Source: Mycobacterium kubicae
GTDB lineage: Bacteria > Actinomycetota > Actinomycetes > Mycobacteriales > Mycobacteriaceae
Assembly (NCBI RefSeq): GCF_015689175.1
Contig: NZ_CP065047.1
Location: forward strand, 4,898,001 to 4,962,000
Reading direction: 5' to 3'
Length of the DNA: 64,000 nucleotides
Part shown: positions 1-64,000 of the stretch, one piece after another
Layout: every line of letters begins with the position of its first letter
Numbering within the stretch: the first letter of the stretch is position 1
Notes under the pieces: generated by a model
Seen by the model: only the letters and a program-made list of their open reading frames with translations
Told to the model about the DNA's origin: nothing
The model's database searches: none
Made by a program: the position numbers and the translations under genes

Positions 1-1
1 T

Positions 2-232
2 GCTCTCGGATCCTTCGCCACTGACGGCTTGCAAAGCAGCTTGGACTTGATGCCGGGATCGCTGGAGAAGATGAAGGAAGCCACTCCTTTGCATCGGCTC
101 GGTGACGTCGAAGACCTCGGACGCCTCTGCGTATACCTGTCCACGCGCGACTGTTACGCGACCAACGCGACATTCCACGTCGACGGTGGCATCGACTCGA
201 ATAATTCACCACTGCCGATTCCCGACTACTGA
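2..232 (+). CDS. SDR-family oxidoreductase, C-terminal end (partial)
   Basis: The window starts inside this gene; 76 codons before the stop are visible. The end has the classical short-chain dehydrogenase C-terminus: a segment resembling the substrate loop, then 'DVEDLGRLCVYLS', then 'FHVDGGI', the usual last strand with the conserved DGG. The catalytic Ser-Tyr-Lys lies upstream of the window. It ends 15 bp before a DapB-like oxidoreductase on the same strand, so it is probably the upstream member of a three-gene oxidoreductase operon. Its substrate cannot be judged from this part; an NAD(P)-dependent alcohol or ketone step in the acyl-CoA pathway encoded next door is an inference from position only. 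Confidence 0.8.
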   Translation, partial: ALGSFATDGLQSSLDLMPGSLEKMKEATPLHRLGDVEDLGRLCVYLSTRDCYATNATFHVDGGIDSNNSPLPIPDY

Positions 233-247
233 GCCGGTGGACTAGCC

Positions 248-1321
248 ATGCGTCGAGTCGTGCAGTTCTCCACCGGAAACGTTGGGCAGCACTCCCTGCG
301 AGCAATCATCGGCCGGCCGGATCTGGAGTTGGTGGGTGTCCACGCGGCAAGCCGAGAGAAGATCGGTCGGGACGCCGCCGAACTGTGCGGACTGAGCACA
401 CCGACCGGCATCATCGCCACCGATGACATCGACACACTGATCGCGCTCGAGCCCGACTGCGTGGTCTACACCGCACAAGGCGAGACGCGCCCGGTGGAAA
501 CCATCGGGCAGATGTCGAGATTCCTTGCCGCCGGAATCAACATCGCCGCAACGTCGATGGTGTGGCTGGTGACCCCCCGGCAGGCAGAGGATTGGCTGCG
601 GGTACCGCTGGAGCAAGCCTGTGCGGCAGGCAACGCCTCCCTCTACGTCAACGGGATCGATCCCGGATACTCCGGTGACACCGAAGTGCACTCCGCGCTG
701 AGTCTGGTTACCCGCGCAACGTCGATCACCGTTCAAGAGATCTTCGACTACGGCAATTATGACGACTACGAATTCACCGGCAAGTCAATGGGTTTCGGCA
801 TGACACCGGACGCCGATACACCAATGCTCTTCTTGCCCGGCGTCATCACAACCATGTGGGGCGGCCCGATACGCAACCTGGCTGAGCAACTTGGCATCGA
901 ACTCGACGAAATTCGTCAACGCACCGAACCGTGGTACACCGACGAACGCATCGAGTGCAAGATGGCGACGGTAGAGCCCGGACAGATGGCCGCGGCACGG
1001 TTCGCCGTCGAAGGTGTGCGTGACGGTGCGCCGGTGATCACGATGGAACACATCAATCGGCTCACCGCCGCCGCCGCCCCAGACTGGGAGTATCCGCCGG
1101 ACAACCAGCCCGGTGTGCATCGCGTCGTCGTGGAAGGTGACCCCCGCGTCGAGATCAACACGCACGTCTGCCACCCGGCGTTCGACGTGACCGAAGCGGG
1201 ATGCATGTCCACCGCTGCGCGAGTGGTCAATGCCATCGATTGGATCTGCCGTGCGCCAGCAGGATTGCTCGCCGTGGAGGACATCCCGCAGGCAGCCGTC
1301 ATCCGCGGATTGATGTGGTGA
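248..1321 (+). CDS. DapB-like NAD(P)-dependent oxidoreductase
   Basis: A 357-residue protein with an N-terminal Rossmann fold (VVQFSTGNVGQHSLRAI), followed by the domain seen in dihydrodipicolinate-reductase-like and 2,4-diaminopentanoate-dehydrogenase-like proteins ('NGIDPGYSGD'). True DapB is about 250 residues, so this is not the lysine-pathway enzyme but the longer mycobacterial paralogue family found near lipid or steroid catabolic genes. The ATG at 248 is the first start after the upstream stop at 232, though its ribosome binding site is weak. It is followed after 46 bp by a homologue in the same orientation, which suggests a tandem duplication or a heteromeric enzyme. The reaction is unknown. 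Confidence 0.8.
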   Translation: MRRVVQFSTGNVGQHSLRAIIGRPDLELVGVHAASREKIGRDAAELCGLSTPTGIIATDDIDTLIALEPDCVVYTAQGETRPVETIGQMSRFLAAGINIAATSMVWLVTPRQAEDWLRVPLEQACAAGNASLYVNGIDPGYSGDTEVHSALSLVTRATSITVQEIFDYGNYDDYEFTGKSMGFGMTPDADTPMLFLPGVITTMWGGPIRNLAEQLGIELDEIRQRTEPWYTDERIECKMATVEPGQMAAARFAVEGVRDGAPVITMEHINRLTAAAAPDWEYPPDNQPGVHRVVVEGDPRVEINTHVCHPAFDVTEAGCMSTAARVVNAIDWICRAPAGLLAVEDIPQAAVIRGLMW

Positions 1322-1367
1322 ACCGCTACGCAGTGACGGTGTCGTCGAAGTACCGTAGGAGGACCCA

Positions 1368-2471
1368 ATGACTGGCAATGCCGTAGCCGACAAGAAGTAC
1401 CGCGTTATCCAGTGGGGCATCGGCAATGTCGGAACGATTGCCCTGCGTCATTTCGCCCACAATCCCGCCTACGAGGTGGTCGGCGTCCTTTGTAATCGTC
1501 CGGAGAAGGTGGGCAAGGATGCCGGTGAACTGGCCGGGGTTGCGCCGATCGGTGTCCTGGCCACCAACGACAAGGCGGCCATCGAGGCACTCGACGCCGA
1601 TTGTGTGTTCTACGCACCACTTTGGTCTGACCCTGATGAGGTCTGTCGTCTGCTGCGCGGCGGCAAGAACGTCGTCGCGTCGGGTGGCGCCTGGTGGTAT
1701 CGGACCGAACACAGCAGAGCCGACATCGACAAGATCGACGCCGCCTGCCATGAGGGCGGTACCTCGTTTCACGCCGGCGGTGTCAATCCCGGGTTCGCCG
1801 GTGACCTGCTGGTGCTGACCCTGGCGCGCATCGTCAGCCGGATCGACACCATCCAGATATACGAGGTGGTGAACTTCGGCAAGGACACCTTGAAGTATCT
1901 GCACGAGATGGGAATGGGAAGTGACCCAGAAGAATTCCTGGCCGGTCCGAACCTGCTCGGTAACGCCTGGCCCCTGTTCGCGCAGTCGATGGCCATGGTG
2001 GTCGACGGGCTGGGCAAGACTGTCGACAAGTACACCACGGACGTCGAGTTGGGCACAGCCATCCGTGACATTCCGTTCGAAGGCGGGCCCACCAGCGACA
2101 TGCCCGGGTTCAAAGGTGTGATCAGCAAGGGCACCGTCGCCTCGCAGCATCACAAGTGGACGACGTGGGTGGACGGCAAACCTTTCATAACCTTCCACGA
2201 GATGTACACCATGGACTCTTACGATGCGATTGAGCCGCAACCGGATTGGGGCGGGCACTATCACTATCGGATCGTGATCGAGGGCGACGAACCCACCGAA
2301 CTGATCTTGCAAGCGCCGCCCGATCCAGACGGCAATTACAAGAAGCCCGGCTACACCTGGACCGCTATGGGTCCCGCCAACGCCATTCCCGCCGTTTGCG
2401 ACGCACCACCGGGTTTCCTCACTCACAAGGAGTTGGGGCTGGTCTCCCTGCGCGGCGTCGTACGCCAATAA
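1368..2471 (+). CDS. DapB-like NAD(P)-dependent oxidoreductase, second copy in tandem
   Basis: A 367-residue protein related to its upstream neighbour. The Rossmann start 'YRVIQWGIGNVG' and the 'GGVNPGFAGD' motif are intact. The ATG is preceded by AGGAGG at about 7 nt spacing, one of the clearest ribosome binding sites in the left half. The last gene of the rightward group, it ends 26 bp from the convergent meaB. A near-identical paralogue (about 90% by eye) lies in the genomic island at 52938-53999 but lacks the first beta strand. Members of this family commonly accompany acyl-CoA and steroid catabolic genes in mycobacteria; the substrate is not known. Confidence 0.82.
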   Translation: MTGNAVADKKYRVIQWGIGNVGTIALRHFAHNPAYEVVGVLCNRPEKVGKDAGELAGVAPIGVLATNDKAAIEALDADCVFYAPLWSDPDEVCRLLRGGKNVVASGGAWWYRTEHSRADIDKIDAACHEGGTSFHAGGVNPGFAGDLLVLTLARIVSRIDTIQIYEVVNFGKDTLKYLHEMGMGSDPEEFLAGPNLLGNAWPLFAQSMAMVVDGLGKTVDKYTTDVELGTAIRDIPFEGGPTSDMPGFKGVISKGTVASQHHKWTTWVDGKPFITFHEMYTMDSYDAIEPQPDWGGHYHYRIVIEGDEPTELILQAPPDPDGNYKKPGYTWTAMGPANAIPAVCDAPPGFLTHKELGLVSLRGVVRQ

Positions 2472-2497
2472 GGTCGCGCTGCTGTGCCGGACAACAC

Positions 2498-3379
2498 TCA
2501 ATCCCCCGACGGAGGGGACAGCAGCCGCTCGGCGGCCGTATAGGGGTTCTCCTGGCCGTCTACCACCGCCTCGGCCAACCGATCCAGGTCGGTGCGGGCA
2601 CGTAGCTGGGTGTGGGCCAGCGACAGGATCTGCGCCCGGGCGCGGGCGAGCCGGCGGGCGCGGTTGTCGGTGCGGTGATGCGCGTCTACGGCGGCGACCA
2701 ACTCGGTCACACCCTCGCCGCGCGCGGCGATCAGGCTGACGATCGGAGCCGCGGTCTCGGCGCGCAAGTCCCGCACCGTCTGTTCGGCACCGTCGCGGTC
2801 GGCCTTGTTGACCGCAACGATGTCGGCGACTTCCAGCAACCCTGCCTTGGCGGCCTGCACGGCATCACCGGCACCGGGGTTCAGGATGACGATTGTCGGG
2901 TCTGCCACCGCGGCGATCTCGATTTCGGATTGTCCGACGCCGACGGTTTCCAGCAGGACCAAGTCGTATCCGATGGCGCCGAGAAGTCGGATTGCCGCCG
3001 GCACCGCAGCGGCGAGCCCGCCGAGATGTCCACGGCTGGCCACCGACCGGATCAACACGTCGGGGTCGTTGATGTGGGCGGTCATTCGGATGCGGTCACC
3101 GAGGATCGCGCCGCCGCTGAACGGCGACGAGGGATCCACCGCCAGCACCGCCACCCGGCATGCCCGCTCCCGGTAGGCGCCGACCAACGCGGCGACCGTC
3201 GTCGACTTGCCGGCACCCGGCGGTCCGGTGATCCCAAGCACGCGTGCCGCCATAACCCCATCGGCACCGATGACGGCCAGCACCTCGTCGCGGCGCTCGC
3301 CTTCGACCAGGCTGAGCAGCCGACCCGCTGCCCGCTGCGACCCGTTGCGCGCGCCGGCAATGAGGTCGGCGATGGTCAT
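2498..3379 (-). CDS. meaB: MeaB/ArgK-type GTPase, chaperone of a B12-dependent mutase
   Basis: A P-loop GTPase of 293 residues with Walker A 'GPPGAGKST', a DPSSPFSGGAILGDR-type switch region, 'LLETVGVGQSE' and the base-recognition motif 'NKAD'. MeaB proteins load and protect the cobalamin cofactor of methylmalonyl-CoA mutase-type enzymes. The start was placed at the ATG at 3379 (MTIADLIAGA); a longer frame would add 33 arginine-rich residues read from inside the thiolase gene. It lies 1 bp downstream of the thiolase and is probably co-transcribed. The only mutase in view is the two-subunit enzyme at 12374-14379, so the pair is likely a dedicated set. Family members are usually near 320 residues, so this one is slightly short. 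Confidence 0.85.
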   Translation of the reverse strand: MTIADLIAGARNGSQRAAGRLLSLVEGERRDEVLAVIGADGVMAARVLGITGPPGAGKSTTVAALVGAYRERACRVAVLAVDPSSPFSGGAILGDRIRMTAHINDPDVLIRSVASRGHLGGLAAAVPAAIRLLGAIGYDLVLLETVGVGQSEIEIAAVADPTIVILNPGAGDAVQAAKAGLLEVADIVAVNKADRDGAEQTVRDLRAETAAPIVSLIAARGEGVTELVAAVDAHHRTDNRARRLARARAQILSLAHTQLRARTDLDRLAEAVVDGQENPYTAAERLLSPPSGD

Positions 3380-3380
3380 G

Positions 3381-4532
3381 TCACGGGGCCGGGACCTCGA
3401 TGACCGTCGCGGAGCCCATGCCGCCACCCGCGCACATCGCGGCGACACCGACTCCTCCACCGCGGCGGCGCAGTTCATGCACCAGCGTCACCAGCATCCG
3501 GGCGCCGGTCGCCGCGACCGGGTGCCCCAGCGAGCAACCGCTGCCGCTGACATTGACCCGGTCGGGATCCAGCTCGAGCAATTTGATGGTGGCCACGCAC
3601 ATCGAGGCGAACGCCTCGTTGATCTCGAACAGGTCGACGTCGGTGATCGAAAGGCCCGCTCGCTTCAGGGCTTTCGGGATGGCATCGACGGGCGCCAAGC
3701 CGGTCAGCGCCGGGTCGACGCCCACGGATGCCCATGAACGCACGGTCGCCAATGCCGGCAGGCCCAGCCTGTCGCTGGCGATGGTCAGCACCGCTGCCCC
3801 GTCGTTGGCGCCACAGGCGTTGCCCGCGGTGATGGAAAAGCCTTCTATCTCCGGATGCAACGGCTTGAGCGCGGCCAGTTTCTCCATGCTGGTGTCGCGG
3901 CGTGGATGCTCGTCCACCGCGAACACACCGTGCGGCGTCTCAATGGGAACGATCTCTTCCTTGAAGCGGCCTTCGTCGATCGCGGCGATCGCATGTTGAT
4001 GCGAACGCAGCGCCCATGCGTCCATTTCCTCCCGGCTGACACCGGCTTTGACCGCGGCGTTCCAGCCCACGGTGATGGACATGTCCATATTCGGGGCGTC
4101 GGGCCGGTCGGGGTGCGTCGGGGGGAACCAGTCGACCCACTCGCCGTCGACGTTCATCTTCGACCGCGGTGAGGTGGACGCCGAGTTCACCCCGCCGGCG
4201 ATGACGAGTTCGTCCATCCCCGCCCGGATGCTGGCCGCCGCGCTCTGCACCGCCGCCTGTCCCGCCGCACAGTGCCGATTGTTGGCCAGCCCGGGTACCT
4301 GGTTCAGGCCTGCGGTGATAGCCGCGTGGCGGGCCACCACTCCGCCGCCGTACATGCCTTCGCCCAGGATCACATCGTCGACCGAATCGGCGTCGAGGTC
4401 TGTCGCGGCTTCACTCACCAGATGGTGCGCCAAATCAAATGCGCTGGTGTCGCGCAACGTCCCTTTCCGGGCGGTCCCGATGGGGGTGCGCAGGGCGGAC
4501 ACGATCACGGCTTCAGGCACGGGTATCTCCAC
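3381..4532 (-). CDS. thiolase (acetyl-CoA C-acyltransferase)
   Basis: A 383-residue thiolase with all the expected catalytic residues: nucleophilic Cys88 in 'NNRHCAAGQ', 'NEAFA', His337 in 'SLGHPVAATGAR' and Cys367 in 'AAMCAGGGMG'. It would catalyse the last, CoA-dependent carbon-carbon cleavage of a beta-oxidation round. It is divergent from the hydrolase at 4646; the 113-bp gap between them holds a palindrome that also occurs at 9712, so expression is probably controlled by the same regulator. meaB follows immediately. Chain-length preference is not readable from the sequence. Confidence 0.9.
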   Translation of the reverse strand: MEIPVPEAVIVSALRTPIGTARKGTLRDTSAFDLAHHLVSEAATDLDADSVDDVILGEGMYGGGVVARHAAITAGLNQVPGLANNRHCAAGQAAVQSAAASIRAGMDELVIAGGVNSASTSPRSKMNVDGEWVDWFPPTHPDRPDAPNMDMSITVGWNAAVKAGVSREEMDAWALRSHQHAIAAIDEGRFKEEIVPIETPHGVFAVDEHPRRDTSMEKLAALKPLHPEIEGFSITAGNACGANDGAAVLTIASDRLGLPALATVRSWASVGVDPALTGLAPVDAIPKALKRAGLSITDVDLFEINEAFASMCVATIKLLELDPDRVNVSGSGCSLGHPVAATGARMLVTLVHELRRRGGGVGVAAMCAGGGMGSATVIEVPAP

Positions 4533-4570
4533 TTCGGTGTGCGGGGCCCGAGAGCCATCCGCGCAGACAT

Positions 4571-4585
4571 GAGAACACTATTCTC
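4571..4585. promoter_or_regulatory. palindromic operator, copy 1 (GAGAACA-C-TATTCTC)
   Basis: A 15-bp inverted repeat with one mismatch, in the divergent promoter between thiolase and hydrolase. The same sequence, perfectly palindromic, lies at 9712-9726 in the other divergent promoter of this locus. A second small inverted repeat, CTCTC-aggta-GAGAG, overlaps it to the right. The spacing and size fit a TetR-type dimer site. No regulator gene is visible in the window. Confidence 0.65.
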
Positions 4586-4645
4586 TCAGGTAGAGAGTAC
4601 GAGTTGCAAGGACAGCCGGTGGCGGCGGCTTCCTAGACTGCTGCT

Positions 4646-5521
4646 GTGACGCAACGGGAGGGGACCATCGCGGTCCCGGGCGGCAATGTCTGGTACCGGC
4701 GGGTCGGACCCCGGAGTCCTGGCACCGGTCTGCCGCTGCTCGTCGTGCATGGCGGCCCCGGGCTCCCTCACGACTATTTGAACGCGCTGCAACGCTTGGC
4801 CGACGAACGTGAAGTCATCTACTGGGATCAGCTGGGCTGCGGAAAATCCGACCGGCCATCCGACGCCCGCCTTTGGACGATGCAACGCTCGGTCGCCGAG
4901 ATGGACGCCGTCGTGCGGGGGCTGGCCTTGCACCGCTTCCACCTCTTCGGCAACTCCTGGGGCGGGATGCTGGCCCAGCAGTACGTCCTGGACGTGCCGT
5001 CACCCGTCGCGAGTTTCGTCATCTCCAACAGCACAGCGTCGATACCGTTGTTCGCCGAGAACGTGGCGCGATTGAAATTGGAGTTGGATGCGGCGACCCA
5101 GGCCGCCATCGACCGCCACGAGGCTGCCGGCACAACCCATTCCGCGGAGTACCAGGCCGCGATCAAGACGTGGAATGAGACCTACCTGTGCCGCAAGCGG
5201 CCCTGGCCTGCCGAACTTCAGGACGCTTTCCGCAACATGGGCATCGAAATATTCGAGACGATGTTCGGGCCGAGCGACTTTCGCATCACCGGGACGGTGC
5301 GAGATTGGGATGTGGTAGCGCGCTTGAGTGAAATCACGATTCCCACACTGCTTTTGGCGGGCCGGTACGACGAATGCTCTCCCGAGGAGATGCGCGACAT
5401 GCAGCAGCGCATCGCGGGGTCGCGGTTCGAGTTGTTCGAGTCGAGTTCGCACATGCCCTTCATCGAAGAACCGGACCGATTCGATCGTGTGATGCGGGAG
5501 TTCTTACGCGGCCACGATTGA
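4646..5521 (+). CDS. alpha/beta hydrolase, proline-iminopeptidase-like (S33)
   Basis: A 291-residue alpha/beta hydrolase. It has the oxyanion motif 'HGGPG', the nucleophile elbow 'GNSWGG' (Ser), an Asp in 'AGRYDECSPEE' and a His in 'SSHMPFIEEP', the arrangement of peptidase family S33. It starts with GTG. It is cytosolic by appearance, since there is no signal peptide. Family members include proline iminopeptidases but also many ester or C-C bond hydrolases. Its place opposite a thiolase under a shared operator suggests hydrolysis of a pathway intermediate rather than a peptide, which is an inference. Confidence 0.82.
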   Translation: MTQREGTIAVPGGNVWYRRVGPRSPGTGLPLLVVHGGPGLPHDYLNALQRLADEREVIYWDQLGCGKSDRPSDARLWTMQRSVAEMDAVVRGLALHRFHLFGNSWGGMLAQQYVLDVPSPVASFVISNSTASIPLFAENVARLKLELDAATQAAIDRHEAAGTTHSAEYQAAIKTWNETYLCRKRPWPAELQDAFRNMGIEIFETMFGPSDFRITGTVRDWDVVARLSEITIPTLLLAGRYDECSPEEMRDMQQRIAGSRFELFESSSHMPFIEEPDRFDRVMREFLRGHD

Positions 5522-5525
5522 GCCG

Positions 5526-6293
5526 CTAATTCTTGCCCGAATTCAGCTTGCTGACGATGGAGCGGAAATCGTCGGTGGTGAAGGACTGATGTTCGGCGGA
5601 CAACGCGTAGTCCAAGCTGGCCAGCACGGCCCGTTCCAAGTGAATGTTGAGCAGCCGCTTGGTGCTTTCGACGGCCTGTTGCGGCAGCGTCATGATGCGT
5701 TGGGCGCAGACGGTGGCCTCGGCCAGCGGGTCGGCGGCGACGTGGTTGGCCAGACCGAGTTCGACGGCGCGCGCGGCGCCGATCTTGGTGCCTGTCAACG
5801 CATATTCCTTGGCCAGCATCAGACTGATGTGCAGCGGCCAAGTCAGTGGTCCGCCATCGGCGGCCACCAGACCCACTTGTACGTGCGGGTCTGCGAGGAA
5901 GGCGTCTTCGGCGATGTAGACGATGTCACTCAACGCGACCAGGCTGCAGCCCAAACCAACGGCCGGTCCGTTGACCGCGGCGATGACCGGGATCCGGCAG
6001 CGAGCCATGCCCAGCACAATCTCGCGGCCATCCCTGATCGTCTTGGCGCGCAATTCCGCGTCTTGCGCCAATTCGGCAAGATAGGCGAAATCGCCGCCGG
6101 CCGAGAACGCCCGGCCGCTGCCGGTCAGCACCGCCGCGCGGGCGGTGGGATCATCGGACAGTCGCTGCCACAACCGCGCAAGTCCGACGTGCAGGTTGTC
6201 GTTGACCGCGTTGAGGTCGTCGGGGCGGTTCAGCGTGATGATCCGCAGTCCGCCGTCGGCGCGCACGTCGATTTCCCTTGGCATGTCATACAT
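5526..6293 (-). CDS. enoyl-CoA hydratase/isomerase family protein
   Basis: A 255-residue crotonase-fold protein. The oxyanion-hole segments are 'SGRAFSAGGDFAYL' and 'NGPAVGLGCSLVALSDI'. At the place of the second catalytic Glu it has Asp/Ala-rich sequence ('VGLVAADGGPLTWP'), so it may be an isomerase or another crotonase activity rather than a standard hydratase. It is the last gene of a four-gene minus-strand run (ligase, two acyl-CoA dehydrogenases, this enzyme), 1 bp after its neighbour. An alternative start lies three codons in (MPREI). Confidence 0.85.
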   Translation of the reverse strand: MYDMPREIDVRADGGLRIITLNRPDDLNAVNDNLHVGLARLWQRLSDDPTARAAVLTGSGRAFSAGGDFAYLAELAQDAELRAKTIRDGREIVLGMARCRIPVIAAVNGPAVGLGCSLVALSDIVYIAEDAFLADPHVQVGLVAADGGPLTWPLHISLMLAKEYALTGTKIGAARAVELGLANHVAADPLAEATVCAQRIMTLPQQAVESTKRLLNIHLERAVLASLDYALSAEHQSFTTDDFRSIVSKLNSGKN

Positions 6294-6294
6294 G

Positions 6295-7383
6295 TCAGAC
6301 TCCCAATCCCAAGATCCGCGAAGCGATGATGTTCTTCTGTATCTGCGAGGTTCCGCCCATCACGCTCTGCGCGCGGCTGTACAGGTAGGCATTGAGGAGT
6401 TCGGGATCGCGGGTACCGCCGACACCCAGCGCCGCATGCCCGACAGACTGCTCGACCCAGGTCATCAACAGCTTGTCCAGTGAGCCTTCTGGCCCGTGCG
6501 AGACGCCGTCGAGTTGTTCGGACAACCGCCGCCGCACGTGATGAGTGAGCATCTCGGCCTGTATTGCCGCCCACGCGACGTCTTCGTCTGCCTCTGTGCC
6601 ATTGCGCTGCAACAGATTTCGTACCAGCTTGGTGTAGCGGGCCGCATAACCGAGGGTGGACGGCTCACGTTCGTGCCCGACGACGGTCATGGCCACCGCC
6701 CAGCCGTCACCCGGTGCGCCGACCATCCGGTCTGCGGGGACCGTGGCGCCGTCGAAGAAGACCTGGCCGAATTCATTGGTGACACCGTTGATCATGCGCA
6801 GCGGATGCTGCTGCACCCCCGGTTGTTTCATGGCGATGATGAACGCGGACAGCCCGCGGTGCCGCTTGGCGTGCGGATCGGTGCGGGCCAGCAGCAGACA
6901 CCAGTCGGCGACATCGGAGTAGCTGGTCCAGATCTTGTGCCCGTGCACCACGTAGTGGTCACCGTCGCGGGTGGCGGTGGTGGTCAGCGACGCCAGATCC
7001 GAGCCGGCACCGGGCTCGCTGAAGCCTTGGCACCAGCGTTCGCTGCCGTCGATGATGCCGGGCAGAAACCGCTGTCGCAGTTCGTCACTGGCGTGCCTGC
7101 CGATTCCGTACACCAGGTAGCCGACGCTGGGCCGCGGCGGCGCCCCGGCCCGGGCCAACTCTTCGTCGACGATGACGTCGTACACCGGCGGCAGTTCCTG
7201 ACCGCCGTATTCACGGGGCCAGGACAGCCCGAAGAAGCCTTCCCGGTGCAGCGCCTGGTGCCAGTGCGCCTGCCGCGCCCAGTAGTCGTCACCCGATCCG
7301 GTGAATTCGTTGGCGTGCAGGGAAAGCCACGATCGCAACCGTTCCCGGAAGGCGGCCTCCGGTGGCGAATCACGAAAGTCCAA
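6295..7383 (-). CDS. acyl-CoA dehydrogenase, larger subunit of a pair
   Basis: A 362-residue acyl-CoA dehydrogenase. It has the FAD-binding signature 'QGFSEPGAGSDLASL', 'GHKIWTSYSDVADWCLLLART', and a C-terminal 'GGTSQIQKNIIASRILGLG' that closes the flavin site. A Glu in 'VVGHEREPS' is the likely catalytic base. It overlaps the preceding dehydrogenase gene by 14 bp. In mycobacteria such adjacent FadE pairs form alpha2beta2 heterotetramers acting on bulky acyl-CoAs (the ChsE type); the same is likely here. Confidence 0.88.
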   Translation of the reverse strand: MDFRDSPPEAAFRERLRSWLSLHANEFTGSGDDYWARQAHWHQALHREGFFGLSWPREYGGQELPPVYDVIVDEELARAGAPPRPSVGYLVYGIGRHASDELRQRFLPGIIDGSERWCQGFSEPGAGSDLASLTTTATRDGDHYVVHGHKIWTSYSDVADWCLLLARTDPHAKRHRGLSAFIIAMKQPGVQQHPLRMINGVTNEFGQVFFDGATVPADRMVGAPGDGWAVAMTVVGHEREPSTLGYAARYTKLVRNLLQRNGTEADEDVAWAAIQAEMLTHHVRRRLSEQLDGVSHGPEGSLDKLLMTWVEQSVGHAALGVGGTRDPELLNAYLYSRAQSVMGGTSQIQKNIIASRILGLGV

Positions 7384-8275
7384 AGTTGATCTCCTTCAGC
7401 GATACCGGCCACAGCTCGGTCGACGTCAAGGCGCGGCGCAGGTAAACGTGCACCAGGCAGTCCCAGGTGTTGCCGATGCCCCCATGCACCTGGATCGCCG
7501 TCTCGCACACGGTGCGAGCGGCGCGCGCGCAATAGACTTTGGACACCTGGGCAGCCCGTATGGCTTGCTCCGGATCGAGTTCGTCGACAGCCCACGCCGC
7601 ATGGCGCAGGATGCTGATCGAACCCTCGATCAGCGCAAGGCTTTCGGCGAGCAGGTGCGCAACGGCCTGATAGGAGCCGATCTGTTTGCCATATTGCTCA
7701 CGGATCTTGGCGTAGTCACAGGCAACGGCGTGGGCACCGCGCGCACAACCCACCAGATCGGCCGCCGTGGCGACCAGCGCCAGCGCTTGCCAGCGCCGGG
7801 CGACCTCGGTGGACACCTCACCAAGAGGCGTCGGCGTACCGATGATCCTGGCACTGGCCCGGGTCAGGTCGGCACCGCCGGAGCCGGCGTCGAGGTCGGC
7901 ACGGCCCACCGTCGTACCGGAAAGCGACAGGGCCCGTGGGTATCCGCGGGTGTCGAAAGCAAGGTCGTCGGACACAATGGTCACGCCGCGGCCGTCGACG
8001 TCGAGGTGACGGGCCAACTCGTCGGCCAGCACCGGCCCCAGGAACGGTGTGTCCACCAGCCGGCGACCGAATTCCTCGGCGACGATGGCCACTTCGACAC
8101 CGGATGCGCCGTCTGATCGCAGTGCCCGCCAACCCGTGGCTCGAAGTTGCTTGTCCAGCCGGGCAATTCGGCTCTCGTCGGCGAGGTCAGACACCGCCGC
8201 CGGACCCAGATCGTCGGCCAGCTTGGCGGCGGCGTCCCGAAGCTGCTGTTGCTCAGTGGTTAGACGGACATCCAT
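7370..8275 (-). CDS. acyl-CoA dehydrogenase, smaller subunit of a pair
   Basis: A 301-residue acyl-CoA dehydrogenase-like protein, shorter than the 380-400 residues of a self-sufficient enzyme. The N-terminal helical part and the C-terminal helical bundle are present ('CETAIQVHGGIGNTWDC', the usual Q-hGG-G-t motif), while the middle FAD-binding motif seen in the neighbour is weak. That is the division of labour in mycobacterial heteromeric FadE pairs. Translational coupling is suggested by overlaps with the ligase upstream (23 bp) and the larger subunit downstream (14 bp). Confidence 0.85.
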   Translation of the reverse strand: MDVRLTTEQQQLRDAAAKLADDLGPAAVSDLADESRIARLDKQLRATGWRALRSDGASGVEVAIVAEEFGRRLVDTPFLGPVLADELARHLDVDGRGVTIVSDDLAFDTRGYPRALSLSGTTVGRADLDAGSGGADLTRASARIIGTPTPLGEVSTEVARRWQALALVATAADLVGCARGAHAVACDYAKIREQYGKQIGSYQAVAHLLAESLALIEGSISILRHAAWAVDELDPEQAIRAAQVSKVYCARAARTVCETAIQVHGGIGNTWDCLVHVYLRRALTSTELWPVSLKEINFGLS

Positions 8276-9656
8276 ACAGCTCCTTGAGCACTCGGCGCAG
8301 CACTTTGCCCGACGGCAAGCGGGGAATGTCGGGCACGAACACCACCCGGCTCAGGCGTTTGTAGGACGCCAGCCTGGCTTCCACCCGAGCCGCCAGTTCG
8401 GCGGCCTCGACCGATGCCTGCGTGGCGACGGCGGCCACCACGGCTTCCCCGTTGGCGCCGTCGGGGACACCGAAGACCGCGCAATCGCGGACGGCCGGGT
8501 GCCCGTGCAGCACGGTTTCGATCTCGGCGGGTGCCACTTGAAAGCCGCGCACCTTGATCATCTCTTTGAGCCGGTCGGTGATGCGCAGACAACCGTTGCG
8601 GTCCAGCCATCCGACGTCCCCGGTCCGGTACCAGCCCTGCTGCATGGCCTCGGCGGTGGCTTCGGCCGGCAAGTAACCGGCCATCAGGGACGCCGATCGC
8701 GCCTGGATCTCGCCGACTTCGCCGGCGGCCACGGGCCGGCCGGTGTCCAGCGACACGATGCGCAGCTGCACTCCCGGCACCGCCGGGCCCACGGTGTCCA
8801 ACCGGGACCCGACCAACGGATTGCACGCGATCACCGGCAGCTCCGTGGTGCCGTATGCCGGAACCCAACCGATGCCCGTGCGCCGGGTCACCGTCTCGGC
8901 GATGCTCGCGGTGACCGGCGTGGCACCCCACATGATGAAGCGCAGCGACGACAGGTCATACGACTCCAGATCGGGGTGCGCAGCGATGGCCAGAGCTATC
9001 GGGGCCACCGCCATTTCCACGGTGATGCGGTCGGTTTCGATGTGCCGCAGCATCCGGCCGATGTCGAAGCGCGGATGCAGCCGCAGCCAGGCCCGCGAGC
9101 GCAGTGCGGTGAGGATGTTGAGCAGGCCGAGGATGTGCGAGGGCGGTGTGGCGACCTGAATGCGGTCGCGAGCGGTCAGGTGCAGCGCGTCGCGCCACTG
9201 GCGCACCGCGACATCCAGCGACGAGTGGGTGTGGCGAACCGCCTTCGGCAGCCCGGTGGTACCGGAGCTGAACACCAGCAGGGCGTCGTCGTGCGCCGCT
9301 GGCGGACCGGACGTGGCGTGCACCGGTGTGATGGGTTCGTCGAGGTCCAGCATCGGCATCATGCCGGCGAGGACGGGATGATCGCCGATCGCGTGAGCGG
9401 GATCGGTCACCCCCAGCGCGTGGTCCACCTCGTCGGGTTTCCAGGCGGGGCTGATCAGGACCGCGGCGGCGCCGAGACGCCAGATCGCCAGCACCGCGGC
9501 CACGAATTCCGGCCGGTTGGAGGACATCACCGCGATGCGCTGTCCCGGCCCGGCCCCCCGGTCAGACAACGACGTGGCCAGCCCGGAGGCCAGCGCGTCG
9601 AGCTCCGGCAGGCTGAACTGCCGTTCTTCGAACGCGAGCGCGGCCGGCTCGGTCAC
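8253..9656 (-). CDS. acyl-CoA ligase (FadD-like, AMP-binding)
   Basis: A 467-residue adenylate-forming enzyme. Motifs in order: 'LVFSSGTTGLPKAVRHTHSS' (nucleotide loop), 'YGTTE', 'YRTGDVGWLDRNGCLRITD' with 'LKEMIKVRGFQVAP' (hinge), and 'PSGKVLRR' with the C-terminal catalytic Lys. It would activate a carboxylic acid with ATP and CoA, the entry step of the pathway. It starts with GTG, with GAGAGG upstream, and is the first gene of the minus-strand acyl-CoA operon. The promoter, shared divergently with a ferredoxin gene, carries the perfect operator palindrome at 9712. It is shorter than most FadD proteins (500-560), mainly at the N-terminus. Confidence 0.88.
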   Translation of the reverse strand: MTEPAALAFEERQFSLPELDALASGLATSLSDRGAGPGQRIAVMSSNRPEFVAAVLAIWRLGAAAVLISPAWKPDEVDHALGVTDPAHAIGDHPVLAGMMPMLDLDEPITPVHATSGPPAAHDDALLVFSSGTTGLPKAVRHTHSSLDVAVRQWRDALHLTARDRIQVATPPSHILGLLNILTALRSRAWLRLHPRFDIGRMLRHIETDRITVEMAVAPIALAIAAHPDLESYDLSSLRFIMWGATPVTASIAETVTRRTGIGWVPAYGTTELPVIACNPLVGSRLDTVGPAVPGVQLRIVSLDTGRPVAAGEVGEIQARSASLMAGYLPAEATAEAMQQGWYRTGDVGWLDRNGCLRITDRLKEMIKVRGFQVAPAEIETVLHGHPAVRDCAVFGVPDGANGEAVVAAVATQASVEAAELAARVEARLASYKRLSRVVFVPDIPRLPSGKVLRRVLKELYGCPSNH

Positions 9657-9711
9657 GTCCCGTTCCTCTCCGAGCTTGTGAGAAGGTGCTGAGAAGATCC
9701 TATCGGTTGAT

Positions 9712-9726
9712 GAGAATAGTATTCTC
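9712..9726. promoter_or_regulatory. palindromic operator, copy 2 (GAGAATA-G-TATTCTC)
   Basis: A perfect 7+1+7 palindrome in the 112-bp divergent promoter between acyl-CoA ligase and ferredoxin. It matches the site at 4571-4585 at 14 of 15 positions. Two occurrences, both in divergent promoters of one catabolic locus, argue for a shared regulator, probably a TetR-type repressor that responds to an acyl-CoA. Confidence 0.7.
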
Positions 9727-9768
9727 TATACTGAAGAACGCAAGTACAGGTGATCCGAGAGGGCGGTC

Positions 9769-10050
9769 ATGACCGATGGCGGCATGGTGACGATTCACCT
9801 CGACCGCAAGAAAGTCACGGTCCCGCTGGTTCCGGGCGAGACGCTGCTGGAAAGCGCCCGGCGGGCAGGACTGGATCCACCGTTCAACTGCGAGGCCGGC
9901 AACTGCGGGACCTGCATGGCGCGCCTCGTCGAGGGCACCGCCACCATGCGGGTCAACGACGCGCTCGAAGACGACGAAGTGGCCGAGGGCTACATTCTGA
10001 CCTGCCAGGGCGTACCCGATCAGGCGCCGATCACCGTGCGCTACGAATAG
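9769..10050 (+). CDS. plant-type [2Fe-2S] ferredoxin
   Basis: A 93-residue ferredoxin with the CX4CX2C...C pattern of plant-type 2Fe-2S proteins: Cys41, Cys46, Cys49 and Cys79. The charged loop before Cys41 ('PPFNCEAGNCGTC') fits the family. It would carry electrons to an oxygenase or reductase, but no P450 or Rieske oxygenase is in the window, so its partner is probably encoded elsewhere. It is the first gene of a two-gene rightward unit, divergent from the acyl-CoA ligase under the operator at 9712. Confidence 0.9.
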   Translation: MTDGGMVTIHLDRKKVTVPLVPGETLLESARRAGLDPPFNCEAGNCGTCMARLVEGTATMRVNDALEDDEVAEGYILTCQGVPDQAPITVRYE

Positions 10051-10070
10051 CCAGAGGAGAGGCGGCGAGC

Positions 10071-10391
10071 ATGGCCAAAGGGATCATCTATGTCGAGAGT
10101 TTTCCTAGTTCGCCCGACCGCGACGAGGAATACAACACCTGGTACAACGAGGTCCATCTGAAGGAACTCGTCGCCCTGGACGGCATCGTGTCGGCCCGCC
10201 GCCTGCGTCCGGTGGACGGTGACGGACCCTACGTGGCCCTCTATGAGGTCGAAGCCGACGACCTGCCGTCGGTGCTGCAGAACATGCTCGACAATGCCGG
10301 TCAATTACACATGTCCGACGCCTTGCAATTCGATCCGCCGCCGGTGATGCGGCTTCTCGAGGTGACCACCGAGTACCACCCCGGCGGGTAG
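10071..10391 (+). CDS. small protein, likely dimeric alpha-beta barrel (EthD-like)
   Basis: A 106-residue protein starting at an ATG preceded by GAGGAGAGG. The pattern 'YNTWYNEVHLKELVALDGIVSARRLRP' (polar N-terminal strand, W-x-x-x-H, then a strand-helix repeat) resembles EthD/DUF4286-type ferredoxin-like folds. These act as small dimeric enzymes or as partners of oxygenases. It follows the ferredoxin by 20 bp and is surely co-transcribed with it. No catalytic residue can be assigned; the EthD-like assignment is by pattern only. Confidence 0.65.
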   Translation: MAKGIIYVESFPSSPDRDEEYNTWYNEVHLKELVALDGIVSARRLRPVDGDGPYVALYEVEADDLPSVLQNMLDNAGQLHMSDALQFDPPPVMRLLEVTTEYHPGG

Positions 10392-10392
10392 C

Positions 10393-11436
10393 TCATTCTC
10401 GCGCGGCGTCATCCAACGCCGGCGGCGGCCGATACTCAGGCTGGTAGCCGGAGATGTGGATCGGGCTTCCGACCAGGCGTAGATCCCCCGCTGACACAAC
10501 GACTTCCGGCGTGGCTTGCAACGCTTCGGGCAGGGTCCGCACCGCGGCGGCCGGAACCCCGAGCGGGCGTAGCCGAGCTTCCCAATTCGCCGCCGTGTCG
10601 GTCGCCAGCATCGCTGTCACCACGCCAAGCACTTCGTCGCGGCGTGCCACGCGCTCGGCCATCGTTTCGAAGCCGCCGATGCCGGCTTCGGTGGCGAACG
10701 ACTTCCAGAAGCCGTCATGGGTGATGAACAGCGCCAGATATCCCTCCGAGGTCGGGAAGAGTTGCGCGGGAACGTAGTACGAGTGCGCTCCGAATGGCCG
10801 CCGGTGCGGCTCGATGCCGTCGTTGAGGTACGCAGACGCGTGATAGTTCAATTGGGACAGCATCACGTCGCGCAGTGACACGTCGACCTGTCCACCCGTC
10901 CCCGAAATGATCTTGGCCAAAAGCCCCAGTGCCGCGCACATTCCGGTGGAGTTGTCCGCCGAAGAGTAGCCGGGAAGCGTCGGCGGACCGTCGGGATCGC
11001 CGGTCAGGGCGGCGACACCGAAGGCCGCCTGGATCACGTAGTCGAAGGCCGGGTCGTCACCGGCATGCAGACCGAAGCCGGTGATGGCTACACAGACGAT
11101 CCGCTCGTTGTACTGCCGCAGCGTCTGATAGGAGAGCCCCAACCGGTGAATGGCCGACGGTTTCAGGTTCACCAGAAGCGCATGCGATCGGCTCACCAGC
11201 TGGTGCAGATTCTCCTGTCCGGCTGCGGAATTCAGGTCCAGGCAGACGCTCGACTTGTTGCGGTTGAGACTGCCGAAGTAACTGCTGCCGACCCCGCGCG
11301 AGATTTCCCCGCCGAGCGGTTCGATCTTGACGACTTCGGCGCCCAAATCGGCGAGCAGCATGGTGGCATACGGCCCGGCCAGCATGGTGCCGACCTCGAG
11401 AATGCGTATTCCGGCCAGCGGACCGGTGGGTGTCAC
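10393..11436 (-). CDS. family III CoA-transferase (CaiB/BaiF)
   Basis: A 347-residue protein opening with 'LAGIRILEVGTMLAGPYATMLLADLGAEVVKIE', here cited in part (motif GPYATMLLADLGAEVVKIE), the unmistakable N-terminus of family III CoA-transferases and racemases. The expected catalytic Asp is in the 'DPAFDYVIQAAFG' segment. It would move CoA between carboxylic acids or racemise an alpha-methyl acyl-CoA. The GTG start overlaps the stop of the LLM oxidoreductase by 4 bp. It is the last gene of the leftward operon that carries the mutase. Confidence 0.87.
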   Translation of the reverse strand: MTPTGPLAGIRILEVGTMLAGPYATMLLADLGAEVVKIEPLGGEISRGVGSSYFGSLNRNKSSVCLDLNSAAGQENLHQLVSRSHALLVNLKPSAIHRLGLSYQTLRQYNERIVCVAITGFGLHAGDDPAFDYVIQAAFGVAALTGDPDGPPTLPGYSSADNSTGMCAALGLLAKIISGTGGQVDVSLRDVMLSQLNYHASAYLNDGIEPHRRPFGAHSYYVPAQLFPTSEGYLALFITHDGFWKSFATEAGIGGFETMAERVARRDEVLGVVTAMLATDTAANWEARLRPLGVPAAAVRTLPEALQATPEVVVSAGDLRLVGSPIHISGYQPEYRPPPALDDAARE

Positions 11437-12389
11437 CGCAACTCCGTCGCCAACGCGGCGATCATTTCGCGGGTGCGGCGCTTCGAGGCGATCAGTTCGT
11501 CGCGATTGTCGCCGATGGGCAGCAGCCGTACCGAGAGGTCCGTCAGCCCGGCGTCGGCGAATCGACGGAAACGCGCCAGAATCGCCTTCTCGTCACCGGC
11601 CGCGCAGATGTCGCCGACGTCGCGGGCGTCGCCGTAACCCAGCAACCGCTGGTAGTTCGGGGAGACTTCGGCCTCGCCGAGGATGCGATTGGCGCGCTCC
11701 CGCGCGGCATCGACTTCGCCTGCCGCACAAAGGCATACCGGTATGCCGGCGACGATGCGTGGCGCGGGGCGTCCGGCATTGTCGGCGGCCTTGGTGATGC
11801 GTGGGACGACGTGCTCGGCCACGGCGCGTTCGTCGGCCATCCACAACACGGTGCCGTCGGCCCGCTCGCCGGCGATGGTCAGCATGACCGGTCCGAGCGC
11901 GGCGATCAGCACCGGCAGTGGCGCAACCGGTGCCAGGTCCAGCGGGTTGTGGACGCGGAAGGTCTCGTTTTCCACGTCGACCGGTCCGGGATTGGCGAAG
12001 GCGGCGGTCAGCACTTCGAGGTAGTCCCGGGTGTACGCGGCCGGCCGCTCGTAAGGAATGCCGAGCATGTCGTCGACGATCCAGTGATGCGATGGCCCGA
12101 CGCCGAGAACCAGGCGGCCACCGGTGGCCGCGTGCGCGGACAGGGCTTGACGCGCCAATGCAATCGGGTGCTGAGCTTGCAGCGGAACCACCGCGGTGCC
12201 CAGCTCGATCCGGCTGGTGCGCGTGGCCATCAAGGCTACGGCGAGCATCGCGTCGAAGTCGTTGGGGATCTGGGGGATCCAGGCGGTGTCCAGCCCGGCC
12301 GTCTCCGCCCAGTCGATGTCGGCGAGCATCCGACTGACCTTGCGGGCGGAGTCGCCGCGCTCAGGTCCGATCATCACTCCGAGGCGCAT
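11433..12389 (-). CDS. LLM-class (F420-dependent type) oxidoreductase
   Basis: A 318-residue TIM-barrel protein of the luciferase-like monooxygenase class. It has 'MRLGVMIGPERG' at the first strand, 'SRIELGTAVVPLQAQHPIALARQA', 'GGRLVLGVGPSHH', and 'ADGTVLWMAD' for cofactor phosphate binding. In mycobacteria this branch mostly uses F420 rather than FMN. It overlaps the B12-binding subunit by 16 bp and the CoA-transferase by 4 bp, so it belongs firmly to the mutase operon. The reaction is not known; reduction or oxidation of a pathway acyl-CoA is an inference. Confidence 0.85.
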   Translation of the reverse strand: MRLGVMIGPERGDSARKVSRMLADIDWAETAGLDTAWIPQIPNDFDAMLAVALMATRTSRIELGTAVVPLQAQHPIALARQALSAHAATGGRLVLGVGPSHHWIVDDMLGIPYERPAAYTRDYLEVLTAAFANPGPVDVENETFRVHNPLDLAPVAPLPVLIAALGPVMLTIAGERADGTVLWMADERAVAEHVVPRITKAADNAGRPAPRIVAGIPVCLCAAGEVDAARERANRILGEAEVSPNYQRLLGYGDARDVGDICAAGDEKAILARFRRFADAGLTDLSVRLLPIGDNRDELIASKRRTREMIAALATELR

Positions 12390-12799
12390 GGGTTCTCCTC
12401 GATCGGTTGCGCGGTACCGGTCAGCGCGCGGATGTCGCGCACCAGGGTGTCCAGCGATGTCCCAGTGGGGAATACGGCGGCGGCACCGGCGTCCAGCAAC
12501 TTGGGCACGTCGGCGTGCGGAATCGTTCCGCCGACCACGACGGCGATGTCGGCCGCATCGGCGGCCCGTAACGCCTCGATGGTGCGCACGGTGAGCGCCA
12601 GGTGCGCACCGGACAGAATGCTCAAGCCGACCACGGCCACGTCCTCTTGCACGGCGATCGAGGCGATGTCCTCGATGCGCTGCCGAATACCGGTGTAGAT
12701 GACCTCGAAGCCGGCGTCGCGCAACGTGCGTGCCACGATCTTGGCGCCGCGGTCATGTCCGTCGAGTCCGGGTTTGGCAATCAGGACGCGGGTCGCCAT
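12374..12799 (-). CDS. B12-binding subunit of acyl-CoA mutase
   Basis: A 141-residue cobalamin-binding domain protein. The 'GLDGHDRGAK' motif gives DxHxxG with the cobalt-ligating His, followed by 'VVGLSILSG' and 'VVVGGTIP' for the nucleotide tail. It lacks any catalytic TIM barrel, so it must pair with the large subunit 2 bp upstream (12802-14379), as in isobutyryl-CoA mutase and related two-part enzymes. Genes for both subunits and a MeaB-type chaperone lie within 12 kb. Confidence 0.9.
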   Translation of the reverse strand: MATRVLIAKPGLDGHDRGAKIVARTLRDAGFEVIYTGIRQRIEDIASIAVQEDVAVVGLSILSGAHLALTVRTIEALRAADAADIAVVVGGTIPHADVPKLLDAGAAAVFPTGTSLDTLVRDIRALTGTAQPIEENPCASE

Positions 12800-12801
12800 C
12801 G

Positions 12802-14379
12802 TCAGAACACCACCGGCTGCACGAACTCACCCCAGACCGCCTTGAGGGCGGAGACCATCTCGCCGACCGTGCAGTAGGCGTTGGCGCAGTCGATGAGCTT
12901 GTGCATCAGGTTGTCGGTGCCTTCGGCGGCGCGGGACAACTCGGCCAAAGTGGATTGCACTGCACCACTGTCTCGTTCGGCTTTGATTTTGGTGAGTCGT
13001 TTCAGCTGCAAGTCGCGCCCTTCGGCGTCGAGTTCGTAGGTGACGATATCGGGTTCGGGCTCTTCGGAGACGAACCGGTTCACCCCGACGACCGGACGGG
13101 TGCCGCCTTCGACCTCCTGATGGATGCGGAAGGCTTCATCGGCAATCAGGCCCTGCAAGTACCCGTCTTCGATGGCGCGGACCATGCCGCCGTGCTGCTC
13201 GAGGTCGGCCATGATCTCGACGATGCGGGCTTCGGTGGCGTCGGTGAGCGCTTCGACGAAGTACGACCCGCCCAGGGGGTCGGCCACGTTGGCCACGCCG
13301 GTCTCGTACGCCAGGATCTGTTGGGTGCGCAGCGCCAGGGTGGTCGACTCTTCGGTGGGCAATGCGAAGGGCTCATCCCAGGCCGCGGTGAACATCGACT
13401 GGACGCCGCCCAACACCGCCGCCATTGCTTCGTAGGCGACCCGAACGACGTTGTTGTGGGCTTGCGGGGCATACAGCGACGCGCCGCCGCACACGCAGCC
13501 GAAGCGGAACATCGACGCCTTGTCTTTGGTGGATCCGTAGCGTTCCCGCACGATCGTGGCCCAACGCCGCCGCCCCGCACGGTATTTGGCGATCTCCTCG
13601 AAGAAGTCGCCGTGGGTGTAGAAGAAGAACGAGATCTGCGGCGCGAATTCGTCGATGGTCATCCGGCCGCGTTCGACCACCGTGTCGCAGTAGGTGACGC
13701 CGTCGGCCAGGGTGAATGCCATCTCCTGGACCGCAGTGGCTCCGGCATCGCGAAAGTGCGCCCCTGCCACCGAGATCGCGTTGAATCTGGGCACTTCGGC
13801 CGCGCAGAACTCGATGGTGTCGGCGATGAGCCGCAATGACGGTTCCGGCGGCCAGATCCAGGTGCCGCGCGAGGCGTATTCCTTGAGGATGTCGTTCTGG
13901 ATGGTGCCGGTGAGTTTGGCGCGCGGGATTCCTTTGCGCTCGGCGGCCGCGACATAGAAGGCCAGCAGGATCGCCGCGGTACCGTTGATCGTCATGCTCG
14001 TGCTGATCTTGTCCAGCGGGATTCCGTCGAACAGGATCTCAGCGTCGGCCAACGTGTCCACCGCGACACCAACCCGCCCGACCTCTTCACCGAAGTCGGG
14101 ATCGTCGGAGTCGTAGCCGCACTGGGTAGGCAGGTCCAGCGCCACCGAAAGCCCGGTTCCGCCTTGGTCCAACAGGTAGCGATAGCGACGGTTGGACTCC
14201 TCGGCGGTCCCGAACCCCGAATATTGCCGGAACGTCCACAGCTTGCCGCGGTAGCCGGACGCGAAGTTGCCCCGGGTGAACGGGAACTGCCCAGGGGGCG
14301 GCGGTTCCGCGCTCCTGTCTTCCGGCCCGTATACCGGCGCGAGCGGAATGCCGGACGGGGTCTGGGCTGCGTTATCCAT
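12802..14379 (-). CDS. acyl-CoA mutase, large (catalytic) subunit
   Basis: A methylmalonyl-CoA mutase-family catalytic subunit (525 residues from the ATG at 14379; a TTG start at 14400 would add 7). It has '[14 protein letters not shown]' near 50-63, '[17 protein letters not shown]' near 158-174, and the cobalt-side His208 in '[13 protein letters not shown]'. Tyr53 and Arg171 align with the Tyr and Arg that bind the free carboxylate in methylmalonyl-CoA mutase and are replaced by Phe and Gln in isobutyryl-CoA mutase. A carboxyl-bearing substrate is therefore plausible. The B12 domain is separate, in the next gene. Confidence 0.87.
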
Positions 14380-14480
14380 CAGTGCATAACGTACTTGCAA
14401 AAAAAGAGAATGCCAATACCATACGCTGAGCTGGCGAAACAGCCAAAATCACCACCTGCGGGCGGCGCCGCTCAAGCCGC

Positions 14481-15293
14481 TCAGGTCACCCGGCAGAGGA
14501 TCTCTCCATGGGGCACGGCCAGCCACCCGTCGGCGGCGGCCGTCCAGTCCCGCCACGCCGCCGCGACGTCCTGCAGATCTGTCTCCGTCGCCAGGCCGGA
14601 GTCGACCAGCTGCCGAGAAAGATCGGACTGCACGATGCGGTCGGCCCACATACCGCCCCACCACTGCCGGTCCTGCTCGGTCGCGAAGCACCAGAGGCTG
14701 CCGGTCGGCGTCACGTCATCGAAGCCGGCCTGCAACGCCCAGGACAGCAACCGCCGGCCCGCGTCGGGTTCACCACCGTTGGTGCGATGCGCCCGTTGGT
14801 ACAGGTCGAGCCAACGGTCGAGCGCCGGAAGCTGCGGGTACCAGATGAAGCCCGCGTAGTCGGCATCGCGAGCCGCGACCACCCCACCCGGCGCGCACAC
14901 CCGCTTCATCTCCCGCAGCGCTTGCACCGGGTCGGCGACATGCTGCAGCACCTGATGAGCGTGGACGATGTCGAAGGTGTCGTCAGGGAAGTCCAGCGAA
15001 TGCACGTCGGAGGTCACGAACGAAATGTTGGACACGCCCTGCCGTTCGGCTTCCGCCCGTGCCAGAGCAAGAGCGTCGTCGGCTTGTTCCACGGCCGTGA
15101 CGACTCCCGGCGCGATTCGGGCCGCCAAGTCGACCGTGATGGTGCCTGGGCCGCAACCGATGTCGAGCAGCGACAAACCCGGCTGCAGGTGCGGCAACAG
15201 GTAGGCGGCCGAGTTGTTCGCGGTGCGCTGCCGGTGGCTGCGCAACACCGACTCGTGGTGGCCATGGGTATAGACGGCGCGGCGTTCGCTCAT
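14481..15293 (-). CDS. class I SAM-dependent methyltransferase
   Basis: A 270-residue methyltransferase with motif I 'LLDIGCGPGTITVDLA' and 'DIVHAHQVLQHVADP' (motif IV region), typical of UbiE/COQ5-like small-molecule methyltransferases. It lies 100 bp upstream of the mutase gene on the same strand. That gap holds a T-tract and a possible -10 (TATGGT), so the mutase may have its own promoter. An inverted repeat lies just upstream of this gene at 15322-15343. The substrate is unknown. Confidence 0.85.
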   Translation of the reverse strand: MSERRAVYTHGHHESVLRSHRQRTANNSAAYLLPHLQPGLSLLDIGCGPGTITVDLAARIAPGVVTAVEQADDALALARAEAERQGVSNISFVTSDVHSLDFPDDTFDIVHAHQVLQHVADPVQALREMKRVCAPGGVVAARDADYAGFIWYPQLPALDRWLDLYQRAHRTNGGEPDAGRRLLSWALQAGFDDVTPTGSLWCFATEQDRQWWGGMWADRIVQSDLSRQLVDSGLATETDLQDVAAAWRDWTAAADGWLAVPHGEILCRVT

Positions 15294-15321
15294 GAGACGC
15301 CAGCCTACCGCGCTTTTCAGG

Positions 15322-15343
15322 ATATGAGATATGCATCTCGCAT
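15322..15343. promoter_or_regulatory. inverted repeat upstream of methyltransferase
   Basis: ATATGAGAT-atgc-ATCTCGCAT: 7 of 9 positions pair across a 4-bp centre. It lies 29 bp upstream of the methyltransferase start and downstream of the VanX-like gene's stop. It could be an operator. It differs from the GAGAAYA palindrome of the catabolic locus, though it also begins with GAGA. Confidence 0.4.
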
Positions 15344-15350
15344 TCTGAGA

Positions 15351-16043
15351 TCAGTTGACTGGGACATCGAGGATCGCGCGGTCGACCGCGGCACCGGGTC
15401 CGTCGAAATGCCACCACTCTCCGGAGTAGACCGACAGCCCGCCGTACTTCATGGCGTCGCGCAGCCGCGCCCGGTTGCCCTGCGCTTCGGGGCTCACGTT
15501 CTGGGTGGCGAATGCTGTTGCGCGCGGGGAGAAGTCGTCGAAGTCTGTGCCCATGTCGGCCAGGCACAAGCCGGACACGTGACGCTCGGCCGGGCATTGT
15601 GGCAGCATGCTGGTGAAGGTGACGTCGACCGAGCGACCGGACTCGTGACTGTGTGCGTACTGACCGGGCCGGGCCACCCACGCGGGATTGGGCACGATCT
15701 TGAACATCTTGACCTGAACGTCGTGTGGGCGGTAGCAGTCCCAGAACACCAGCACGTGCCCTTGCGGTCGCAATGCCGCCGCGGCCGCGGCAAGCCCCGG
15801 CGCCAGATCTTGATGCACCAGGCAGCGGGCGTCGGCGGGATACAACTGCGTGTGCGTGAAGTTGTTGGTCGTCGCGTATCGCAGATCGATGAGGGCGTCG
15901 GGAACCACGGTTCGCGCGTCGACGAATCCGGCTGCGCGTGCGGCGTCGCTTACCGGCGGTACGTCCGCGCTGGCCGCAGCGGCGCCCGCGCCGAAAGGTG
16001 CGAGCAGGGCTACCGACACGACGAACCGGCTCAACAGGCGCAC
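15351..16043 (-). CDS. secreted VanX-like D-Ala-D-Ala dipeptidase (M15D)
   Basis: A 230-residue protein with a clear signal peptide (MRLLSRFVVSVALLAPFGAG, then A-rich with an Ala-Ser-Ala cleavage-like site). The mature part has the M15 zinc motif 'HSHESGRSVD' (SxHxxGxxxD) and 'GEWWHF' (ExxWH), with a catalytic Arg candidate in 'YRPHD'. Family members cleave D-Ala-D-Ala. Export would place it in the cell wall space, suited to peptidoglycan turnover rather than vancomycin resistance, since no VanH or VanA is nearby. Confidence 0.85.
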   Translation of the reverse strand: MRLLSRFVVSVALLAPFGAGAAAASADVPPVSDAARAAGFVDARTVVPDALIDLRYATTNNFTHTQLYPADARCLVHQDLAPGLAAAAAALRPQGHVLVFWDCYRPHDVQVKMFKIVPNPAWVARPGQYAHSHESGRSVDVTFTSMLPQCPAERHVSGLCLADMGTDFDDFSPRATAFATQNVSPEAQGNRARLRDAMKYGGLSVYSGEWWHFDGPGAAVDRAILDVPVN

Positions 16044-16094
16044 GCCTCAATTGTCACCGGGAGTCGGGCCGGAGAACGGGATTGGCGCGGCCGC

Positions 16095-16955
16095 TCAGGA
16101 AGGTTCGACGCTGGGTTCGGGAGTCGGCGCTTCACCGAATCGGGCCAGTACCAATGTTCCCAGGACCGCGACGGCGAAGCCTGCGACCACCATCCAGCCC
16201 AGACCCGCGCGGGTGAGGTCGCCGAACCACACCACGCCGATGAAGGCGGGCGCGATCGTCTCACCGACGACCATCCCGGCCACCGCAGTGGTCACCGACC
16301 CCCGTTGCAGAGCCGAGGTCAGCAGCAGGAACCCGGCGGCCCCGCCGGCGGCGGCCGCGTACAACGCCGGATGGGTGTAGAAGGCACCTTTGCGCGGATC
16401 GAAGGATTCGATCAGGCGCACACCGATCTCGACCACGCCGAAGCCGCTGCCGGCACACAGACCCAGGACGAGCGCTCGCGAGCGGTCACCGAGCCGGCCG
16501 GCACCCGCGCCGATGAGGAAGATCGCCGCATCGACGGCCAGCAGACCCCACTTGAGTCCGTGCGGTCCGTGCCGCGTGCCTTCGGGTCCGGCCGCAATGG
16601 CCAGCATGGTCAGGCCGGCGCAGACGACGCCGACGGCCGTCCATTCGGCCGGTGACAGCCGCGCCGACAGCATCCAGGCGGCCACGATGGCGGTGACGGC
16701 GATGGACGCGGCCAGCGCGGCCCCGACTACGTAGATGGGCACCAGGCGCAGTGCCGCCACCTGCAGCGCAAATCCGACGCCGTCCAAAGCCAGGCCCACG
16801 ATGTAGCGCCATTGCCGCAGGGCGCGTATCAACAGCACCGCATCGACACCGGAGCCGCTGCCGGCTTCCACCGATCGGGTCGCCGCGGCCTGCAGCACCG
16901 ACGCCGTTCCGTAACACACCGAGCAACCCAGGGCGAGGAGCAAACCGATCAGCAC
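16095..16955 (-). CDS. integral membrane protein, DMT/EamA-like
   Basis: A 286-residue protein with about nine to ten hydrophobic segments starting at the extreme N-terminus ('MLIGLLLALGCSVCYGTASVLQ'). It is arranged as two similar halves in the manner of drug/metabolite transporters. No charged transport motif stands out. It ends with a proline/glutamate tail. It is monocistronic in appearance, between a secreted dipeptidase and a lipoprotein on the same strand. The substrate is unknown. Confidence 0.75.
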   Translation of the reverse strand: MLIGLLLALGCSVCYGTASVLQAAATRSVEAGSGSGVDAVLLIRALRQWRYIVGLALDGVGFALQVAALRLVPIYVVGAALAASIAVTAIVAAWMLSARLSPAEWTAVGVVCAGLTMLAIAAGPEGTRHGPHGLKWGLLAVDAAIFLIGAGAGRLGDRSRALVLGLCAGSGFGVVEIGVRLIESFDPRKGAFYTHPALYAAAAGGAAGFLLLTSALQRGSVTTAVAGMVVGETIAPAFIGVVWFGDLTRAGLGWMVVAGFAVAVLGTLVLARFGEAPTPEPSVEPS

Positions 16956-16991
16956 ACATCGACCATACGGAGGCGACGGCGAGCGCCGGTG

Positions 16992-17645
16992 TCAGCGGAC
17001 CCGATCGGTGGCGGTCTGCATGATGGTCGCGGCGATCCGGTCGGCCGGTTCGATGCCCAGCACGCCCACCGAGATCAAGACCGAGGATTTCGCCCGGTAC
17101 AGATGGCTCCAGCCCTCGTCGGTGATGCGCACGGTGCCAGCATCGGGCCGATCGATCGTGAAGTCGTAATTGCTGTCGTGCAAAGCCGTACAGGCTTGCA
17201 ACGCGGACTCCAGCTGGCCCAGCGCACCGCGCGCGGTGGTCGCGTCCGGGTAGATCGCGACCGCCTGGCTCACGGTTTGGATCATGGCGGGCCCGCCGGG
17301 TTTGAGGTCGTCGGTGATGCCGTGGTAACCGGCGCTGCGGAATTCCGACCAGCCGGCACCGAAGGTGAGATCGCTGATTCCCGCGGCACGGCACGGGCCT
17401 GGGGCGGTCAAGTCGGCCGGCGGCGGGTGACGCAGGTCGGCGTGGGAGTGGGCGGTCAGACCTTCGTGGTTGGCGATGCGCCGTACCTCTTCGACGCTGA
17501 CGATCAACGAATCGGCATGTGTTCCCGCGACCGGGGGCTGCTTCGCGGCGGTGCCGTGGTGCGAGCAGGCGGCGATGGCACAGCTGACAACGAGGGCCGA
17601 CCCGAGGGTCCGGGGGGAAATGGCGCTGCGCGTGGTTGCTTTCAT
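16992..17645 (-). CDS. lipoprotein with PknH-type sensor domain
   Basis: A 217-residue protein with a lipobox 'SCAIAACSH' (lipidated Cys27) after a short basic N-terminus, so it is anchored on the outer face of the plasma membrane. The following domain ('QAVAIYPDATTARGALGQLESALQAC', paired Cys residues, 'GWSHLYRAKSSVLISVG') matches the extracellular PknH-like sensor family of LppR/LpqQ-type proteins. Members are small-ligand binding domains of unknown ligand. The divergent 172-bp gap to the PE gene contains its promoter. Confidence 0.78.
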   Translation of the reverse strand: MKATTRSAISPRTLGSALVVSCAIAACSHHGTAAKQPPVAGTHADSLIVSVEEVRRIANHEGLTAHSHADLRHPPPADLTAPGPCRAAGISDLTFGAGWSEFRSAGYHGITDDLKPGGPAMIQTVSQAVAIYPDATTARGALGQLESALQACTALHDSNYDFTIDRPDAGTVRITDEGWSHLYRAKSSVLISVGVLGIEPADRIAATIMQTATDRVR

Positions 17646-17817
17646 CGTTGCTTCGGCAGCCTAGGGCGCAGGAACGGCCCGACAAGCCGAACCAGGTCGG
17701 GCACATAGCCTCTACATAGATTGGCCACCCGGCGGATGGCTTTGCCCTGCCTGGGAATTGGCTGGGTGAATTGCCGCTTGGGCACGGCGGCGTTCCCTTC
17801 GTGATAAAGATGGCCCC

Positions 17818-19500
17818 ATGGGGGCGTACGTGCTGACGCAGCCGCAGCTGATGGCAGCGGCGGCAGCGGATATGGCGACACTGGGAACGACGATCAATCA
17901 GGCCGCTTCCGCCGCGGCAGCCCGGACGACCAGCGCGGTGGCGGCAGCCGCCGACGAGGTGTCTGACGCGATAGCCGCCCTGTTCAGCGGGTACGCCCGG
18001 GAGTGCCAGGCCGTCATCGGCCAGGCGGCAGCGTTCCACGGCGACTTCGTCCAAGCACTTGCCGCGGCCGGCAACGCCTACACCAGTGCCGAGGCCGCGG
18101 GGGTTACTGCGCTCGCCTCGCCGAACACCATCGCCCCGGCGCTGGCGAACACGGTCACGTTCGTCTTGGACGGCAGCGGAACACCCATACCGCCGGCAGA
18201 CTTCATCACCAACGTCGTGGACAAGTACGTGCTCCCACATTTCCCTGCCGGCCTGGTGCAGGGCTTGGCGATGCCAGCCGGGGAATATCCCGATAGCGGT
18301 GTCAAAGATCTGCTGCAGAGCGTTTCGATCTCTCGCGGCGTGCAAATCTTGAACACCCAGATTCAGCAGCAACTCGCCGCGGGCAACGTCCTCAACATTG
18401 TGGGTTACTCGCAAGGCGCCAATATCGCTTCGCTGGAAATGCAGTTGCTGGATCCCACCGGCACGCCCAGCTCGCTGCCGATCAACTTTGTGCTGCTTGG
18501 CAATTCGATGACTCCCAATGGCGGCTGGGACGCACGCTTTCCGGGTCTGAGCCTGCCGACGCTGGGGTTCTCCACCCTGGGCGCGGCCCCGAGCAACAGC
18601 TTCAACACTTTGTCGTATGCCCTGGAATACGACGGCTGGGCCGACTTCCCGCGCTATCCGATCAATATCGTCTCCGACCTCAACGCGTTGGCGGGCATGG
18701 TCACGGTGCACACCGGTTATGCCGATTTGACGCCGGCGCAGATCGCGTCAGCCATCCAATTGCCCACGCAGGGGCCGAGCTTGACCACCTACTACATGAT
18801 CCCGACGGAGAACCTGCCGTTGCTCGATCCGCTGCGGGCCATCCCGTTCGTAGGAACTCCGACCGCAGACTTCCTCAATCCGATTCTCAAGCCAATCGTC
18901 AACTGGGGCTACGGAGATCCGAACTTCGGCTGGTCCACCGGACCGGCCGACGTGCCCACCCCGTTCGGATTCCTACCGCCACTGAGCGACACCGTCGCAC
19001 TGGGGCCCGCTTTGGCCAGCGGCTTCCAACAAGGAATAACCGCTGCGGCCACCGACCTCTTGGCGGGCGGGCCGCCCGCATTGCCGTCGCTGCACGACAT
19101 TTCGGCTGCGTTGACGTCGTTGACCTCCGGAACGGGCGGCTTCACCCTGCCCACCGGCCCGCCGTCGATCACCGACCTCATCACCGGCTTAGAGACGGCG
19201 AACACGCAGATCGTCGGCACCGCCACCGCTGATCTGTCGACGGCTTACGCGACGCTATTGCCGACCGCGGATATCGCGACCGCGCTCGCGGTCTCGTTGC
19301 CGTCCTATGACGTCAACCTGTTCCTGAGCGGGATAGGCCAGATGGTGACCGGCCAGCCGATCGAGGGGCTGATCAACGCATTCGGGCTGCCGATTGCGGC
19401 CAACATGGGCTTGGTGCCCCTCACCGCAGGCCTGGAACTGACCGTCCTCGCCGAGGCGATCGATACCATCTTCACCGGGACGCCGTTTCCGAGTCCGTGA
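17818..19500 (+). CDS. PE-family protein with PE-PPE serine hydrolase domain
   Basis: A 560-residue protein. Residues 1-95 form a PE domain (helical, Ala-rich, with the 'YARECQ' element matching the YxxxD/E secretion signal of ESX substrates), but it starts MGAYVLTQPQ instead of the usual MSFV. Residues from about 110 form a PE-PPE alpha/beta-hydrolase domain with nucleophile elbow 'IVGYSQGANIAS'. PE-PPE hydrolases act as esterases or acyltransferases on lipids outside the cytosol; in M. tuberculosis such proteins work with adjacent polyketide synthases. It is convergent (16 bp) with the ABC exporter and PKS genes. Confidence 0.87.
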   Translation: MGAYVLTQPQLMAAAAADMATLGTTINQAASAAAARTTSAVAAAADEVSDAIAALFSGYARECQAVIGQAAAFHGDFVQALAAAGNAYTSAEAAGVTALASPNTIAPALANTVTFVLDGSGTPIPPADFITNVVDKYVLPHFPAGLVQGLAMPAGEYPDSGVKDLLQSVSISRGVQILNTQIQQQLAAGNVLNIVGYSQGANIASLEMQLLDPTGTPSSLPINFVLLGNSMTPNGGWDARFPGLSLPTLGFSTLGAAPSNSFNTLSYALEYDGWADFPRYPINIVSDLNALAGMVTVHTGYADLTPAQIASAIQLPTQGPSLTTYYMIPTENLPLLDPLRAIPFVGTPTADFLNPILKPIVNWGYGDPNFGWSTGPADVPTPFGFLPPLSDTVALGPALASGFQQGITAAATDLLAGGPPALPSLHDISAALTSLTSGTGGFTLPTGPPSITDLITGLETANTQIVGTATADLSTAYATLLPTADIATALAVSLPSYDVNLFLSGIGQMVTGQPIEGLINAFGLPIAANMGLVPLTAGLELTVLAEAIDTIFTGTPFPSP

Positions 19501-19516
19501 GCTGGGCACCCGGAGG

Positions 19517-20377
19517 TCAGTCTCGGTCCGACCATCTGAATACTGCGCGACAGGCGACCAGCCCGCCGATACTCCACGCCGTGAGCACGAGGAATATCCG
19601 CCAGTGCTCCCAACTACCGGCCGGTTCGAAGGCGGCCATTTCCGATGGCAACAGGACCGAGCGGAAACCCTGCGCCATCCATTTGACCGGGAAGACCGAT
19701 CCCAGCGTCAACATCCACGTCGGTAGCGCGGTGATGGGAACGTAAGTGCCGGACAGAAATTGCAAGCCGATGGCCGGAGCATTGGTTATCGCCGCGGCCG
19801 ACACCGCGTTACTTGCGAAGTTGCTGACGAAGATGCCCAACAACGAACAACTGACGACGCCGAGCACGAACACCCAGGAGAACGTGAACCACCCGAAAAC
19901 GCTGGACGGCAACCGCAATTTGAAGACGAACACCCCCACCGCCAGCAGTACTACGGCCTCGGCGAGGCTGGCGATGGCAACCAGCGAGATCTTGCCGATG
20001 AAATAGGACGACGCGGTGGTCGGCGTCCCCCGAAACCGCCGCAAAGCGCCGGTGTCGCGGTCATAAGCGATGCTGATGCCGAGATTGATGAATGACGTCG
20101 AAAGGATGCCGTAAGCAAGGATGCTCGCCGAGAGAACGGCGCCGATGCTGGTATCGCTATGCGGCAGTTTGGTGGAGAAGATGGAGCCCAGCAGGATGCT
20201 GATCACCGCCGGCATGGAAAACGTCAGAGCCAACTGCTCGGGCCGGCGCACGAACATCTTGACTTCCGGAATGATTCGCGACAGTCCGATCCGCAGCGGG
20301 GACGGCAGGGCCGGCTGCTGATCCGCGGAGCGGTGTCGGGGCGGTGCGGCGCTGGGGGTGTGAACGCTGCCCGTCAT
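19517..20377 (-). CDS. ABC-2 type exporter permease (DrrB-like)
   Basis: A 286-residue membrane protein with a cytosolic N-terminal tail and six hydrophobic segments. The ABC-2 features are present: 'YDRDTGALRRFRGTPTTASSYFIGKI' after TM2 and 'PITALPTWMLTLGSVFPVKWM' before the last helices. The start overlaps the ATPase stop by 4 bp (ATGA), so the two are translationally coupled. Together they resemble DrrAB-type lipid or antibiotic exporters, which in mycobacteria export polyketide lipids. Confidence 0.87.
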   Translation of the reverse strand: MTGSVHTPSAAPPRHRSADQQPALPSPLRIGLSRIIPEVKMFVRRPEQLALTFSMPAVISILLGSIFSTKLPHSDTSIGAVLSASILAYGILSTSFINLGISIAYDRDTGALRRFRGTPTTASSYFIGKISLVAIASLAEAVVLLAVGVFVFKLRLPSSVFGWFTFSWVFVLGVVSCSLLGIFVSNFASNAVSAAAITNAPAIGLQFLSGTYVPITALPTWMLTLGSVFPVKWMAQGFRSVLLPSEMAAFEPAGSWEHWRIFLVLTAWSIGGLVACRAVFRWSDRD

Positions 20378-21225
20378 GCCATCCCGATCAACTGCAGATA
20401 GGCGTCTTCCAGCGTGGGTCGGGTTACGGTCAGCCCGGCCAGTTCTGCCCCGCTATCGGAACGCTGCCTGATCAAATCGGTTGGGCGATCGGTCTTTTCC
20501 ACGTGCACCTCGTCTCCCTCGATCCACCGGACCGTCGCGGCGGAACTGACATATCCGGTCAGTCGGATCGGTGAGTCGACGGCCACCACCCTGCCGCCCA
20601 CGATCACCGCGACGCGGTCTGCCAGCGCGGCGGCTTCCTCGAGGTAGTGCGTGGTCAGCAGGATCGTCGTGCCGTCGGCTGACAGCAGCTTGATCAGGTC
20701 CCAGAATTGCCTTCTGGCTTCCGGATCGAACCCGGTTGTCGGTTCGTCCAGGAAGAGCAATTCGGGCATGCCGATGATGCCCAAAGCGACGTCGAGGCGA
20801 CGACGCTGCCCGCCGGATAGCGTCCGCACTCGCGAACCCGCGACCGACCCCAGGCCGACGAGTTCGAGTACCTCTGCGGGAACCCGGGCCTTGCCATAGC
20901 ATTTCGCGAACATCCGCACGGTTTCTGACACCGTCAGCATCCCGGCGTCGCTGGCCTCTTGCAGGACGATGCCGATTCGGGCCCGCCAACTGCGGCCGGC
21001 CACTCCGGGATCTTCACCCAGCACCCGCACCTGCCCGGCGTCGCGTTTCCGGTGTCCCTCGAGTATCTCGATGGTGGTCGACTTGCCCGCCCCGTTGGGG
21101 CCGAGGATGGCGAAGATCTCGCCGTAACCGACGTCGAGATCCAGATCGCGGACCGCGGCGACGCGCCCGTAGGTCTTCGACAATCCACGGACATGTACCG
21201 CACCCGGCCGCCGCGTAGATGCCAT
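20374..21225 (-). CDS. ABC exporter ATPase (DrrA-like)
   Basis: A 283-residue ATPase with Walker A 'GPNGAGKST', signature 'LSGGQRRRL', Walker B 'LLFLDEPTTGFDPEA' and switch His in 'LLTTHYLEEA'. The start is the ATG at 21225 (MASTRRP), which leaves 1 bp to the PKS stop; longer frames run into the PKS gene. DrrA-like proteins power export of polyketide or glycolipid products, and the direct coupling to a PKS gene supports that role here. Confidence 0.88.
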   Translation of the reverse strand: MASTRRPGAVHVRGLSKTYGRVAAVRDLDLDVGYGEIFAILGPNGAGKSTTIEILEGHRKRDAGQVRVLGEDPGVAGRSWRARIGIVLQEASDAGMLTVSETVRMFAKCYGKARVPAEVLELVGLGSVAGSRVRTLSGGQRRRLDVALGIIGMPELLFLDEPTTGFDPEARRQFWDLIKLLSADGTTILLTTHYLEEAAALADRVAVIVGGRVVAVDSPIRLTGYVSSAATVRWIEGDEVHVEKTDRPTDLIRQRSDSGAELAGLTVTRPTLEDAYLQLIGMA

Positions 21226-21226
21226 G

Positions 21227-24200
21227 TCAGCCGCCCGTCTTTTGTGCCGGATCTGCCTCCAGAGCGGCCAATAGCTCGCGCAACTCTGCTTCGGAGAGCC
21301 CCTCGATGAGTCGATCGACATCCTCGTCGGGCTCGCCGTGGCCTCCGGGAGCCGCAGCCGCGGTCGCCCCGGTCGGCTCGAGCTCGGCCAGAATCCGAAC
21401 GGCCAACGAGTTGACACTTACGCCGCGCAGCAATTCCAGCACCGGCAGGTCGATTCCGAATCCCGCGTTGACCCGGCCCCGGAAATCCATCGCCATCATC
21501 GAGTCCAGGCCGATGTCGTCGAGGTTGTCGTCACACCCGATGTCGTCGGCCGCAAGATCGAAGACGGCGGCGACGATCTGCCGCACCTGGTCGGTGACCA
21601 CGTCGAGCCGGTCCTCCTCCGGGCAGCCGGCCAGCAAGTCGAGGATCGACGAAGACGAATCACTTTGAGCGAGTGCGGTCTCGGCCTTTCCGAGTTCGGC
21701 GAACATGGGCGGCAGCTGGGTACCGAGTCCGACACTGCGTGCTCGCGCCCAGTCGGCGCCGATGGCGATAACATGCGGGGTCTTCTGATTGATCAGGCGA
21801 TCCAGTATCTGAGCGCCGGCGGCCGGCGTGATCAGCTCGATCCCCCGTTGGGCGTAAACCTGCTCTAGGTGGAGCTCCTCGACCATGCCGACCGACCACG
21901 GCCCCCACCCGATGGTGAGCGCCGGCAGGCCCTGGGCCTGTCGATAGTGCGCGAAGGCGTCGAGGAATGCGTTGGCGGCGGCGTAGTTCCCTTGACCCGG
22001 CGAGGCGATGACTGAGCCCGCCGACCCGAACATGACGAAGAATTCCAAGTCGTGCTTGTGAAACACGTTGTGCAGCACCCGAGTACCGGTGACCTTGGGC
22101 GCCATCACTTTGGCGAAATTGCTTTCGCTCATGTTCACCAGAAGTTGGTCGTCGACCGATCCCGCGGCGTGGATGACGCCGCGCACCGGTCTACCTCCCG
22201 CCCGGTAGTGATCCCTCAACCACGTTTCCACCCGCGCCTCGTCGGTGATGTCGACACTGGCCGTGTGAACTTGAGCGCCGAAGTGTTCGACCCTGCGGAT
22301 CATGTCGATGACTGCGTGGCGCGGGTCGTCGTGGCGCAATTGCGCCCACACGTTCCGCGGCGGGATTGCGGTTCGGCTCAGCAGTGCGATGTGACGGGCA
22401 CCGCGCTCGGCGAGGTAGGTGGCCACAGCGCGCCCCAGGGCGCCCGCTCCACCGGTGACCACGTACGTCGCGTCCGGGGTGAGTTTGGTGGGGAACGGCC
22501 TGGTCAAATTCGAGCTGGGGCGAAGGCGCGGAACGAAGGTTCCCTCGCCGCGCAGGGCGATCTGGTCTTCTGACCCGTTGGCGAGAAGCTGCTCGCAGAC
22601 GCGCGCCGCTGTCTGGTGGGGCTCGTCGGCGTCGTCGATGTCGATCAGCGCGCCCCACTGGTTGACGAATTCCTGATGTCCGATGACCCGGCCCAGTCCC
22701 CAGATCGCCGCTTGGTCAACGGCAAGCGCTTCGCTGCCGAGCACCGGTTGGGCGTTGGCGGTGATCACGTAGAGGCGCGGCGCGACGGCCCCGGCCTGCG
22801 CCAGGGCCTTGACGAGATGCAGGATCGGGAACACGCCGATCCGGTGGGTGGTCTCGGCCGCATCGGCGGCGATGTCCAGCGGCCAGCAGTTGACCACACC
22901 CGCCAGGCCGCCTTCCTTCTCCTGGTGCGCTGCGAGCAACTGGTGTAGCTGGTCAGGCTGCTGCGGGTCTACCGCATACCCACCTTCGGATTCGGCCAAG
23001 GCGCCTGCGGATTGGCGGGTGACGGTGTGGACCCGGTGGCCCTGGCAGCGCAACTGCTCGGCGATCCTCGGCCCTACACCAGTGGCGTCGACGAAGATCA
23101 ACCAAGACAAGCCTTCCGGCAAGGGCGCGCAGTCTGCTTGGTCGTGTCCGACGTCGGTGGTCGCCACCCACGCGAGCTCATAGAGATCTTTGTCGAGGCG
23201 GTCAGGGGACAGCCGCGATGAGGCGGCAAGTGATCGCACCGTGAAACCGGTCAAGACGGCGAGCAGTTCGCCGCCCTCACCCGTGACCGTGATGTCACTT
23301 TCGATCTCATCTGCGCCGGCCGAGACGACACGCAGGCGAGCGGTCATGTTCTTCTCGGGCGCACCGTAGATGGCGGTGCGCCGAATTCGGGTGGGAAGAT
23401 AGGGACTCTCGCTGGTGTCCGCGCCGGAAACTGGTGCGGCGAACAGGGTTTGGAGTGCTGCGTCCAGGAGGGCCGGGTGGAATCGGTACTTGTCGAGTTC
23501 GTCGGTGAGCGGTGTGGGCACGGCGATCTGCGCGGTTGCCCAGCCCTGTCCTGACGTGATCCCGGTGATGGTCTGGAAAGCCTCACCGTAGGCGAACCCG
23601 AGCGCTTCGGTCCGGGCGTAGAACTCGTCAGCGTCATTGGATGTGCCGTGTTCGGCCTCCGATGGGATCTCGGCAGTTGCCCGCCTCAACGTGTTGAGCT
23701 CGGCGGTCGCCACGATCGTCCATTTGAGATCACCGTTCGCTGTCGCGGTGAAGGCCGCGAATTCCAGCGTGCCGGTGTCGGGGTTGAGGGTGGTCCGGAG
23801 AATGGGATCACACGTCGGGTCGAGAATGACCGCGCGCCGTAGCACCAGGTTGTCCACGCTGTAGTCGGTGCGACCGTAAGCCTCGTTGGCCGCCGCCAAG
23901 GCGATTTCGATGAACGCGGCGCCCGGCAGCAGCACACTTCCCTGAACCTGGTGATCGATCAGGAAGGGCGCGGCGGTGGTGCTCAGCTCCGCCTCCCACG
24001 TTGGATGCACTGCGCTCACCGGTTGTCCCAGCAGCGGATGCACCGGTTGGTAGTGCAGGTCTTCGGCCGCCTCCTGGGGTTCGTTCCAGAAGCGTTTGTA
24101 CTGCCACGAGTACGGCGGAAGCTTGACAAGCCGAGACGAGCGCGGGGGGTACAGGGCGTCCCATGCGAGTGGGTAGCCATGACAATGCAGCGCCCCAACG

Positions 24201-26740
24201 CAGTTCATCAGTGTTCGACCGTCGTCGTCATTGCGTCGCTGCGACGCCAGCACGACCGCGTCGACGTTCTGGTCGGCGGCGAGCTCTGCGATCGACGCCG
24301 CGAGCACCGGATGCGGACCCAGCTCGACGAAGTGCGTGTAGCCGTCGTCCAGCATGCTCCGCAGCGCGGGTTCGAAAAGTACCGTGGCGCGGGTGTTCTG
24401 CCACCAGTAGGCGGCGCCGGACCGGTACTCATCGAGCCGATCGCCGGTCACGGTGGAGTACAGCGGAACCGTCGCGTTGCCGGCGGGGAGGTCCGCCAAC
24501 GCTGCGCACAGCTCGTCTTTCACCGCGTCCATGTAATGGGTGTGATACGGCACCTTCCCGTTGAGGAATCGAGCGAAGACTCCCGCGTCGGTCAGCCGGC
24601 GGGCGATGCCGTCGAGCAGGTCACCGTCACCGGCCAGGGTCAAGGCCGACGGGCTGTTGATGGCGGCGATAGATACCCCCGGCCCGATTAGTCCCTCATC
24701 GCCGAGTGTCTGGCGCAACGATTCGGCGTTGCATCCCACCGCCAGCATGCGACCCAGTCCACTGGTGCGTTGTTGCAGACGACTTCGGTGGTAGATCACT
24801 CTGGTCGCTTCCTCGAAGGTGAGGACACCGGCGAGATATTGGGCGGCGACTTCGCCGGCGCTGTGTCCGATCACGGCGTCGGGTTCGACCCCGAAATGTT
24901 TGAGCTGCTCGGCCAGTGCGACCTGGATGGCGAAGTTCGCCGGCTGCGCTACGGCCGTTTCACCCATCCGAGTGCGGGTTTCATCGGCGCAGAGTTCCTC
25001 GAGCAACGACCAACCGGTGTGACGGGATAGTTCGCGATCGGTCCGGCGCATGCTGTGGGTGAACACCGGATACACATCCAGCAGTCCTCGGCACATCTTC
25101 CACCACTGGGGACCCATGCCGGTACAGACGAACGCGAGCTTGGGCGCCGAAGAACAGGCACGGCTGGCGGCGATGTTCTGCTCACCGCAGCCGAGTGCCT
25201 GCAGTTGATCCCGCGCTTCGGCCACGCTTTGCACGGTCACAGCGCGGCGGAAGGTCAGTTGGGAGCGTCGTTGAGTGAGTGTGTAACCGAGATCCGACAG
25301 GGCGAGATCGGGGTGCGCGCTCAGGTGCTCGGCCAGCTGTCGAGCCGTGGCCACCAGCGCTTCTTCGCTGCGGGCCGAGATCGGCAGCACGGCCAAGGGG
25401 GTCTGATCGCGTTGGGACGGGGCGGTATTCGGCGTCGGGGGCCCGGCGAGTACGACGTGCGCGTTGGTACCGCCGAAGCCGAAGGAGTTGACCCCCGCGA
25501 TGCGCCGCGGGCACTCGGGGAACGGGCGAGGGGTGCGCGGGATATCGATGTTCAGCTCGGAAAGCGGGACCGGACTGCTGCGTAGATGCAGGTTCGCTGG
25601 AATTCGTCCATGTTTGAGCACCAACGCCGTCTTGATCAGTCCAGCCACCCCCGCGCCCGCTTCGAGGTGGCCGATGTTGGTCTTGACCGATCCGATCAGC
25701 AGTGGATCGGAAGCCGGCCGGTCGGCCCCCAACGCCTGGGCCAAAGCGCGCATCTCGACTGGGTCGCCTACCGGGGTTCCGGTCCCGTGCGCCTCGACAT
25801 ATCGGATGTCGTTGGCGTTCACGCCCGCTCGCCGCAGCGCCATGGTGACCGCTGCCTGTTGCGCCTGCTCGCTAGGCACGGTGATGCTGCCGGTATGGCC
25901 GTCCTGCGACACCGCTGTGCCGAGAATTTGCGCGTAAATCTCGTCGCGGTCCCGCAGTGCGTGCTCGAGGGGCTTGATGACGACGACCGCACCACCTTCA
26001 CCTCGGGCGTAGCCGTCCGCGGACTGGTCGAAGGCTTTACAGCGCCCGTCGCGACTGAGGAACCCGCTCTTGGATTCGGCGATGGCCGTGTTGGGCCCCA
26101 CCATGATGTTGACGCCGCCGGCAAGCGCCAATTCACATTCGCCATTCCAGATGCTCTGTGCGGCAAGGTGAACGGCGACCAAAGAACTGGAGCAGGCCGT
26201 GTCGACGGTCATACTGGGACCGCGGAAGTCGAATGCAAACGAGATCCGGTTGGCCAGCATCGTCATCATCATTCCGGTGGCGGAATGGGTCTTGAACTGG
26301 TAGCGGCTGGTGCGGCCCTGGTTCTGCAACAGTTGGTAGTCAAGAGTGAAGCCGCCGACGAAGACGCCGACTGCTGTCCCGGCCAAGTGATCCGCGGCTA
26401 TTCCCCCGTCTTCCAATGCTTCCCACGTGGTCAGCAGCAGCAGACGCTGTTGTGGGTCGAGCAGGTTCGCCTCGCGTGGGGAGATGCCGAAGAACGCAGC
26501 ATCGAATTGGTCGATCTCGGTGAGGAACCCGCCGCGACGGGTGACCATCTTTCCGACCTTCGCGGGATTGGGGTCGTGGAATTTGGCCGCGTTCCAGCGG
26601 TTCTCGGGAACCACCCTGGTGGCGTCGACACCGCTGCACAATAGGTCCCAGAAACTTTCCGGGGTGTTGGCATCCCCCGGAAAGCGACATCCGATCCCGA
26701 CGATCGCCAACGGCTCGCGATGGTGTTGTTCGGTCAGCAT
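21227..26740 (-). CDS. type I polyketide synthase, KS-AT-DH-KR-ACP
   Basis: 1,837 residues in one module. The ketosynthase (about 10-430) has Cys183 in 'DTACSSS', His318 and His358. The acyltransferase (535-840) has Ser627 in 'GHSAGE'; its specificity position reads 'VPYH', neither HAFH nor YASH. The dehydratase (900-1170) has His930 in 'DHQVQGSVLLP' and Asp1092. The ketoreductase (about 1190-1670) has 'TGGAGALG', Ser1572 and Tyr1585. The carrier Ser1746 is in 'GLDSMM'. There is no enoylreductase or thioesterase. This order and size match iterative 6-methylsalicylate-type synthases. A charged C-terminal helix may be a docking element. Confidence 0.9.
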   Translation of the reverse strand: MLTEQHHREPLAIVGIGCRFPGDANTPESFWDLLCSGVDATRVVPENRWNAAKFHDPNPAKVGKMVTRRGGFLTEIDQFDAAFFGISPREANLLDPQQRLLLLTTWEALEDGGIAADHLAGTAVGVFVGGFTLDYQLLQNQGRTSRYQFKTHSATGMMMTMLANRISFAFDFRGPSMTVDTACSSSLVAVHLAAQSIWNGECELALAGGVNIMVGPNTAIAESKSGFLSRDGRCKAFDQSADGYARGEGGAVVVIKPLEHALRDRDEIYAQILGTAVSQDGHTGSITVPSEQAQQAAVTMALRRAGVNANDIRYVEAHGTGTPVGDPVEMRALAQALGADRPASDPLLIGSVKTNIGHLEAGAGVAGLIKTALVLKHGRIPANLHLRSSPVPLSELNIDIPRTPRPFPECPRRIAGVNSFGFGGTNAHVVLAGPPTPNTAPSQRDQTPLAVLPISARSEEALVATARQLAEHLSAHPDLALSDLGYTLTQRRSQLTFRRAVTVQSVAEARDQLQALGCGEQNIAASRACSSAPKLAFVCTGMGPQWWKMCRGLLDVYPVFTHSMRRTDRELSRHTGWSLLEELCADETRTRMGETAVAQPANFAIQVALAEQLKHFGVEPDAVIGHSAGEVAAQYLAGVLTFEEATRVIYHRSRLQQRTSGLGRMLAVGCNAESLRQTLGDEGLIGPGVSIAAINSPSALTLAGDGDLLDGIARRLTDAGVFARFLNGKVPYHTHYMDAVKDELCAALADLPAGNATVPLYSTVTGDRLDEYRSGAAYWWQNTRATVLFEPALRSMLDDGYTHFVELGPHPVLAASIAELAADQNVDAVVLASQRRNDDDGRTLMNCVGALHCHGYPLAWDALYPPRSSRLVKLPPYSWQYKRFWNEPQEAAEDLHYQPVHPLLGQPVSAVHPTWEAELSTTAAPFLIDHQVQGSVLLPGAAFIEIALAAANEAYGRTDYSVDNLVLRRAVILDPTCDPILRTTLNPDTGTLEFAAFTATANGDLKWTIVATAELNTLRRATAEIPSEAEHGTSNDADEFYARTEALGFAYGEAFQTITGITSGQGWATAQIAVPTPLTDELDKYRFHPALLDAALQTLFAAPVSGADTSESPYLPTRIRRTAIYGAPEKNMTARLRVVSAGADEIESDITVTGEGGELLAVLTGFTVRSLAASSRLSPDRLDKDLYELAWVATTDVGHDQADCAPLPEGLSWLIFVDATGVGPRIAEQLRCQGHRVHTVTRQSAGALAESEGGYAVDPQQPDQLHQLLAAHQEKEGGLAGVVNCWPLDIAADAAETTHRIGVFPILHLVKALAQAGAVAPRLYVITANAQPVLGSEALAVDQAAIWGLGRVIGHQEFVNQWGALIDIDDADEPHQTAARVCEQLLANGSEDQIALRGEGTFVPRLRPSSNLTRPFPTKLTPDATYVVTGGAGALGRAVATYLAERGARHIALLSRTAIPPRNVWAQLRHDDPRHAVIDMIRRVEHFGAQVHTASVDITDEARVETWLRDHYRAGGRPVRGVIHAAGSVDDQLLVNMSESNFAKVMAPKVTGTRVLHNVFHKHDLEFFVMFGSAGSVIASPGQGNYAAANAFLDAFAHYRQAQGLPALTIGWGPWSVGMVEELHLEQVYAQRGIELITPAAGAQILDRLINQKTPHVIAIGADWARARSVGLGTQLPPMFAELGKAETALAQSDSSSSILDLLAGCPEEDRLDVVTDQVRQIVAAVFDLAADDIGCDDNLDDIGLDSMMAMDFRGRVNAGFGIDLPVLELLRGVSVNSLAVRILAELEPTGATAAAAPGGHGEPDEDVDRLIEGLSEAELRELLAALEADPAQKTGG

Positions 26741-26840
26741 GTTCGTCCCTTTGCCTTCACGACCAGTCGAGAGTGCCCATCAGACCGCCGCTTGGTTGTT
26801 GGTTGGTGATGTACCGCTTACTACGCGAGTGGCCGATCGA

Positions 26841-28616
26841 CTACCCCTGATCTCCGACGGCCAGCGCGGGCGCGGTTCGAACAATCCATTCTTGGCTGAT
26901 CGGGTTGTTCGGTTGTTCTTGTCGGTACGTCGACCGAAGTTGTCGCAGATAGGAGTCCGCTTGCCACGCTTGCACTTGCCGCACGACATGGTCATCGGCG
27001 AAGCTGCGCGACTTCTCAGTGCAGACCGTGTCGACCAACTGGCCAGCCAACTGGTGCAGCAAGCGGACGTTGGCGTCGAATTGGGCAGTGAAGTCCGAAG
27101 CCTTTCCCATCATCGCGGTATGCAGCGTCACCATGAAGTTCAATGGGGTGTAGAGATCAACGAACTTCGCGCAGGGCTGCCCGCTGTCCACCGCGGCCCA
27201 CTCTCCGAAGAAGTTCTGCATGCGGACGCTGAGTTTGATCAAGCCCTCCAGGTGCGGCACGATCTCGGGGTCGTCGGCGACAGTGACGAACCGGCCGTTG
27301 CTGTAGACGAAGCCCAGGAACCCCCAGTAGAAGGCGATGTCCCAGATGACTTTCGCCGACATCACCGCCGGCGATCCCATCAGCGCATATTGGTGGCAAT
27401 ACACGGCGAGCCACATGTCGGTCAGGGACCGGAACAGCGAGTCGTTGATCTCAGACCTGGTGGTGACGTCCTGACCGTCGAGGTCACGAGTGATCATGTC
27501 GGTGATGAGGCCGTTGCCGATCGCGATGAGGTCCAGTCCCGAGGAGTACAGCGGATCCAAGAAGACTCCGGAATCCCCGGTGAGGCACCACCGTTGGCGA
27601 CCGTCGTAAACCTTCGTGGCGCTGTGACTGTAGTTCTTCATCACCCGGAAGTCTTTGATCAGGTGCGCGTGCTCGGCCAACGTTGCGGCACACTGCGGCT
27701 CGTGCTCTGCAAGCCACGACCGCGCTTTGGCAAGGGTGTTGAAGCGGTCGAACGAGTGGAATTGCGGGTCGGCGACGATACCGACGCTGGTGGATCCCGA
27801 GGCCAGTCGGATCAACCACACCCAATACCCTTCACCCATCAAGTGATTGGTGGACATGGCTCGGTCGCCTTCGACGATGCGCTCTTGCCAATCGGCGTCG
27901 TCGCTCCATCGACCGATGTCGAGCTCGGCCGCGACACGCAACCACACCGCGTTGCAGTTGTGGTCGTTGCTCCGCTTCAAGTTCAGTTGCCGGGGTAGCG
28001 CCCGGTTTCGCCCCGATGCATCAACCACCCACCGGGTCGTGCTGTGTGAAGTGGTGTCACCGGTCTGGATGGTGATCGTGTGCGCGCCGCCGGTGCCGAA
28101 ATCGACGGATCGTACTCGGCCCGCGGCAAATTCGACACCGTCGTTGCGGCAACGTCGAGTCAGTTCGTTCTCCAGTCTGCCCCGGTCGATCTGGTAGGTG
28201 ACCTGCGGAATGAATCTGGAGCTGCCGAGTTCGACGCGCTGCCCGATGTCATCGTTCCCGTTGTGCGAGAAGAACATTCGCAACCCCATTTTGCGCAACT
28301 GGGAAGTATGCAAATGGTCGGCCAGGCCGATGCGGTCCCGCAGGTAGTGCGCGGAGATTTCCACTGTCGACTCGCCGACCGTGTGGGTGATCTCGGGCAC
28401 CGGGTGCGGGGTCGGCTCGACGATCAGAATCCGCGTCCGCGGACGTGCGCTGCGAAGTTCGCGCGCCAGCGTGAGGGCCGCCACTCCCCCGCCCACGATG
28501 GTGACGTCATAGTCCGGCGCGGCATTCTCGGCGTCGGACAGGTGGGTCTTGATTCGCCGCGCCAGAGCCTCCCGCGCTTGCGGGCTCAGGCGCGACAGTT
28601 GCGCTCGTGCGTCCAC
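26841..28616 (-). CDS. flavin-dependent halogenase-like oxidoreductase
   Basis: A 591-residue FAD enzyme. It has a dinucleotide motif near 40-50 ('VTIVGGGVAALTLA'), 'THTVGESTVE' where tryptophan halogenases have VGEATIP, Lys109 aligned with the catalytic Lys of RebH-type halogenases, 'YWVWLIRLASG' in place of the WxWxIP signature (Pro replaced by Arg), and 'GDSGVFLDPLYSSG' near the end. It is clearly related to flavin halogenases, but halogenation is not proven. A residue 5-25 helix ('LSRLSPQAREALARRIK') may be a carrier-docking element. It lies 100 bp upstream of the PKS on the same strand. Confidence 0.8.
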   Translation of the reverse strand: MDARAQLSRLSPQAREALARRIKTHLSDAENAAPDYDVTIVGGGVAALTLARELRSARPRTRILIVEPTPHPVPEITHTVGESTVEISAHYLRDRIGLADHLHTSQLRKMGLRMFFSHNGNDDIGQRVELGSSRFIPQVTYQIDRGRLENELTRRCRNDGVEFAAGRVRSVDFGTGGAHTITIQTGDTTSHSTTRWVVDASGRNRALPRQLNLKRSNDHNCNAVWLRVAAELDIGRWSDDADWQERIVEGDRAMSTNHLMGEGYWVWLIRLASGSTSVGIVADPQFHSFDRFNTLAKARSWLAEHEPQCAATLAEHAHLIKDFRVMKNYSHSATKVYDGRQRWCLTGDSGVFLDPLYSSGLDLIAIGNGLITDMITRDLDGQDVTTRSEINDSLFRSLTDMWLAVYCHQYALMGSPAVMSAKVIWDIAFYWGFLGFVYSNGRFVTVADDPEIVPHLEGLIKLSVRMQNFFGEWAAVDSGQPCAKFVDLYTPLNFMVTLHTAMMGKASDFTAQFDANVRLLHQLAGQLVDTVCTEKSRSFADDHVVRQVQAWQADSYLRQLRSTYRQEQPNNPISQEWIVRTAPALAVGDQG

Positions 28617-28639
28617 AAGTCAACCTCCCACGCGCGAGA

Positions 28640-28664
28640 TAAGCTAAGTTGCTTAATAGTTAAG
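28640..28664. promoter_or_regulatory. overlapping palindromes upstream of the halogenase gene
   Basis: An AT-rich stretch in the 277-bp divergent promoter between halogenase and antiporter. It contains TAAGC-N6-GCTTA (28640-28655) and CTTAA-tag-TTAAG (28652-28664), both perfect. The setting, about 25-50 bp upstream of the halogenase start, suits an operator, probably MarR- or TetR-type. No regulator gene is seen. Confidence 0.5.
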
Positions 28665-28892
28665 AAAGTTACACTAAATCGGGCTTCTGGCAAGCGGAGA
28701 CCGAAGTCCGAGCGTGCGGCCTCCGCTCAGAAGATTCGACGCGAGAAGTGCTGGGGAGGGCGGGGCCGGATGAGACTTGACCACCCACCGACGCCCAGGG
28801 CCGCCTCGTACCCCTGCGGCGGTCACCCCCGGCGGCTGCACCGGCCCGGCGGGCCAGTCGGCACCATCACATCGACGTTGAGGACTTGAGCC

Positions 28893-30320
28893 GTGCCCGC
28901 AGCCATTTCCATACATTTCTTTTTGGAGCTGACCGTCATCCTCGCGACCTGTCGTTTGGTCGGGCTGGTGGCAAAACGCTTCGGACAACCTCAAGTCGTC
29001 GGCGAAATGATTGCCGGTGTACTGCTCGGTCCTTCCCTTTTGGGCAGCATCGCGCCCGGCTTACAACACCATCTCTTCCCGCCGGGCCACACCAACATCG
29101 TGTTGTACACGGTGGCCCAAATCGGCCTCGTGCTGTACATGTTTCTCGTCGGACTCAATTTCGATGTGAACTTGATCAAACACCGTGCCGGCACTGCCGC
29201 CGCCGTTTCAGCAGCGGGCATCGTGGTTCCTCTGCTTCTGGGGGCGCTTATCGCCGTCCCGCTCTTGGCCAGCGGAATTTTCTTCACAAAAAGCGTCACG
29301 CTCGTGATGGCAATGATGTTTCTGGGCGCATCGATCGCAACGACCGCTTTCCCCATGCTGGCCCGGATCATCTTCGAGACGAAATTGTCCGGAACGCCGC
29401 TGGGCACCCTGGCCCTGGCCTGCGGTGCCGCCGATGACGCGCTGTCGTGGTGCATCCTGGCCACCGTCCTGGCCATTCACCGCGGCAGCCCGACCGTGGC
29501 GGCGACGGCGATAATCGGCGGGCTTGTCTACACCGTGCTCTCGCTCACGCTGGGACGAAAGGCATTTCGCGGCCTCGGCACGATATCGGAACGCCGCAAC
29601 ACCGTAACCCCCTCGATGCTCTGCACCGTCCTCGTCTTGCTCATGGCGTGCGCCTGGTTCACCGACACCACCGGTATCTACGCCATCTTCGGCGCCTTCA
29701 TTCTCGGTGTCGCCATGCCGTCCGGTTTCTTCGCCGAGCACGTCACCGTTACCCTCGAACCGCTGGTCACCACATTTCTGCTGCCGTTGTTCTTCGTCTA
29801 TTCCGGGTTGAACACCCAGATCGGATTACTGAACAGTCCAAAACTGTGGGCGGTGACAATCGGAATACTTGTCGTGTCGATTGCAGGAAAAGGTGTCGCG
29901 TGCAGCCTGGCTGCGCGATTGCGAAAAGTCCCGCTGCGGGAATCGATCGCGTTGGGATCTTTGATGAACGCTCGTGGTCTGATCGAACTCATTCTGCTGA
30001 ATATCGGACTCGAAGCGGGAATCATCACCCCGACGCTGTTCACCATTTTGGTGTTGGTAGCCATTGTCACCACGCTGATGGCCACGCCGATTTTCGAATT
30101 CGTATACGGCCGGCACCGGTCGGGAAGCGATCAAGTGCAACCAAAACGTTCGACGATCTCGTGGTGGCCAGGGGCGGGATCGAACCGCCGACCTTCCGCT
30201 TTTCAGGCGGAGTTCTGGCCTACACCAATGTGTTTCAGCCGGTCAGACCAGAAGCGCAACCGGCATTCGGACGTGTTGGATCAGTCGGTCTGGCTCGTTG
30301 GCCCCATGTTGGCCCCATGA
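28893..30320 (+). CDS. cation:proton antiporter (CPA2), C-terminus read through att site
   Basis: A membrane protein with 11-12 hydrophobic segments matching CPA2 antiporters: 'GQPQVVGEMIAGVLLGPSLLG' and 'YMFLVGLNFDV', 'GAADDALSW' (paired Asp of the ion site) and 'NARGLIELILLNIG'. The family-like part ends near residue 405. The last 60 or so residues are antisense reading of a tRNA-Phe fragment ('WWPGAGSNRRPSAF') and then island DNA, so the present C-terminus is partly artificial. It is divergent from the halogenase. A role in self-protection or ion homeostasis for the PKS locus is a guess. Confidence 0.82.
   Translation: MPAAISIHFFLELTVILATCRLVGLVAKRFGQPQVVGEMIAGVLLGPSLLGSIAPGLQHHLFPPGHTNIVLYTVAQIGLVLYMFLVGLNFDVNLIKHRAGTAAAVSAAGIVVPLLLGALIAVPLLASGIFFTKSVTLVMAMMFLGASIATTAFPMLARIIFETKLSGTPLGTLALACGAADDALSWCILATVLAIHRGSPTVAATAIIGGLVYTVLSLTLGRKAFRGLGTISERRNTVTPSMLCTVLVLLMACAWFTDTTGIYAIFGAFILGVAMPSGFFAEHVTVTLEPLVTTFLLPLFFVYSGLNTQIGLLNSPKLWAVTIGILVVSIAGKGVACSLAARLRKVPLRESIALGSLMNARGLIELILLNIGLEAGIITPTLFTILVLVAIVTTLMATPIFEFVYGRHRSGSDQVQPKRSTISWWPGAGSNRRPSAFQAEFWPTPMCFSRSDQKRNRHSDVLDQSVWLVGPMLAP
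30162..30211 (-). other. tRNA-Phe 3' fragment (attachment-site remnant)
   Basis: On the minus strand this reads as the 3' part of tRNA-Phe: anticodon stem TCCGC/GCGGA with loop CTGAAAA (anticodon GAA), T-stem GGCGG/CCGCC with loop TTCGATC, acceptor strand CCTGGCC, discriminator A and encoded CCA. The 5' acceptor strand and D-arm are missing; identity stops exactly at the start of the anticodon stem. This is the usual footprint of a tyrosine-integrase element in a tRNA gene, where one end keeps only the 3' part. Confidence 0.85.
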
Positions 30321-30352
30321 GATAACCCAATCTGCGTGGCAAGCCGATCGGG
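30281..30352 (-). pseudogene. possible integrase C-terminal remnant
   Basis: A 23-codon stretch before a stop reads '...LSHGANMGPTSQTD', similar to the 'GANMGPT' tails of actinobacterial phage-type tyrosine integrases. A stop codon lies directly upstream. Its position 70 bp from the att remnant is where the int gene of such an element would be. Nothing of the catalytic domain is left, so the call rests on a short motif plus location. Confidence 0.35.
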
Positions 30353-30540
30353 TTACTTGGTCGGTAGAAGCGGACTTGGGCGAAGTCTTAGTGCGATGGT
30401 TTTCGCTTACCGAACAGAGCGCGGCGGTCCCGGCGGATCTCATAGAGACGCCAACTGAACTATCGACCGCAACTGAAAGGCTGGATGCAGTCCAATTTGC
30501 TTGCGTGTGGTCCGATGGGCACCACCGCGCGCATCCCAAT

Positions 30541-31212
30541 CTAGAGCAGTTTCACCGGCGCTGGCTCAAGCACTAGGCCCCACGGCGTGGTGACGTTGAG
30601 GAGCGGTTCGGGCGGCGGGTCGGTGAGCGCGATGGGGTCTCCGGCCAAGCTCGCGGTGCCGCGCCCCTCGAAGAGTGCGACGCAAGCGTTGCCGTCCAGG
30701 CGGGACGGGAACCGGACGGCGCCGGCGCCTCGGTCAAAAAGGTCCGCGGCGATCGTCTGCGTGATGGCGCGGCGACTGGTGGTGATCTCGCGCAGATCGA
30801 GGTGCTGCAGGTCGTGCTCGAGCAGCAGTTCGACGTGGCGATCCTCGATCTCCTGGCGTGTGGGCACGTCGGTGAGATCGATCAAGGGGCCATCGAGCTT
30901 CAGGACTGTGGGAACGAGGGCGTGCTGTATGCGCCACTGCGCAGTGACCGGCTTCTCAGTGAAGTCTTGGGCAGCCTCAGGTCCGTAGCGCTCAACATGG
31001 CGGCGCAGCGCGCCGAGGTTCGGCCGGAAGTCGGCTAGCACCTCGCGAAGACACGTTTCCGCCAAGTCAGCACAATAGAGCGTGCGGAACCGGCGGTAGA
31101 CGTCGTCGAAACGGTGACTGAACTGGTACAGCTCCAGCGGAGTGAAGCCGAGCGGGTCAGCGTAATAGCCGACCCGCCACAGGGTTCGCCCCTGCTCGGG
31201 CGCCGCGATCAC
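30541..31212 (-). CDS. RES-domain toxin (MbcT-like NAD+ phosphorylase)
   Basis: A 223-residue RES-family protein. The pattern 'TLWRVGYYADPLGF...QFSHRFDDVYRRFRTLYCA' followed by 'AETCLREVLADFRPN' gives the conserved Arg, Tyr and Glu of RES toxins, which degrade NAD+ by phosphorolysis. The GTG start at 31212 overlaps the antitoxin stop (GTGA), the usual coupled layout with the antitoxin first. It is longer than MbcT of M. tuberculosis (about 186 residues). It is the first intact gene of the island after the att site, a stabilising position. Confidence 0.8.
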   Translation of the reverse strand: MIAAPEQGRTLWRVGYYADPLGFTPLELYQFSHRFDDVYRRFRTLYCADLAETCLREVLADFRPNLGALRRHVERYGPEAAQDFTEKPVTAQWRIQHALVPTVLKLDGPLIDLTDVPTRQEIEDRHVELLLEHDLQHLDLREITTSRRAITQTIAADLFDRGAGAVRFPSRLDGNACVALFEGRGTASLAGDPIALTDPPPEPLLNVTTPWGLVLEPAPVKLL

Positions 31213-31604
31213 GACTGGAAGCTGGCGACCTGCCGTGCAGCCCGGACAACCATCGCGAACTCCGCGGTGTCGACCGCCGCACCGAGCACCTCGATCGGCG
31301 CGCGATCGTCCAAGCGCGTGTTGGTGCCAAACAGCCACGCCCGCGCCGTCTTGTCGTCGTAAGCATCGACGAGCATCCTGACGACCTTGTAGCCCTCACG
31401 TAACCGGCGCTCGGTCGCGCCGTGAGGTTCCGGGCCGCCCTTGCGCGCGTAGCGGCCGATTTGCTTGGCGTCAGCCAAGCCCGCCATCGCCGCCGCGACG
31501 CGCTGGCCGACGGCCTCTTGCAGATACGCGGCGATCTCGCGGATCGAAAGCGTCGCTGCCTCATCATCAAGCCGCTGCGCCGCAGAGACGGTCAAGACTG
31601 GCAT
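31209..31604 (-). CDS. Xre/MbcA/ParS-type antitoxin
   Basis: A 131-residue partner of the RES toxin. A helical N-terminal part is followed by 'EGYKVVRMLVDAYDDKTARAWLFGTNTRLDDRAPIEVL', of which 'ARAWLFGTNTRLDDRAPIE' is the hallmark of MbcA/ParS toxin-binding domains. The ATG at 31604 has GGAGGTGCGAT upstream; longer frames would only add unconserved residues. The protein should bind the toxin active site and repress its own promoter; four CCTGA-type repeats lie directly upstream. Confidence 0.82.
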   Translation of the reverse strand: MPVLTVSAAQRLDDEAATLSIREIAAYLQEAVGQRVAAAMAGLADAKQIGRYARKGGPEPHGATERRLREGYKVVRMLVDAYDDKTARAWLFGTNTRLDDRAPIEVLGAAVDTAEFAMVVRAARQVASFQS

Positions 31605-31625
31605 ATCGCACCTCCACGTTGATCT

Positions 31626-31679
31626 ACCTGAGACGCTACCACATAAACACCTGAGAACACACCCTGAAGCTACACCTGA
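31626..31679. promoter_or_regulatory. four direct repeats upstream of the MbcA-like antitoxin
   Basis: The hexamer (A/C)CCTGA on the plus strand (TCAGGT on the minus) starts at 31626, 31649, 31662 and 31674, spacings of 23, 13 and 12 bp, that is one or two helical turns. It covers the expected promoter of the toxin-antitoxin operon and is a candidate autoregulatory site. Confidence 0.45.
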
Positions 31680-31680
31680 T

Positions 31681-32048
31681 AGCCACCAGGCCTGGCCTAC
31701 GGTTCGCGGTTGGAGCCGTTGAATCAGCATGTTCGCGCAAAAATGCCGCCAACGACGCCGCTCACTGGCCACGATTCGACCTCTAAGGTATGAGCTAACC
31801 GGTCACCGTCTCCTCCAGTGCGCACGGTCTCATAGCTGCACGTCAGCGAGGTTCAGCCGTTCCCGCTGTGACGCTCCGTCCCTCTTGTTCGCATCGGTTC
31901 CACCGTGTTCTGTGGCCAAATCCGTGGCCATTCCAACAGCCATAAGTGGGCCCATGCGCAACCCGCGGCGCGAGCCGTCGCGGGTGACACGATTACAGAT
32001 AAGCCGCGAACGTCACCACGAGAAGATCGGCGAGCGCGTCCGAGCCAC
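31681..32048. other. no gene recognised
   Basis: About 370 bp between the antitoxin promoter and a decayed gene. Frames are short and show no family pattern on either strand. The composition is less GC-rich than the neighbours. Confidence 0.4.
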
Positions 32049-32321
32049 CTAGGCGTAGAGACTCATCCACCGTGCGATGGTCGGCTCCATGCGCTCGGGC
32101 ACGAGCGAATCCGCGTCCCGTTGATCCCGCCGTACGTTCCTGTCGGGGTCGCTGAGCAACCAGATGGTTCGCGCCGATGTCTCCATCGCCGAACGGCATA
32201 GTTGCATTATGGACGACGCGTAGAGGTTCCTCGTCGTCGTCCGTTGATCTACGAGCAACGCGGCCGCGTACAGGTTCTCCGTGGCGCTCATCATCGGAAT
32301 CAAACACTCCTCGGTGACCGC

Positions 32322-32358
32322 TGTCCGTTATAACCGGATCTGGGGCATTCTCAATGAA
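32322..32358 (+). repeat. left terminal inverted repeat of the vapBC element
   Basis: 37 bp beginning TGTCCGTTAT and ending GGGGCATTCTCAATGAA. Pairs with 33085-33121 with two mismatches (positions 11 and 14 from the outer end). It is directly preceded by ACCGC. Confidence 0.88.
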
Positions 32359-32405
32359 GGCGAGGTCAACGCACTATCTGAACGATATCGTGATAGCATC
32401 GCTCT

Positions 32406-32657
32406 GTGGCGCAGATTCTCATCCGTCAACTTGAGGACGACACCAAGGCCAAATTGCAGCGACTAGCCCGTCAACACGGTCGCAGCACCGAGGAGGAGGT
32501 GCGCGAGATCTTACGGAACGCAGTCCGGCACGTCGATAATCCGCCTGGGCGGCTCGGGTCTCGTATCGCGTCACGCTTCAAAGGCGTGGGCCTGACCGAG
32601 GACATACCCGAACTGCGGGGACAGCCCGTCCAGCCGGCACAGTTCAACGAATCATGA
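32406..32657 (+). CDS. vapB: VapB/FitA-type antitoxin (ribbon-helix-helix)
   Basis: An 83-residue protein with an N-terminal ribbon-helix-helix ('AQILIRQLEDDTKAKLQRLA', then 'GRSTEEEVREILRNA'), as in FitA antitoxins, and a C-terminal tail for the PIN partner. GTG start. Its stop overlaps the toxin start (ATGA). The promoter must lie between the left terminal repeat (ends 32358) and 32406, so the repeat itself may provide promoter sequence. It is carried inside the miniature transposon. Confidence 0.87.
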   Translation: MAQILIRQLEDDTKAKLQRLARQHGRSTEEEVREILRNAVRHVDNPPGRLGSRIASRFKGVGLTEDIPELRGQPVQPAQFNES

Positions 32658-33070
32658 TCGTGCTGGACACCAATGTGCTCTCCGCGTTGATGCGGGACAC
32701 ACCCGATCCGGCCGTCGTGGAATGGCTCGATAATCAGCCCACCGAATCAATCTGGACGACATCGGTAACAGTATTCGAGATACGCACTGGTATTGAACTT
32801 TTGACGCCAAGCCGCCGACGCAAGCGGCTCGACGAGATCTTTTCTCAACTCCTCGACGAAGACCTTGATGGTCGTGTGCAATCCTTCGACCTGACGGCTG
32901 CGTTTGCCGCTGGGACCATCGCCGCCACCCAACAACGAGGTGGGCGTGCGGTGGAAATTCGTGATGTGCAGATCGCCGGCATCGCCGCGTCCCGGCACGC
33001 AACTGTGGCTACCCGCAATACTCGCCACTTCGACGGAACGGGCGTCGACCTGGTCAACCCCTGGGACTGA
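32654..33070 (+). CDS. vapC: VapC/FitB-type PIN-domain toxin
   Basis: A 138-residue PIN ribonuclease. It has the first acidic residue in 'MIVLDTNVLSALMR', Glu in 'VFEIRTGIELL', and Asp in 'EIRDVQIAGIAASR', giving the metal-binding acidic cluster, and ends 'RNTRHFDGTGVDLVNPW', the typical FitB tail. It should cut specific RNAs unless bound by VapB. It ends 14 bp before the right terminal repeat at 33085, so the element is almost nothing but repeats plus this operon. Confidence 0.9.
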   Translation: MIVLDTNVLSALMRDTPDPAVVEWLDNQPTESIWTTSVTVFEIRTGIELLTPSRRRKRLDEIFSQLLDEDLDGRVQSFDLTAAFAAGTIAATQQRGGRAVEIRDVQIAGIAASRHATVATRNTRHFDGTGVDLVNPWD

Positions 33071-33084
33071 CGTCGTGCCCCAGA

Positions 33085-33121
33085 TTCATTGAGAATGCCC
33101 CAGATCCAGTGATAACGGACA
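33085..33121 (-). repeat. right terminal inverted repeat of the vapBC element
   Basis: Reverse complement of 32322-32358 with two mismatches, followed directly by ACCGC, the second copy of the 5-bp target duplication. Confidence 0.88.
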
Positions 33122-33329
33122 ACCGCCGCATCCCCCGCCGGCACTAAGGGATACGCCTCCTTAAAAGCGGCGTCGTCGCCGACAAACGGGCTCCCCGGCT
33201 CAGGATGGTGCGGGTGCAGTCCCCACTGCCGCAATTCCGCGCACGCTTGGCACGGTTGCCGATGCGGTCCAGCACGCCGTTCGTCGCCAAATTGACCAGT
33301 GCTTCTATCATCTGCTGATCCGGCTGCAT

Positions 33330-33861
33330 AACGAGTCTCCTATTACAACACCAAACACGCCCTGGCTGCGCGGTACGTTCACAATGCACCTGTCCAACGA
33401 CAAGTCCGGGGTGTTCAAGGGCGCGCCGGCCATTGAGTAACAATTGCGACGTTGCATTTCGTAAGGCGGACGCCCGCGTTGGAGTCTGGGACCTAAGGGG
33501 ACAATCGGCTTCCCACGCAGCGACTTCCACGTCAGGCAGCGGATTATCGAAGGTGTCGGAAACTGAGAGATTCTGTAGCTGGCCGAATTGACGCGGTGTG
33601 TTTGTTGAAGCTTGCATATCGGGCGGCGGTGGCTCGTCCCAAGCCTTCGCCATCAACGTCGGATCGTCGAGGTCTCGGCAAGCGTCGGCTGCTCGGCGGA
33701 GCTGTTCCGCTGTCATCCGTTCTGCAGGCTTGTGCCGCGGTGCCTTATCGGACATTGGTGACCCTGAAGATCTCTGATCGTAAGCGGATGGGCGTAGGTT
33801 GAACTCTATCTTGGTGGTCAATTCGTCACGGTGCCAGTTCTCCCCAGTTGCGTCCAGCAGA
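33330..33861. other. no clear gene; possible minus-strand fragment
   Basis: The minus strand is open from 33755 (ATG, MSDKAPRHKPAERMTAEQLR) in the same frame as the split hypothetical gene. The first 60 residues look protein-like (helical, D/E-K/R balanced, 'AADACRDLDDPTLMAKAWDE'), the rest does not. It may be the remnant of a second small hypothetical gene. Confidence 0.3.
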
Positions 33862-33970
33862 GTGGTGTACGAGCCGGTGATGACCGGCGTGTCGTAGCCG
33901 GATGAATGAAGGTCATCGCGTGATTCTTCGAGGGACCGACCAAAGTCACTCGAGCAAAGGAATCAACGCG

Positions 33971-34985
33971 ATGACCATTGCCCACGATATCGACCTGTCT
34001 GCCGTGCTGGCCGAACGACTCACCACCACGCACCCTGATGTGCTGCGCGAGTTGTTGGCCGCCTTCATTCACGCCCTGATGGGCGCCGAAGCCGACGCGG
34101 TGTGCGGTGCCGGCTACGGCCAGCGCAGCAGCGAGCGCACCAATTCCCGCAACGGGTATCGGCACCGCGAGTTTGACACCCGCGCAGGCACATTGGATCT
34201 GGCGATTCCCAAGCTAAGGCAAGGTTCGTACTTCCCGGACTGGCTGCTGGAACGGCGCAAACGCGCCGAGCGGGCCCTGACCACGGTGGTGGCTACCTGC
34301 TACCTGCTGGGCGTTTCGACGCGGCGGATGGACAAACTCGTCGAGACTCTGGGCATCACCAGCTTGTCGAAGTCCCAGGTCAGCGTGATGGCCAAAGAGC
34401 TCGACGCCGCGGTCGAGGCGTTCCGGACCCGGCCACTGGATGCAGGCCCGTACACGTTCATGGCTGCTGACGCCCTGGTGCTCAAGGTTCGCGAAGCAGG
34501 CCGGGTGGTCAACGTGCACGCGCTGATCGCCACCGGGGTCAACGCCGAGGGCTACCGCGAAATCCTGGGCATCGACGTCACCACCGCCGAGGACGGGGCC
34601 GGCTGGCTGACCTTCCTGCGGTCGCTGACCGCCCGCGGCCTATCAGGGGTCCGTCTGGTCACTTCCGACGCCCACGCCGGTCTGGTGGCCGCGATCGGCG
34701 CCACCCTGCCTGGGGCATCGTGGCAACGGTGTCGCACCCACTACGCCACCAACCTGATGGCCATCACTCCGAAATCATCGTGGCCGTGGGTACGCACACT
34801 ACTGCATTCGGTCTTCGATCAACCTGACGCCGGTTCCGTTGCAGCCCAATATGACCGCATCATCGACGCACTGGCCGACAAGCTCCCCAAGGTCGCCGAC
34901 CACCTCGAAGACGCCCGCGCCGACCTGCTCGCCTTCACCGCCTTCCCCAAACAAATTTGGCGGCAGATCTGGTCCAACAACCCAC
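33971..34985 (+). pseudogene. IS256-type transposase, 5' part (split gene)
   Basis: Starts MTIAHDIDLSAVLAERL with AAAGGA upstream and has the Mutator/IS256 pattern: 'RNGYRHREFDTRAGTLDLAIPKLR', 'VTSDAHAG' with the second catalytic Asp, 'WQRCRTHYATNLM'. At 34985 the conserved 'IWSNNPQERLNKEI' is cut after SNNP; the rest is at 38135. The two parts add to 1,236 bp, an exact 412 codons, so the split is clean and the gene was intact before the insertion. Confidence 0.85.
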
Positions 34986-35100
34986 TATCCGTTAACCGGC
35001 TCTCCGGGGACACGGTTCGGGCTGCAGCGTGAGGTTCACGCACAAGCGCTGAGCACGGATGGATGCTGTCTGCATCTCGGTGGGGGAAGGCGGAGCGGCG

Positions 35101-36150
35101 ATGCGGGTACTCAAGAGCGACAGCGGATATGTCCTGGAGGGCGACTGGGACGGGCAGGACGCGGTGAACGCGTTTCTCAACCATTTGGCGGGACGGGGGT
35201 TCAGCGCGGCCACGGTGCGGGCCTACGCATTCGACGTCGCCAATTTGAGCCGGTTCCTCGTCCAGCAAGCGGTCGGGCTCGCCGCGGTCGATGCGCCGTT
35301 GGTGTTCGACTGGATCGACTGGCAAGGCGTCCGCCGAACGGACCAGCCCACCGGCGGTCACCGCTCGTCGACCCCGCCGGCAGCTTCGACGGTGAACCGC
35401 CGGGTCGCGGCAGTGCGCGCGTTATTCGAGTATCTGGTGATGACCGGTGTCTGCACCGACAATCCGGTGCCGTCGCCGCGGCGGGGACAGGGGCTGCGCC
35501 AGTCGCAGCGGGGGTTGCTCGGTCATCTGGGTCCCGGGCGTGCACGCAGTGGCGGTAGGTTGGTGCGTCAGCCGCAGCGTCTTCCGGAATCGTTGTCCAC
35601 CAACGATGTCGACGCGTTCCTGGCGACACTGGCAACGCACCGGGACCGGGCGATGGTGCTGGTGATGCTACTCGGAGGGCTGCGTTCGGCCGAGGCGCGT
35701 GGCCTGCTGCTCGCCGACGTCGATATGGGCCGGCGCCGGCTTCGGGTGATCGGCAAGGGCGGCAAGGAACGTCATGTCCCGGTCGATGCGGCGTTCTTCA
35801 CCGAGCTCGCCGCCTACCTGCGATGGGAGCGGCCGCCGGGGTTGGCGACGCCGCAGTGCTTCGTAGTGCTGCGCGGCCCGACGACCGGTGCACCGGTCAG
35901 CGAGGCCGGGCTGCGCAGCCTGTTCCGTCGGCACCGGGAGACCTCTGGCGCCACAAGAGTCCGCCCGCACCGTTTACGGCATACCTACGGCACCGAATTG
36001 TCGGCGGCCGGAATCGATCTGCTGGCGTTGCGGGCGTTGATGGGGCATGTCTCGCCGGAGACCACGGCCCGCTACGTGCATTTGTCGATCGAGCAGCTCG
36101 CCGCCGAATACGGTGCTGCTCGTGCGACGTTGGCCGGAGCCCGGCAGTGA
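35101..36150 (+). CDS. tyrosine recombinase, TnpA-like (Tn554 type)
   Basis: 349 residues from the ATG at 35101 (MRVLKSDSGY; an ATG 42 bp upstream is possible). N-terminal SAM-like domain, then the catalytic set: Arg in 'LGGLRSAEARGLLL', Lys in 'GKGGKERHVP', 'PHRLRHTYGTEL' (HxxR), His in 'LMGHVSPETTARYVH' with the nucleophilic Tyr. It resembles XerC-type enzymes and Tn554 TnpA (361 residues). The stop overlaps the next gene (GTGA). Confidence 0.85.
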   Translation: MRVLKSDSGYVLEGDWDGQDAVNAFLNHLAGRGFSAATVRAYAFDVANLSRFLVQQAVGLAAVDAPLVFDWIDWQGVRRTDQPTGGHRSSTPPAASTVNRRVAAVRALFEYLVMTGVCTDNPVPSPRRGQGLRQSQRGLLGHLGPGRARSGGRLVRQPQRLPESLSTNDVDAFLATLATHRDRAMVLVMLLGGLRSAEARGLLLADVDMGRRRLRVIGKGGKERHVPVDAAFFTELAAYLRWERPPGLATPQCFVVLRGPTTGAPVSEAGLRSLFRRHRETSGATRVRPHRLRHTYGTELSAAGIDLLALRALMGHVSPETTARYVHLSIEQLAAEYGAARATLAGARQ

Positions 36151-38090
36151 CCACGGTGTTGGTCGGCCAACCCGTAGGCGCCGACGAGGTGGTGGCGGAT
36201 TATCTCGACCACGTCGCCACCCTGGGTTTGAGCGGGCGGGCGGTACGCGACCGGATTCGGATCGCTCGCGACTTCACCGCACGCCACCGCGACCTGCACG
36301 CCTGGATGACGCTGCCGGCAGCCGAGCGGATCGCCGAGATACGGGACACCGGGGCGTGGCCGCTGATCTGTCACACGATCGGCACCGGCCGGTTACGGCT
36401 GGACGTCGAGCTGGCCGCGGTCAAACAGTTGACCGGGCTGGGCCGCGCAGTGGAGGACCGGGATCCGAGCGGATTCGCCGCGTTGCGGAATGCGGGAATT
36501 CGGTTGGGCTGGAGGAGTTCCTGGGTCGAGACGGTCCTCGGCGAATGTCTGGCGGTAGTGCTGGCACACCACGGCGGAATGGTCGCCGACCTGACCGGCG
36601 ACGCGCTCGACGACTTCGACGCCGCGCTGTCACGTACCGTGGTGCCGCCATCGTCGCGGCGGGCATACAGGGGGCGGCTGGCCAGCCTGCGGCAGCTGTT
36701 GTTCGAGACCGCGGTCATCGACACCGCGCCGAAACGCCGGCGGTGGGCCCGTAGCCTCGAGCAGCGCTTCACCGAGGTGGAGATGCCCGACCCGATCCGT
36801 CAGACGTTGCTGCGCTACATCGGCGTGCGCGCGGCGGTGCTGCGGCCCAAATCGGTCGAGTCGCTGATCAACGACCTGCTGCCCTTCGCCGAATACCTCA
36901 CCGCTCACCATCCCGACGTCATCAGCCTGCGTGAACTCGACCGGAGCTGCATCGAGGGCTACCTGAAATGGAATCGCACCCGGGGCTGGCGTGGTCAGCG
37001 CGCCGCCGCGGGCGCCGGGCGCACCGTCTCGGCCGCGGTGGCCCAGTCGGCAGTGCTCAGTCTGCGCAACCTGCTCGACGACATCACCGCCTGGGGCTGG
37101 GCGCAGGCCCCACCACGGCGGTTGGTATTCGCCGCCGACGTCCCCAAACTCGACCAGCCGTTGCCACGCGCGCTAGCACCCGATGTGGACGCGGCAGTGA
37201 TGAACGCCGTTGCCCACCTGCAGGATCCGTTCGCCCGCATCGGCCTGACCGTGCTGCGTGGTGCCGGCCTGCGGGCGGGGGAACTGCTCGACCTCGAACT
37301 GGGCAGCATCATCGACTACGGACCGGCCGGAACCTGGCTGAAGGTGCCACTGGGCAAGCTCGCCACCGAACGCATGGTCCCGCTCTCCGCCGCGACCCTC
37401 GCCGCGCTCGACGAGTGGGTCGCCCTCCGCGGCACGCACCGGCCGCTGCCGCACCCACGCACCGGCGTGCTCACCGACTTTCTGTTCACCCGGCACGGAC
37501 GCCGCCTGGGCTACACCCGGCTGCGCAACGGGCTGCTCACCGCCGCTGAATCCGCCGGGTTGCACCGTCCCGACGGCGGCGTCCTGATGGTCACTCCACA
37601 TCAGTTGCGCCACACCTGGGCCACCGAACTCGCCAACGCCGGGATGAGTCTGCAGGCCTTGATGTCCTTACTCGGGCACGTCACTCCACAAATGACGATC
37701 CGCTACGCCACCCTGGCCTCGCCCACCCTGCGCGCGGCCTACGACGAAGCGATGGGCAAGATGCGCCGCCAGTTCACCCTCACCCCGGTCGGCAAACCGA
37801 TCCTGCCCGACAAGGTCGGCTGGCTGCACAGTGAAATGCTGAAAACCCGCGTTGCACACGGATACTGCGCTCGCCACGAATCCGCGGGCGCGTGCCCTTA
37901 TGCCAACATCTGCGAAACCTGCGACAACTACGTCACCGCCCCCGAATTCCGCGACACGCTCACCGACCAACTCGCCGACGTCCAGGCCCTCAGAACCGAC
38001 GCCGAGTGCCGCGGCTGGACCGACGAAGCCGCCCGCCACGACCGCGTCGCCCACGCCCTTACCGACCACCTCCAGCGCCTCGATCGATGA
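36147..38090 (+). CDS. tyrosine recombinase, TnpB-like (Tn554 type), with Cys-rich tail
   Basis: A 647-residue recombinase with a long N-terminal part (about 300 residues, two core-binding-like halves) and a C-terminal catalytic domain: Arg in 'RGAGLRAGELLDL', Lys in 'PLGKLATERMVPL', 'TPHQLRHTWATELA', His in 'LLGHVTPQMTIRYA' with Tyr. After the catalytic domain comes 'GYCARHESAGACPYANICE' and 'TCDNY', a probable zinc-binding knuckle. Length and layout match Tn554 TnpB (630 residues). Translationally coupled to the upstream recombinase. Confidence 0.85.
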   Translation: MTTVLVGQPVGADEVVADYLDHVATLGLSGRAVRDRIRIARDFTARHRDLHAWMTLPAAERIAEIRDTGAWPLICHTIGTGRLRLDVELAAVKQLTGLGRAVEDRDPSGFAALRNAGIRLGWRSSWVETVLGECLAVVLAHHGGMVADLTGDALDDFDAALSRTVVPPSSRRAYRGRLASLRQLLFETAVIDTAPKRRRWARSLEQRFTEVEMPDPIRQTLLRYIGVRAAVLRPKSVESLINDLLPFAEYLTAHHPDVISLRELDRSCIEGYLKWNRTRGWRGQRAAAGAGRTVSAAVAQSAVLSLRNLLDDITAWGWAQAPPRRLVFAADVPKLDQPLPRALAPDVDAAVMNAVAHLQDPFARIGLTVLRGAGLRAGELLDLELGSIIDYGPAGTWLKVPLGKLATERMVPLSAATLAALDEWVALRGTHRPLPHPRTGVLTDFLFTRHGRRLGYTRLRNGLLTAAESAGLHRPDGGVLMVTPHQLRHTWATELANAGMSLQALMSLLGHVTPQMTIRYATLASPTLRAAYDEAMGKMRRQFTLTPVGKPILPDKVGWLHSEMLKTRVAHGYCARHESAGACPYANICETCDNYVTAPEFRDTLTDQLADVQALRTDAECRGWTDEAARHDRVAHALTDHLQRLDR

Positions 38091-38134
38091 ACATCCCACC
38101 CCGACGGGTTGACCCGCCCCCGAGGGCCGGATAA

Positions 38135-38355
38135 AAGAACGACTCAACAAGGAAATCCGCCGGCGCACCGACGTCGTCGGAATCTTCCCCGACCGCAACG
38201 CCCTAATCCGCCTCGTCGGCGCGGTGCTGGCCGAACAACACGACGAATGGGCCGAATCCCGCCGCTACCTCGGCCTCGACGTCCTCAGCAAATCCCGCGC
38301 CGACCACACGCCATCAACAGAACAGGAGGACACCCCGGCGGCACTGACCGCCTAA
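38135..38355 (+). pseudogene. IS256-type transposase, 3' part (split gene)
   Basis: Continues the split transposase: '[19 protein letters not shown]', '[17 protein letters not shown]', then a Ser/Thr/Glu tail and TAA at 38355. The E of 'NPQERLNKEI' is the third residue of the DDE triad in IS256 enzymes. The codon for Gln is shared between both sides of the insertion. Confidence 0.85.
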
Positions 38356-38441
38356 ACCACCAAGTCGAAGAATCACACGACGACGTCGTACACCACGTCC
38401 CTGGACTTGACCTTCTCCCCTGCCGCGTAACACTCGGAAAG

Positions 38442-38517
38442 ATGGCAAACGACATGTGCCACAGTCGGGAGCAGGCGGAGCAGGTCAAGGCTAGGTTGGC
38501 CGAGTGGCTGGCGCCAC
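38442..38517 (+). pseudogene. group II intron reverse-transcriptase remnant
   Basis: About 25 codons reading 'ANDMCHSREQAEQVKARLAE' plus 'WLAP', close to the segment following the YADD motif in many group II intron reverse transcriptases. It is not derived from the two intact introns in this window, whose RT differs here. Neither end is preserved. Confidence 0.45.
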
Positions 38518-38813
38518 CAATGGTCGGGACGACGGCACTGACTGAGCGGCACCGCCCGCAGACCGCCGGCATCAAGCGAATGGCTCGGCCGTATAACCAC
38601 GCGCTGACCGTCGCATATCTCTGCCCCACCTGTGAGAATTGAGCTGACAAGGCAGCTAGAGACGGATAGGTCCCTTTGTGAGCACCGATGGCCGCGAGCC
38701 TGACGACGAGGCCGGCGCGGAGTTCCTGAACGGCTTCGTCGATAGGTTGATTCTCGGGGGCGGGCGTGTGGACATGGGCCGCCGGCGCTCCGAACCAGTT
38801 GCGCCACCATAGC

Positions 38814-38836
38814 ATGTAGTACAACTATGTAGTACA
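38814..38836. promoter_or_regulatory. direct-repeat operator of the second vapBC
   Basis: ATGTAGTACA occurs twice, at 38814-38823 and 38827-38836, separated by 3 bp. It ends 8 bp before the antitoxin ATG at 38845 and overlaps the likely -10 (TACATTAT). Each repeat is nearly self-complementary. Likely bound by the VapB-VapC complex. Confidence 0.6.
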
Positions 38837-38844
38837 TTATTGGT

Positions 38845-39117
38845 ATGAGTGAAGTACCTCTCCGAATGCTCAACCAAGAGACGGCAAAGGTCTTGGCCCG
38901 CGTCAAGCGTGGCGAAGAGATCACGCTTACTGAGCGCGGGGAAGTCATCGCCCGAATAATCCCCGCTACCGCCGGCCCACTGGATGCGTTGATCACTGCC
39001 GGCAGAGTGCAACCGGCGACGCTGGCCGGCCCAGCCCCGCGGCCGACCGTTCCGATGCACGACAATCTCGACGCCGGCGCGCTATTGCAACGTCTGCGCG
39101 CCGAGGAAAGGTATTAG
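38845..39117 (+). CDS. VapB-type antitoxin (Phd/YefM fold)
   Basis: A 90-residue antitoxin: 'VPLRMLNQETAKVLARVKRGEEITLTERGEVIARIIP' is the Phd/YefM DNA-binding half (key part 'GEEITLTERGEVIARI'). A disordered Pro/Ala-rich linker and a C-terminal helix 'ALLQRLRAEERY' would block the PIN active site. It is followed after 3 bp by its toxin. It is unrelated to the RHH antitoxin in the miniature transposon. Confidence 0.88.
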   Translation: MSEVPLRMLNQETAKVLARVKRGEEITLTERGEVIARIIPATAGPLDALITAGRVQPATLAGPAPRPTVPMHDNLDAGALLQRLRAEERY

Positions 39118-39120
39118 CCG

Positions 39121-39528
39121 GTGATCTACCTGGATACCTCGGCTCTGGTCAAGCTGATCCGGATCGAAGTCGAATCTGATGCTCTAGCTGACTGGCTCGA
39201 TGAACGCACCGAAACACGTTGGATAACATCTGCCTTGGCTGAAGTGGAGCTCCCCAGAGCCATCCGCGCAGTCGCCCCAAATGGCTTATCTGCTGTCCCC
39301 TCTGTGCTGGCCAGACTGGATCGGTTCGAAATCGACCAGGTCATCCGCGCCACCGCGGCCGCCTACCCCGATCCGGCGCTGCGCTCGCTCGATGCGATAC
39401 ACCTGGCCACCGCTCAAATCGCCGCATCCACAGCACCATTGACCGCCATGGTCGCCTATGACAGTCGACTCAGCGACGCCGCCCGTGCCCTCGGGATAAC
39501 GATTGTCACACCTGGAAGAAACTCATGA
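39121..39528 (+). CDS. VapC-type PIN-domain toxin
   Basis: A 135-residue PIN protein: Asp in 'MIYLDTSALVKLIRIE', Glu in 'ALAEVELPRAI', 'LRSLDAIHLATAQ' and 'VAYDSRLSDAARALGITIV' supply the four acidic metal ligands. GTG start. Expected to be a site-specific RNase. Its stop overlaps an ATG at 39525, but the next gene more likely begins at 39549. Confidence 0.9.
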   Translation: MIYLDTSALVKLIRIEVESDALADWLDERTETRWITSALAEVELPRAIRAVAPNGLSAVPSVLARLDRFEIDQVIRATAAAYPDPALRSLDAIHLATAQIAASTAPLTAMVAYDSRLSDAARALGITIVTPGRNS

Positions 39529-39548
39529 ACGGCTCAGGAGGAGAACAC

Positions 39549-39890
39549 ATGTCAGCACGTTTCTATGATGAGACCGTTTTTCAAGCGTGGCAGCGCGGTG
39601 TAGAGATCGCCGGTCCCCGATGGTTCGCCGACGGCCAGACTTCCCCGGACAGCGCGACCAGCAAGTGGGATCTCTCGCCGAGGGTCGACGAGATCCGATC
39701 AGCTATCGGATGGCTGTCCTCGGGCGAAGCGATGTTCCTTGCGGCGATGGTGAGCTTTTACAACTCTGAGCCCGGCGGCGAACTCTTGCGATCACTTGGC
39801 GCAAATGGCCTCAGCGACATTGCTGCCAGCCTCGACGAATCACGCCGACAAGTCATCGCCGACCTGCCCCTTGCCTACGCCGGCTGGTGA
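39549..39890 (+). CDS. hypothetical protein linked to vapBC
   Basis: A 113-residue protein starting MSARFYDETVFQAWQRGVEI, with AGGAGGAGA 9 nt upstream. Acidic, mostly helical by appearance, with 'AIGWLSSGEAMFLAAMVSFYNS' in the middle. No known domain is recognised. It is in the same orientation, 20 bp after VapC, so it may be co-transcribed and could be an accessory or a passenger. Confidence 0.6.
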   Translation: MSARFYDETVFQAWQRGVEIAGPRWFADGQTSPDSATSKWDLSPRVDEIRSAIGWLSSGEAMFLAAMVSFYNSEPGGELLRSLGANGLSDIAASLDESRRQVIADLPLAYAGW

Positions 39891-39950
39891 AAACCTCGCC
39901 GGCCGTCACTCCCACGGCTTCCCGCTACAACCCGCCGCAAAGGACAACCC

Positions 39951-40256
39951 ATGGCTGACCTGCCAACTCGTCCCGAACTATTCGAGAACGCCCGCGCCTG
40001 CATCGACGAAGTGAGATCAGCGCTCAGCGCGGCGCGCGACTGGCTGCGCTCGGACTGGCAGCTCCTGGGCACACCACTGACTAAGGAGGCCGGCCAAGCT
40101 CGGGTGGCCATTTTGGAATCGATCGGCGAGGCCAAGGACCTCATCGACGCGATGAAGCGCACTGCAGCCTCGATGAAGCGGCGCAGCACGGCGTTGCGAG
40201 CGCGCGGCAGAAACGCCAGGCGACCGCGCTGTCTGGTGCGCCGCGCAGCGCGATGA
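39951..40256 (+). CDS. hypothetical protein, helical
   Basis: A 101-residue protein. The first 75 residues are strongly helical ('ENARACIDEVRSALSAARDW', 'ILESIGEAKDLIDAMKRTAA'). The last 25 are Arg-rich and may result from decay. It follows the previous hypothetical gene by 60 bp on the same strand. No domain recognised. Confidence 0.5.
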   Translation: MADLPTRPELFENARACIDEVRSALSAARDWLRSDWQLLGTPLTKEAGQARVAILESIGEAKDLIDAMKRTAASMKRRSTALRARGRNARRPRCLVRRAAR

Positions 40257-40673
40257 ACCGCCCGCCTTGCCCGCCGCGACCCGTTGCCGACCTGGTGGCC
40301 GGATGTGAACGGGCGCTGGCTCGAAGATGGTGGAAGATGGTGACCGCAAGACATCGTGCGTTGCGTGGTGGACCGCCCGTCACGCCTCAATCACGAACTT
40401 TGCGACTGGGCGCGCGCACCAACACTTCATGCTCGGCATCATGGGTGGCCGCTTCAGGCGCCAGGCGTGTTCGGCAGCCGACCGTCATACCCGCCGACGA
40501 GCGGTCGCCCGGCCACGATGTGCGCGACTCGGGCGACCGGTCCCAATCACCAAGCAAACGTCCTCTCCCGAGGCTTCGGGGTGCGTCATCCGCTTGCCCC
40601 GCATGTCGACATCCGTTGCTGCGCGGCTAGCGGCCACGCCAGTCAAATGTCGATTCCCGCTGCGGTGCCTACC
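40257..40673. other. no gene supported
   Basis: Several frames are open because of high GC, but none shows a family pattern or a consistent codon bias. A frame beginning ATG at 40253 (MNRPPCPPRPVADLV) overlaps the upstream stop and could be a shortened third gene of that unit. Confidence 0.35.
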
Positions 40674-41012
40674 TCAAAATCCCGGCAATCCCGGCAGGGT
40701 GAAACCACCGCCCGCGCCGGTGGAAGCGCCGCTCCCAGCGCCGCCCGGACCGGTCAAACCGCCCGACGTGCCAGTACCGAAGCCGCCGCCATTGTCGTTG
40801 AAAGCACCGGACCCGCCGGTCGACGCCCTGCCCCCACCGATCGGGGTGGACACTCCACCAGACCCGCCGCCCCCAACTGTGATCCCTGGGTCTGGCTCAT
40901 CCGCCCAGGCAGCGCCCGCGCTGGCTATCGGGATGAGCCCGGCGGCCAAAGCTGCACCTGCGGCCATGCCGAGCTTGATCGTGATACCGCGGCGTCGTGT
41001 CTTGCAAGTCAT
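40674..41012 (-). CDS. secreted glycine-rich protein
   Basis: A 112-residue protein starting at the ATG at 41012, with GGAGGGG 4 nt upstream. The Arg-rich start (MTCKTRRRG), hydrophobic core 'AGAALAAGLIPIASAGAAWA' and an AxA site make a strong signal peptide. The mature part (about 75 residues) is mostly Gly, Ser and Pro with 'GGGGSGG' and 'GGGFGTGTSGGLTGPGGAG' repeats and no Cys. Small secreted Gly-rich proteins are common in mycobacteria and of unknown role. It has a long AT-rich upstream region. Confidence 0.7.
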   Translation of the reverse strand: MTCKTRRRGITIKLGMAAGAALAAGLIPIASAGAAWADEPDPGITVGGGGSGGVSTPIGGGRASTGGSGAFNDNGGGFGTGTSGGLTGPGGAGSGASTGAGGGFTLPGLPGF

Positions 41013-41089
41013 GTTCCCCTCCGAATTCATGGATCATTAGATGATCGCGTTATGATCGGCGCACTTGTCGTGCGTTGCACAGTCACTTA

Positions 41090-41530
41090 GGTGGTAATGG
41101 GGCTCACCTCCATTCCCACAACTGGATTCCCACAACTGGTGATAGCAATGCCACCAGCTGTATGAACTTTGGCTATGCAATGCAGCTTAGCTACTACAGA
41201 AAGTGAGCGTCAAGCCAATTGGGCTACCTTGTTTGCAAAGTGATTCATATTCATAAATTCAGTGTTTCAGTAGACACTGACTTCCACACCTACAATCGTA
41301 TATTGCAGCAGTTCAACAACCATGTACTGGTGTACTGACATGCGCCAATTCGCGTCTGCGTACTTACTGATATCGAGCACAACGTGAATCATTCAGGCCA
41401 GAGTCTGACTTGATTACGATTATCAGAGTTTCAAGGTGCCAGCAAACTAGACTTACTCGGTTGGTGCCCGATATCTGCAGAAACCTTTCTTCCTAGAATT
41501 CAGTATCGCTGTTGGCCAAAAATCGCTCCC
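41090..41530. other. AT-rich non-coding tract
   Basis: About 440 bp at clearly lower GC (around 45% by eye) than the surroundings, with no open frame of note and stops in all frames. It includes the tandem repeat at 41112-41139. It may be the upstream region of the secreted Gly-rich gene, a foreign segment, or decayed phage DNA. Confidence 0.5.
41112..41139 (+). repeat. tandem 14-bp repeat
   Basis: ATTCCCACAACTGG twice in direct succession, at the edge of the AT-rich tract. Confidence 0.85.
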
Positions 41531-41992
41531 TGCGTAGTCCGATCAGCAGTCACACCTCGCCGCGTGCACCTAGACCGTCCCCAACACAGGGCCTCAGCAG
41601 ACGCCCGCCGGCAACTCATCGCCGACGACGCGCGAGGGGTGCCGCGCCTCACCTTGGGCCCAAGTGCAGGACCCCTCATTGATCCGCGTACTGATATGCA
41701 GATCTACTGAAACGCACCCGAAGAGGGGATCGCCGCAATGAGCACCGGCCGCAGCCGCATCGAATCGAGCGCCGCACCGTCCCACAGAAACACCGCGGCT
41801 GCCACCCCGCCCTCACCTACAGGCACCGGGCCGACCGAACGCCTCATGACCATCCGGTAGACAGGCGACCAACGAACACGCCGAACCGTCGACCTATCAC
41901 TTGGCACACACCCGGGTCTTGACATCTGGCAGCGAGATGCCGCCGACCGCCTCGGACTCGCAGGATGCAGGCGGAAATAACCGGATTCTTCT
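41531..41992. other. no gene recognised
   Basis: GC rises again. Short frames only. The right end merges into an enoyl-CoA hydratase remnant. Confidence 0.4.
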
Positions 41993-42190
41993 CTGGACAA
42001 GCTCGACGCAATCCACGCCGTCCTGCATCGCTTCCCCGTGTACAAGCCGATCATCGCCGCGGTCAACGGCACTTGCGTGGCGGGCGGATTCGAGATGTTG
42101 AGCTCCACCGACATCCGAGTGGCCGTGCCCGACGCACGATTCGCGGTGATGGAGCCGAAGCGCGGTCTTTTCGCAGTGTCTTGCCCGTGA
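41993..42190 (+). pseudogene. enoyl-CoA hydratase remnant
   Basis: About 65 codons without an N-terminus: 'IHAVLHRFPVYKPIIAAVNG', 'TCVAGGFEMLSSTDIRVAVP', 'ARFAVMEPKRGLF', then a stop. This is the oxyanion-hole half of a crotonase-fold protein. The upstream half and the C-terminal third are gone. It is unlike the hydratase at 5526, so not a recent copy of it. Confidence 0.75.
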
Positions 42191-42291
42191 GGACACTCGC
42201 GGCGGCAAGGGCACCGCCGATCGTGACGTAATGACTTAGGGCCGGTCCACGCGGCAGAGGTGTGAGGTGTTGACGACGGGGTGGGTTCTAC

Positions 42292-42750
42292 TCAACGTCG
42301 CAACACCGACGGATCACTCGAGACTAACAGGGCAGCGAATAGATCGGCGGGGCAACGGTCTTGGAGGACTATGCGGGGGCGATGGTTGAGTTCGTGTTCG
42401 ACGGCCAACAACTGCTCCGGCGGGTGGCTGATGAGGGTGACGCCCTTCGGGAAGTAGTCGCGCAGCAGTCCGTTGGTGTTCTCGTTCGTGCCGCGTTGCC
42501 AGGGTGATCTGGAGTCGCAGAAGTAGACGGGCGCGCCGAGCTTGTCGGTGGTGGCAAGGTGGCGCGCCATCTCGGTGCCCTGGTCCCAGGTGATCGACCG
42601 CATCAGCGTGGGTGGCAGATCCTTCATGCGGGCCACCAAGGCCGCGTGCAGGGAGTCGGCGTCACTGCGAGGCAGATGCACCAACCGCAGCATCCGGGTC
42701 TGGCGTTCGACCAGAGTGCCGATCGCCGAGAGGTGGTTATTACCGATGAT
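42292..42750 (-). pseudogene. IS30-type transposase, 3' exon
   Basis: Second exon of the interrupted transposase: 'IIGNNHLSAIGTLVERQTRM', 'SITWDQGTEMARH' (second Asp) and 'WQRGTNENTNGLLRDYFPKG' (third acidic residue), then a stop at 42292. It joins the first exon (44936-45733) exactly: 798 + 459 bp = 418 codons plus stop. If the intron splices, the transposase would be intact. Confidence 0.85.
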
Positions 42751-42814
42751 GTAGGGGTCGGACCGGGGCGCGGTGCCGGGATTGCTCCTGGCCCGTTTCC
42801 CCGGCCCGCCCTCC

Positions 42815-42850
42815 GCACCGGACGTGCGACTCTCGTCGCATCCGGCGCTC
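42815..42850 (-). ncRNA. group II intron domain V, copy 1
   Basis: Minus strand: GAGCGCCGGATGCGACGAGA followed by GTCGCACGTCCGGTGC, a 34-36-nt hairpin with the AGC catalytic triad and a GAGA-type tetraloop, the most conserved part of group II introns. Domain VI and the 3' splice site follow within 65 nt. Confidence 0.85.
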
Positions 42851-42865
42851 CACGGACTGCCACCG

Positions 42866-44377
42866 TTATGCGGGGACCGAGGTCGCCGCTGTGCTGGTCC
42901 ACGGTGTGGGGATGTTGCTCGCCCGCCACCGATACCGAGTGATCGGAACGGTGGTGGTATCGAACATGACGATCCCATTCTCTTGCGGACGATTGCCTGG
43001 CCTTCCGGTCAGGAACCGCCGGTAGAGCTCCGCCCACGTGATCCGCTTGTGCCGTTTGAGCAGCCACTGGGTGACCCGATGCCAGGCAAAGGAATCGAGG
43101 TATCCGAAGGTTGCCTTCGACACACCGTGACGGAAATACGCACACCATCCTCGGAGCACCGGGTTGAGGCGTCCGAGGAGATCAGCAAGGCCATGATGAC
43201 GTGCCTTCTTGGTCAGCGCCCGCACCTTCGTCATGATCGAAAGCAGCGCCTTCTTCGACGGGTAGGTGTAGACAGCTGCCTTGTTCGTGCCCTTCTTGCG
43301 GCGCCGCTGGATGCGGAATCCGAGAAAGTCGAACCCCTCGTCGAGGTGGCATACCTGGGTCTTCTCCACGGATAGCCGTAGCCCCAGTGGGGCAATGACA
43401 TCCGCGACTTCGTCCCATAATGCGTCCGCGTGCGCTTTGGTTCCGGCCACCATGATCACGAAATCGTCGGCATAGCGGACGATCCGATAGGTGGCCCCGC
43501 CACGTTTGCGATGGGCATCTCGCCGCTGAGATGTCCGATGGGCATCCCATTTCACACGGAAATGTGCGTCCAACACCGTCAGAGCGATGTTGGCCAGCAG
43601 CGGTGAGAGTATGCCACCCTGGGGTGTGCCGGTATCAGATTCCCTGACCGTTCCGTCGCCAGACATGATGCCCGCCTTCAGGAATGCCTTGATCAGGGCC
43701 AGGACCCGCTTGTCGACGATCCGCGTGCGTACTCGTTCCATGATGGCGGAGTGAGCCAGTTCGTCGAAACACGCCGCGATGTCAGCCTCGAAGACCCAGT
43801 GATAGTTCCGGGTCCCCAAAGCATGTATCTCGGCGATCGCGTCCTGAGCGCGACGTCGGGGACGGAAACCGTAACTGACCGGCTCGAAATCCGCCTCGAA
43901 GATCGGCTCCAACACCAACAGCAACGACGCTTGAACCGTGCGGTCCATCGCCGTGGGAATACCGAGCCGCCTGAGTTTGCTGCTCCCTGGTTTGGGAATG
44001 AGTATCTCCCGCACCGGAAGTGGAGCAAATGTCCGTGCCTTCAGTTCGGTTCGAACGTGGCTCAGGAACGCCACCGTCTCGGCATCTCCGGTTATGGACG
44101 CAGGAGTCAGCCGGTCGACACCGGCTGAGCGTGCGCCCTTGTTGCCCCGCACCCGTTCCCACGCGACGGTGAGAAAGTCCGGGTGGTGGACGAGGTTGAA
44201 CACATCATCAAAGCGGCGGTCGGAATCTTCGACCGCCCAGTGGTGCAGCTTGCGTTGCATCTGTCGTACCTGCCATGCCGCCTGATCGGGATCGGGCCAT
44301 GACAGCTCACCGGTATTCACCAGTGCCTCCGTTCGTGTCGTGTTCGCTGCATCAATTCCGCTGGGGCCCTTCGCCAT
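42866..44377 (-). CDS. ltrA: group II intron reverse transcriptase/maturase, copy 1
   Basis: A 503-residue intron-encoded protein. RT palm motifs: 'KPGSSKLRRLGIPTAMDR', 'YGFRPRRRAQDAI', 'DIAACFDELAHSAIM' (first Asp), 'GTPQGGILSPLLANI', 'VRYADDFVIM' (YADD active site), 'FDFLGFRIQRRRKKG'. The maturase (domain X) part is 'LNPVLRGWCAYFRHGVSK'. There is no HNH endonuclease domain, so mobility would use another primer. It should assist splicing and reverse-splice the intron into DNA. It is identical to the copy at 49337. Confidence 0.92.
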   Translation of the reverse strand: MAKGPSGIDAANTTRTEALVNTGELSWPDPDQAAWQVRQMQRKLHHWAVEDSDRRFDDVFNLVHHPDFLTVAWERVRGNKGARSAGVDRLTPASITGDAETVAFLSHVRTELKARTFAPLPVREILIPKPGSSKLRRLGIPTAMDRTVQASLLLVLEPIFEADFEPVSYGFRPRRRAQDAIAEIHALGTRNYHWVFEADIAACFDELAHSAIMERVRTRIVDKRVLALIKAFLKAGIMSGDGTVRESDTGTPQGGILSPLLANIALTVLDAHFRVKWDAHRTSQRRDAHRKRGGATYRIVRYADDFVIMVAGTKAHADALWDEVADVIAPLGLRLSVEKTQVCHLDEGFDFLGFRIQRRRKKGTNKAAVYTYPSKKALLSIMTKVRALTKKARHHGLADLLGRLNPVLRGWCAYFRHGVSKATFGYLDSFAWHRVTQWLLKRHKRITWAELYRRFLTGRPGNRPQENGIVMFDTTTVPITRYRWRASNIPTPWTSTAATSVPA

Positions 44378-44935
44378 GCACGAGGCTTTCCCCCGCTCGG
44401 ACTACTACGGCCCCTCCGCCCCACCGCGTGGCCATCGACAGACGACGCGTCAACCCGGATTCGGCGCCCTCGGCTGAGGACGACGACACGGGAGCCTCGC
44501 GATGGTTCCCACGTTCACTGCTGACCGCTCGAGGAGGGAGGTGCCCAGCTATGCCCCTGCGATATCGCCACGGCTACGCCGCAGGCATTCACCGTGGCCT
44601 CCAGCGGCAGCGACCTAAACCGCAGCCGGAGTTCCCAACACCGAGACGCCAGTGGTGTTGGTGCGCATCGCAGACCAGCCCGAATCCACCGGGTTAGAGC
44701 TGGCGGGAGACTTGAGAGGCGTTAAAACACTGGTTCCTCGCGTACACCTTCTCCTCATGCTTGCCGGACCCAGGCCATCCGGTAGTGCCGGCCTGTCCCG
44801 TCGTTGTCGGGGCTGCTTACCACCCTCGCCGGCGTCTCCCGGTCCAGGCTGCCCCCAGCTTCGTTACGCTGCTGCGACAGCACAACGGCGCAGGTCTCTC
44901 ACCTCCGCTCGGTCACACAGCGCCTCGTGGCGCAC

Positions 44936-45733
44936 AAGGTCGCCTTCCCAGTGGCCGGCTTCAGACCGGTCGACAGCCGAGAAGGACCGGTCGTGGATGG
45001 TGAGCATCGGCTGCTGGAACCGCGGCCGCCGGCAACTCTGGCGGTGATGCGCTCGGCGGTGATCTCGACCGGTGCGCAGCGGTGAGCGTCGGTGCGGCGC
45101 TAATCGCGAGGGCCGCATGAAACGTGAATTCGGTTGATAGACAGCTTGATAGATGCTTTCGTGGCATAACCACATCGATGAATCATCGGGGAAGCGGTGG
45201 CGGAGGTGACGGCTGATCTGTTGGGGGCTCCAACGCTGAAGAAGCAGCTCGGCGACCGCGTTACCGAGCTGGTCGTTGGTGTCGACCCGACGGCGGTGGT
45301 GACGTGCTCGTCGCGCGGTGGCTCGCCGGTGGGCATCGAAGGGCTGATATCCGCGGCCGGCTGGTGCGTTGCGCCGTAGCTCCCTCGAAATCGTCGACGG
45401 CGCTCGACCGAGTCGGGTGGCGATCGTCCGCACCCTCAGCCCTGAGTGATGCAGATCGGCGATCTCGATGCGCTCGTCCTGGGACAGGTATCGCGTGCTG
45501 ATCTGGCGGACCGCTAGTCGATCTAGCGGCGGGACGAACCCGACCGCGACGCCGTTGCGGTAGGTCTTGTAACCGCGTGTCCAGTTCGTCGCAGCGGACC
45601 GGGACACACCGACTTCGCGGGCCGCGGCCCGCACGCTCCACCCGCGAGCCCGCAACTCCATGAACCGCTGACGCTTGGCCGACTGCGGACGACGTCCCGG
45701 CCCCTTCTTCACCCGACGCGACGATGCCAACAC
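44936..45733 (-). pseudogene. IS30-type transposase, 5' exon
   Basis: First exon, 266 codons: N-terminal helix-turn-helix ('GWSVRAAAREVGVSRSAATN'), a second HTH ('LRVRTIATRLGRAPSTISRE'), 'RWSPQQISRHLR' and 'SEAGHWEGDL', where the intron sits directly after the Leu codon. The Asp of GHWEGDL is the first residue of the DDE triad. Disrupted unless the intron splices. Confidence 0.85.
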
Positions 45734-45777
45734 AACCTCCAGAATCTAGAGAAGTGTTGCGACCGCACCTAGAAACC

Positions 45778-46057
45778 ACCGCGTCGACACGGGGTCAGTT
45801 TTCAGACGACGCCGACAACTGTGGCGTTTGCCCTGGGCTCGTTTCCGGTCGTAGAAGGCACGCGATGCTGGACTGGTGCGGAGACTGTTGTGGGCAGCCA
45901 TGTAGCAGGCTCGGAGTAAGCGCCGGTCATACCTGCGTGGACGTTTCAGGTTGCCCGTGACGCGCCCGGAATCGTGTGGCACTGGTGAAAGACCAGCGAT
46001 GCCCGCAAGCCTATCCACGGTCTCGTAGTTAGCTAGATCGCCGTTAATCGCGGCCAC
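45778..46057 (-). pseudogene. IS110-family transposase C-terminal fragment
   Basis: Reads 'GDLANYETVDRLAGIAGLSP' and 'KRPRRYDRRLLRACYMAAHN', the C-terminal transposase_20 region of IS110/IS116/IS902 enzymes. It lacks the N-terminal DEDD domain, and its downstream end runs into the IS30 terminal repeat. Confidence 0.75.
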
Positions 46058-46074
46058 GAATTCCGCCTCCTAGC

Positions 46075-46482
46075 AACGGGCCGAATCCGGGCATCGCTGA
46101 TTTGACTCATGGTGCCGCCCACCCGGATCCAGTCATCGTCATTCATGCGCCCCGAACGCATATCCGCAAGTTTGACCCTCGCTTCGGCCGCCAGCAGCCG
46201 CATCACAATTTCGGACTTACTCATTTCCAACGAGAAGATGACACTGGCCATCCGATGTCTGAGCGAACACGATCGCATGAAATCCAGTGCTAGAACGGAC
46301 TTTTCCAACGCCCGGACGAGCCGCAACGGTAACCATGGTTCCTGGCTGAAGCCCGCAGGTGATCTCATCGAGATCAGCGAATCCGGTCGGCACGCCCCGC
46401 GCCAGACCGCCATTGGTAGCGATCGTGTCCAACTCGTCGAGTGTCGGAGTCAGCAAGTCCTCTAACGCGACAGTGTCCTCGC
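46075..46482 (-). pseudogene. dnaB: replicative helicase DnaB fragment, frameshifted
   Basis: About 135 codons of mycobacterial DnaB: 'SEDTVALEDLLTPTLDELDT', 'GGLARGVPTGFADLDEITCG', 'VAARPGVGK', then, after a frameshift inside the P-loop (GGAAAAGTCC), 'LALDFMRSCSLRHRMASVIF', 'SLEMSKSEIVMRLLAAEAR' and 'LADMRSGRMNDDDW'. The host dnaB must be elsewhere. Cut on one side by IS256 and on the other by an IS110 remnant. Confidence 0.82.
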
Positions 46483-46483
46483 T

Positions 46484-47925
46484 AGGTCGTGTCCCTGCCG
46501 CGGTGTAAAAGAATCCGGACGTAGGTTCCCTCGAAGACCGGCCAGTCTGATGGAAGGAGCCTACGTCCGTGTCGAAGAGGGTATCGCCTGTGCAGCGGTT
46601 GCAGGCAGAAATTGATGGTGTGTTCGCCGGCGGCGAGGACCTGGCGGGCGCGATCGAGGAAGTAGCCCGGCTTGGTGCCCGGTTGCTGCTGCAGACCGCC
46701 ATCGAGGCCGAAGTGGCCGCGTTTTTGGGCCGGGACCGCTACCAGCGGACCGCGAGCTGTGCGGACGCCCGCGCCGGGATGCGCAACGGATACTGCCCGA
46801 CCACGGTGAAGACCACCGCGGGACCGGTGACGCTGGCACGGCCGAAGATGCGCGGCACCACCGAGCGGTTCGCCTCCCAGCTGTTCGGCAAGGGAGTAAC
46901 CAAGACCAACGCATTGGAGGCATTGGTGATCGCCGGGTTCGTGCGCGGGTTGTCGGTCCGCGACGTGGAGGCCACCCTGGTCGAAGCGCTCGGCGAGGCC
47001 GCCGCGGTGTCGAAGTCGACGGTGTCGCGCATCTGCGAGGACATCAACGGCTCAGTTCGAGCAGTGGAGCGCTCGCCGCCTCGACGACGTCGAGCTCGAT
47101 TACCTGTTCCTGGACGGGTCGCACTTTAAATACCACGCAGGCGCCTCAGCCGAGCCGGTACTGGCCGCGTGGGGTATCGACACCGACGGCAAACCGGTGT
47201 TCGTCGGGCTTGAGGCGGCCTCCTCGGAATCCGGTGCGGCCTGGGAAGGGTTCTTGCGCGGGCTCGGCGAACGCGGCCTGGCGTGCCCACTGCTGGTGAT
47301 CAGCGACGGCGCACCCGGGCTGATCGGCGCGGTCGAGACCACCATGGGCGCGGCGTTGCGGCAGCGGTGTCTTATTCATCGCGCCAGAAACATCCTGGCC
47401 AAGGTGCCCAAGAATGCCCAAGCTGACGTCAAAGCCGATTATTGGGCGGTCTTCGACCTACCAGCCGATGTCGAACCCGGCATCGCCGCGGTCAAACTCG
47501 CCCAAAACAGGACCGACGCGTTCGCCAAGCGCTGGCGCGACTCCTACCCGGCCGCAGTGCGGGCCCTGCTCGATGACCGCGACTCGCTGACCGTCTACCT
47601 GCGGTTTCCCCGTGAGCATTGGCCCAGGGCCCGACACTCCAACTTCATCGAACGCACCTTCGGCGAAACACGGCGCAGAGTCAAGGTGATCGGCCGCCTG
47701 CCCGGCGAGTACTCCTGCCTCACACTGGTGTGGGCCGTACTCGACCGCGCCAGCGCCGGATGGCGCGGGTTCACCATGACCCCGGCCGGGCTGCGGCTGC
47801 TGGCCGACCTACGCAGATCGCTGCACGACCCACCGACCGAACTGCCGCAAAGGAATCCGCAAAATCACACCGAAACTGGCCTGGTGCCAACCGAGCCTGT
47901 CAGCGCTACCGCATAGACTCATGAA
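46484..47925 (+). mobile_element. IS256-family element 2
   Basis: Left end near GGTCGTGTCCCTGCCGCGG, where the DnaB fragment stops. It carries one transposase gene with a frameshift. No matching right-hand repeat is visible after the transposase stop, so that end is probably deleted. Confidence 0.6.
46569..47916 (+). pseudogene. IS256-type transposase, frameshifted
   Basis: The N-terminal part (46569 to about 47050) reads MSKRVSPVQRLQAEIDGVFA ... 'VSKSTVSRICEDI'. The continuation in another frame reads 'FEQWSARRLDDVELDYLFLD' (first Asp), 'LVISDGAPGL' (second Asp) and 'RHSNFIERTFGETRRR' (Glu), ending at 47916. A single-base change near 47050 separates the two. IS256 enzymes are not known for programmed frameshifting, so it is treated as inactive. 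Confidence 0.85.
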
Positions 47926-48120
47926 CGCAAGCGAACGATCGATCTGCGCGACGAGTTGGGCAACCCGGTCGATCCCGGTTCTCACTGCTAATTTCCTTTC
48001 GTCGTTTGTCTCATTCGGTCCAGATTCGGGCCGAATGCTGCGTTGTTGTTGGTGTTCATGGTCGGGCGGGTGGTGCGATTAGGTGTTCTGGACCGGATGC
48101 GACAAGCTGCTGTCGGCGTT

Positions 48121-48710
48121 TCATGGCGCCGTAGTGAACAAGGTCTCCTCCGGCAGCGGCAGTTGGATGGCCAGGCCTTTGCGTTGGCCACGGTTGACGT
48201 GGACGGCGTTGAGCTCTCCGCGGCGGATTCGATCCAGGACGGTCTGTTTGGCCACGCCGAGTCGGCGGGCAGCCTGCTCGAGCCCAACCCATCCGTCGGG
48301 TGTGTCTGGGGTGATATTGGCGCGTAGCTCGGGGTCGATGCGGATCCGCCACGGGTCGCCAGGGCGATGTTGCTCGCCGTGGATGAAGCCGCTTGCCAGC
48401 CACCGGTAGAGAGTGGCGCGGGAGGTGCCCCAGCAGCGTCTCGGCTTCGGCGATACTGACCATGCGTACATCGTCGCCGACGGGTACGACAGGCTCGGTC
48501 GGCCCGGCGATACCGTGTTTGCGGCGCAGGCTGCCAACCCGGTCGCGGGTGAACGCCAGCCCGGTCGCAGTCATCACGCCCTGCCGTGCGAGCAGACGCG
48601 CGATCGTCGCGTCGTCGTAGTGGGCTGCCAGCCGCCGAATGCGCTCCAGCGTGTCGGCCTCGGTACGGATCGCGCTATCGACGGCGCGCTGAAACAACTC
48701 ACCAAGCTGC
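48121..48710 (-). pseudogene. serine recombinase C-terminal fragment, frameshifted
   Basis: Reads 'TLERIRRLAAHYDDATIARL' and 'LAFTRDRVGSLRRKHGI', typical of the C-terminal half of large serine recombinases, then 'VSIAEAETLLG', and in a second frame 'RATLYRWLASGFIHGEQH' and 'VGLEQAARRLGVAKQTVLDR', two excisionase-like HTH units. The catalytic N-terminal domain is absent. The upstream end meets the IS30 element 2 fragment at about 48711. Confidence 0.65.
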
Positions 48711-48711
48711 G

Positions 48712-48778
48712 GTCAATCCACGAGCGACCGGCGAGCGTCCAAACCCGCCGACAGGCGGGCCACTGGGAGGGTGACCTC
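48712..48778 (+). pseudogene. IS30-type transposase 2, fragment of 5' exon
   Basis: Only 22 codons remain: 'LRSIHERPASVQTRRQAGHW' then EGDL directly before the intron. The rest of the N-terminus was lost at the junction with the serine recombinase fragment. Confidence 0.8.
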
Positions 48779-49336
48779 GTGCGCCACGAGGCGCTGTGTG
48801 ACCGAGCGGAGGTGAGAGACCTGCGCCGTTGTGCTGTCGCAGCAGCGTAACGAAGCTGGGGGCAGCCTGGACCGGGAGACGCCGGCGAGGGTGGTAAGCA
48901 GCCCCGACAACGACGGGACAGGCCGGCACTACCGGATGGCCTGGGTCCGGCAAGCATGAGGAGAAGGTGTACGCGAGGAACCAGTGTTTTAACGCCTCTC
49001 AAGTCTCCCGCCAGCTCTAACCCGGTGGATTCGGGCTGGTCTGCGATGCGCACCAACACCACTGGCGTCTCGGTGTTGGGAACTCCGGCTGCGGTTTAGG
49101 TCGCTGCCGCTGGAGGCCACGGTGAATGCCTGCGGCGTAGCCGTGGCGATATCGCAGGGGCATAGCTGGGCACCTCCCTCCTCGAGCGGTCAGCAGTGAA
49201 CGTGGGAACCATCGCGAGGCTCCCGTGTCGTCGTCCTCAGCCGAGGGCGCCGAATCCGGGTTGACGCGTCGTCTGTCGATGGCCACGCGGTGGGGCGGAG
49301 GGGCCGTAGTAGTCCGAGCGGGGGAAAGCCTCGTGC

Positions 49337-50848
49337 ATGGCGAAGGGCCCCAGCGGAATTGATGCAGCGAACACGACACGAACGGAGGCACTGGTGAATA
49401 CCGGTGAGCTGTCATGGCCCGATCCCGATCAGGCGGCATGGCAGGTACGACAGATGCAACGCAAGCTGCACCACTGGGCGGTCGAAGATTCCGACCGCCG
49501 CTTTGATGATGTGTTCAACCTCGTCCACCACCCGGACTTTCTCACCGTCGCGTGGGAACGGGTGCGGGGCAACAAGGGCGCACGCTCAGCCGGTGTCGAC
49601 CGGCTGACTCCTGCGTCCATAACCGGAGATGCCGAGACGGTGGCGTTCCTGAGCCACGTTCGAACCGAACTGAAGGCACGGACATTTGCTCCACTTCCGG
49701 TGCGGGAGATACTCATTCCCAAACCAGGGAGCAGCAAACTCAGGCGGCTCGGTATTCCCACGGCGATGGACCGCACGGTTCAAGCGTCGTTGCTGTTGGT
49801 GTTGGAGCCGATCTTCGAGGCGGATTTCGAGCCGGTCAGTTACGGTTTCCGTCCCCGACGTCGCGCTCAGGACGCGATCGCCGAGATACATGCTTTGGGG
49901 ACCCGGAACTATCACTGGGTCTTCGAGGCTGACATCGCGGCGTGTTTCGACGAACTGGCTCACTCCGCCATCATGGAACGAGTACGCACGCGGATCGTCG
50001 ACAAGCGGGTCCTGGCCCTGATCAAGGCATTCCTGAAGGCGGGCATCATGTCTGGCGACGGAACGGTCAGGGAATCTGATACCGGCACACCCCAGGGTGG
50101 CATACTCTCACCGCTGCTGGCCAACATCGCTCTGACGGTGTTGGACGCACATTTCCGTGTGAAATGGGATGCCCATCGGACATCTCAGCGGCGAGATGCC
50201 CATCGCAAACGTGGCGGGGCCACCTATCGGATCGTCCGCTATGCCGACGATTTCGTGATCATGGTGGCCGGAACCAAAGCGCACGCGGACGCATTATGGG
50301 ACGAAGTCGCGGATGTCATTGCCCCACTGGGGCTACGGCTATCCGTGGAGAAGACCCAGGTATGCCACCTCGACGAGGGGTTCGACTTTCTCGGATTCCG
50401 CATCCAGCGGCGCCGCAAGAAGGGCACGAACAAGGCAGCTGTCTACACCTACCCGTCGAAGAAGGCGCTGCTTTCGATCATGACGAAGGTGCGGGCGCTG
50501 ACCAAGAAGGCACGTCATCATGGCCTTGCTGATCTCCTCGGACGCCTCAACCCGGTGCTCCGAGGATGGTGTGCGTATTTCCGTCACGGTGTGTCGAAGG
50601 CAACCTTCGGATACCTCGATTCCTTTGCCTGGCATCGGGTCACCCAGTGGCTGCTCAAACGGCACAAGCGGATCACGTGGGCGGAGCTCTACCGGCGGTT
50701 CCTGACCGGAAGGCCAGGCAATCGTCCGCAAGAGAATGGGATCGTCATGTTCGATACCACCACCGTTCCGATCACTCGGTATCGGTGGCGGGCGAGCAAC
50801 ATCCCCACACCGTGGACCAGCACAGCGGCGACCTCGGTCCCCGCATAA
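49337..50848 (+). CDS. ltrA: group II intron reverse transcriptase/maturase, copy 2
   Basis: 503 residues, identical to the product of 42866-44377: RT palm with YADD in 'VRYADDFVIM', 'GTPQGGILSPLLANI', and a maturase domain, with no endonuclease domain. The start follows 558 nt of intron RNA. Stop at 50848, 16 nt before domain V. The perfect conservation suggests very recent mobility or gene conversion between the copies. Confidence 0.92.
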   Translation: MAKGPSGIDAANTTRTEALVNTGELSWPDPDQAAWQVRQMQRKLHHWAVEDSDRRFDDVFNLVHHPDFLTVAWERVRGNKGARSAGVDRLTPASITGDAETVAFLSHVRTELKARTFAPLPVREILIPKPGSSKLRRLGIPTAMDRTVQASLLLVLEPIFEADFEPVSYGFRPRRRAQDAIAEIHALGTRNYHWVFEADIAACFDELAHSAIMERVRTRIVDKRVLALIKAFLKAGIMSGDGTVRESDTGTPQGGILSPLLANIALTVLDAHFRVKWDAHRTSQRRDAHRKRGGATYRIVRYADDFVIMVAGTKAHADALWDEVADVIAPLGLRLSVEKTQVCHLDEGFDFLGFRIQRRRKKGTNKAAVYTYPSKKALLSIMTKVRALTKKARHHGLADLLGRLNPVLRGWCAYFRHGVSKATFGYLDSFAWHRVTQWLLKRHKRITWAELYRRFLTGRPGNRPQENGIVMFDTTTVPITRYRWRASNIPTPWTSTAATSVPA

Positions 50849-50863
50849 CGGTGGCAGTCCGTG

Positions 50864-50899
50864 GAGCGCCGGATGCGACGAGAGTCGCACGTCCGGTGC
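50864..50899 (+). ncRNA. group II intron domain V, copy 2
   Basis: Same hairpin as in copy 1: GAGCGCCGGATGCGACGAGA and its complementary arm GTCGCACGTCCGGTGC. Domain VI and the 3' splice site (CCCCTAC|ATCGTC) follow. Confidence 0.85.
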
Positions 50900-50963
50900 G
50901 GAGGGCGGGCCGGGGAAACGGGCCAGGAGCAATCCCGGCACCGCGCCCCGGTCCGACCCCTAC

Positions 50964-51413
50964 ATCGTCGGCGCCCAGCAGCGGTCGGCGGTCGCAACGC
51001 TGGTGGAACGAAAGATGCGTCTAACACTGCTGATTCGACTGCCGAATGGACATTCGGCACAGCATGTCGGGGATGCCCTGATCGCAACGTTCACCCAAAT
51101 GCCGGTCAAACTGCGCCGGACCCTGACTTGGGACCAGGGCAACGAGATGTTTCATCACAAACGTATCGAGGCGGCGACAGGGCTGAAGATCTACTTCGCC
51201 GACCCACACTCACCTTGGCAACGCGGAAGTAATGAGAACGCCAATGGGCTTGTACGCCAATACTTACCAAAGGGCACCGACCTCAGCATCTGGGACGACG
51301 GCCAACTCCGGCAGATCGCCGATGAACTCAACGACCGCCCACGACTGTGCCTCAAGGACAACACCCCGACCGAACTTCTGCGACGATGGGAGCGTCAGTA
51401 CACACTTCACTGA
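50964..51413 (+). pseudogene. IS30-type transposase 2, 3' exon
   Basis: 149 codons: 'IVGAQQRSAVATLVERKMRL', 'TLTWDQGNEMFHHKRIEAAT' (second Asp), 'WQRGSNENANGLVRQYLPKG' (third acidic residue), stop at 51413. It differs at many positions from IS30 element 1, so the two introns sit in distinct elements. Its 5' end is lost, so splicing could not restore a full gene. Confidence 0.85.
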
Positions 51414-51955
51414 TTCGCAACGATGAGTGGAATCCGCCCGGGCACCAGTGGCCGGTTACACCAGTCGGTCATCTCGGCGACTACCTTGTCGGTGATCCGC
51501 GAGATCGTGTCCTTGGATACCGTGGCGCCGTAGACGTCGGCGAAGTGGGCAGCGACCTCACCGGTGGTCAATCCCTTTGCCGTGAGTGACAATACGATCT
51601 CGTCGATACCCGTCAGCCGACGCTGACGCTTCTTGACAATCTGCGGCTCGAAGCTGCTGTTGGTGTCGCGAGGCACTTCGATCTCGACGGCGCCGATCTC
51701 GGTGAGCACCGTCTTGGCCCTGGTGTCGTTGCGGGAGTTCCCGCTGCCGCGCCCGGCAGGGTCGTGCTTGTCATAGCCCAGGTGCTCGGCCATCTCGGCA
51801 TCCAGCGCGGTCTCCAGCACGTTCTTGGTCAACTGATTCAGCAGCCCGTTCGGGCCGACCAGCTCGACACCCTGTTCTTTTGCCTGCGCCAGCAGCTGCT
51901 CAGCGAGCTGCCGTTGATCCAGTTCCATCGCCACAGGATCGAGTGTTTCTGACAT
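51407..51955 (-). pseudogene. IS256-type transposase 3, N-terminal fragment
   Basis: Starts MSETLDPVAMELDQRQLAEQ with GGAAGGA upstream; includes 'SGNSRNDTRAKTVLTEIGAV', 'VPRDTNSSFEPQIVKKRQRR' and 'SRITDKVVAEMTDWCNRPL', then leaves homology at the IS30 end. The catalytic DDE residues are missing. A third type of IS256 element, different from those at 33971 and 46569. Confidence 0.8.
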
Positions 51956-51976
51956 CGTCAGTCCTTCCCGCCAAGC

Positions 51977-52765
51977 TCACGCTCGGCGTGACAGACCAAG
52001 ATCAGATCCACCGTTGTTCAGACAGTCCCGCCAGCCTTTACGCATGACGTAGTCGAGCCAAGTACCGGCGAACTGGGAGGTGAGCACGGCTGCGATTACC
52101 TGTGTGGTGTAGAACTTTGAGCTGATGATGCCGGCGTCGAAGGCGACATTGGCCAAAACGATGCCGGGGCCACCGCGGGCGTTGGTGGTGATCGCAAGGT
52201 TGATCAGGTCAAGTCCCCGGAAACCCGCGAACCGCCCGGCGAGCGATACCGACATCACTTTGATCGCGCAGGTGCCGACAATGAAGATGACGATCATCCA
52301 TACCGAGACGCCGCGGATGAGATCCAGCTTCAGGCCGACGATCGCGAAGTAGATGGGAATGAAGAAGGCGAAGGAGACTTTGCCGATTGCCTCGAGCGCG
52401 TCGGCGAAGATCCTGCGCTTCCTATGCGCGACGGCAAAACCTGCGAGGAACGCCGCGAAGACGAGGTTGACGTCGAGGGCTCCGACAACTGCGCAGTATG
52501 CCAGCAGGACCGCTATGGGGTAGCCGGTGGGCGACTGCCGCGCAAAGACATTCCAGCGAGAAGTGTTGATGCGCTTGATGACGCGTGGAACAAGCTTGAG
52601 CCCGAGGATGAAGTAGGCCACCGTTGCGAAAAGGTGCCAGAACATCTGCCACGGATGCAGAGTCGTCTTGCCTGAACCGTGTGTCCAGGATTTTCAGGTC
52701 GGCGAAGATTTTTGACACCGCCGGCACCGAGGTGACAGCGACCCCGACCGCAAGGATGACGTGGC
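51977..52765 (-). pseudogene. CPA2 cation/proton antiporter fragment, frameshifted
   Basis: Reads 'AVGVAVTSVPAVSKIFADLK' then, after a frameshift near 52685 in a CACACA run, 'HPWQMFWHLFATVAYFILGL', 'AAFLAGFAVAHRKRRIFADA' and 'NARGGPGIVLANVAFDAG'. It covers roughly the C-terminal 60% of a Na+/H+ antiporter. It is related to, but distinct from, the antiporter at 28893. The last residues come from the neighbouring IS256 end. Confidence 0.8.
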
Positions 52766-52937
52766 TTCATCGCCCCCACTGCCCGCACGAAATACCCGCC
52801 GGAGCGAGAACCCTCCTGGTCCGCAAGCTCATTGACGGCGCGCAAAACCTGAGCGGTGGCCTCGTGGCTCACGGCCCGGATTCGCGGGATCCTCCCGCCG
52901 TCTCCCGGCTGATTCGGGCCCAGCGGTTTTGTAATCG

Positions 52938-54047
52938 CTACAAGCGCACCAGGCCGCGCAGCGGCACAAGCCCGAGCTCCTTATGGGTGAGGAATCCAGG
53001 CGGGGCGTCACAAACGGCTGGAATCGCGTTCGCGGGGCCCATCGCGGTCCAGGTGTAGCCCGGCTTCGGGTAGTTGCCCTGCGCATCCGGAGGCGCTTGG
53101 AGGATCAGCTCGGTGGGTTCGTCGCCCTCGATCACGATGCGATAGTGATAGTGACCGCCCCAATCAGGCTGCGGCTCAATGGCATTGTATTCGTCCATCG
53201 TGTACATCTCGTGGAATGTGATGAAGGTCTTGTTGTCCACCCAAGTCGTCCACTTGTGATGCTGTGAGGCGACTGTTCCCTTCTTGATCACGCCCTTAAA
53301 GCCTGGCATGTCGCTGGTCGGCCCCCCTTCGTACCGGATGTCGCGCGTGGCCGTCCCTAACTCTACATCCGTTGTGTACTTGTCGACCGTCTTGCCGAAT
53401 CCGTCCGCCACCATGGCCATCGACTGGGCGAACAACGGCCATGCGTTCCCCAGGAGATTCGGTCCGGCCAGAAACTCTTCGGGATCGCTCCCCATCCCCA
53501 TCTCGTGCAGGTACTTCAAAGTGTCCTTGCCGAAATTCACCACCTCGTAGATGTGGATAGCGTCGATCCGGCTGACGATTCGGGCCAGCGTCAGCACGAG
53601 CAGGTCTCCGGCAAAGCCAGGATTGATACCACCTGCGTGGAACGAAGTACCGCCCTCGTGACACGCTGCGTCGATCTTGTCGATATCCGCCTTGCTGTGT
53701 TCGGTTCGATACCACCATGCGCCACCCGAGGCGACGACGTTCTTGCCCCCGCGCAGCAGACGGCAGACCTCTTCGGGATCGGACCAAAGTGGCGCATAGA
53801 ACACGCAATCGGCGTCAAGCGCTTCGATGGCTTCCTTGTCGGTGGTCGCAAGCACACCGATCGGCGCGGCGCCGACGAGCTCACCGGCATCCTTGCCAAC
53901 TTTTTCCGGACGATTACAGAGCACGCCGACCACCTCGTACGCAGGGTTACCGACGAAATGGCGAAGCGCCACCGTTCCGACGTTGCCGACGCCCCACTGG
54001 CCCGACCTGGACCGGAGCAGATGTCGAGATGGTTCCTGGAGCCGCAC
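52938..54047 (-). pseudogene. DapB-like oxidoreductase copy, N-terminus replaced
   Basis: From Gln at 53999 it matches the protein at 1368-2471 at about 90% by eye ('QWGVGNVGTVALRHFVGNPA' ... 'LTHKELGLVPLRG'). The first 16 codons (MRLQEPSRHLLRSRSG) are unrelated: they are an out-of-frame reading of a hydrolase remnant. The first beta strand of the Rossmann fold (YRVI) and the native start are therefore missing. It may still be expressed as a chimera but probably cannot bind its cofactor normally. A product of deletion or recombination. Confidence 0.75.
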
Positions 54048-54419
54048 TCCCCGTAACTGATATCGCCGTCATGCGCGTAGTCACGGTAGATCCGCAGCAT
54101 TCGTCCCACGCCAGGTTTCTTCGCGGTCGCACCTGCGGGCGCGGGCCGCTTCCATAGATCGCCCGACTCGGTGCGACGCTCGGGACCCAGGCCGGCATCG
54201 AGCGCAGCGGTCAGCGGTTCGTCGGCCTTTCGCCCGACGTGGCGCAAGCCCAGCAGCCCCAGCCACCGCCGCCAGCGCCGTGACCTGGACGCCGAGCGAT
54301 TGCATTGGAAGTTCCGACGCGAAAACCGAGCCGTACGGGCGCTTAGTCAGCGCCCGGTAACCATTGGCGGTGAATGCGAAACCCAACACGGACACCAACA
54401 CGGCTGCCAGTCGCTTCAC
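54000..54419 (-). pseudogene. alpha/beta hydrolase (acetylhydrolase-like) N-terminal remnant
   Basis: MKRLAAVLVSVLGFAFTANG ... 'SVFASELPMQSLGVQVTALA' gives a membrane-embedded N-terminus as in mycobacterial LipH/LipO-type hydrolases; after a frameshift near 54260 it continues 'AALDAGLGPERRTESGDLWK', 'KPGVGRMLRIYRDYAHDGDI', 'SYGECGSRNHLDI', then ends at the junction with the DapB-like copy at 53999. The catalytic domain is lost. Confidence 0.6.
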
Positions 54420-54625
54420 AGCTGTCCTTTCCGTCGACCGCGGGCATGACGTACACCGCCCACTAGTTAACGAATCTAACTGCCCGGCTTTCGGCCATTT
54501 ACACCCCTCGGGTCAGCCCGATATCCGGCCAAAAGATTACGTTTCGCTGCGTTGCCCGGATTCCCCGGAGTCCCCGGGCCTGCCGGCCTTCGCGGGGTCC
54601 TCGATCACGTGATATGTCGGGTCGA
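54420..54625. other. intergenic, no gene recognised
   Basis: About 200 bp upstream of the hydrolase remnant. Contains several short GGNCC-rich repeats (CCCCGGAGTCCCCGGG near 54567) but no clear terminator with a T-tract. Confidence 0.35.
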
Positions 54626-55120
54626 TCATCGAAATGGGCCCGCGACCGCGGCGATCACCGTCACCGCATCGGCGACCACCCCGCCGGCCGGCTCAGGCAT
54701 CACCGGATCGGGGTCCACCGCGCGCAACCAGACCGTGAACATTGACCGCACCGCCTCGGCCCGCTCGGCGAAGCGACGCAGCCAGCCCCGCACCGTCTCC
54801 ACCGGACGGGCCAAGTCGGCCGCGATCCGGCGAAACCCCACCCGCCGCCGCAACGCCTTGGCAGCCAGCGCCGACACGATCACCGCCGCAGTGTCGGCAC
54901 GGCGCAGCAACGCGGTCACGGGCAACAACACATGCGTCACCCCGCAGCCGGTGCATCGCGACCGGCGAGGACACAACCGCACCGACCCGTCCCGACCGCG
55001 CAGCTGTCGCGGCCTGGCCCACCCCCAACGCGCCAGCACGCTGCTGCATGCCGGGCAGCTCAACTCGCCCGCCGCCAGCCTGCGCTCGACCACATCGACA
55101 TCTGCCTCTACCGTGACCAC
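54626..55120 (-). CDS. DUF6431-type zinc-ribbon/HTH protein (transposition-associated)
   Basis: A 164-residue protein from the GTG at 55120 (VVTVEADVDVVERRLAAGEL). Two Cys pairs, 'CPACSSVLARWGWARP' and 'RCTGCGVTHVLLPV', make a zinc ribbon; then an HTH-like part ('RRIAADLARPVETVRGWLRR'). This family occurs as a companion ORF in actinobacterial insertion sequences. Its own DDE partner is not seen; the adjacent IS3 remnant is truncated at the boundary. Confidence 0.6.
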   Translation of the reverse strand: MVTVEADVDVVERRLAAGELSCPACSSVLARWGWARPRQLRGRDGSVRLCPRRSRCTGCGVTHVLLPVTALLRRADTAAVIVSALAAKALRRRVGFRRIAADLARPVETVRGWLRRFAERAEAVRSMFTVWLRAVDPDPVMPEPAGGVVADAVTVIAAVAGPFR

Positions 55121-55280
55121 TGCGCCTCCAAGCGCGAAGACGGCCCTCCCGCAGACTCCGCCCAGAGACATCGGGAGGGCCGCCGCCCACAACGACGTGA
55201 TCACCGTGCCGCCCCGACACCACAAAGACCAAACGCAGAAACGACCGGCCGACGAACTGATCACCGTCAGTGCCGGATCG

Positions 55281-55955
55281 CTACCCCCAAGTGCTCAACC
55301 TGAATGCCCCCGAACACGGTGCGCCGGGTTGGATGAACACGGCGCCTACCGAGCCGAAGCGGGCCCAGTCGGCGAGGGCGTGACTGGTCAGTTCGGGTCC
55401 GTTGTCCATTCGGATGTGTTCGGGCTTGCGGCCAGTGGTCATGATCAGTTCGTCGAGCAGTCCGGTGGTCTGATCGGCGTTCCACGACCGACGTGGCCGT
55501 GTCGCCAACGCCTCGCGGGTGAACTCGTCGATGACGTTGAGGAAACGCAGCTGGCGGCCGTCGACGGTGAGGTCGTGCTGGTAGTCCAGCGCCCACACGT
55601 GATCGGGGCGGGCCGCCGCCATGCGCCGGTGCGCCGCACTGTGGCCCAGGCGCAGCCGCTTGCGGGTCTTCGACGGACGTTGCAGCCGTTCGTCTTTCCA
55701 CAATCGGTGCGTGCGTTTGGGATTGACCACGAGGCCTTCTGACTTGGCGATGGCGTGCGCCTTGCGCCAGCCCCACCGCGGATGGCTGATGGCGATCTCC
55801 CGCAGTCAGGCGCGCAGCCGCTGTTCGACGCCATCGGGTCGTTGCGGCCCATACTGCTGCACCGAGCGGTGTTGGCCGACCACCCGGCAGGCACGCCGCT
55901 GCGAGACCCCGAACCGCTCGACGAGCATCACCACCGCTCGCCGCCGACGGTCGGG
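55281..55955 (-). pseudogene. IS3-family OrfB transposase, nonsense and truncated
   Basis: After 'VERFGVSQRRACRVVGQHRS' an in-frame TGA (55806-55808) interrupts the gene; it resumes 'ISHPRWGWRKAHAIAKSEGL', 'RPDHVWALDYQHDLTVDGRQ' (first Asp) and 'EHIRMDNGPELTSHALADW' (second Asp), and leaves homology after 'AVFIQPG', before the catalytic Glu. It is thus inactive twice over. OrfA lies directly upstream. Confidence 0.82.
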
Positions 55956-55957
55956 GC

Positions 55958-56236
55958 TCACCAGTTTCCCCGGCTCATCTCCTTGAGCATGTCGATGTCG
56001 AGGGCCTGCTCGGCGACCAGCTTCTTGAGCCGCTGATTCTCCCGCTCAAGCTCCTTGAGCCGTTTGGTGTCTTCGGCTTTCATCCCGCCGTACTGATTTC
56101 GCCAGCGATGCCAGGTCTGCTCACTGACCTCCAGATGCCGGCAGACCTCCCCGAGGTCTTTGCCCTCACCGAGCAGCCGTTCACCCTCACGAAGCTTGCG
56201 GACCACCTGCTCCGGTGTATGCCGTCGACGTGCCAT
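55958..56236 (-). CDS. IS3-family OrfA
   Basis: A 92-residue protein, MARRRHTPEQVVRKLREGER, with an HTH ('DLGEVCRHLEVSEQTWHRWR') and a leucine-zipper-like coiled coil ('RLKELERENQRLKKLVAEQA'). It ends 'MLKEMSRGNW', the usual OrfA end just before the frameshift to OrfB. Intact itself but without a working OrfB. Confidence 0.85.
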   Translation of the reverse strand: MARRRHTPEQVVRKLREGERLLGEGKDLGEVCRHLEVSEQTWHRWRNQYGGMKAEDTKRLKELERENQRLKKLVAEQALDIDMLKEMSRGNW

Positions 56237-56400
56237 GAATCGAGTCCTCCTCGCCCCAATTCTGGGGCATCGGACTCCCACAGGAACTTGATCAACCAGG
56301 GGGTAACTGGTAGCCCGAGCCGGCCTGTTCGCACAGCGACACCAAGGTCGCGTACGCCGGTGCCATCCGGGCAGCAGAAATGGCACACCACGCCGCTGTG

Positions 56401-56420
56401 CGACTAGGTGCGACTAGGTG
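56401..56420 (+). repeat. tandem 10-bp repeat
   Basis: CGACTAGGTG twice in direct succession (with GTG before and C after, extending to 2.3 copies), between the IS3 remnant and the fdxC promoter. Confidence 0.8.
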
Positions 56421-56454
56421 CATAGCACTGCGGTCTGACGGGCGTGCCAAGTGG

Positions 56455-56481
56455 TTGACGTGTATGTGCAACGTCTAGTAT
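56455..56481 (+). promoter_or_regulatory. candidate promoter of fdxC
   Basis: TTGACG (56455-56460) and TAGTAT (56476-56481) 15 bp apart, about 100 bp upstream of the fdxC start. This is the best -35/-10 pair in the 348-bp gap after the IS3 remnant. Confidence 0.45.
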
Positions 56482-56584
56482 CAGTAATCAAACGCTTTGT
56501 CTGGAAGCGGTCCAGAACCGCCGCGACAATGCGAACGGCAGCCCACACGGGGCATTACATGGAGGACACCTTGAGGAGACGTCC

Positions 56585-56911
56585 GTGACGTACACAATTG
56601 CCGAACCCTGCGTCGACATCAAGGACAAGGCATGCATTGAGGAGTGCCCGGTCGACTGCATCTACGAGGGTGCTCGGATGCTCTACATCCACCCCGATGA
56701 ATGCGTCGACTGTGGGGCTTGTGAACCGGTCTGCCCTGTCGAAGCGATCTACTACGAAGACGATGTGCCCGAACAGTGGAGCCAGTACACGCAGATCAAC
56801 GCCGACTTTTTCGTTGAGCTGGGGTCGCCGGGTGGTGCGGCCAAGGTCGGCATGACCGAGAACGATCCCCAAGTGGTGAAGGATCTGCCACCGCAGGGCG
56901 AAGGCGACTGA
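56585..56911 (+). CDS. fdxC: 7Fe ferredoxin FdxC-like
   Basis: A 108-residue ferredoxin with the 3Fe-4S/4Fe-4S pattern: Cys9, Cys17, Cys21, Cys25 and Cys40, Cys43, Cys46, Cys50 (the second as CxxCxxCxxxCP). The length and C-terminal extension match mycobacterial FdxC (Rv1177), which donates electrons to P450s and other enzymes. GTG start with GAGGAGAC upstream. Intact, unlike the aminotransferase that follows it, which is its usual neighbour. Confidence 0.9.
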   Translation: MTYTIAEPCVDIKDKACIEECPVDCIYEGARMLYIHPDECVDCGACEPVCPVEAIYYEDDVPEQWSQYTQINADFFVELGSPGGAAKVGMTENDPQVVKDLPPQGEGD

Positions 56912-56919
56912 GCGCGCCG

Positions 56920-58059
56920 GTGCTGCAGAAGCCCGGGATGGGCCGACTGGGGGTACCACCCGCTCGCAGGGGAGTGTCGGCCTCCCTGCCGGATTTCCCT
57001 TGGGACACGTCGGCCGAGGCGGAGGCGCTGGCCGGGTCCCATCCGGACGGCATCGTCGACTTGTCCATCGGCACTCCGGTAGATCCGGTTGCGCCGGTGA
57101 TCCGAGAGGCGTTGGCGGCCGCCAGTTCCGCGCCGGGCTATCCGGCAACCGCCGGTACTGCGCGGCTGCGTGAAGCGGCAGTGGCTGCCCTTGACCGCCG
57201 CTTCGGCATCACCGGGCTGACCAAGGCGGCCGTGCTGCCGGTGATCGGTAGCAAAGAACTCATCGCCTGGCTACCGACCCTGCTGGGCCTGGGCCCAGCG
57301 GATGTGGTCGTGGCGCCGGAACTGGCGTATCCGACGTATGACGTCGGCGCCCGGCTGGCGGGAGCGCAGGTGCTGCTCGCGGACTCGCTGACCCAGTTGG
57401 GCCCGCAATCGGTGACACTGGTGTATCTGAACTCCCCGAGCAACCCGACCGGGCGCGTGCTGGGCGCCGAACACCTGCGCAAGGTGGTGGGGTGGTCGCG
57501 CGATCGTGGCGTTGTGGTGGCTTCCGACGAGTGCTACCTGGGATTGGGCTGGGATGCCGAGCCATTGTCGGTGCTGCATCCGTCCATCTGCGATGGCGAC
57601 CACACCGGGCTGCTAGCGCTGCACTCGCTCTCGAAGAGCTCGTCGCTCGCGGGATACCGGGCCGGTTTCGTCGCCGGTGATCCCGCCCTGGTCGTCGAAC
57701 TGCTGGCAGTACGCAGACATGCCAGGAATGATGGTGCCGACGCCGGTGCAGGCTGCCATGGTGGCCGCGCTGGACGACGACGATCACGAAAAGCTGCAGC
57801 GCGAGCGGTACGCGCGGCGGCGGGCGGCCCTGTTGCCGGCGCTGCGCTCAGCCGGTTTTGCTATCGACTATTCGGAAGCAGGACTCTACTTGTGGGCCAC
57901 CCGCGGTGAGCCATGCCGGGACAGCATCCGTGGTTGGCCACGCGCGGCATCCTGGTGGCGCCCGGCGAGTTCTACGGCCCGCGCGGTGCACAGCATGTGC
58001 GGGTTGCGCTGACCGCCACTGACGAGCGCGTCGCCGCCGCGGCCGGCCGCCTCGCTTAG
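56920..58059 (+). pseudogene. PLP aminotransferase (Rv1178-like), two frameshifts
   Basis: The frame opens MLQKPGMGRLGVPPARRGVS and continues with class I/II aminotransferase sequence: 'YLNSPSNPTGRVLGAEHLRK', 'VVASDECYLGLGWDAEP', and PLP Lys in 'HSLSKSSSLAGYRAGFV'. Near 57715 it shifts to 'MMVPTPVQAAMVAALDDDDH' and near 57920 again to 'LATRGILVAPGEFYGPRGAQ', ending at 58059. Without the two single-base changes the gene would be full length (about 370 residues). In M. tuberculosis this gene follows fdxC, as here. Confidence 0.85.
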
Positions 58060-58148
58060 CTTGCGCACCCGCGTGGAGGGGGCGGGCGGCAGAATGCATC
58101 GAAGGCGTTGCCAAGTGCTTCCTTAGCGCTCAACCTCGGGTAAAGAAT

Positions 58149-59185
58149 GTGGTCGTGACAACTTCGACTGGCAAGCAGCGTATCCCGGCGACTGTCGGGG
58201 ACATAGCCAAGCGCGTCTTTCTGGGAAAGCCGCTGATTACCGAGAACCTGACATCCGAGAAGTTGTCGAATCCCGTTGCGCTTGGGGCACTTTCACCGGA
58301 CGCAATCTCATCGACCGCATACGGCCCGGAGCAGATCTTGATCGAACTGCTGCCCCAGGCCGGGCTGGCGGCGTTGGCGCGCGGGAGAATTTCGGACCCC
58401 GGGTCGCGCAGGTCGCGGCCGCTGCACTGTTGATCGACTATGTGGTCACGGTGGCAGTGCAGTCGGCGGCTGGAACGGTGGCGGTGGTGTCGGCGATCCC
58501 GGTGTTGGGTCCCTACAGCCTAGCCATCACGGTTGGCGTGGTGCTTGTCATCTGCTACCTGAACCTGCGTGGCTTAAAGGAAGCGGGAATGCCGTTCGCG
58601 GTGGCGACCTACTCCTTCATCGCCATGATCAGTCTGACGATCGTGGTGGGTGTCATTCGCGAAATATTTTGGGAATTACCGGTGTACGACCCGCATCACC
58701 TGGCCGGAACGGTGCCGGTACAGCAGGGCAACGGCTTGGTGATGGGCGCCACGATCCTGACCTTGCTGCGTTCGTTCGCCAACGGGGGTTCGTCATTGAC
58801 CGGGGTTGAGGCGATTTCCAAATACAGTCGACGTCTTCCGAAAGCCGCAGGGCGTCAACGCACGTCGAGTGCTCACCGCGATGGCCTGCATTCTCGGGTT
58901 CTTGCTGGCCGGTGTCGCCTATCTCGCGTACGTCACTCATGCAACGCCGTATGTCACTGAATATCCATCGGTCTTGTCGCGGGTCGGTCGTGCGGTCTTC
59001 GGCAACGGACCAATCGGCGATATCTTCTTCGTCCTCGTCCGTGATCGAGCGCCGGTTCGCGCTGCCCGAGGTGTCGCTGGCCGAAGTCGCGGTGGCGGTC
59101 TCCGGTGGCCGGTTGTTGGCGTCGGGCTGGCCCGGGGAGTGGGTGCAACACGAGTCGACCCTGCCGCCAAGGCAGATGAGGCCGT
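58149..59185 (+). pseudogene. APC-family amino acid permease, internal deletion and frameshifts
   Basis: The start 'VFLGKPLITENLTSEKLSNP' and 'SPDAISSTAYGPEQILIELL' is followed by an internal deletion of some 40 codons at 58383, then, in another frame, 'ARENFGPRVAQVAAAALLID', 'YCLNLRGLKEAG'-type helices, and after a second shift near 58830 'NTVDVFRKPQGVNARRVLTA'. Homology stops close to 59185 at the next transposon. About half of the permease is missing. Confidence 0.8.
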
Positions 59186-59233
59186 AATCCTGTGCGCTGT
59201 CGTGTGTTTAAAAGACAGCAAAGGAGGCGGCCG

Positions 59234-60640
59234 GTGGTGGTCGGCGATGATGAGGCGAGGGTGCGGGCCGAGCGGGCCCGGGTGATCGGATTGTTCCGGT
59301 ACCAGTTGATCCGGGAGGCCGCCGAGCCGGCGCACTCCACCAAGGAGCGGGGAAAGATAGTGCGCGAGTTGGCGTCGCGCGAGCACACCGACCCGTTTGG
59401 GCGGCGGGTGCGGATCTCGCGGCAGACCATCGATCGGTGGATTAGGGACTGGCGTGCCGGCGGGTTCGATGCGCTGGTGCCCAGCCCGCGCCAATGCACG
59501 CCGCGCACCCCGGCCGAAGTGCTGGAGCTGGCGGTGGCGCTGCGTCGGGAGAACCCCGCCCGCACCGCCGCGGCGATCCGCCGGATCCTGCTCACCCAGT
59601 TGGGCTGGGCGCCCGATGAGCGGACCCTGCAACGCAACTTCCACCGGTTGGGGCTGACCGCCGGCACCGGTTGCGGGTCGGCGCCGGTGTTCGGCCGGTT
59701 CGAGGCTGAGCACCCCAACGACCTGTGGACCGGGGATGCGCTGCACGGCATCGCGATCGCGGCCCGTAAAACCTATTTATTCGCGTTCTTGGATGATCAT
59801 TCCCGGCTGCTGCCCGGCTATCGGTGGGGGTATGCCGAGGACACCGTGCGGCTGGCCGCCGCACTGCGCCCGGCGCTGGCTTCGCGCGGCGTCCCCAAGG
59901 CCGTGTATGTCGATAACGGATCGGCCTATATAGACACGTGGTTGTTGAGGGCGTGCGCGAAACTCGGTGTGCGCCTGGTGCATTCGACACCGCATCGGCC
60001 GGAAGGGCGAGGGAAGATAGAGAGGTTTTTCAGGACCGTGCGTGAGCAGTTCCTGGTCGAGATCACCGGCGAGCCCGACGTCGCCGGACGCCACCACGTC
60101 GCCGATCTGGCCGAATTGAACCGGCTCTTTGCGGCCTGGGTCGAAACTGTCTACCACCGCACCGTCCATTCCGAAACCGGGCAGACCCCGCTGGCCCGCT
60201 GGTGCGCGTCTGGCCCGGTCGGCCTGCCCGCCCCGGAGGCGCTCACCGAGGCGTTTTTGTGGGAGGAGCACCGCCGCGTCACCAAGACGGCGACCGTCTC
60301 GTTGCACGGCAACAGCTACGAGGTCGACCCCGCACTGGTTGGGCGCAAGGTGGAGCTGGTATTCGACCCGTTCGATTTGACCCGCATCGAGGTGCGTCTG
60401 GCCGGCGTGCCGATGGGGCTAGCGATCCCGCACCACATCGGGCGGCACTCGCACCCCAAGGCCAAACCCGAAACCCCGTCGATACCACCGAAACCCACTG
60501 GTGTCGACTACGCGCGGCTGATCGAGACCGCGCATCAGACCGAACTGGCCCGCGGCGTCAACTACGCCGCCCTGACTGGGGCCGACCAGATCCCCGGCCA
60601 GCTCGACCTACTCACCGGCGAAGAGGCCCAACCCCGATGA
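59234..60640 (+). CDS. DDE transposase with Mu-type C-terminal domain
   Basis: 468 residues from the GTG at 59234, which has AAGGAGG at 7-nt spacing. N-terminal HTH ('VRISRQTIDRWIRDWRAGGF'), integrase core with 'DLWTGDALHG' (Asp), 'PKAVYVDNGSAYID' (Asp) and 'GRGKIERFFRTVREQF' (Glu), and a beta-rich C-terminal domain ('VSLHGNSYEVDPALVGRKVE') as in Mu/Tn7 TnsB-like enzymes. Its stop overlaps the start of an ATPase gene (ATGA), the usual two-gene unit. Confidence 0.85.
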   Translation: MVVGDDEARVRAERARVIGLFRYQLIREAAEPAHSTKERGKIVRELASREHTDPFGRRVRISRQTIDRWIRDWRAGGFDALVPSPRQCTPRTPAEVLELAVALRRENPARTAAAIRRILLTQLGWAPDERTLQRNFHRLGLTAGTGCGSAPVFGRFEAEHPNDLWTGDALHGIAIAARKTYLFAFLDDHSRLLPGYRWGYAEDTVRLAAALRPALASRGVPKAVYVDNGSAYIDTWLLRACAKLGVRLVHSTPHRPEGRGKIERFFRTVREQFLVEITGEPDVAGRHHVADLAELNRLFAAWVETVYHRTVHSETGQTPLARWCASGPVGLPAPEALTEAFLWEEHRRVTKTATVSLHGNSYEVDPALVGRKVELVFDPFDLTRIEVRLAGVPMGLAIPHHIGRHSHPKAKPETPSIPPKPTGVDYARLIETAHQTELARGVNYAALTGADQIPGQLDLLTGEEAQPR

Positions 60641-60807
60641 TGGACAACCTGATCTCCTACTACGGTTTCTCGCGCACGCCGTTCGGCCGCGACCTGGCCC
60701 CCGGCATGCTGCACCGCCACAGCGCCCACAACGAAGCCCTCGCCCGCATCGGCTGGTGCATCGCCGAACGCCGCATCGGCGTGATCACCGGCGAGGTGTC
60801 CGTGTAA
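60637..60807 (+). pseudogene. ExeA/TniB-type ATPase, N-terminal fragment cut by IS481
   Basis: 56 codons: MMDNLISYYGFSRTPFGRDL ... 'ARIGWCIAERRIGVITGEV', ending just before the Walker A (GxGKT) would appear. The IS481 terminal repeat starts at about 60803. Without this helper ATPase the transposase upstream is probably not functional on its own. Confidence 0.8.
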
Positions 60808-61776
60808 AGGTTCAAGACATGTTGGACGGCAGGGGTTCTAGAGATCCTTGACGGGTTCAGCAGATCTTTGACGGTCTGGTTTGATGCTCGTTCTGTGAGC
60901 GATGAGACGGCCGGTGATTCCGCCGATTGGGTGACTGAGCACAGATATCGTGCGGTCCTGCAGGTCCTCGACGGAGTTCCCAAAAGCCAGGTGGCACGGG
61001 AGTGCGGGGCGTCGCGGCAGTCCGTGCACTCATGGGTCATCCGGTATGAGGCCTTCGGCTTGCCGGGATTGGCCGATCGGTCGCGTCGGCCGTTGACGTC
61101 GCCGAACGAGCTGTCGCCGACGGTGGTGGCGATGGTCTGCGAACTGCGCCGAACATATCCGCGCTGGGGTGCTCAACGCATCGCTCACGAGCTGGTACTT
61201 CGTGGCGTGGACGCGCCGCCGTCGCGGTCGAGCGTCTACCGAATCTTGGTGCGTCATGGCCTGATCACCGCGCAGCAGCAGAACCACAAGCGCAAGTACC
61301 GGCGCTGGCAGCGCGACGCCCCGATGCAGCTGTGGCAGATCGACATCATGGGCGGGGTGTTCCTCGCCGATGGTCGTGAGTGCAAGTTGGTCACCGGCAT
61401 CGATGACCATGCACGGTTCGTCGTGATGGCCACTGTCGTTGCCCAGCCGGGGGCACGCGCGGTCTGCGCGGCATTCACCGCGGCCATGGCCGCCTACGGC
61501 GTGCCCTCAGAAGTGTTGACCGACAACGGGAAGCAGTTCACGGGCCGGTTCACCAAGCCGTATCCGGCTGAGGTGCTGTTCGAACGGATCTGTCGGGAGA
61601 ACGGCATCACCACGCGGCTGACGAAACCCCGATCACCGACGACGACCGGCAAGATCGAACGTTTTCACAAGACGCTGCGCCGCGAGCTCCTGGATTCCGC
61701 AGGCCCCTTCGTAAGCATCGAAGCCGCCCAGCAGGCGATCGATGCCTGGGTGCACGGTTACAACCACAGCCGTCCT
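60803..61776 (+). mobile_element. IS481-family element, right end replaced by a recombinase element
   Basis: The left end TGTAAAGGTTCAAGACATGT matches the usual IS481 terminal repeat. It inserted into the ATPase gene. The right end is cut at about 61776 by the Tn554-like element 2, so the second repeat is missing here. Confidence 0.7.
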
Positions 61777-61815
61777 TTTCTGGGGTTAGCTGCCCTGTTG
61801 TGTGACGTTGCGTAA
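60895..61815 (+). pseudogene. IS481-family transposase, C-terminus truncated
   Basis: From GTG at 60895 (VSDETAGDSADWVTEHRYRA): HTH 'KSQVARECGASRQSVHSWVI', integrase core 'MQLWQIDIMGGVFL' (Asp), 'PSEVLTDNGKQFTG' (Asp), 'TTTGKIERFHKTLRREL' (Glu). The canonical end 'YNHSRPHQ' breaks at 'NHSRP' (61776), and the last dozen residues belong to the following element. All catalytic residues are present, so residual activity cannot be excluded. Confidence 0.82.
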
Positions 61816-61909
61816 ACCGGCGACACGGCCCGGTTCTGCAACAGATCTCCCGGGGTGTGGTGCTCGTGGCTGGTAGTGGTAAAGCTGCCTGCTGCGAGAG
61901 GAGATCAGG

Positions 61910-63082
61910 GTGCGGGCGTTTCTGGTGAGGTTGCCGTCCGGGGCGAGGTACTGGACGGTGCTGGATGAGGATTTGGCGGTGGTGGCCGAAGCGGATGCGT
62001 TCTTGCGGCATGTCCGATTCGGCCGTGACGGTTCGGAGTTGACCACAAGGTCATATGCGGGCGCCATCGCATTGTTTCTGCGCTGGTGTGTTCGCACCGG
62101 CCGGCATTGGCATGACGGGGTGGCGGCGCTGGGGCTGTTCATCACCTGGCTGCGTCACGCGGGGCCGCAGTCCAGCGGTGTCGAGGTCGTGGCGGGTGGG
62201 CAGGTGCTGGCTGGTCCGGGCGTTGAGCCGGTGCGTGGGGCGCGGCGGATCAACGGTGTGCTGACCGCGGTGCGGGGCTTCGTCGCTCACGCGGTGGCAT
62301 CCGGTCAGGCGCCTGGCGAGCTGATGCCGTTGATCTATGAGCTGGCCGACGAGCGTGACCTGCCCGCGCAGGCCCGCGGTGAGGAACATCGGATGGCCTG
62401 GCGGATGCGGGCGCGGCATCGGTTGCACGAGCCAGAGGCGATGGTGGACCGGGCCAGCGATGCCGAGATCGTGGCGCTGCTGCGGGCCTGCCAGTCGGCG
62501 CGGGACAGGCTGATCGTGCTGTTGATGGCCAGGGCCGGGCTGCGGCGCGGCGAGTTGTGTGGCCTACGGCGCTCGGACGTTCACCTGTTGGCCGACTCAC
62601 GTCTGCTGGGCTGTGAAATCCCGCGAGCGCACCTGCATGTGGTGCGGCGGGAGAATCCGAACGGCGCGTGGGCCAAATCGCGTCGCCAACGCGTGGTGCC
62701 GCTGGATTTTCTGGCGGTTCAGCTGTTCGATGTCTACGAGTTCGAGCGGTTTGCGGTGCCGCGGGCGGCTGAGTCGGATTTGTTGTTGGTCAACCTGTTT
62801 CGCGAGCCGATCGGCGCACCGATGCGCCCGGATACGATTAATGAATTGATCACCGCCTGCGCGCGGCGGGCCAGAATCGAGCATATGACGCCGCATCGGC
62901 TGCGGCATGCGTTCGGCAGTAACCTTGCCGACGCCGGTGCCGGTCTGGACGAGATCGCCGCCCTGCTGGGGCATGCGGCGATGAGTTCGTCGCAGGTCTA
63001 TCTGCATCCCGACCCGGCCCGGTTGCGTGAGGCCGTCGACCGGGTCCGCAGTCCCCGCGAGCTTGCCGGGACGGACGGGTGA
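61910..63082 (+). CDS. tyrosine recombinase, TnpA-like
   Basis: 390 residues from a GTG with GAGAGGAGA upstream. Catalytic residues: Arg in 'ARAGLRRGELCGLRR', Lys in 'WAKSRRQRVVPLD', 'TPHRLRHAFGSNLA', His in 'LLGHAAMSSSQVYLH' with Tyr. It is related to the enzyme at 35101 but clearly divergent. The stop overlaps the following gene (GTGA). Confidence 0.85.
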   Translation: MRAFLVRLPSGARYWTVLDEDLAVVAEADAFLRHVRFGRDGSELTTRSYAGAIALFLRWCVRTGRHWHDGVAALGLFITWLRHAGPQSSGVEVVAGGQVLAGPGVEPVRGARRINGVLTAVRGFVAHAVASGQAPGELMPLIYELADERDLPAQARGEEHRMAWRMRARHRLHEPEAMVDRASDAEIVALLRACQSARDRLIVLLMARAGLRRGELCGLRRSDVHLLADSRLLGCEIPRAHLHVVRRENPNGAWAKSRRQRVVPLDFLAVQLFDVYEFERFAVPRAAESDLLLVNLFREPIGAPMRPDTINELITACARRARIEHMTPHRLRHAFGSNLADAGAGLDEIAALLGHAAMSSSQVYLHPDPARLREAVDRVRSPRELAGTDG

Positions 63083-64000
63083 GCGCCGTGACGATGCCGA
63101 CGGCTGCGATCGTCGCCGGCAGAGTGCACGTGTTCGCCGATCCAGCAGGAATCGACCGGCACGCTGCGTCGATCACCGTGGTGATCGATCCCGCGTTCCT
63201 CGCCGAAGCCGGCTGGGACGCGGCGCGAAAGGTGCTGTCGTTCGCACCGGAGCATCCGCTGCTGGGACGCCCGGTCTGCCGCGCGTCGGGCTGTTTGACA
63301 TCCGCGCCGGCAGCGACGCGGATCTGCGCCTCGTGCCGGCGTCGGCTTGCCGAACACGGGCTCGGTGACGACGAGATCGCCTCGCTTCCGCCGCGGGGTC
63401 GCGAACGAATGGGGCGCGGGCCGGATGCTTGTGTCGTCGACGGTTGTCGACGCGAGTGGGAATCGGCGAGTTCCGGGCTGTGTCACGCCCACGCAGAACA
63501 GCTGCGCGCCTTGCCGGTTGCCGATGTCGACGAGTTCCGTGCTCACCGGCAAACCAGGCCGCTTCCGCCGTGTCCGCCGTGCGCGGTGGCCGCCTGCACT
63601 CGCCAGCGGCGCCATCCCGACGGTCTGTACTGTGAGGCGCACCAGCAGCGGCTGCGCACCGTCCGCGCACGTGACCCACATTTAGATGAAATCGTCTGGC
63701 GGGCAACCGAACCAGCGATCGGTCGCGGCGGCGAGGTTAGTCTGCGGGGCCTGACGCCGCTGGTGGTCGCTGAATTGCTGGTGGGCTTGCAGCAGCGCTG
63801 CCGGATCAACGCGGTCAAGACCGACGAGGCCGTGCTGCGCGCGTTCTGTAACGACTTGCTGGGCCAGCAGGTGGGGTCGATCGCCGACTATGTCATCGGT
63901 GACGGCCGGGGCCTGGAGTTCACCGGGCTGGTCAACTGCCTGATCGGTCATGCTCGGCGCGCCTTGTCGAGCCCGGAAACCGAAGTCGCCCAGGACGAAT
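63079..64000 (+). CDS. second recombinase of the element, Cys-rich N-terminal part (partial)
   Basis: An open frame of 307 codons that runs off the window. The N-terminal region holds three Cys/His clusters: 'CRASGC' with 'CASCRRRLAEHG', 'CVVDGCRREW' with 'GLCHAHAEQL', and 'CPPCAVAACTRQ' with 'YCEAHQQRL', each a plausible zinc site. A helical part follows ('VAELLVGLQQRCRINAVKTD'). By position it is the large partner of the recombinase upstream; the catalytic domain would lie outside. The assignment is by context. Confidence 0.65.
   Translation, partial: MSAVTMPTAAIVAGRVHVFADPAGIDRHAASITVVIDPAFLAEAGWDAARKVLSFAPEHPLLGRPVCRASGCLTSAPAATRICASCRRRLAEHGLGDDEIASLPPRGRERMGRGPDACVVDGCRREWESASSGLCHAHAEQLRALPVADVDEFRAHRQTRPLPPCPPCAVAACTRQRRHPDGLYCEAHQQRLRTVRARDPHLDEIVWRATEPAIGRGGEVSLRGLTPLVVAELLVGLQQRCRINAVKTDEAVLRAFCNDLLGQQVGSIADYVIGDGRGLEFTGLVNCLIGHARRALSSPETEVAQDE

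What the first reader, a model, noticed from the sequence alone, without database searches (positions are those of the whole stretch)
32317..33126. A miniature transposon whose only cargo is a complete vapBC pair
37-bp inverted repeats (2 mismatches) at 32322-32358 and 33085-33121 are flanked by the 5-bp direct repeat ACCGC on both sides. Between them is nothing but a coupled antitoxin-toxin operon. Taking out the element and one ACCGC joins two fragments on the minus strand into one frame (...AGDAAVTEECLIPMM...), direct proof of an insertion into a gene. Repeat length and 5-bp duplication match Tn3-derived miniature elements (TIMEs), which are usually empty or carry other cargo. A toxin-antitoxin pair as a self-contained, trans-mobilised unit would be a minimal selfish element.
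Basis: partly seen in the sequence, partly recalled or inferred. Interest (0 to 1): 0.87.

Follow-up and report, generated by a model that had tools for sequence, protein, structure and literature searches.

The report
Tn7-like mini-transposon carrying only vapBC
An 800-base piece of DNA in a mycobacterium looks like a stripped-down jumping element that carries nothing but a toxin-antitoxin gene pair and would depend on the enzymes of larger Tn7-like transposons to move; an unrelated toxin-antitoxin pair was packaged the same way in related species.

Summary
In detail: 37-bp inverted repeats (35/37) bound an 800-bp unit holding vapB-vapC, flanked by ACCGC on both sides. The Tn3/TIME label is wrong: the ends (TGTCCG plus 20-nt units, consensus TTCTCATTGAATCTGGGGCA) are those of mycobacterial TnsA-B-C-TniQ (Tn7-like) transposons. 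This copy is one insertion: 8 of 396 genomes of the genus have it, all with the same flanks, because it rides in a near-identical block of about 30 kb. Past mobility is supported by relatives of the same vapBC at other sites beside worn ends and by a second mini-element class with an unrelated VapC21-like vapBC, at three sites with three different 5-bp duplications. M. nebraskense carries both minis and a TnsABC-TniQ helper; nine other genomes with copies show no close full-length TnsB. Most vapBC-1 homologues, 17 of 22 loci, have no such ends. Verdict: a non-autonomous Tn7-like element with TA-only cargo, apparently packaged twice. Activity of ends and TA pair is inferred.

The parts
32317..32321 (.). 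5-bp target duplication ACCGC, left copy
   Evidence: matching 5-bp flanks also at 8 of 10 other end pairs
32322..32358 (+). left inverted repeat, 37 nt
   Evidence: 35/37 match to the right arm
32328..32347 (+). 20-nt unit like a TnsB binding site (first unit)
   Evidence: 5 mismatches to the autonomous-element unit
32348..32358 (+). first 11 nt of a second unit, cut short
   Evidence: the pFLAC0070_1 relative has a full-length second unit with 3 mismatches
32406..32657 (+). vapB antitoxin, FitA-like RHH, 83 aa, GTG start
   Evidence: Pfam PF22513 E 4.2e-16
32654..33070 (+). vapC PIN-domain toxin, 138 aa, FitB-like
   Evidence: Pfam PF01850 E 9.7e-14; PDB FitB 2h1c E 7.8e-19; dN/dS 0.04-0.22 for vapB and vapC across six copies
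33076..33095 (-). 20-nt TnsB-type unit (second unit of right end)
   Evidence: 1 mismatch to the autonomous-element unit
33096..33115 (-). 20-nt TnsB-type unit (first unit of right end)
   Evidence: 3 mismatches
33085..33121 (-). right inverted repeat, 37 nt
   Evidence: right end matches the TnsA-side end of the 10,347-bp element at 40 of 46 nt
33122..33126 (.). 5-bp target duplication ACCGC, right copy
32124..32321 (-). downstream piece of the interrupted host gene (hypothetical protein)
   Evidence: homologue L191 residues 174-239
33122..33305 (-). upstream piece of the interrupted host gene, with a frame change
   Evidence: homologue L191 residues 114-135 and 137-178; the second alignment runs on to 33112
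30162..60797 (.). horizontally shared block (probable integrative island) in which the mini-element rides
   Evidence: near 100% identity to pieces of G622 and G592 as far as 60797, and to shorter pieces of other carriers, interrupted by later insertions; left edge at 30162-30163

Best explanation
The 800-bp unit is a non-autonomous mini-transposon of the Tn7-like (TnsA/TnsB/TnsC/TniQ) type whose only cargo is a FitAB-like vapBC pair. TnsB (with TnsA) of a related full-size element would bind the 20-nt units in both ends and cut next to the TGT/ACA termini, and TnsC/TniQ would direct insertion, leaving the 5-bp duplication. It inserted once into an already mobile block of about 30 kb and has since been carried between species by that block. 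Other lineages of the same vapBC, and an unrelated VapC21-like vapBC, were packaged between the same kind of ends and inserted elsewhere. The TA pair is kept by selection while the ends decay. Shown: anatomy, duplication, end homology to TnsABC elements, several sites, purifying selection on vapBC-1. Inferred: TnsB binding, trans-mobilisation, TA activity, addiction as the reason for retention.
For: Anatomy. The same terminus and 20-nt units bound a 10,347-bp TnsA-B-C-TniQ element in G197 (two copies) and stand at the TnsA end of a M. aubagnense plasmid element with 99.9% TnsB identity. Matching 5-bp flanks at 8 of 10 other end pairs. Second class: 859 bp, duplication CCAGC (M. nebraskense); 856 bp, CTTGG (G592); 835 bp, GCGCT (G452); VapB2 and VapC2 align over 76 and 137 residues without a stop in the two further copies; VapC2 has no BLASTP match to VapC1. 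vapBC-1 relatives beside worn ends at other sites. A helper of the matching type beside both minis in M. nebraskense.
Against: The intact 800-bp unit is seen at a single insertion site (8 of 8 carriers of 396). 17 of 22 vapBC-1 homologue loci have no end-like sequence (7 or fewer mismatches of 26, within 150 nt, facing the pair) beside them. In 9 other genomes with copies of either class, no close full-length TnsB was found; the best is 34% over residues 67-454, and G450 has two short fragments at 67-72%. The window's own TnsB is 50% identical to the helper, and its three regions show no unit with 5 or fewer mismatches. No DNA-level empty site was found. The left end has only one and a half units. 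The helper's TniQ was not recognised by Pfam or NCBIfam.
Confidence: 0.85

Rival explanations
1. Tn3-derived miniature element (TIME) with vapBC cargo, as first proposed.
For: IR length near 38 bp and 5-bp duplication; the TIME paper reports 5- or 6-bp duplications and imperfect 40-bp IRs for one derivative (passages of PMC4133298).
Against: The full-size elements with these ends encode TnsA/B/C and a TniQ-like protein, and the ends contain repeated 20-nt units. A direct alignment with Tn3 IRs was not made.
Confidence: 0.03
2. A relic, not a mobile unit: the insertion happened once, the helper is gone, and the vapBC is now a fixed stabiliser of the 30-kb block.
For: Same flanks in all 8 carriers; no close full-length TnsB in the 9 other genomes searched; ends worn in relatives while vapBC is under purifying selection.
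Against: The ends of the window copy are intact (35/37), and M. nebraskense has the unit with the same ends and flanks together with a helper of the matching type. This differs from the best explanation only in the present state, not in origin, so the two confidences overlap.
Confidence: 0.45
3. Chance bracketing: two solo Tns ends of separate insertions flank a native vapBC.
For: Tns-type ends do occur next to each other (L147: an end of the chimaera type 2 bp from the worn left end; L179: two ends 75 bp apart); most vapBC-1 homologues have no ends.
Against: Near-identical arms in inverted order with a matching 5-bp duplication; three more vapBC minis with matching duplications.
Confidence: 0.03
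4. Member of an IS21/IS481-type IS family rather than Tn7-like.
For: The TnsB has weak NCBIfam hits to IS481 (58 bits, cut-off 224) and IS21 (22 bits, cut-off 160), as expected for shared rve folds.
Against: Both hits are below the curated cut-off; TnsA (290 bits, cut-off 110), TniB-type TnsC and PDB TnsB matches point to Tn7-like.
Confidence: 0.04

Closest known systems
Tn7-like transposons of Actinobacteria (clade described in PMC8649781; passages read)
   Same: Arrays of about 20-bp repeats at both ends; homologous ends bound TnsA-B-C-TniQ elements; PIN toxins are listed as cargo of 251 transposons in its set of 6,549.
   Different: Here no tns gene at all, 0.8 kb against reported median lengths of 14-29 kb; that survey's pipeline required tnsB, so such elements would be invisible to it.
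TIMEs, Tn3-derived miniature elements (PMC4133298; passages read)
   Same: Non-autonomous, IRs near 40 bp in one derivative, 5- or 6-bp duplication.
   Different: Different transposase family and ends; the simplest TIMEs are 262 bp, and the TA system described in the passages seen is in autonomous Tn4662a.
Mobile insertion cassettes (named in PMC4133298) and prokaryotic MITEs (review PMC10969869; passages read)
   Same: Terminal repeats of an autonomous element, no transposase, moved in trans; a MIC carries a passenger gene (recalled).
   Different: The term antitoxin does not occur in the main text of the MITE review; no TA-only example appeared in the listings of the searches named in the report.
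TA modules of Tn3-family transposons (PMC7157771; passages read)
   Same: TA pair carried by a transposon; a PIN-domain toxin (PIN_3) is found 13 times there.
   Different: There the TA pairs sit in Tn3-family transposons with transposition genes; here the pair is alone.
TA gene cassettes of integrons (recalled, no call)
   Same: Minimal TA unit moved by an enzyme supplied in trans.
   Different: Site-specific recombination at attC, not transposition with target duplication.

Membership tests
Tn7-like transposon (autonomous) | encodes a TnsB-family transposase | tested here: not met
   only vapB and vapC recognised inside; no TnsB hit at E 1 or better in the 800-bp or 859-bp unit
Tn7-like transposon (autonomous) | arrays of about 20-bp inverted repeats at both ends | tested here: met
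   two units at the right end, one and a half at the left
Tn7-like transposon (autonomous) | 5-bp target duplication (recalled for Tn7) | tested here: met
   ACCGC/ACCGC; 8 of 10 other pairs
non-autonomous derivative of the mycobacterial TnsABC-TniQ family | ends homologous to a full-size element of the family | tested here: met
   right end 40/46 and left end 34/46 against the TnsA-side end of the 10,347-bp element; best elsewhere in the window 25/46
non-autonomous derivative of the mycobacterial TnsABC-TniQ family | mobilised by that element's proteins | not testable with these tools
   co-residence with a helper seen in M. nebraskense; no close full-length TnsB in the 9 other genomes searched
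TIME (Tn3-derived) | ends homologous to Tn3-family IRs, moved by Tn3 TnpA | tested here: inconclusive
   ends belong to TnsABC elements; no direct alignment with Tn3 IRs was made
mobile insertion cassette / cargo-bearing MITE | no transposase, IRs of an autonomous relative, passenger gene | tested here: met
type II TA, VapBC (FitAB branch) | antitoxin gene overlapping a PIN-domain toxin gene | tested here: met
type II TA, VapBC (FitAB branch) | toxicity neutralised by the antitoxin | not testable with these tools
   only purifying selection seen, dN/dS 0.04-0.22

The most novel reading that the evidence does not exclude
TA-only mini-transposons are a recurrent class of selfish element: unrelated vapBC pairs have repeatedly become the sole cargo between Tns ends, parasitising the transposases of Tn7-like elements for movement and using addiction instead of transposition genes for persistence, so that they outlast their helper.
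Probability: 0.4. Interest if true: 0.75.

Novelty: new variant of a known kind. Interest (0 to 1): 0.62.

Why it matters
It gives a natural case in which a toxin-antitoxin pair is the whole payload of a transposon, seen with two unrelated pairs. That makes the old question whether TA pairs are selected as parts of mobile elements or as host genes directly testable: the ends, a candidate helper and worn copies with conserved TA genes are all in hand. It also shows that surveys of Tn7-like cargo that start from tnsB miss a non-autonomous layer; both sub-kilobase elements that I could pair (in 24 of 63 stretches) carry TA pairs.

Tried and rejected
Tn3/TIME: rejected, because the ends belong to TnsABC-TniQ elements. 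IS21/IS481: NCBIfam hits far below cut-off. Helper in the window's own genome: three TnsB copies at 50% identity, but no unit with 5 or fewer mismatches in the regions around them, so it is not taken as the helper.

Empty site by DNA: 396 genomes with window 31990-33560 gave carriers, vapBC without the flanks, one end without vapBC (G423) and short pieces of the flank gene (G648, G478, G509), with no contiguous empty site. 61 genomes with the G452 site gave, besides G452 itself and vapBC-2 copies, only flank pieces. The plasmid search with the G592 site gave vapBC-2 or flank pieces, none covering 80%. The M. nebraskense site was not searched, because one search failed. Only protein-level uninterrupted homologues were found. 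Phage records: no match. tRNA scan of the window: none. The first collection scan found nothing because I had put one N too many in the pattern.

Rows dropped: I paired ends only on the loci that I entered by hand (24 loci of 63 stretches); single-ended stretches and contigs that are the element itself, without flanks, were left out. The L032 copy in G197 has no matching duplication (flanks) and is not among the 10 pairs. Two of those 10 pairs fail: M. rhodesiae 85282-95628 and M. fortunisiensis 78217-81740. L029 and L005 are the same M. lentiflavum place and were counted once.

Full report
What is there. Window 32322-33121 is an 800-bp unit with 37-nt terminal inverted repeats (35/37, mismatches at positions 11 and 14) flanked by ACCGC on both sides. 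Inside lie vapB (32406-32657) and vapC (32654-33070), overlapping by 4 nt. VapB is a FitA-like ribbon-helix-helix protein and VapC a PIN protein; its best matches among solved structures by sequence are the FitB entries 2h1c, 2h1o and 2bsq. G+C of the unit is 59%, of the window 65%. In its own genome the unit occurs once.

What kind of ends. Each end begins TGTCCG followed by a 20-nt unit; the right end has two units in direct succession, the left one has one and the first 11 nt of a second. It encodes a TnsA-like protein (NF033179, E 1.1e-86), a 693-aa protein with a Mu-transpos_C match and an rve match below Pfam's cut-off that matches PDB TnsB chains (Tn6677 TnsB E 5.8e-11), a TniB-family ATPase (E 9e-17) and a fourth protein that neither library recognises; its counterparts in M. 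nebraskense and M. arenosum share 42% over 271 aa with a protein annotated as TniQ family in a M. avium plasmid element. The cargo reads as mercury and metal functions (my reading of the ORFs, not searched). A M. aubagnense plasmid has this TnsB at 99.9% identity and the same TnsA-side end. The right end of the vapBC unit matches the TnsA-side end of this element at 40 of 46 positions, the left end at 34 of 46; the best place elsewhere in the window reaches 25. These are therefore Tn7-like ends, not Tn3 ends.

Duplications. Of 10 other facing end pairs examined in named genomes, 8 have identical 5-bp flanks. The G197 copy examined has none (flanks).

One site, many species. Of 396 genomes of the genus, 71 have at least one match to the 26-nt end pattern with at most one mismatch, and 8 have the pair 800 bp apart; the control, the pattern read backwards, matches once each in 3 genomes. 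All 8 match the window over 1,416-1,571 nt with flanks, at 100% as printed. Named carriers are M. helveticum, M. nebraskense, M. scrofulaceum, M. parascrofulaceum and Mycobacterium sp. WUMAC-067 (both ends, same flanks) and M. gordonae (one end in the stretch held). The reason is a larger block: from an edge at 30162-30163 the window is near 100% identical to the pieces of these genomes that I held, in G622 and G592 as far as 60797, with later insertions in between, while the DNA left of the edge differs between the four genomes printed. The block moved horizontally, and the unit with it.

Was the unit itself mobile? Three lines say yes, in the past. First, it interrupts a gene: 3 of 8 uninterrupted natural homologues align on both sides of the unit, L191 (419 aa) at adjacent residues; the host gene also carries frame changes, so it is decayed. 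Second, the same vapBC occurs at other places beside worn ends of the same type: M. chimaera plasmid pFLAC0070_1 (left end with two units, right end reduced), G648 (both ends worn) and G579 (right end only); I saw no matching duplication at the two of these that keep traces of both ends. Third, M. nebraskense has an 859-bp unit with ends of the same family, duplication CCAGC, and as only recognised cargo an unrelated pair: a VapC close to M. tuberculosis VapC21 by sequence (PDB 5sv2, E 1.3e-25) and a VapB-type antitoxin scoring slightly below Pfam's cut-off. VapC1 and VapC2 give no BLASTP alignment. Two further copies of this second class, 85% identical, lie at other sites with other duplications: CTTGG in G592 and GCGCT in G452, the latter with one terminus altered to TGG; VapB2 and VapC2 align without a stop in both. 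A third genome, G418, has the pair with one end found.

Against a tight bond between pair and ends: of 22 distinct vapBC-1 homologue loci, 17 show no end-like sequence facing the pair within 150 nt; the five that do are G648, G579, G696, pFLAC0070_1 and a truncated copy in G641 (the window-type copies are not in this count). The pair is thus mostly found without ends, as captured cargo would be.

Census of short elements. Among the 63 stretches, the two-ended elements under 5 kb that I could pair are four distinct insertions: the vapBC-1 unit, the vapBC-2 unit, a 2,991-bp element in M. frederiksbergense (reading as a TetR-type regulator, an oxidoreductase, a TnsA and fragments of TnsB) and a 3,524-bp element in M. 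fortunisiensis, whose flanks do not match. Both of those under 1 kb carry only a vapBC pair. This is a small sample, and pairing was done for 24 of the 63 stretches.

Helper. M. nebraskense DSM 44803 holds both TA minis and a 10,348-base contig that matches the 10,347-bp element at 99.96-100%, with TnsA, TnsB, TnsC and TniQ 100% identical to those of G197 over the parts aligned (the contig is held as two stretches, L071 and L108). In 9 other genomes with copies (seven with vapBC-1, one of these also with vapBC-2, plus G452 and the partial copy in G418), no close full-length TnsB was found; G450 has two short fragments at 67-72%. The window's own genome has three copies of a TnsB at 50% identity, in regions without a unit of this type. 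These carriers thus look stranded.

Selection. Across six copies of vapBC-1, dN/dS is 0.04-0.22 in all 30 gene comparisons, including copies whose ends have worn away. The TA genes are kept after mobility is lost. Selection on vapBC-2 was not computed.

How it probably works. Tns proteins from a full-size element act in trans on the two ends, TnsB on the 20-nt units, and insert the unit with a 5-bp duplication. After arrival the TA pair makes loss costly, for the host or for the carrier replicon. The first part is inferred from end homology and duplications, the second from conservation and from the general behaviour of VapBC pairs (recalled). Neither was tested experimentally.

Relation to print. 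PMC8649781 (passages read) defines Tn7-like transposons by TnsB and end arrays of about 20-bp repeats, lists PIN toxins in 251 transposons and required tnsB in its pipeline. TIMEs (PMC4133298, passages), TA pairs of Tn3 transposons (PMC7157771, passages) and prokaryotic MITEs (PMC10969869, passages; the term antitoxin does not occur in its main text) are the nearest kinds. A TA-only mini-transposon of the Tn7-like kind did not appear in the listings of ten searches (the listings show titles and the start of abstracts, and one search listed 15 of 393 papers); that library lacks most subscription papers.

Verdict. Real, correctly observed, misfiled as Tn3. It is a new variant of a known kind (cargo-bearing non-autonomous transposon), with the notable point that two unrelated vapBC pairs were packaged alone between Tn7-like ends.

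Noticed in passing
window 30162-60797: Block near 100% identical between several mycobacterial genomes; its left edge begins with what reads as the 3' part of a tRNA gene (my reading; ARAGORN finds no complete tRNA), and two tyrosine recombinase ORFs lie at 35059-38090.
   Followed up: partly
window 42866-44377 and 49337-50848: Two 503-aa reverse-transcriptase-like ORFs (group II intron type by reading), apparently identical, in opposite orientation, inside stretches absent from G622.
   Followed up: no
L147 1397-1400; L179 12987-13062: TA mini-elements sit 2 bp and 75 bp from an end of another Tns-type element, which suggests a target preference near existing ends.
   Followed up: no
L157 (G696) 1501-2214: A vapBC only 73% identical to the window's also stops just inside a Tns end, of another unit subtype (CTGAGGCA).
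   Followed up: partly
G000:C1 5213484, C2 26997, C3 14264: The window's genome holds three copies of another TnsB; L043 and L045 show repeated GGTTGCGA motifs near the TnsA side where the TTCTCATTGAATCTGGGGCA unit would be expected.
   Followed up: partly
   Followed up: no
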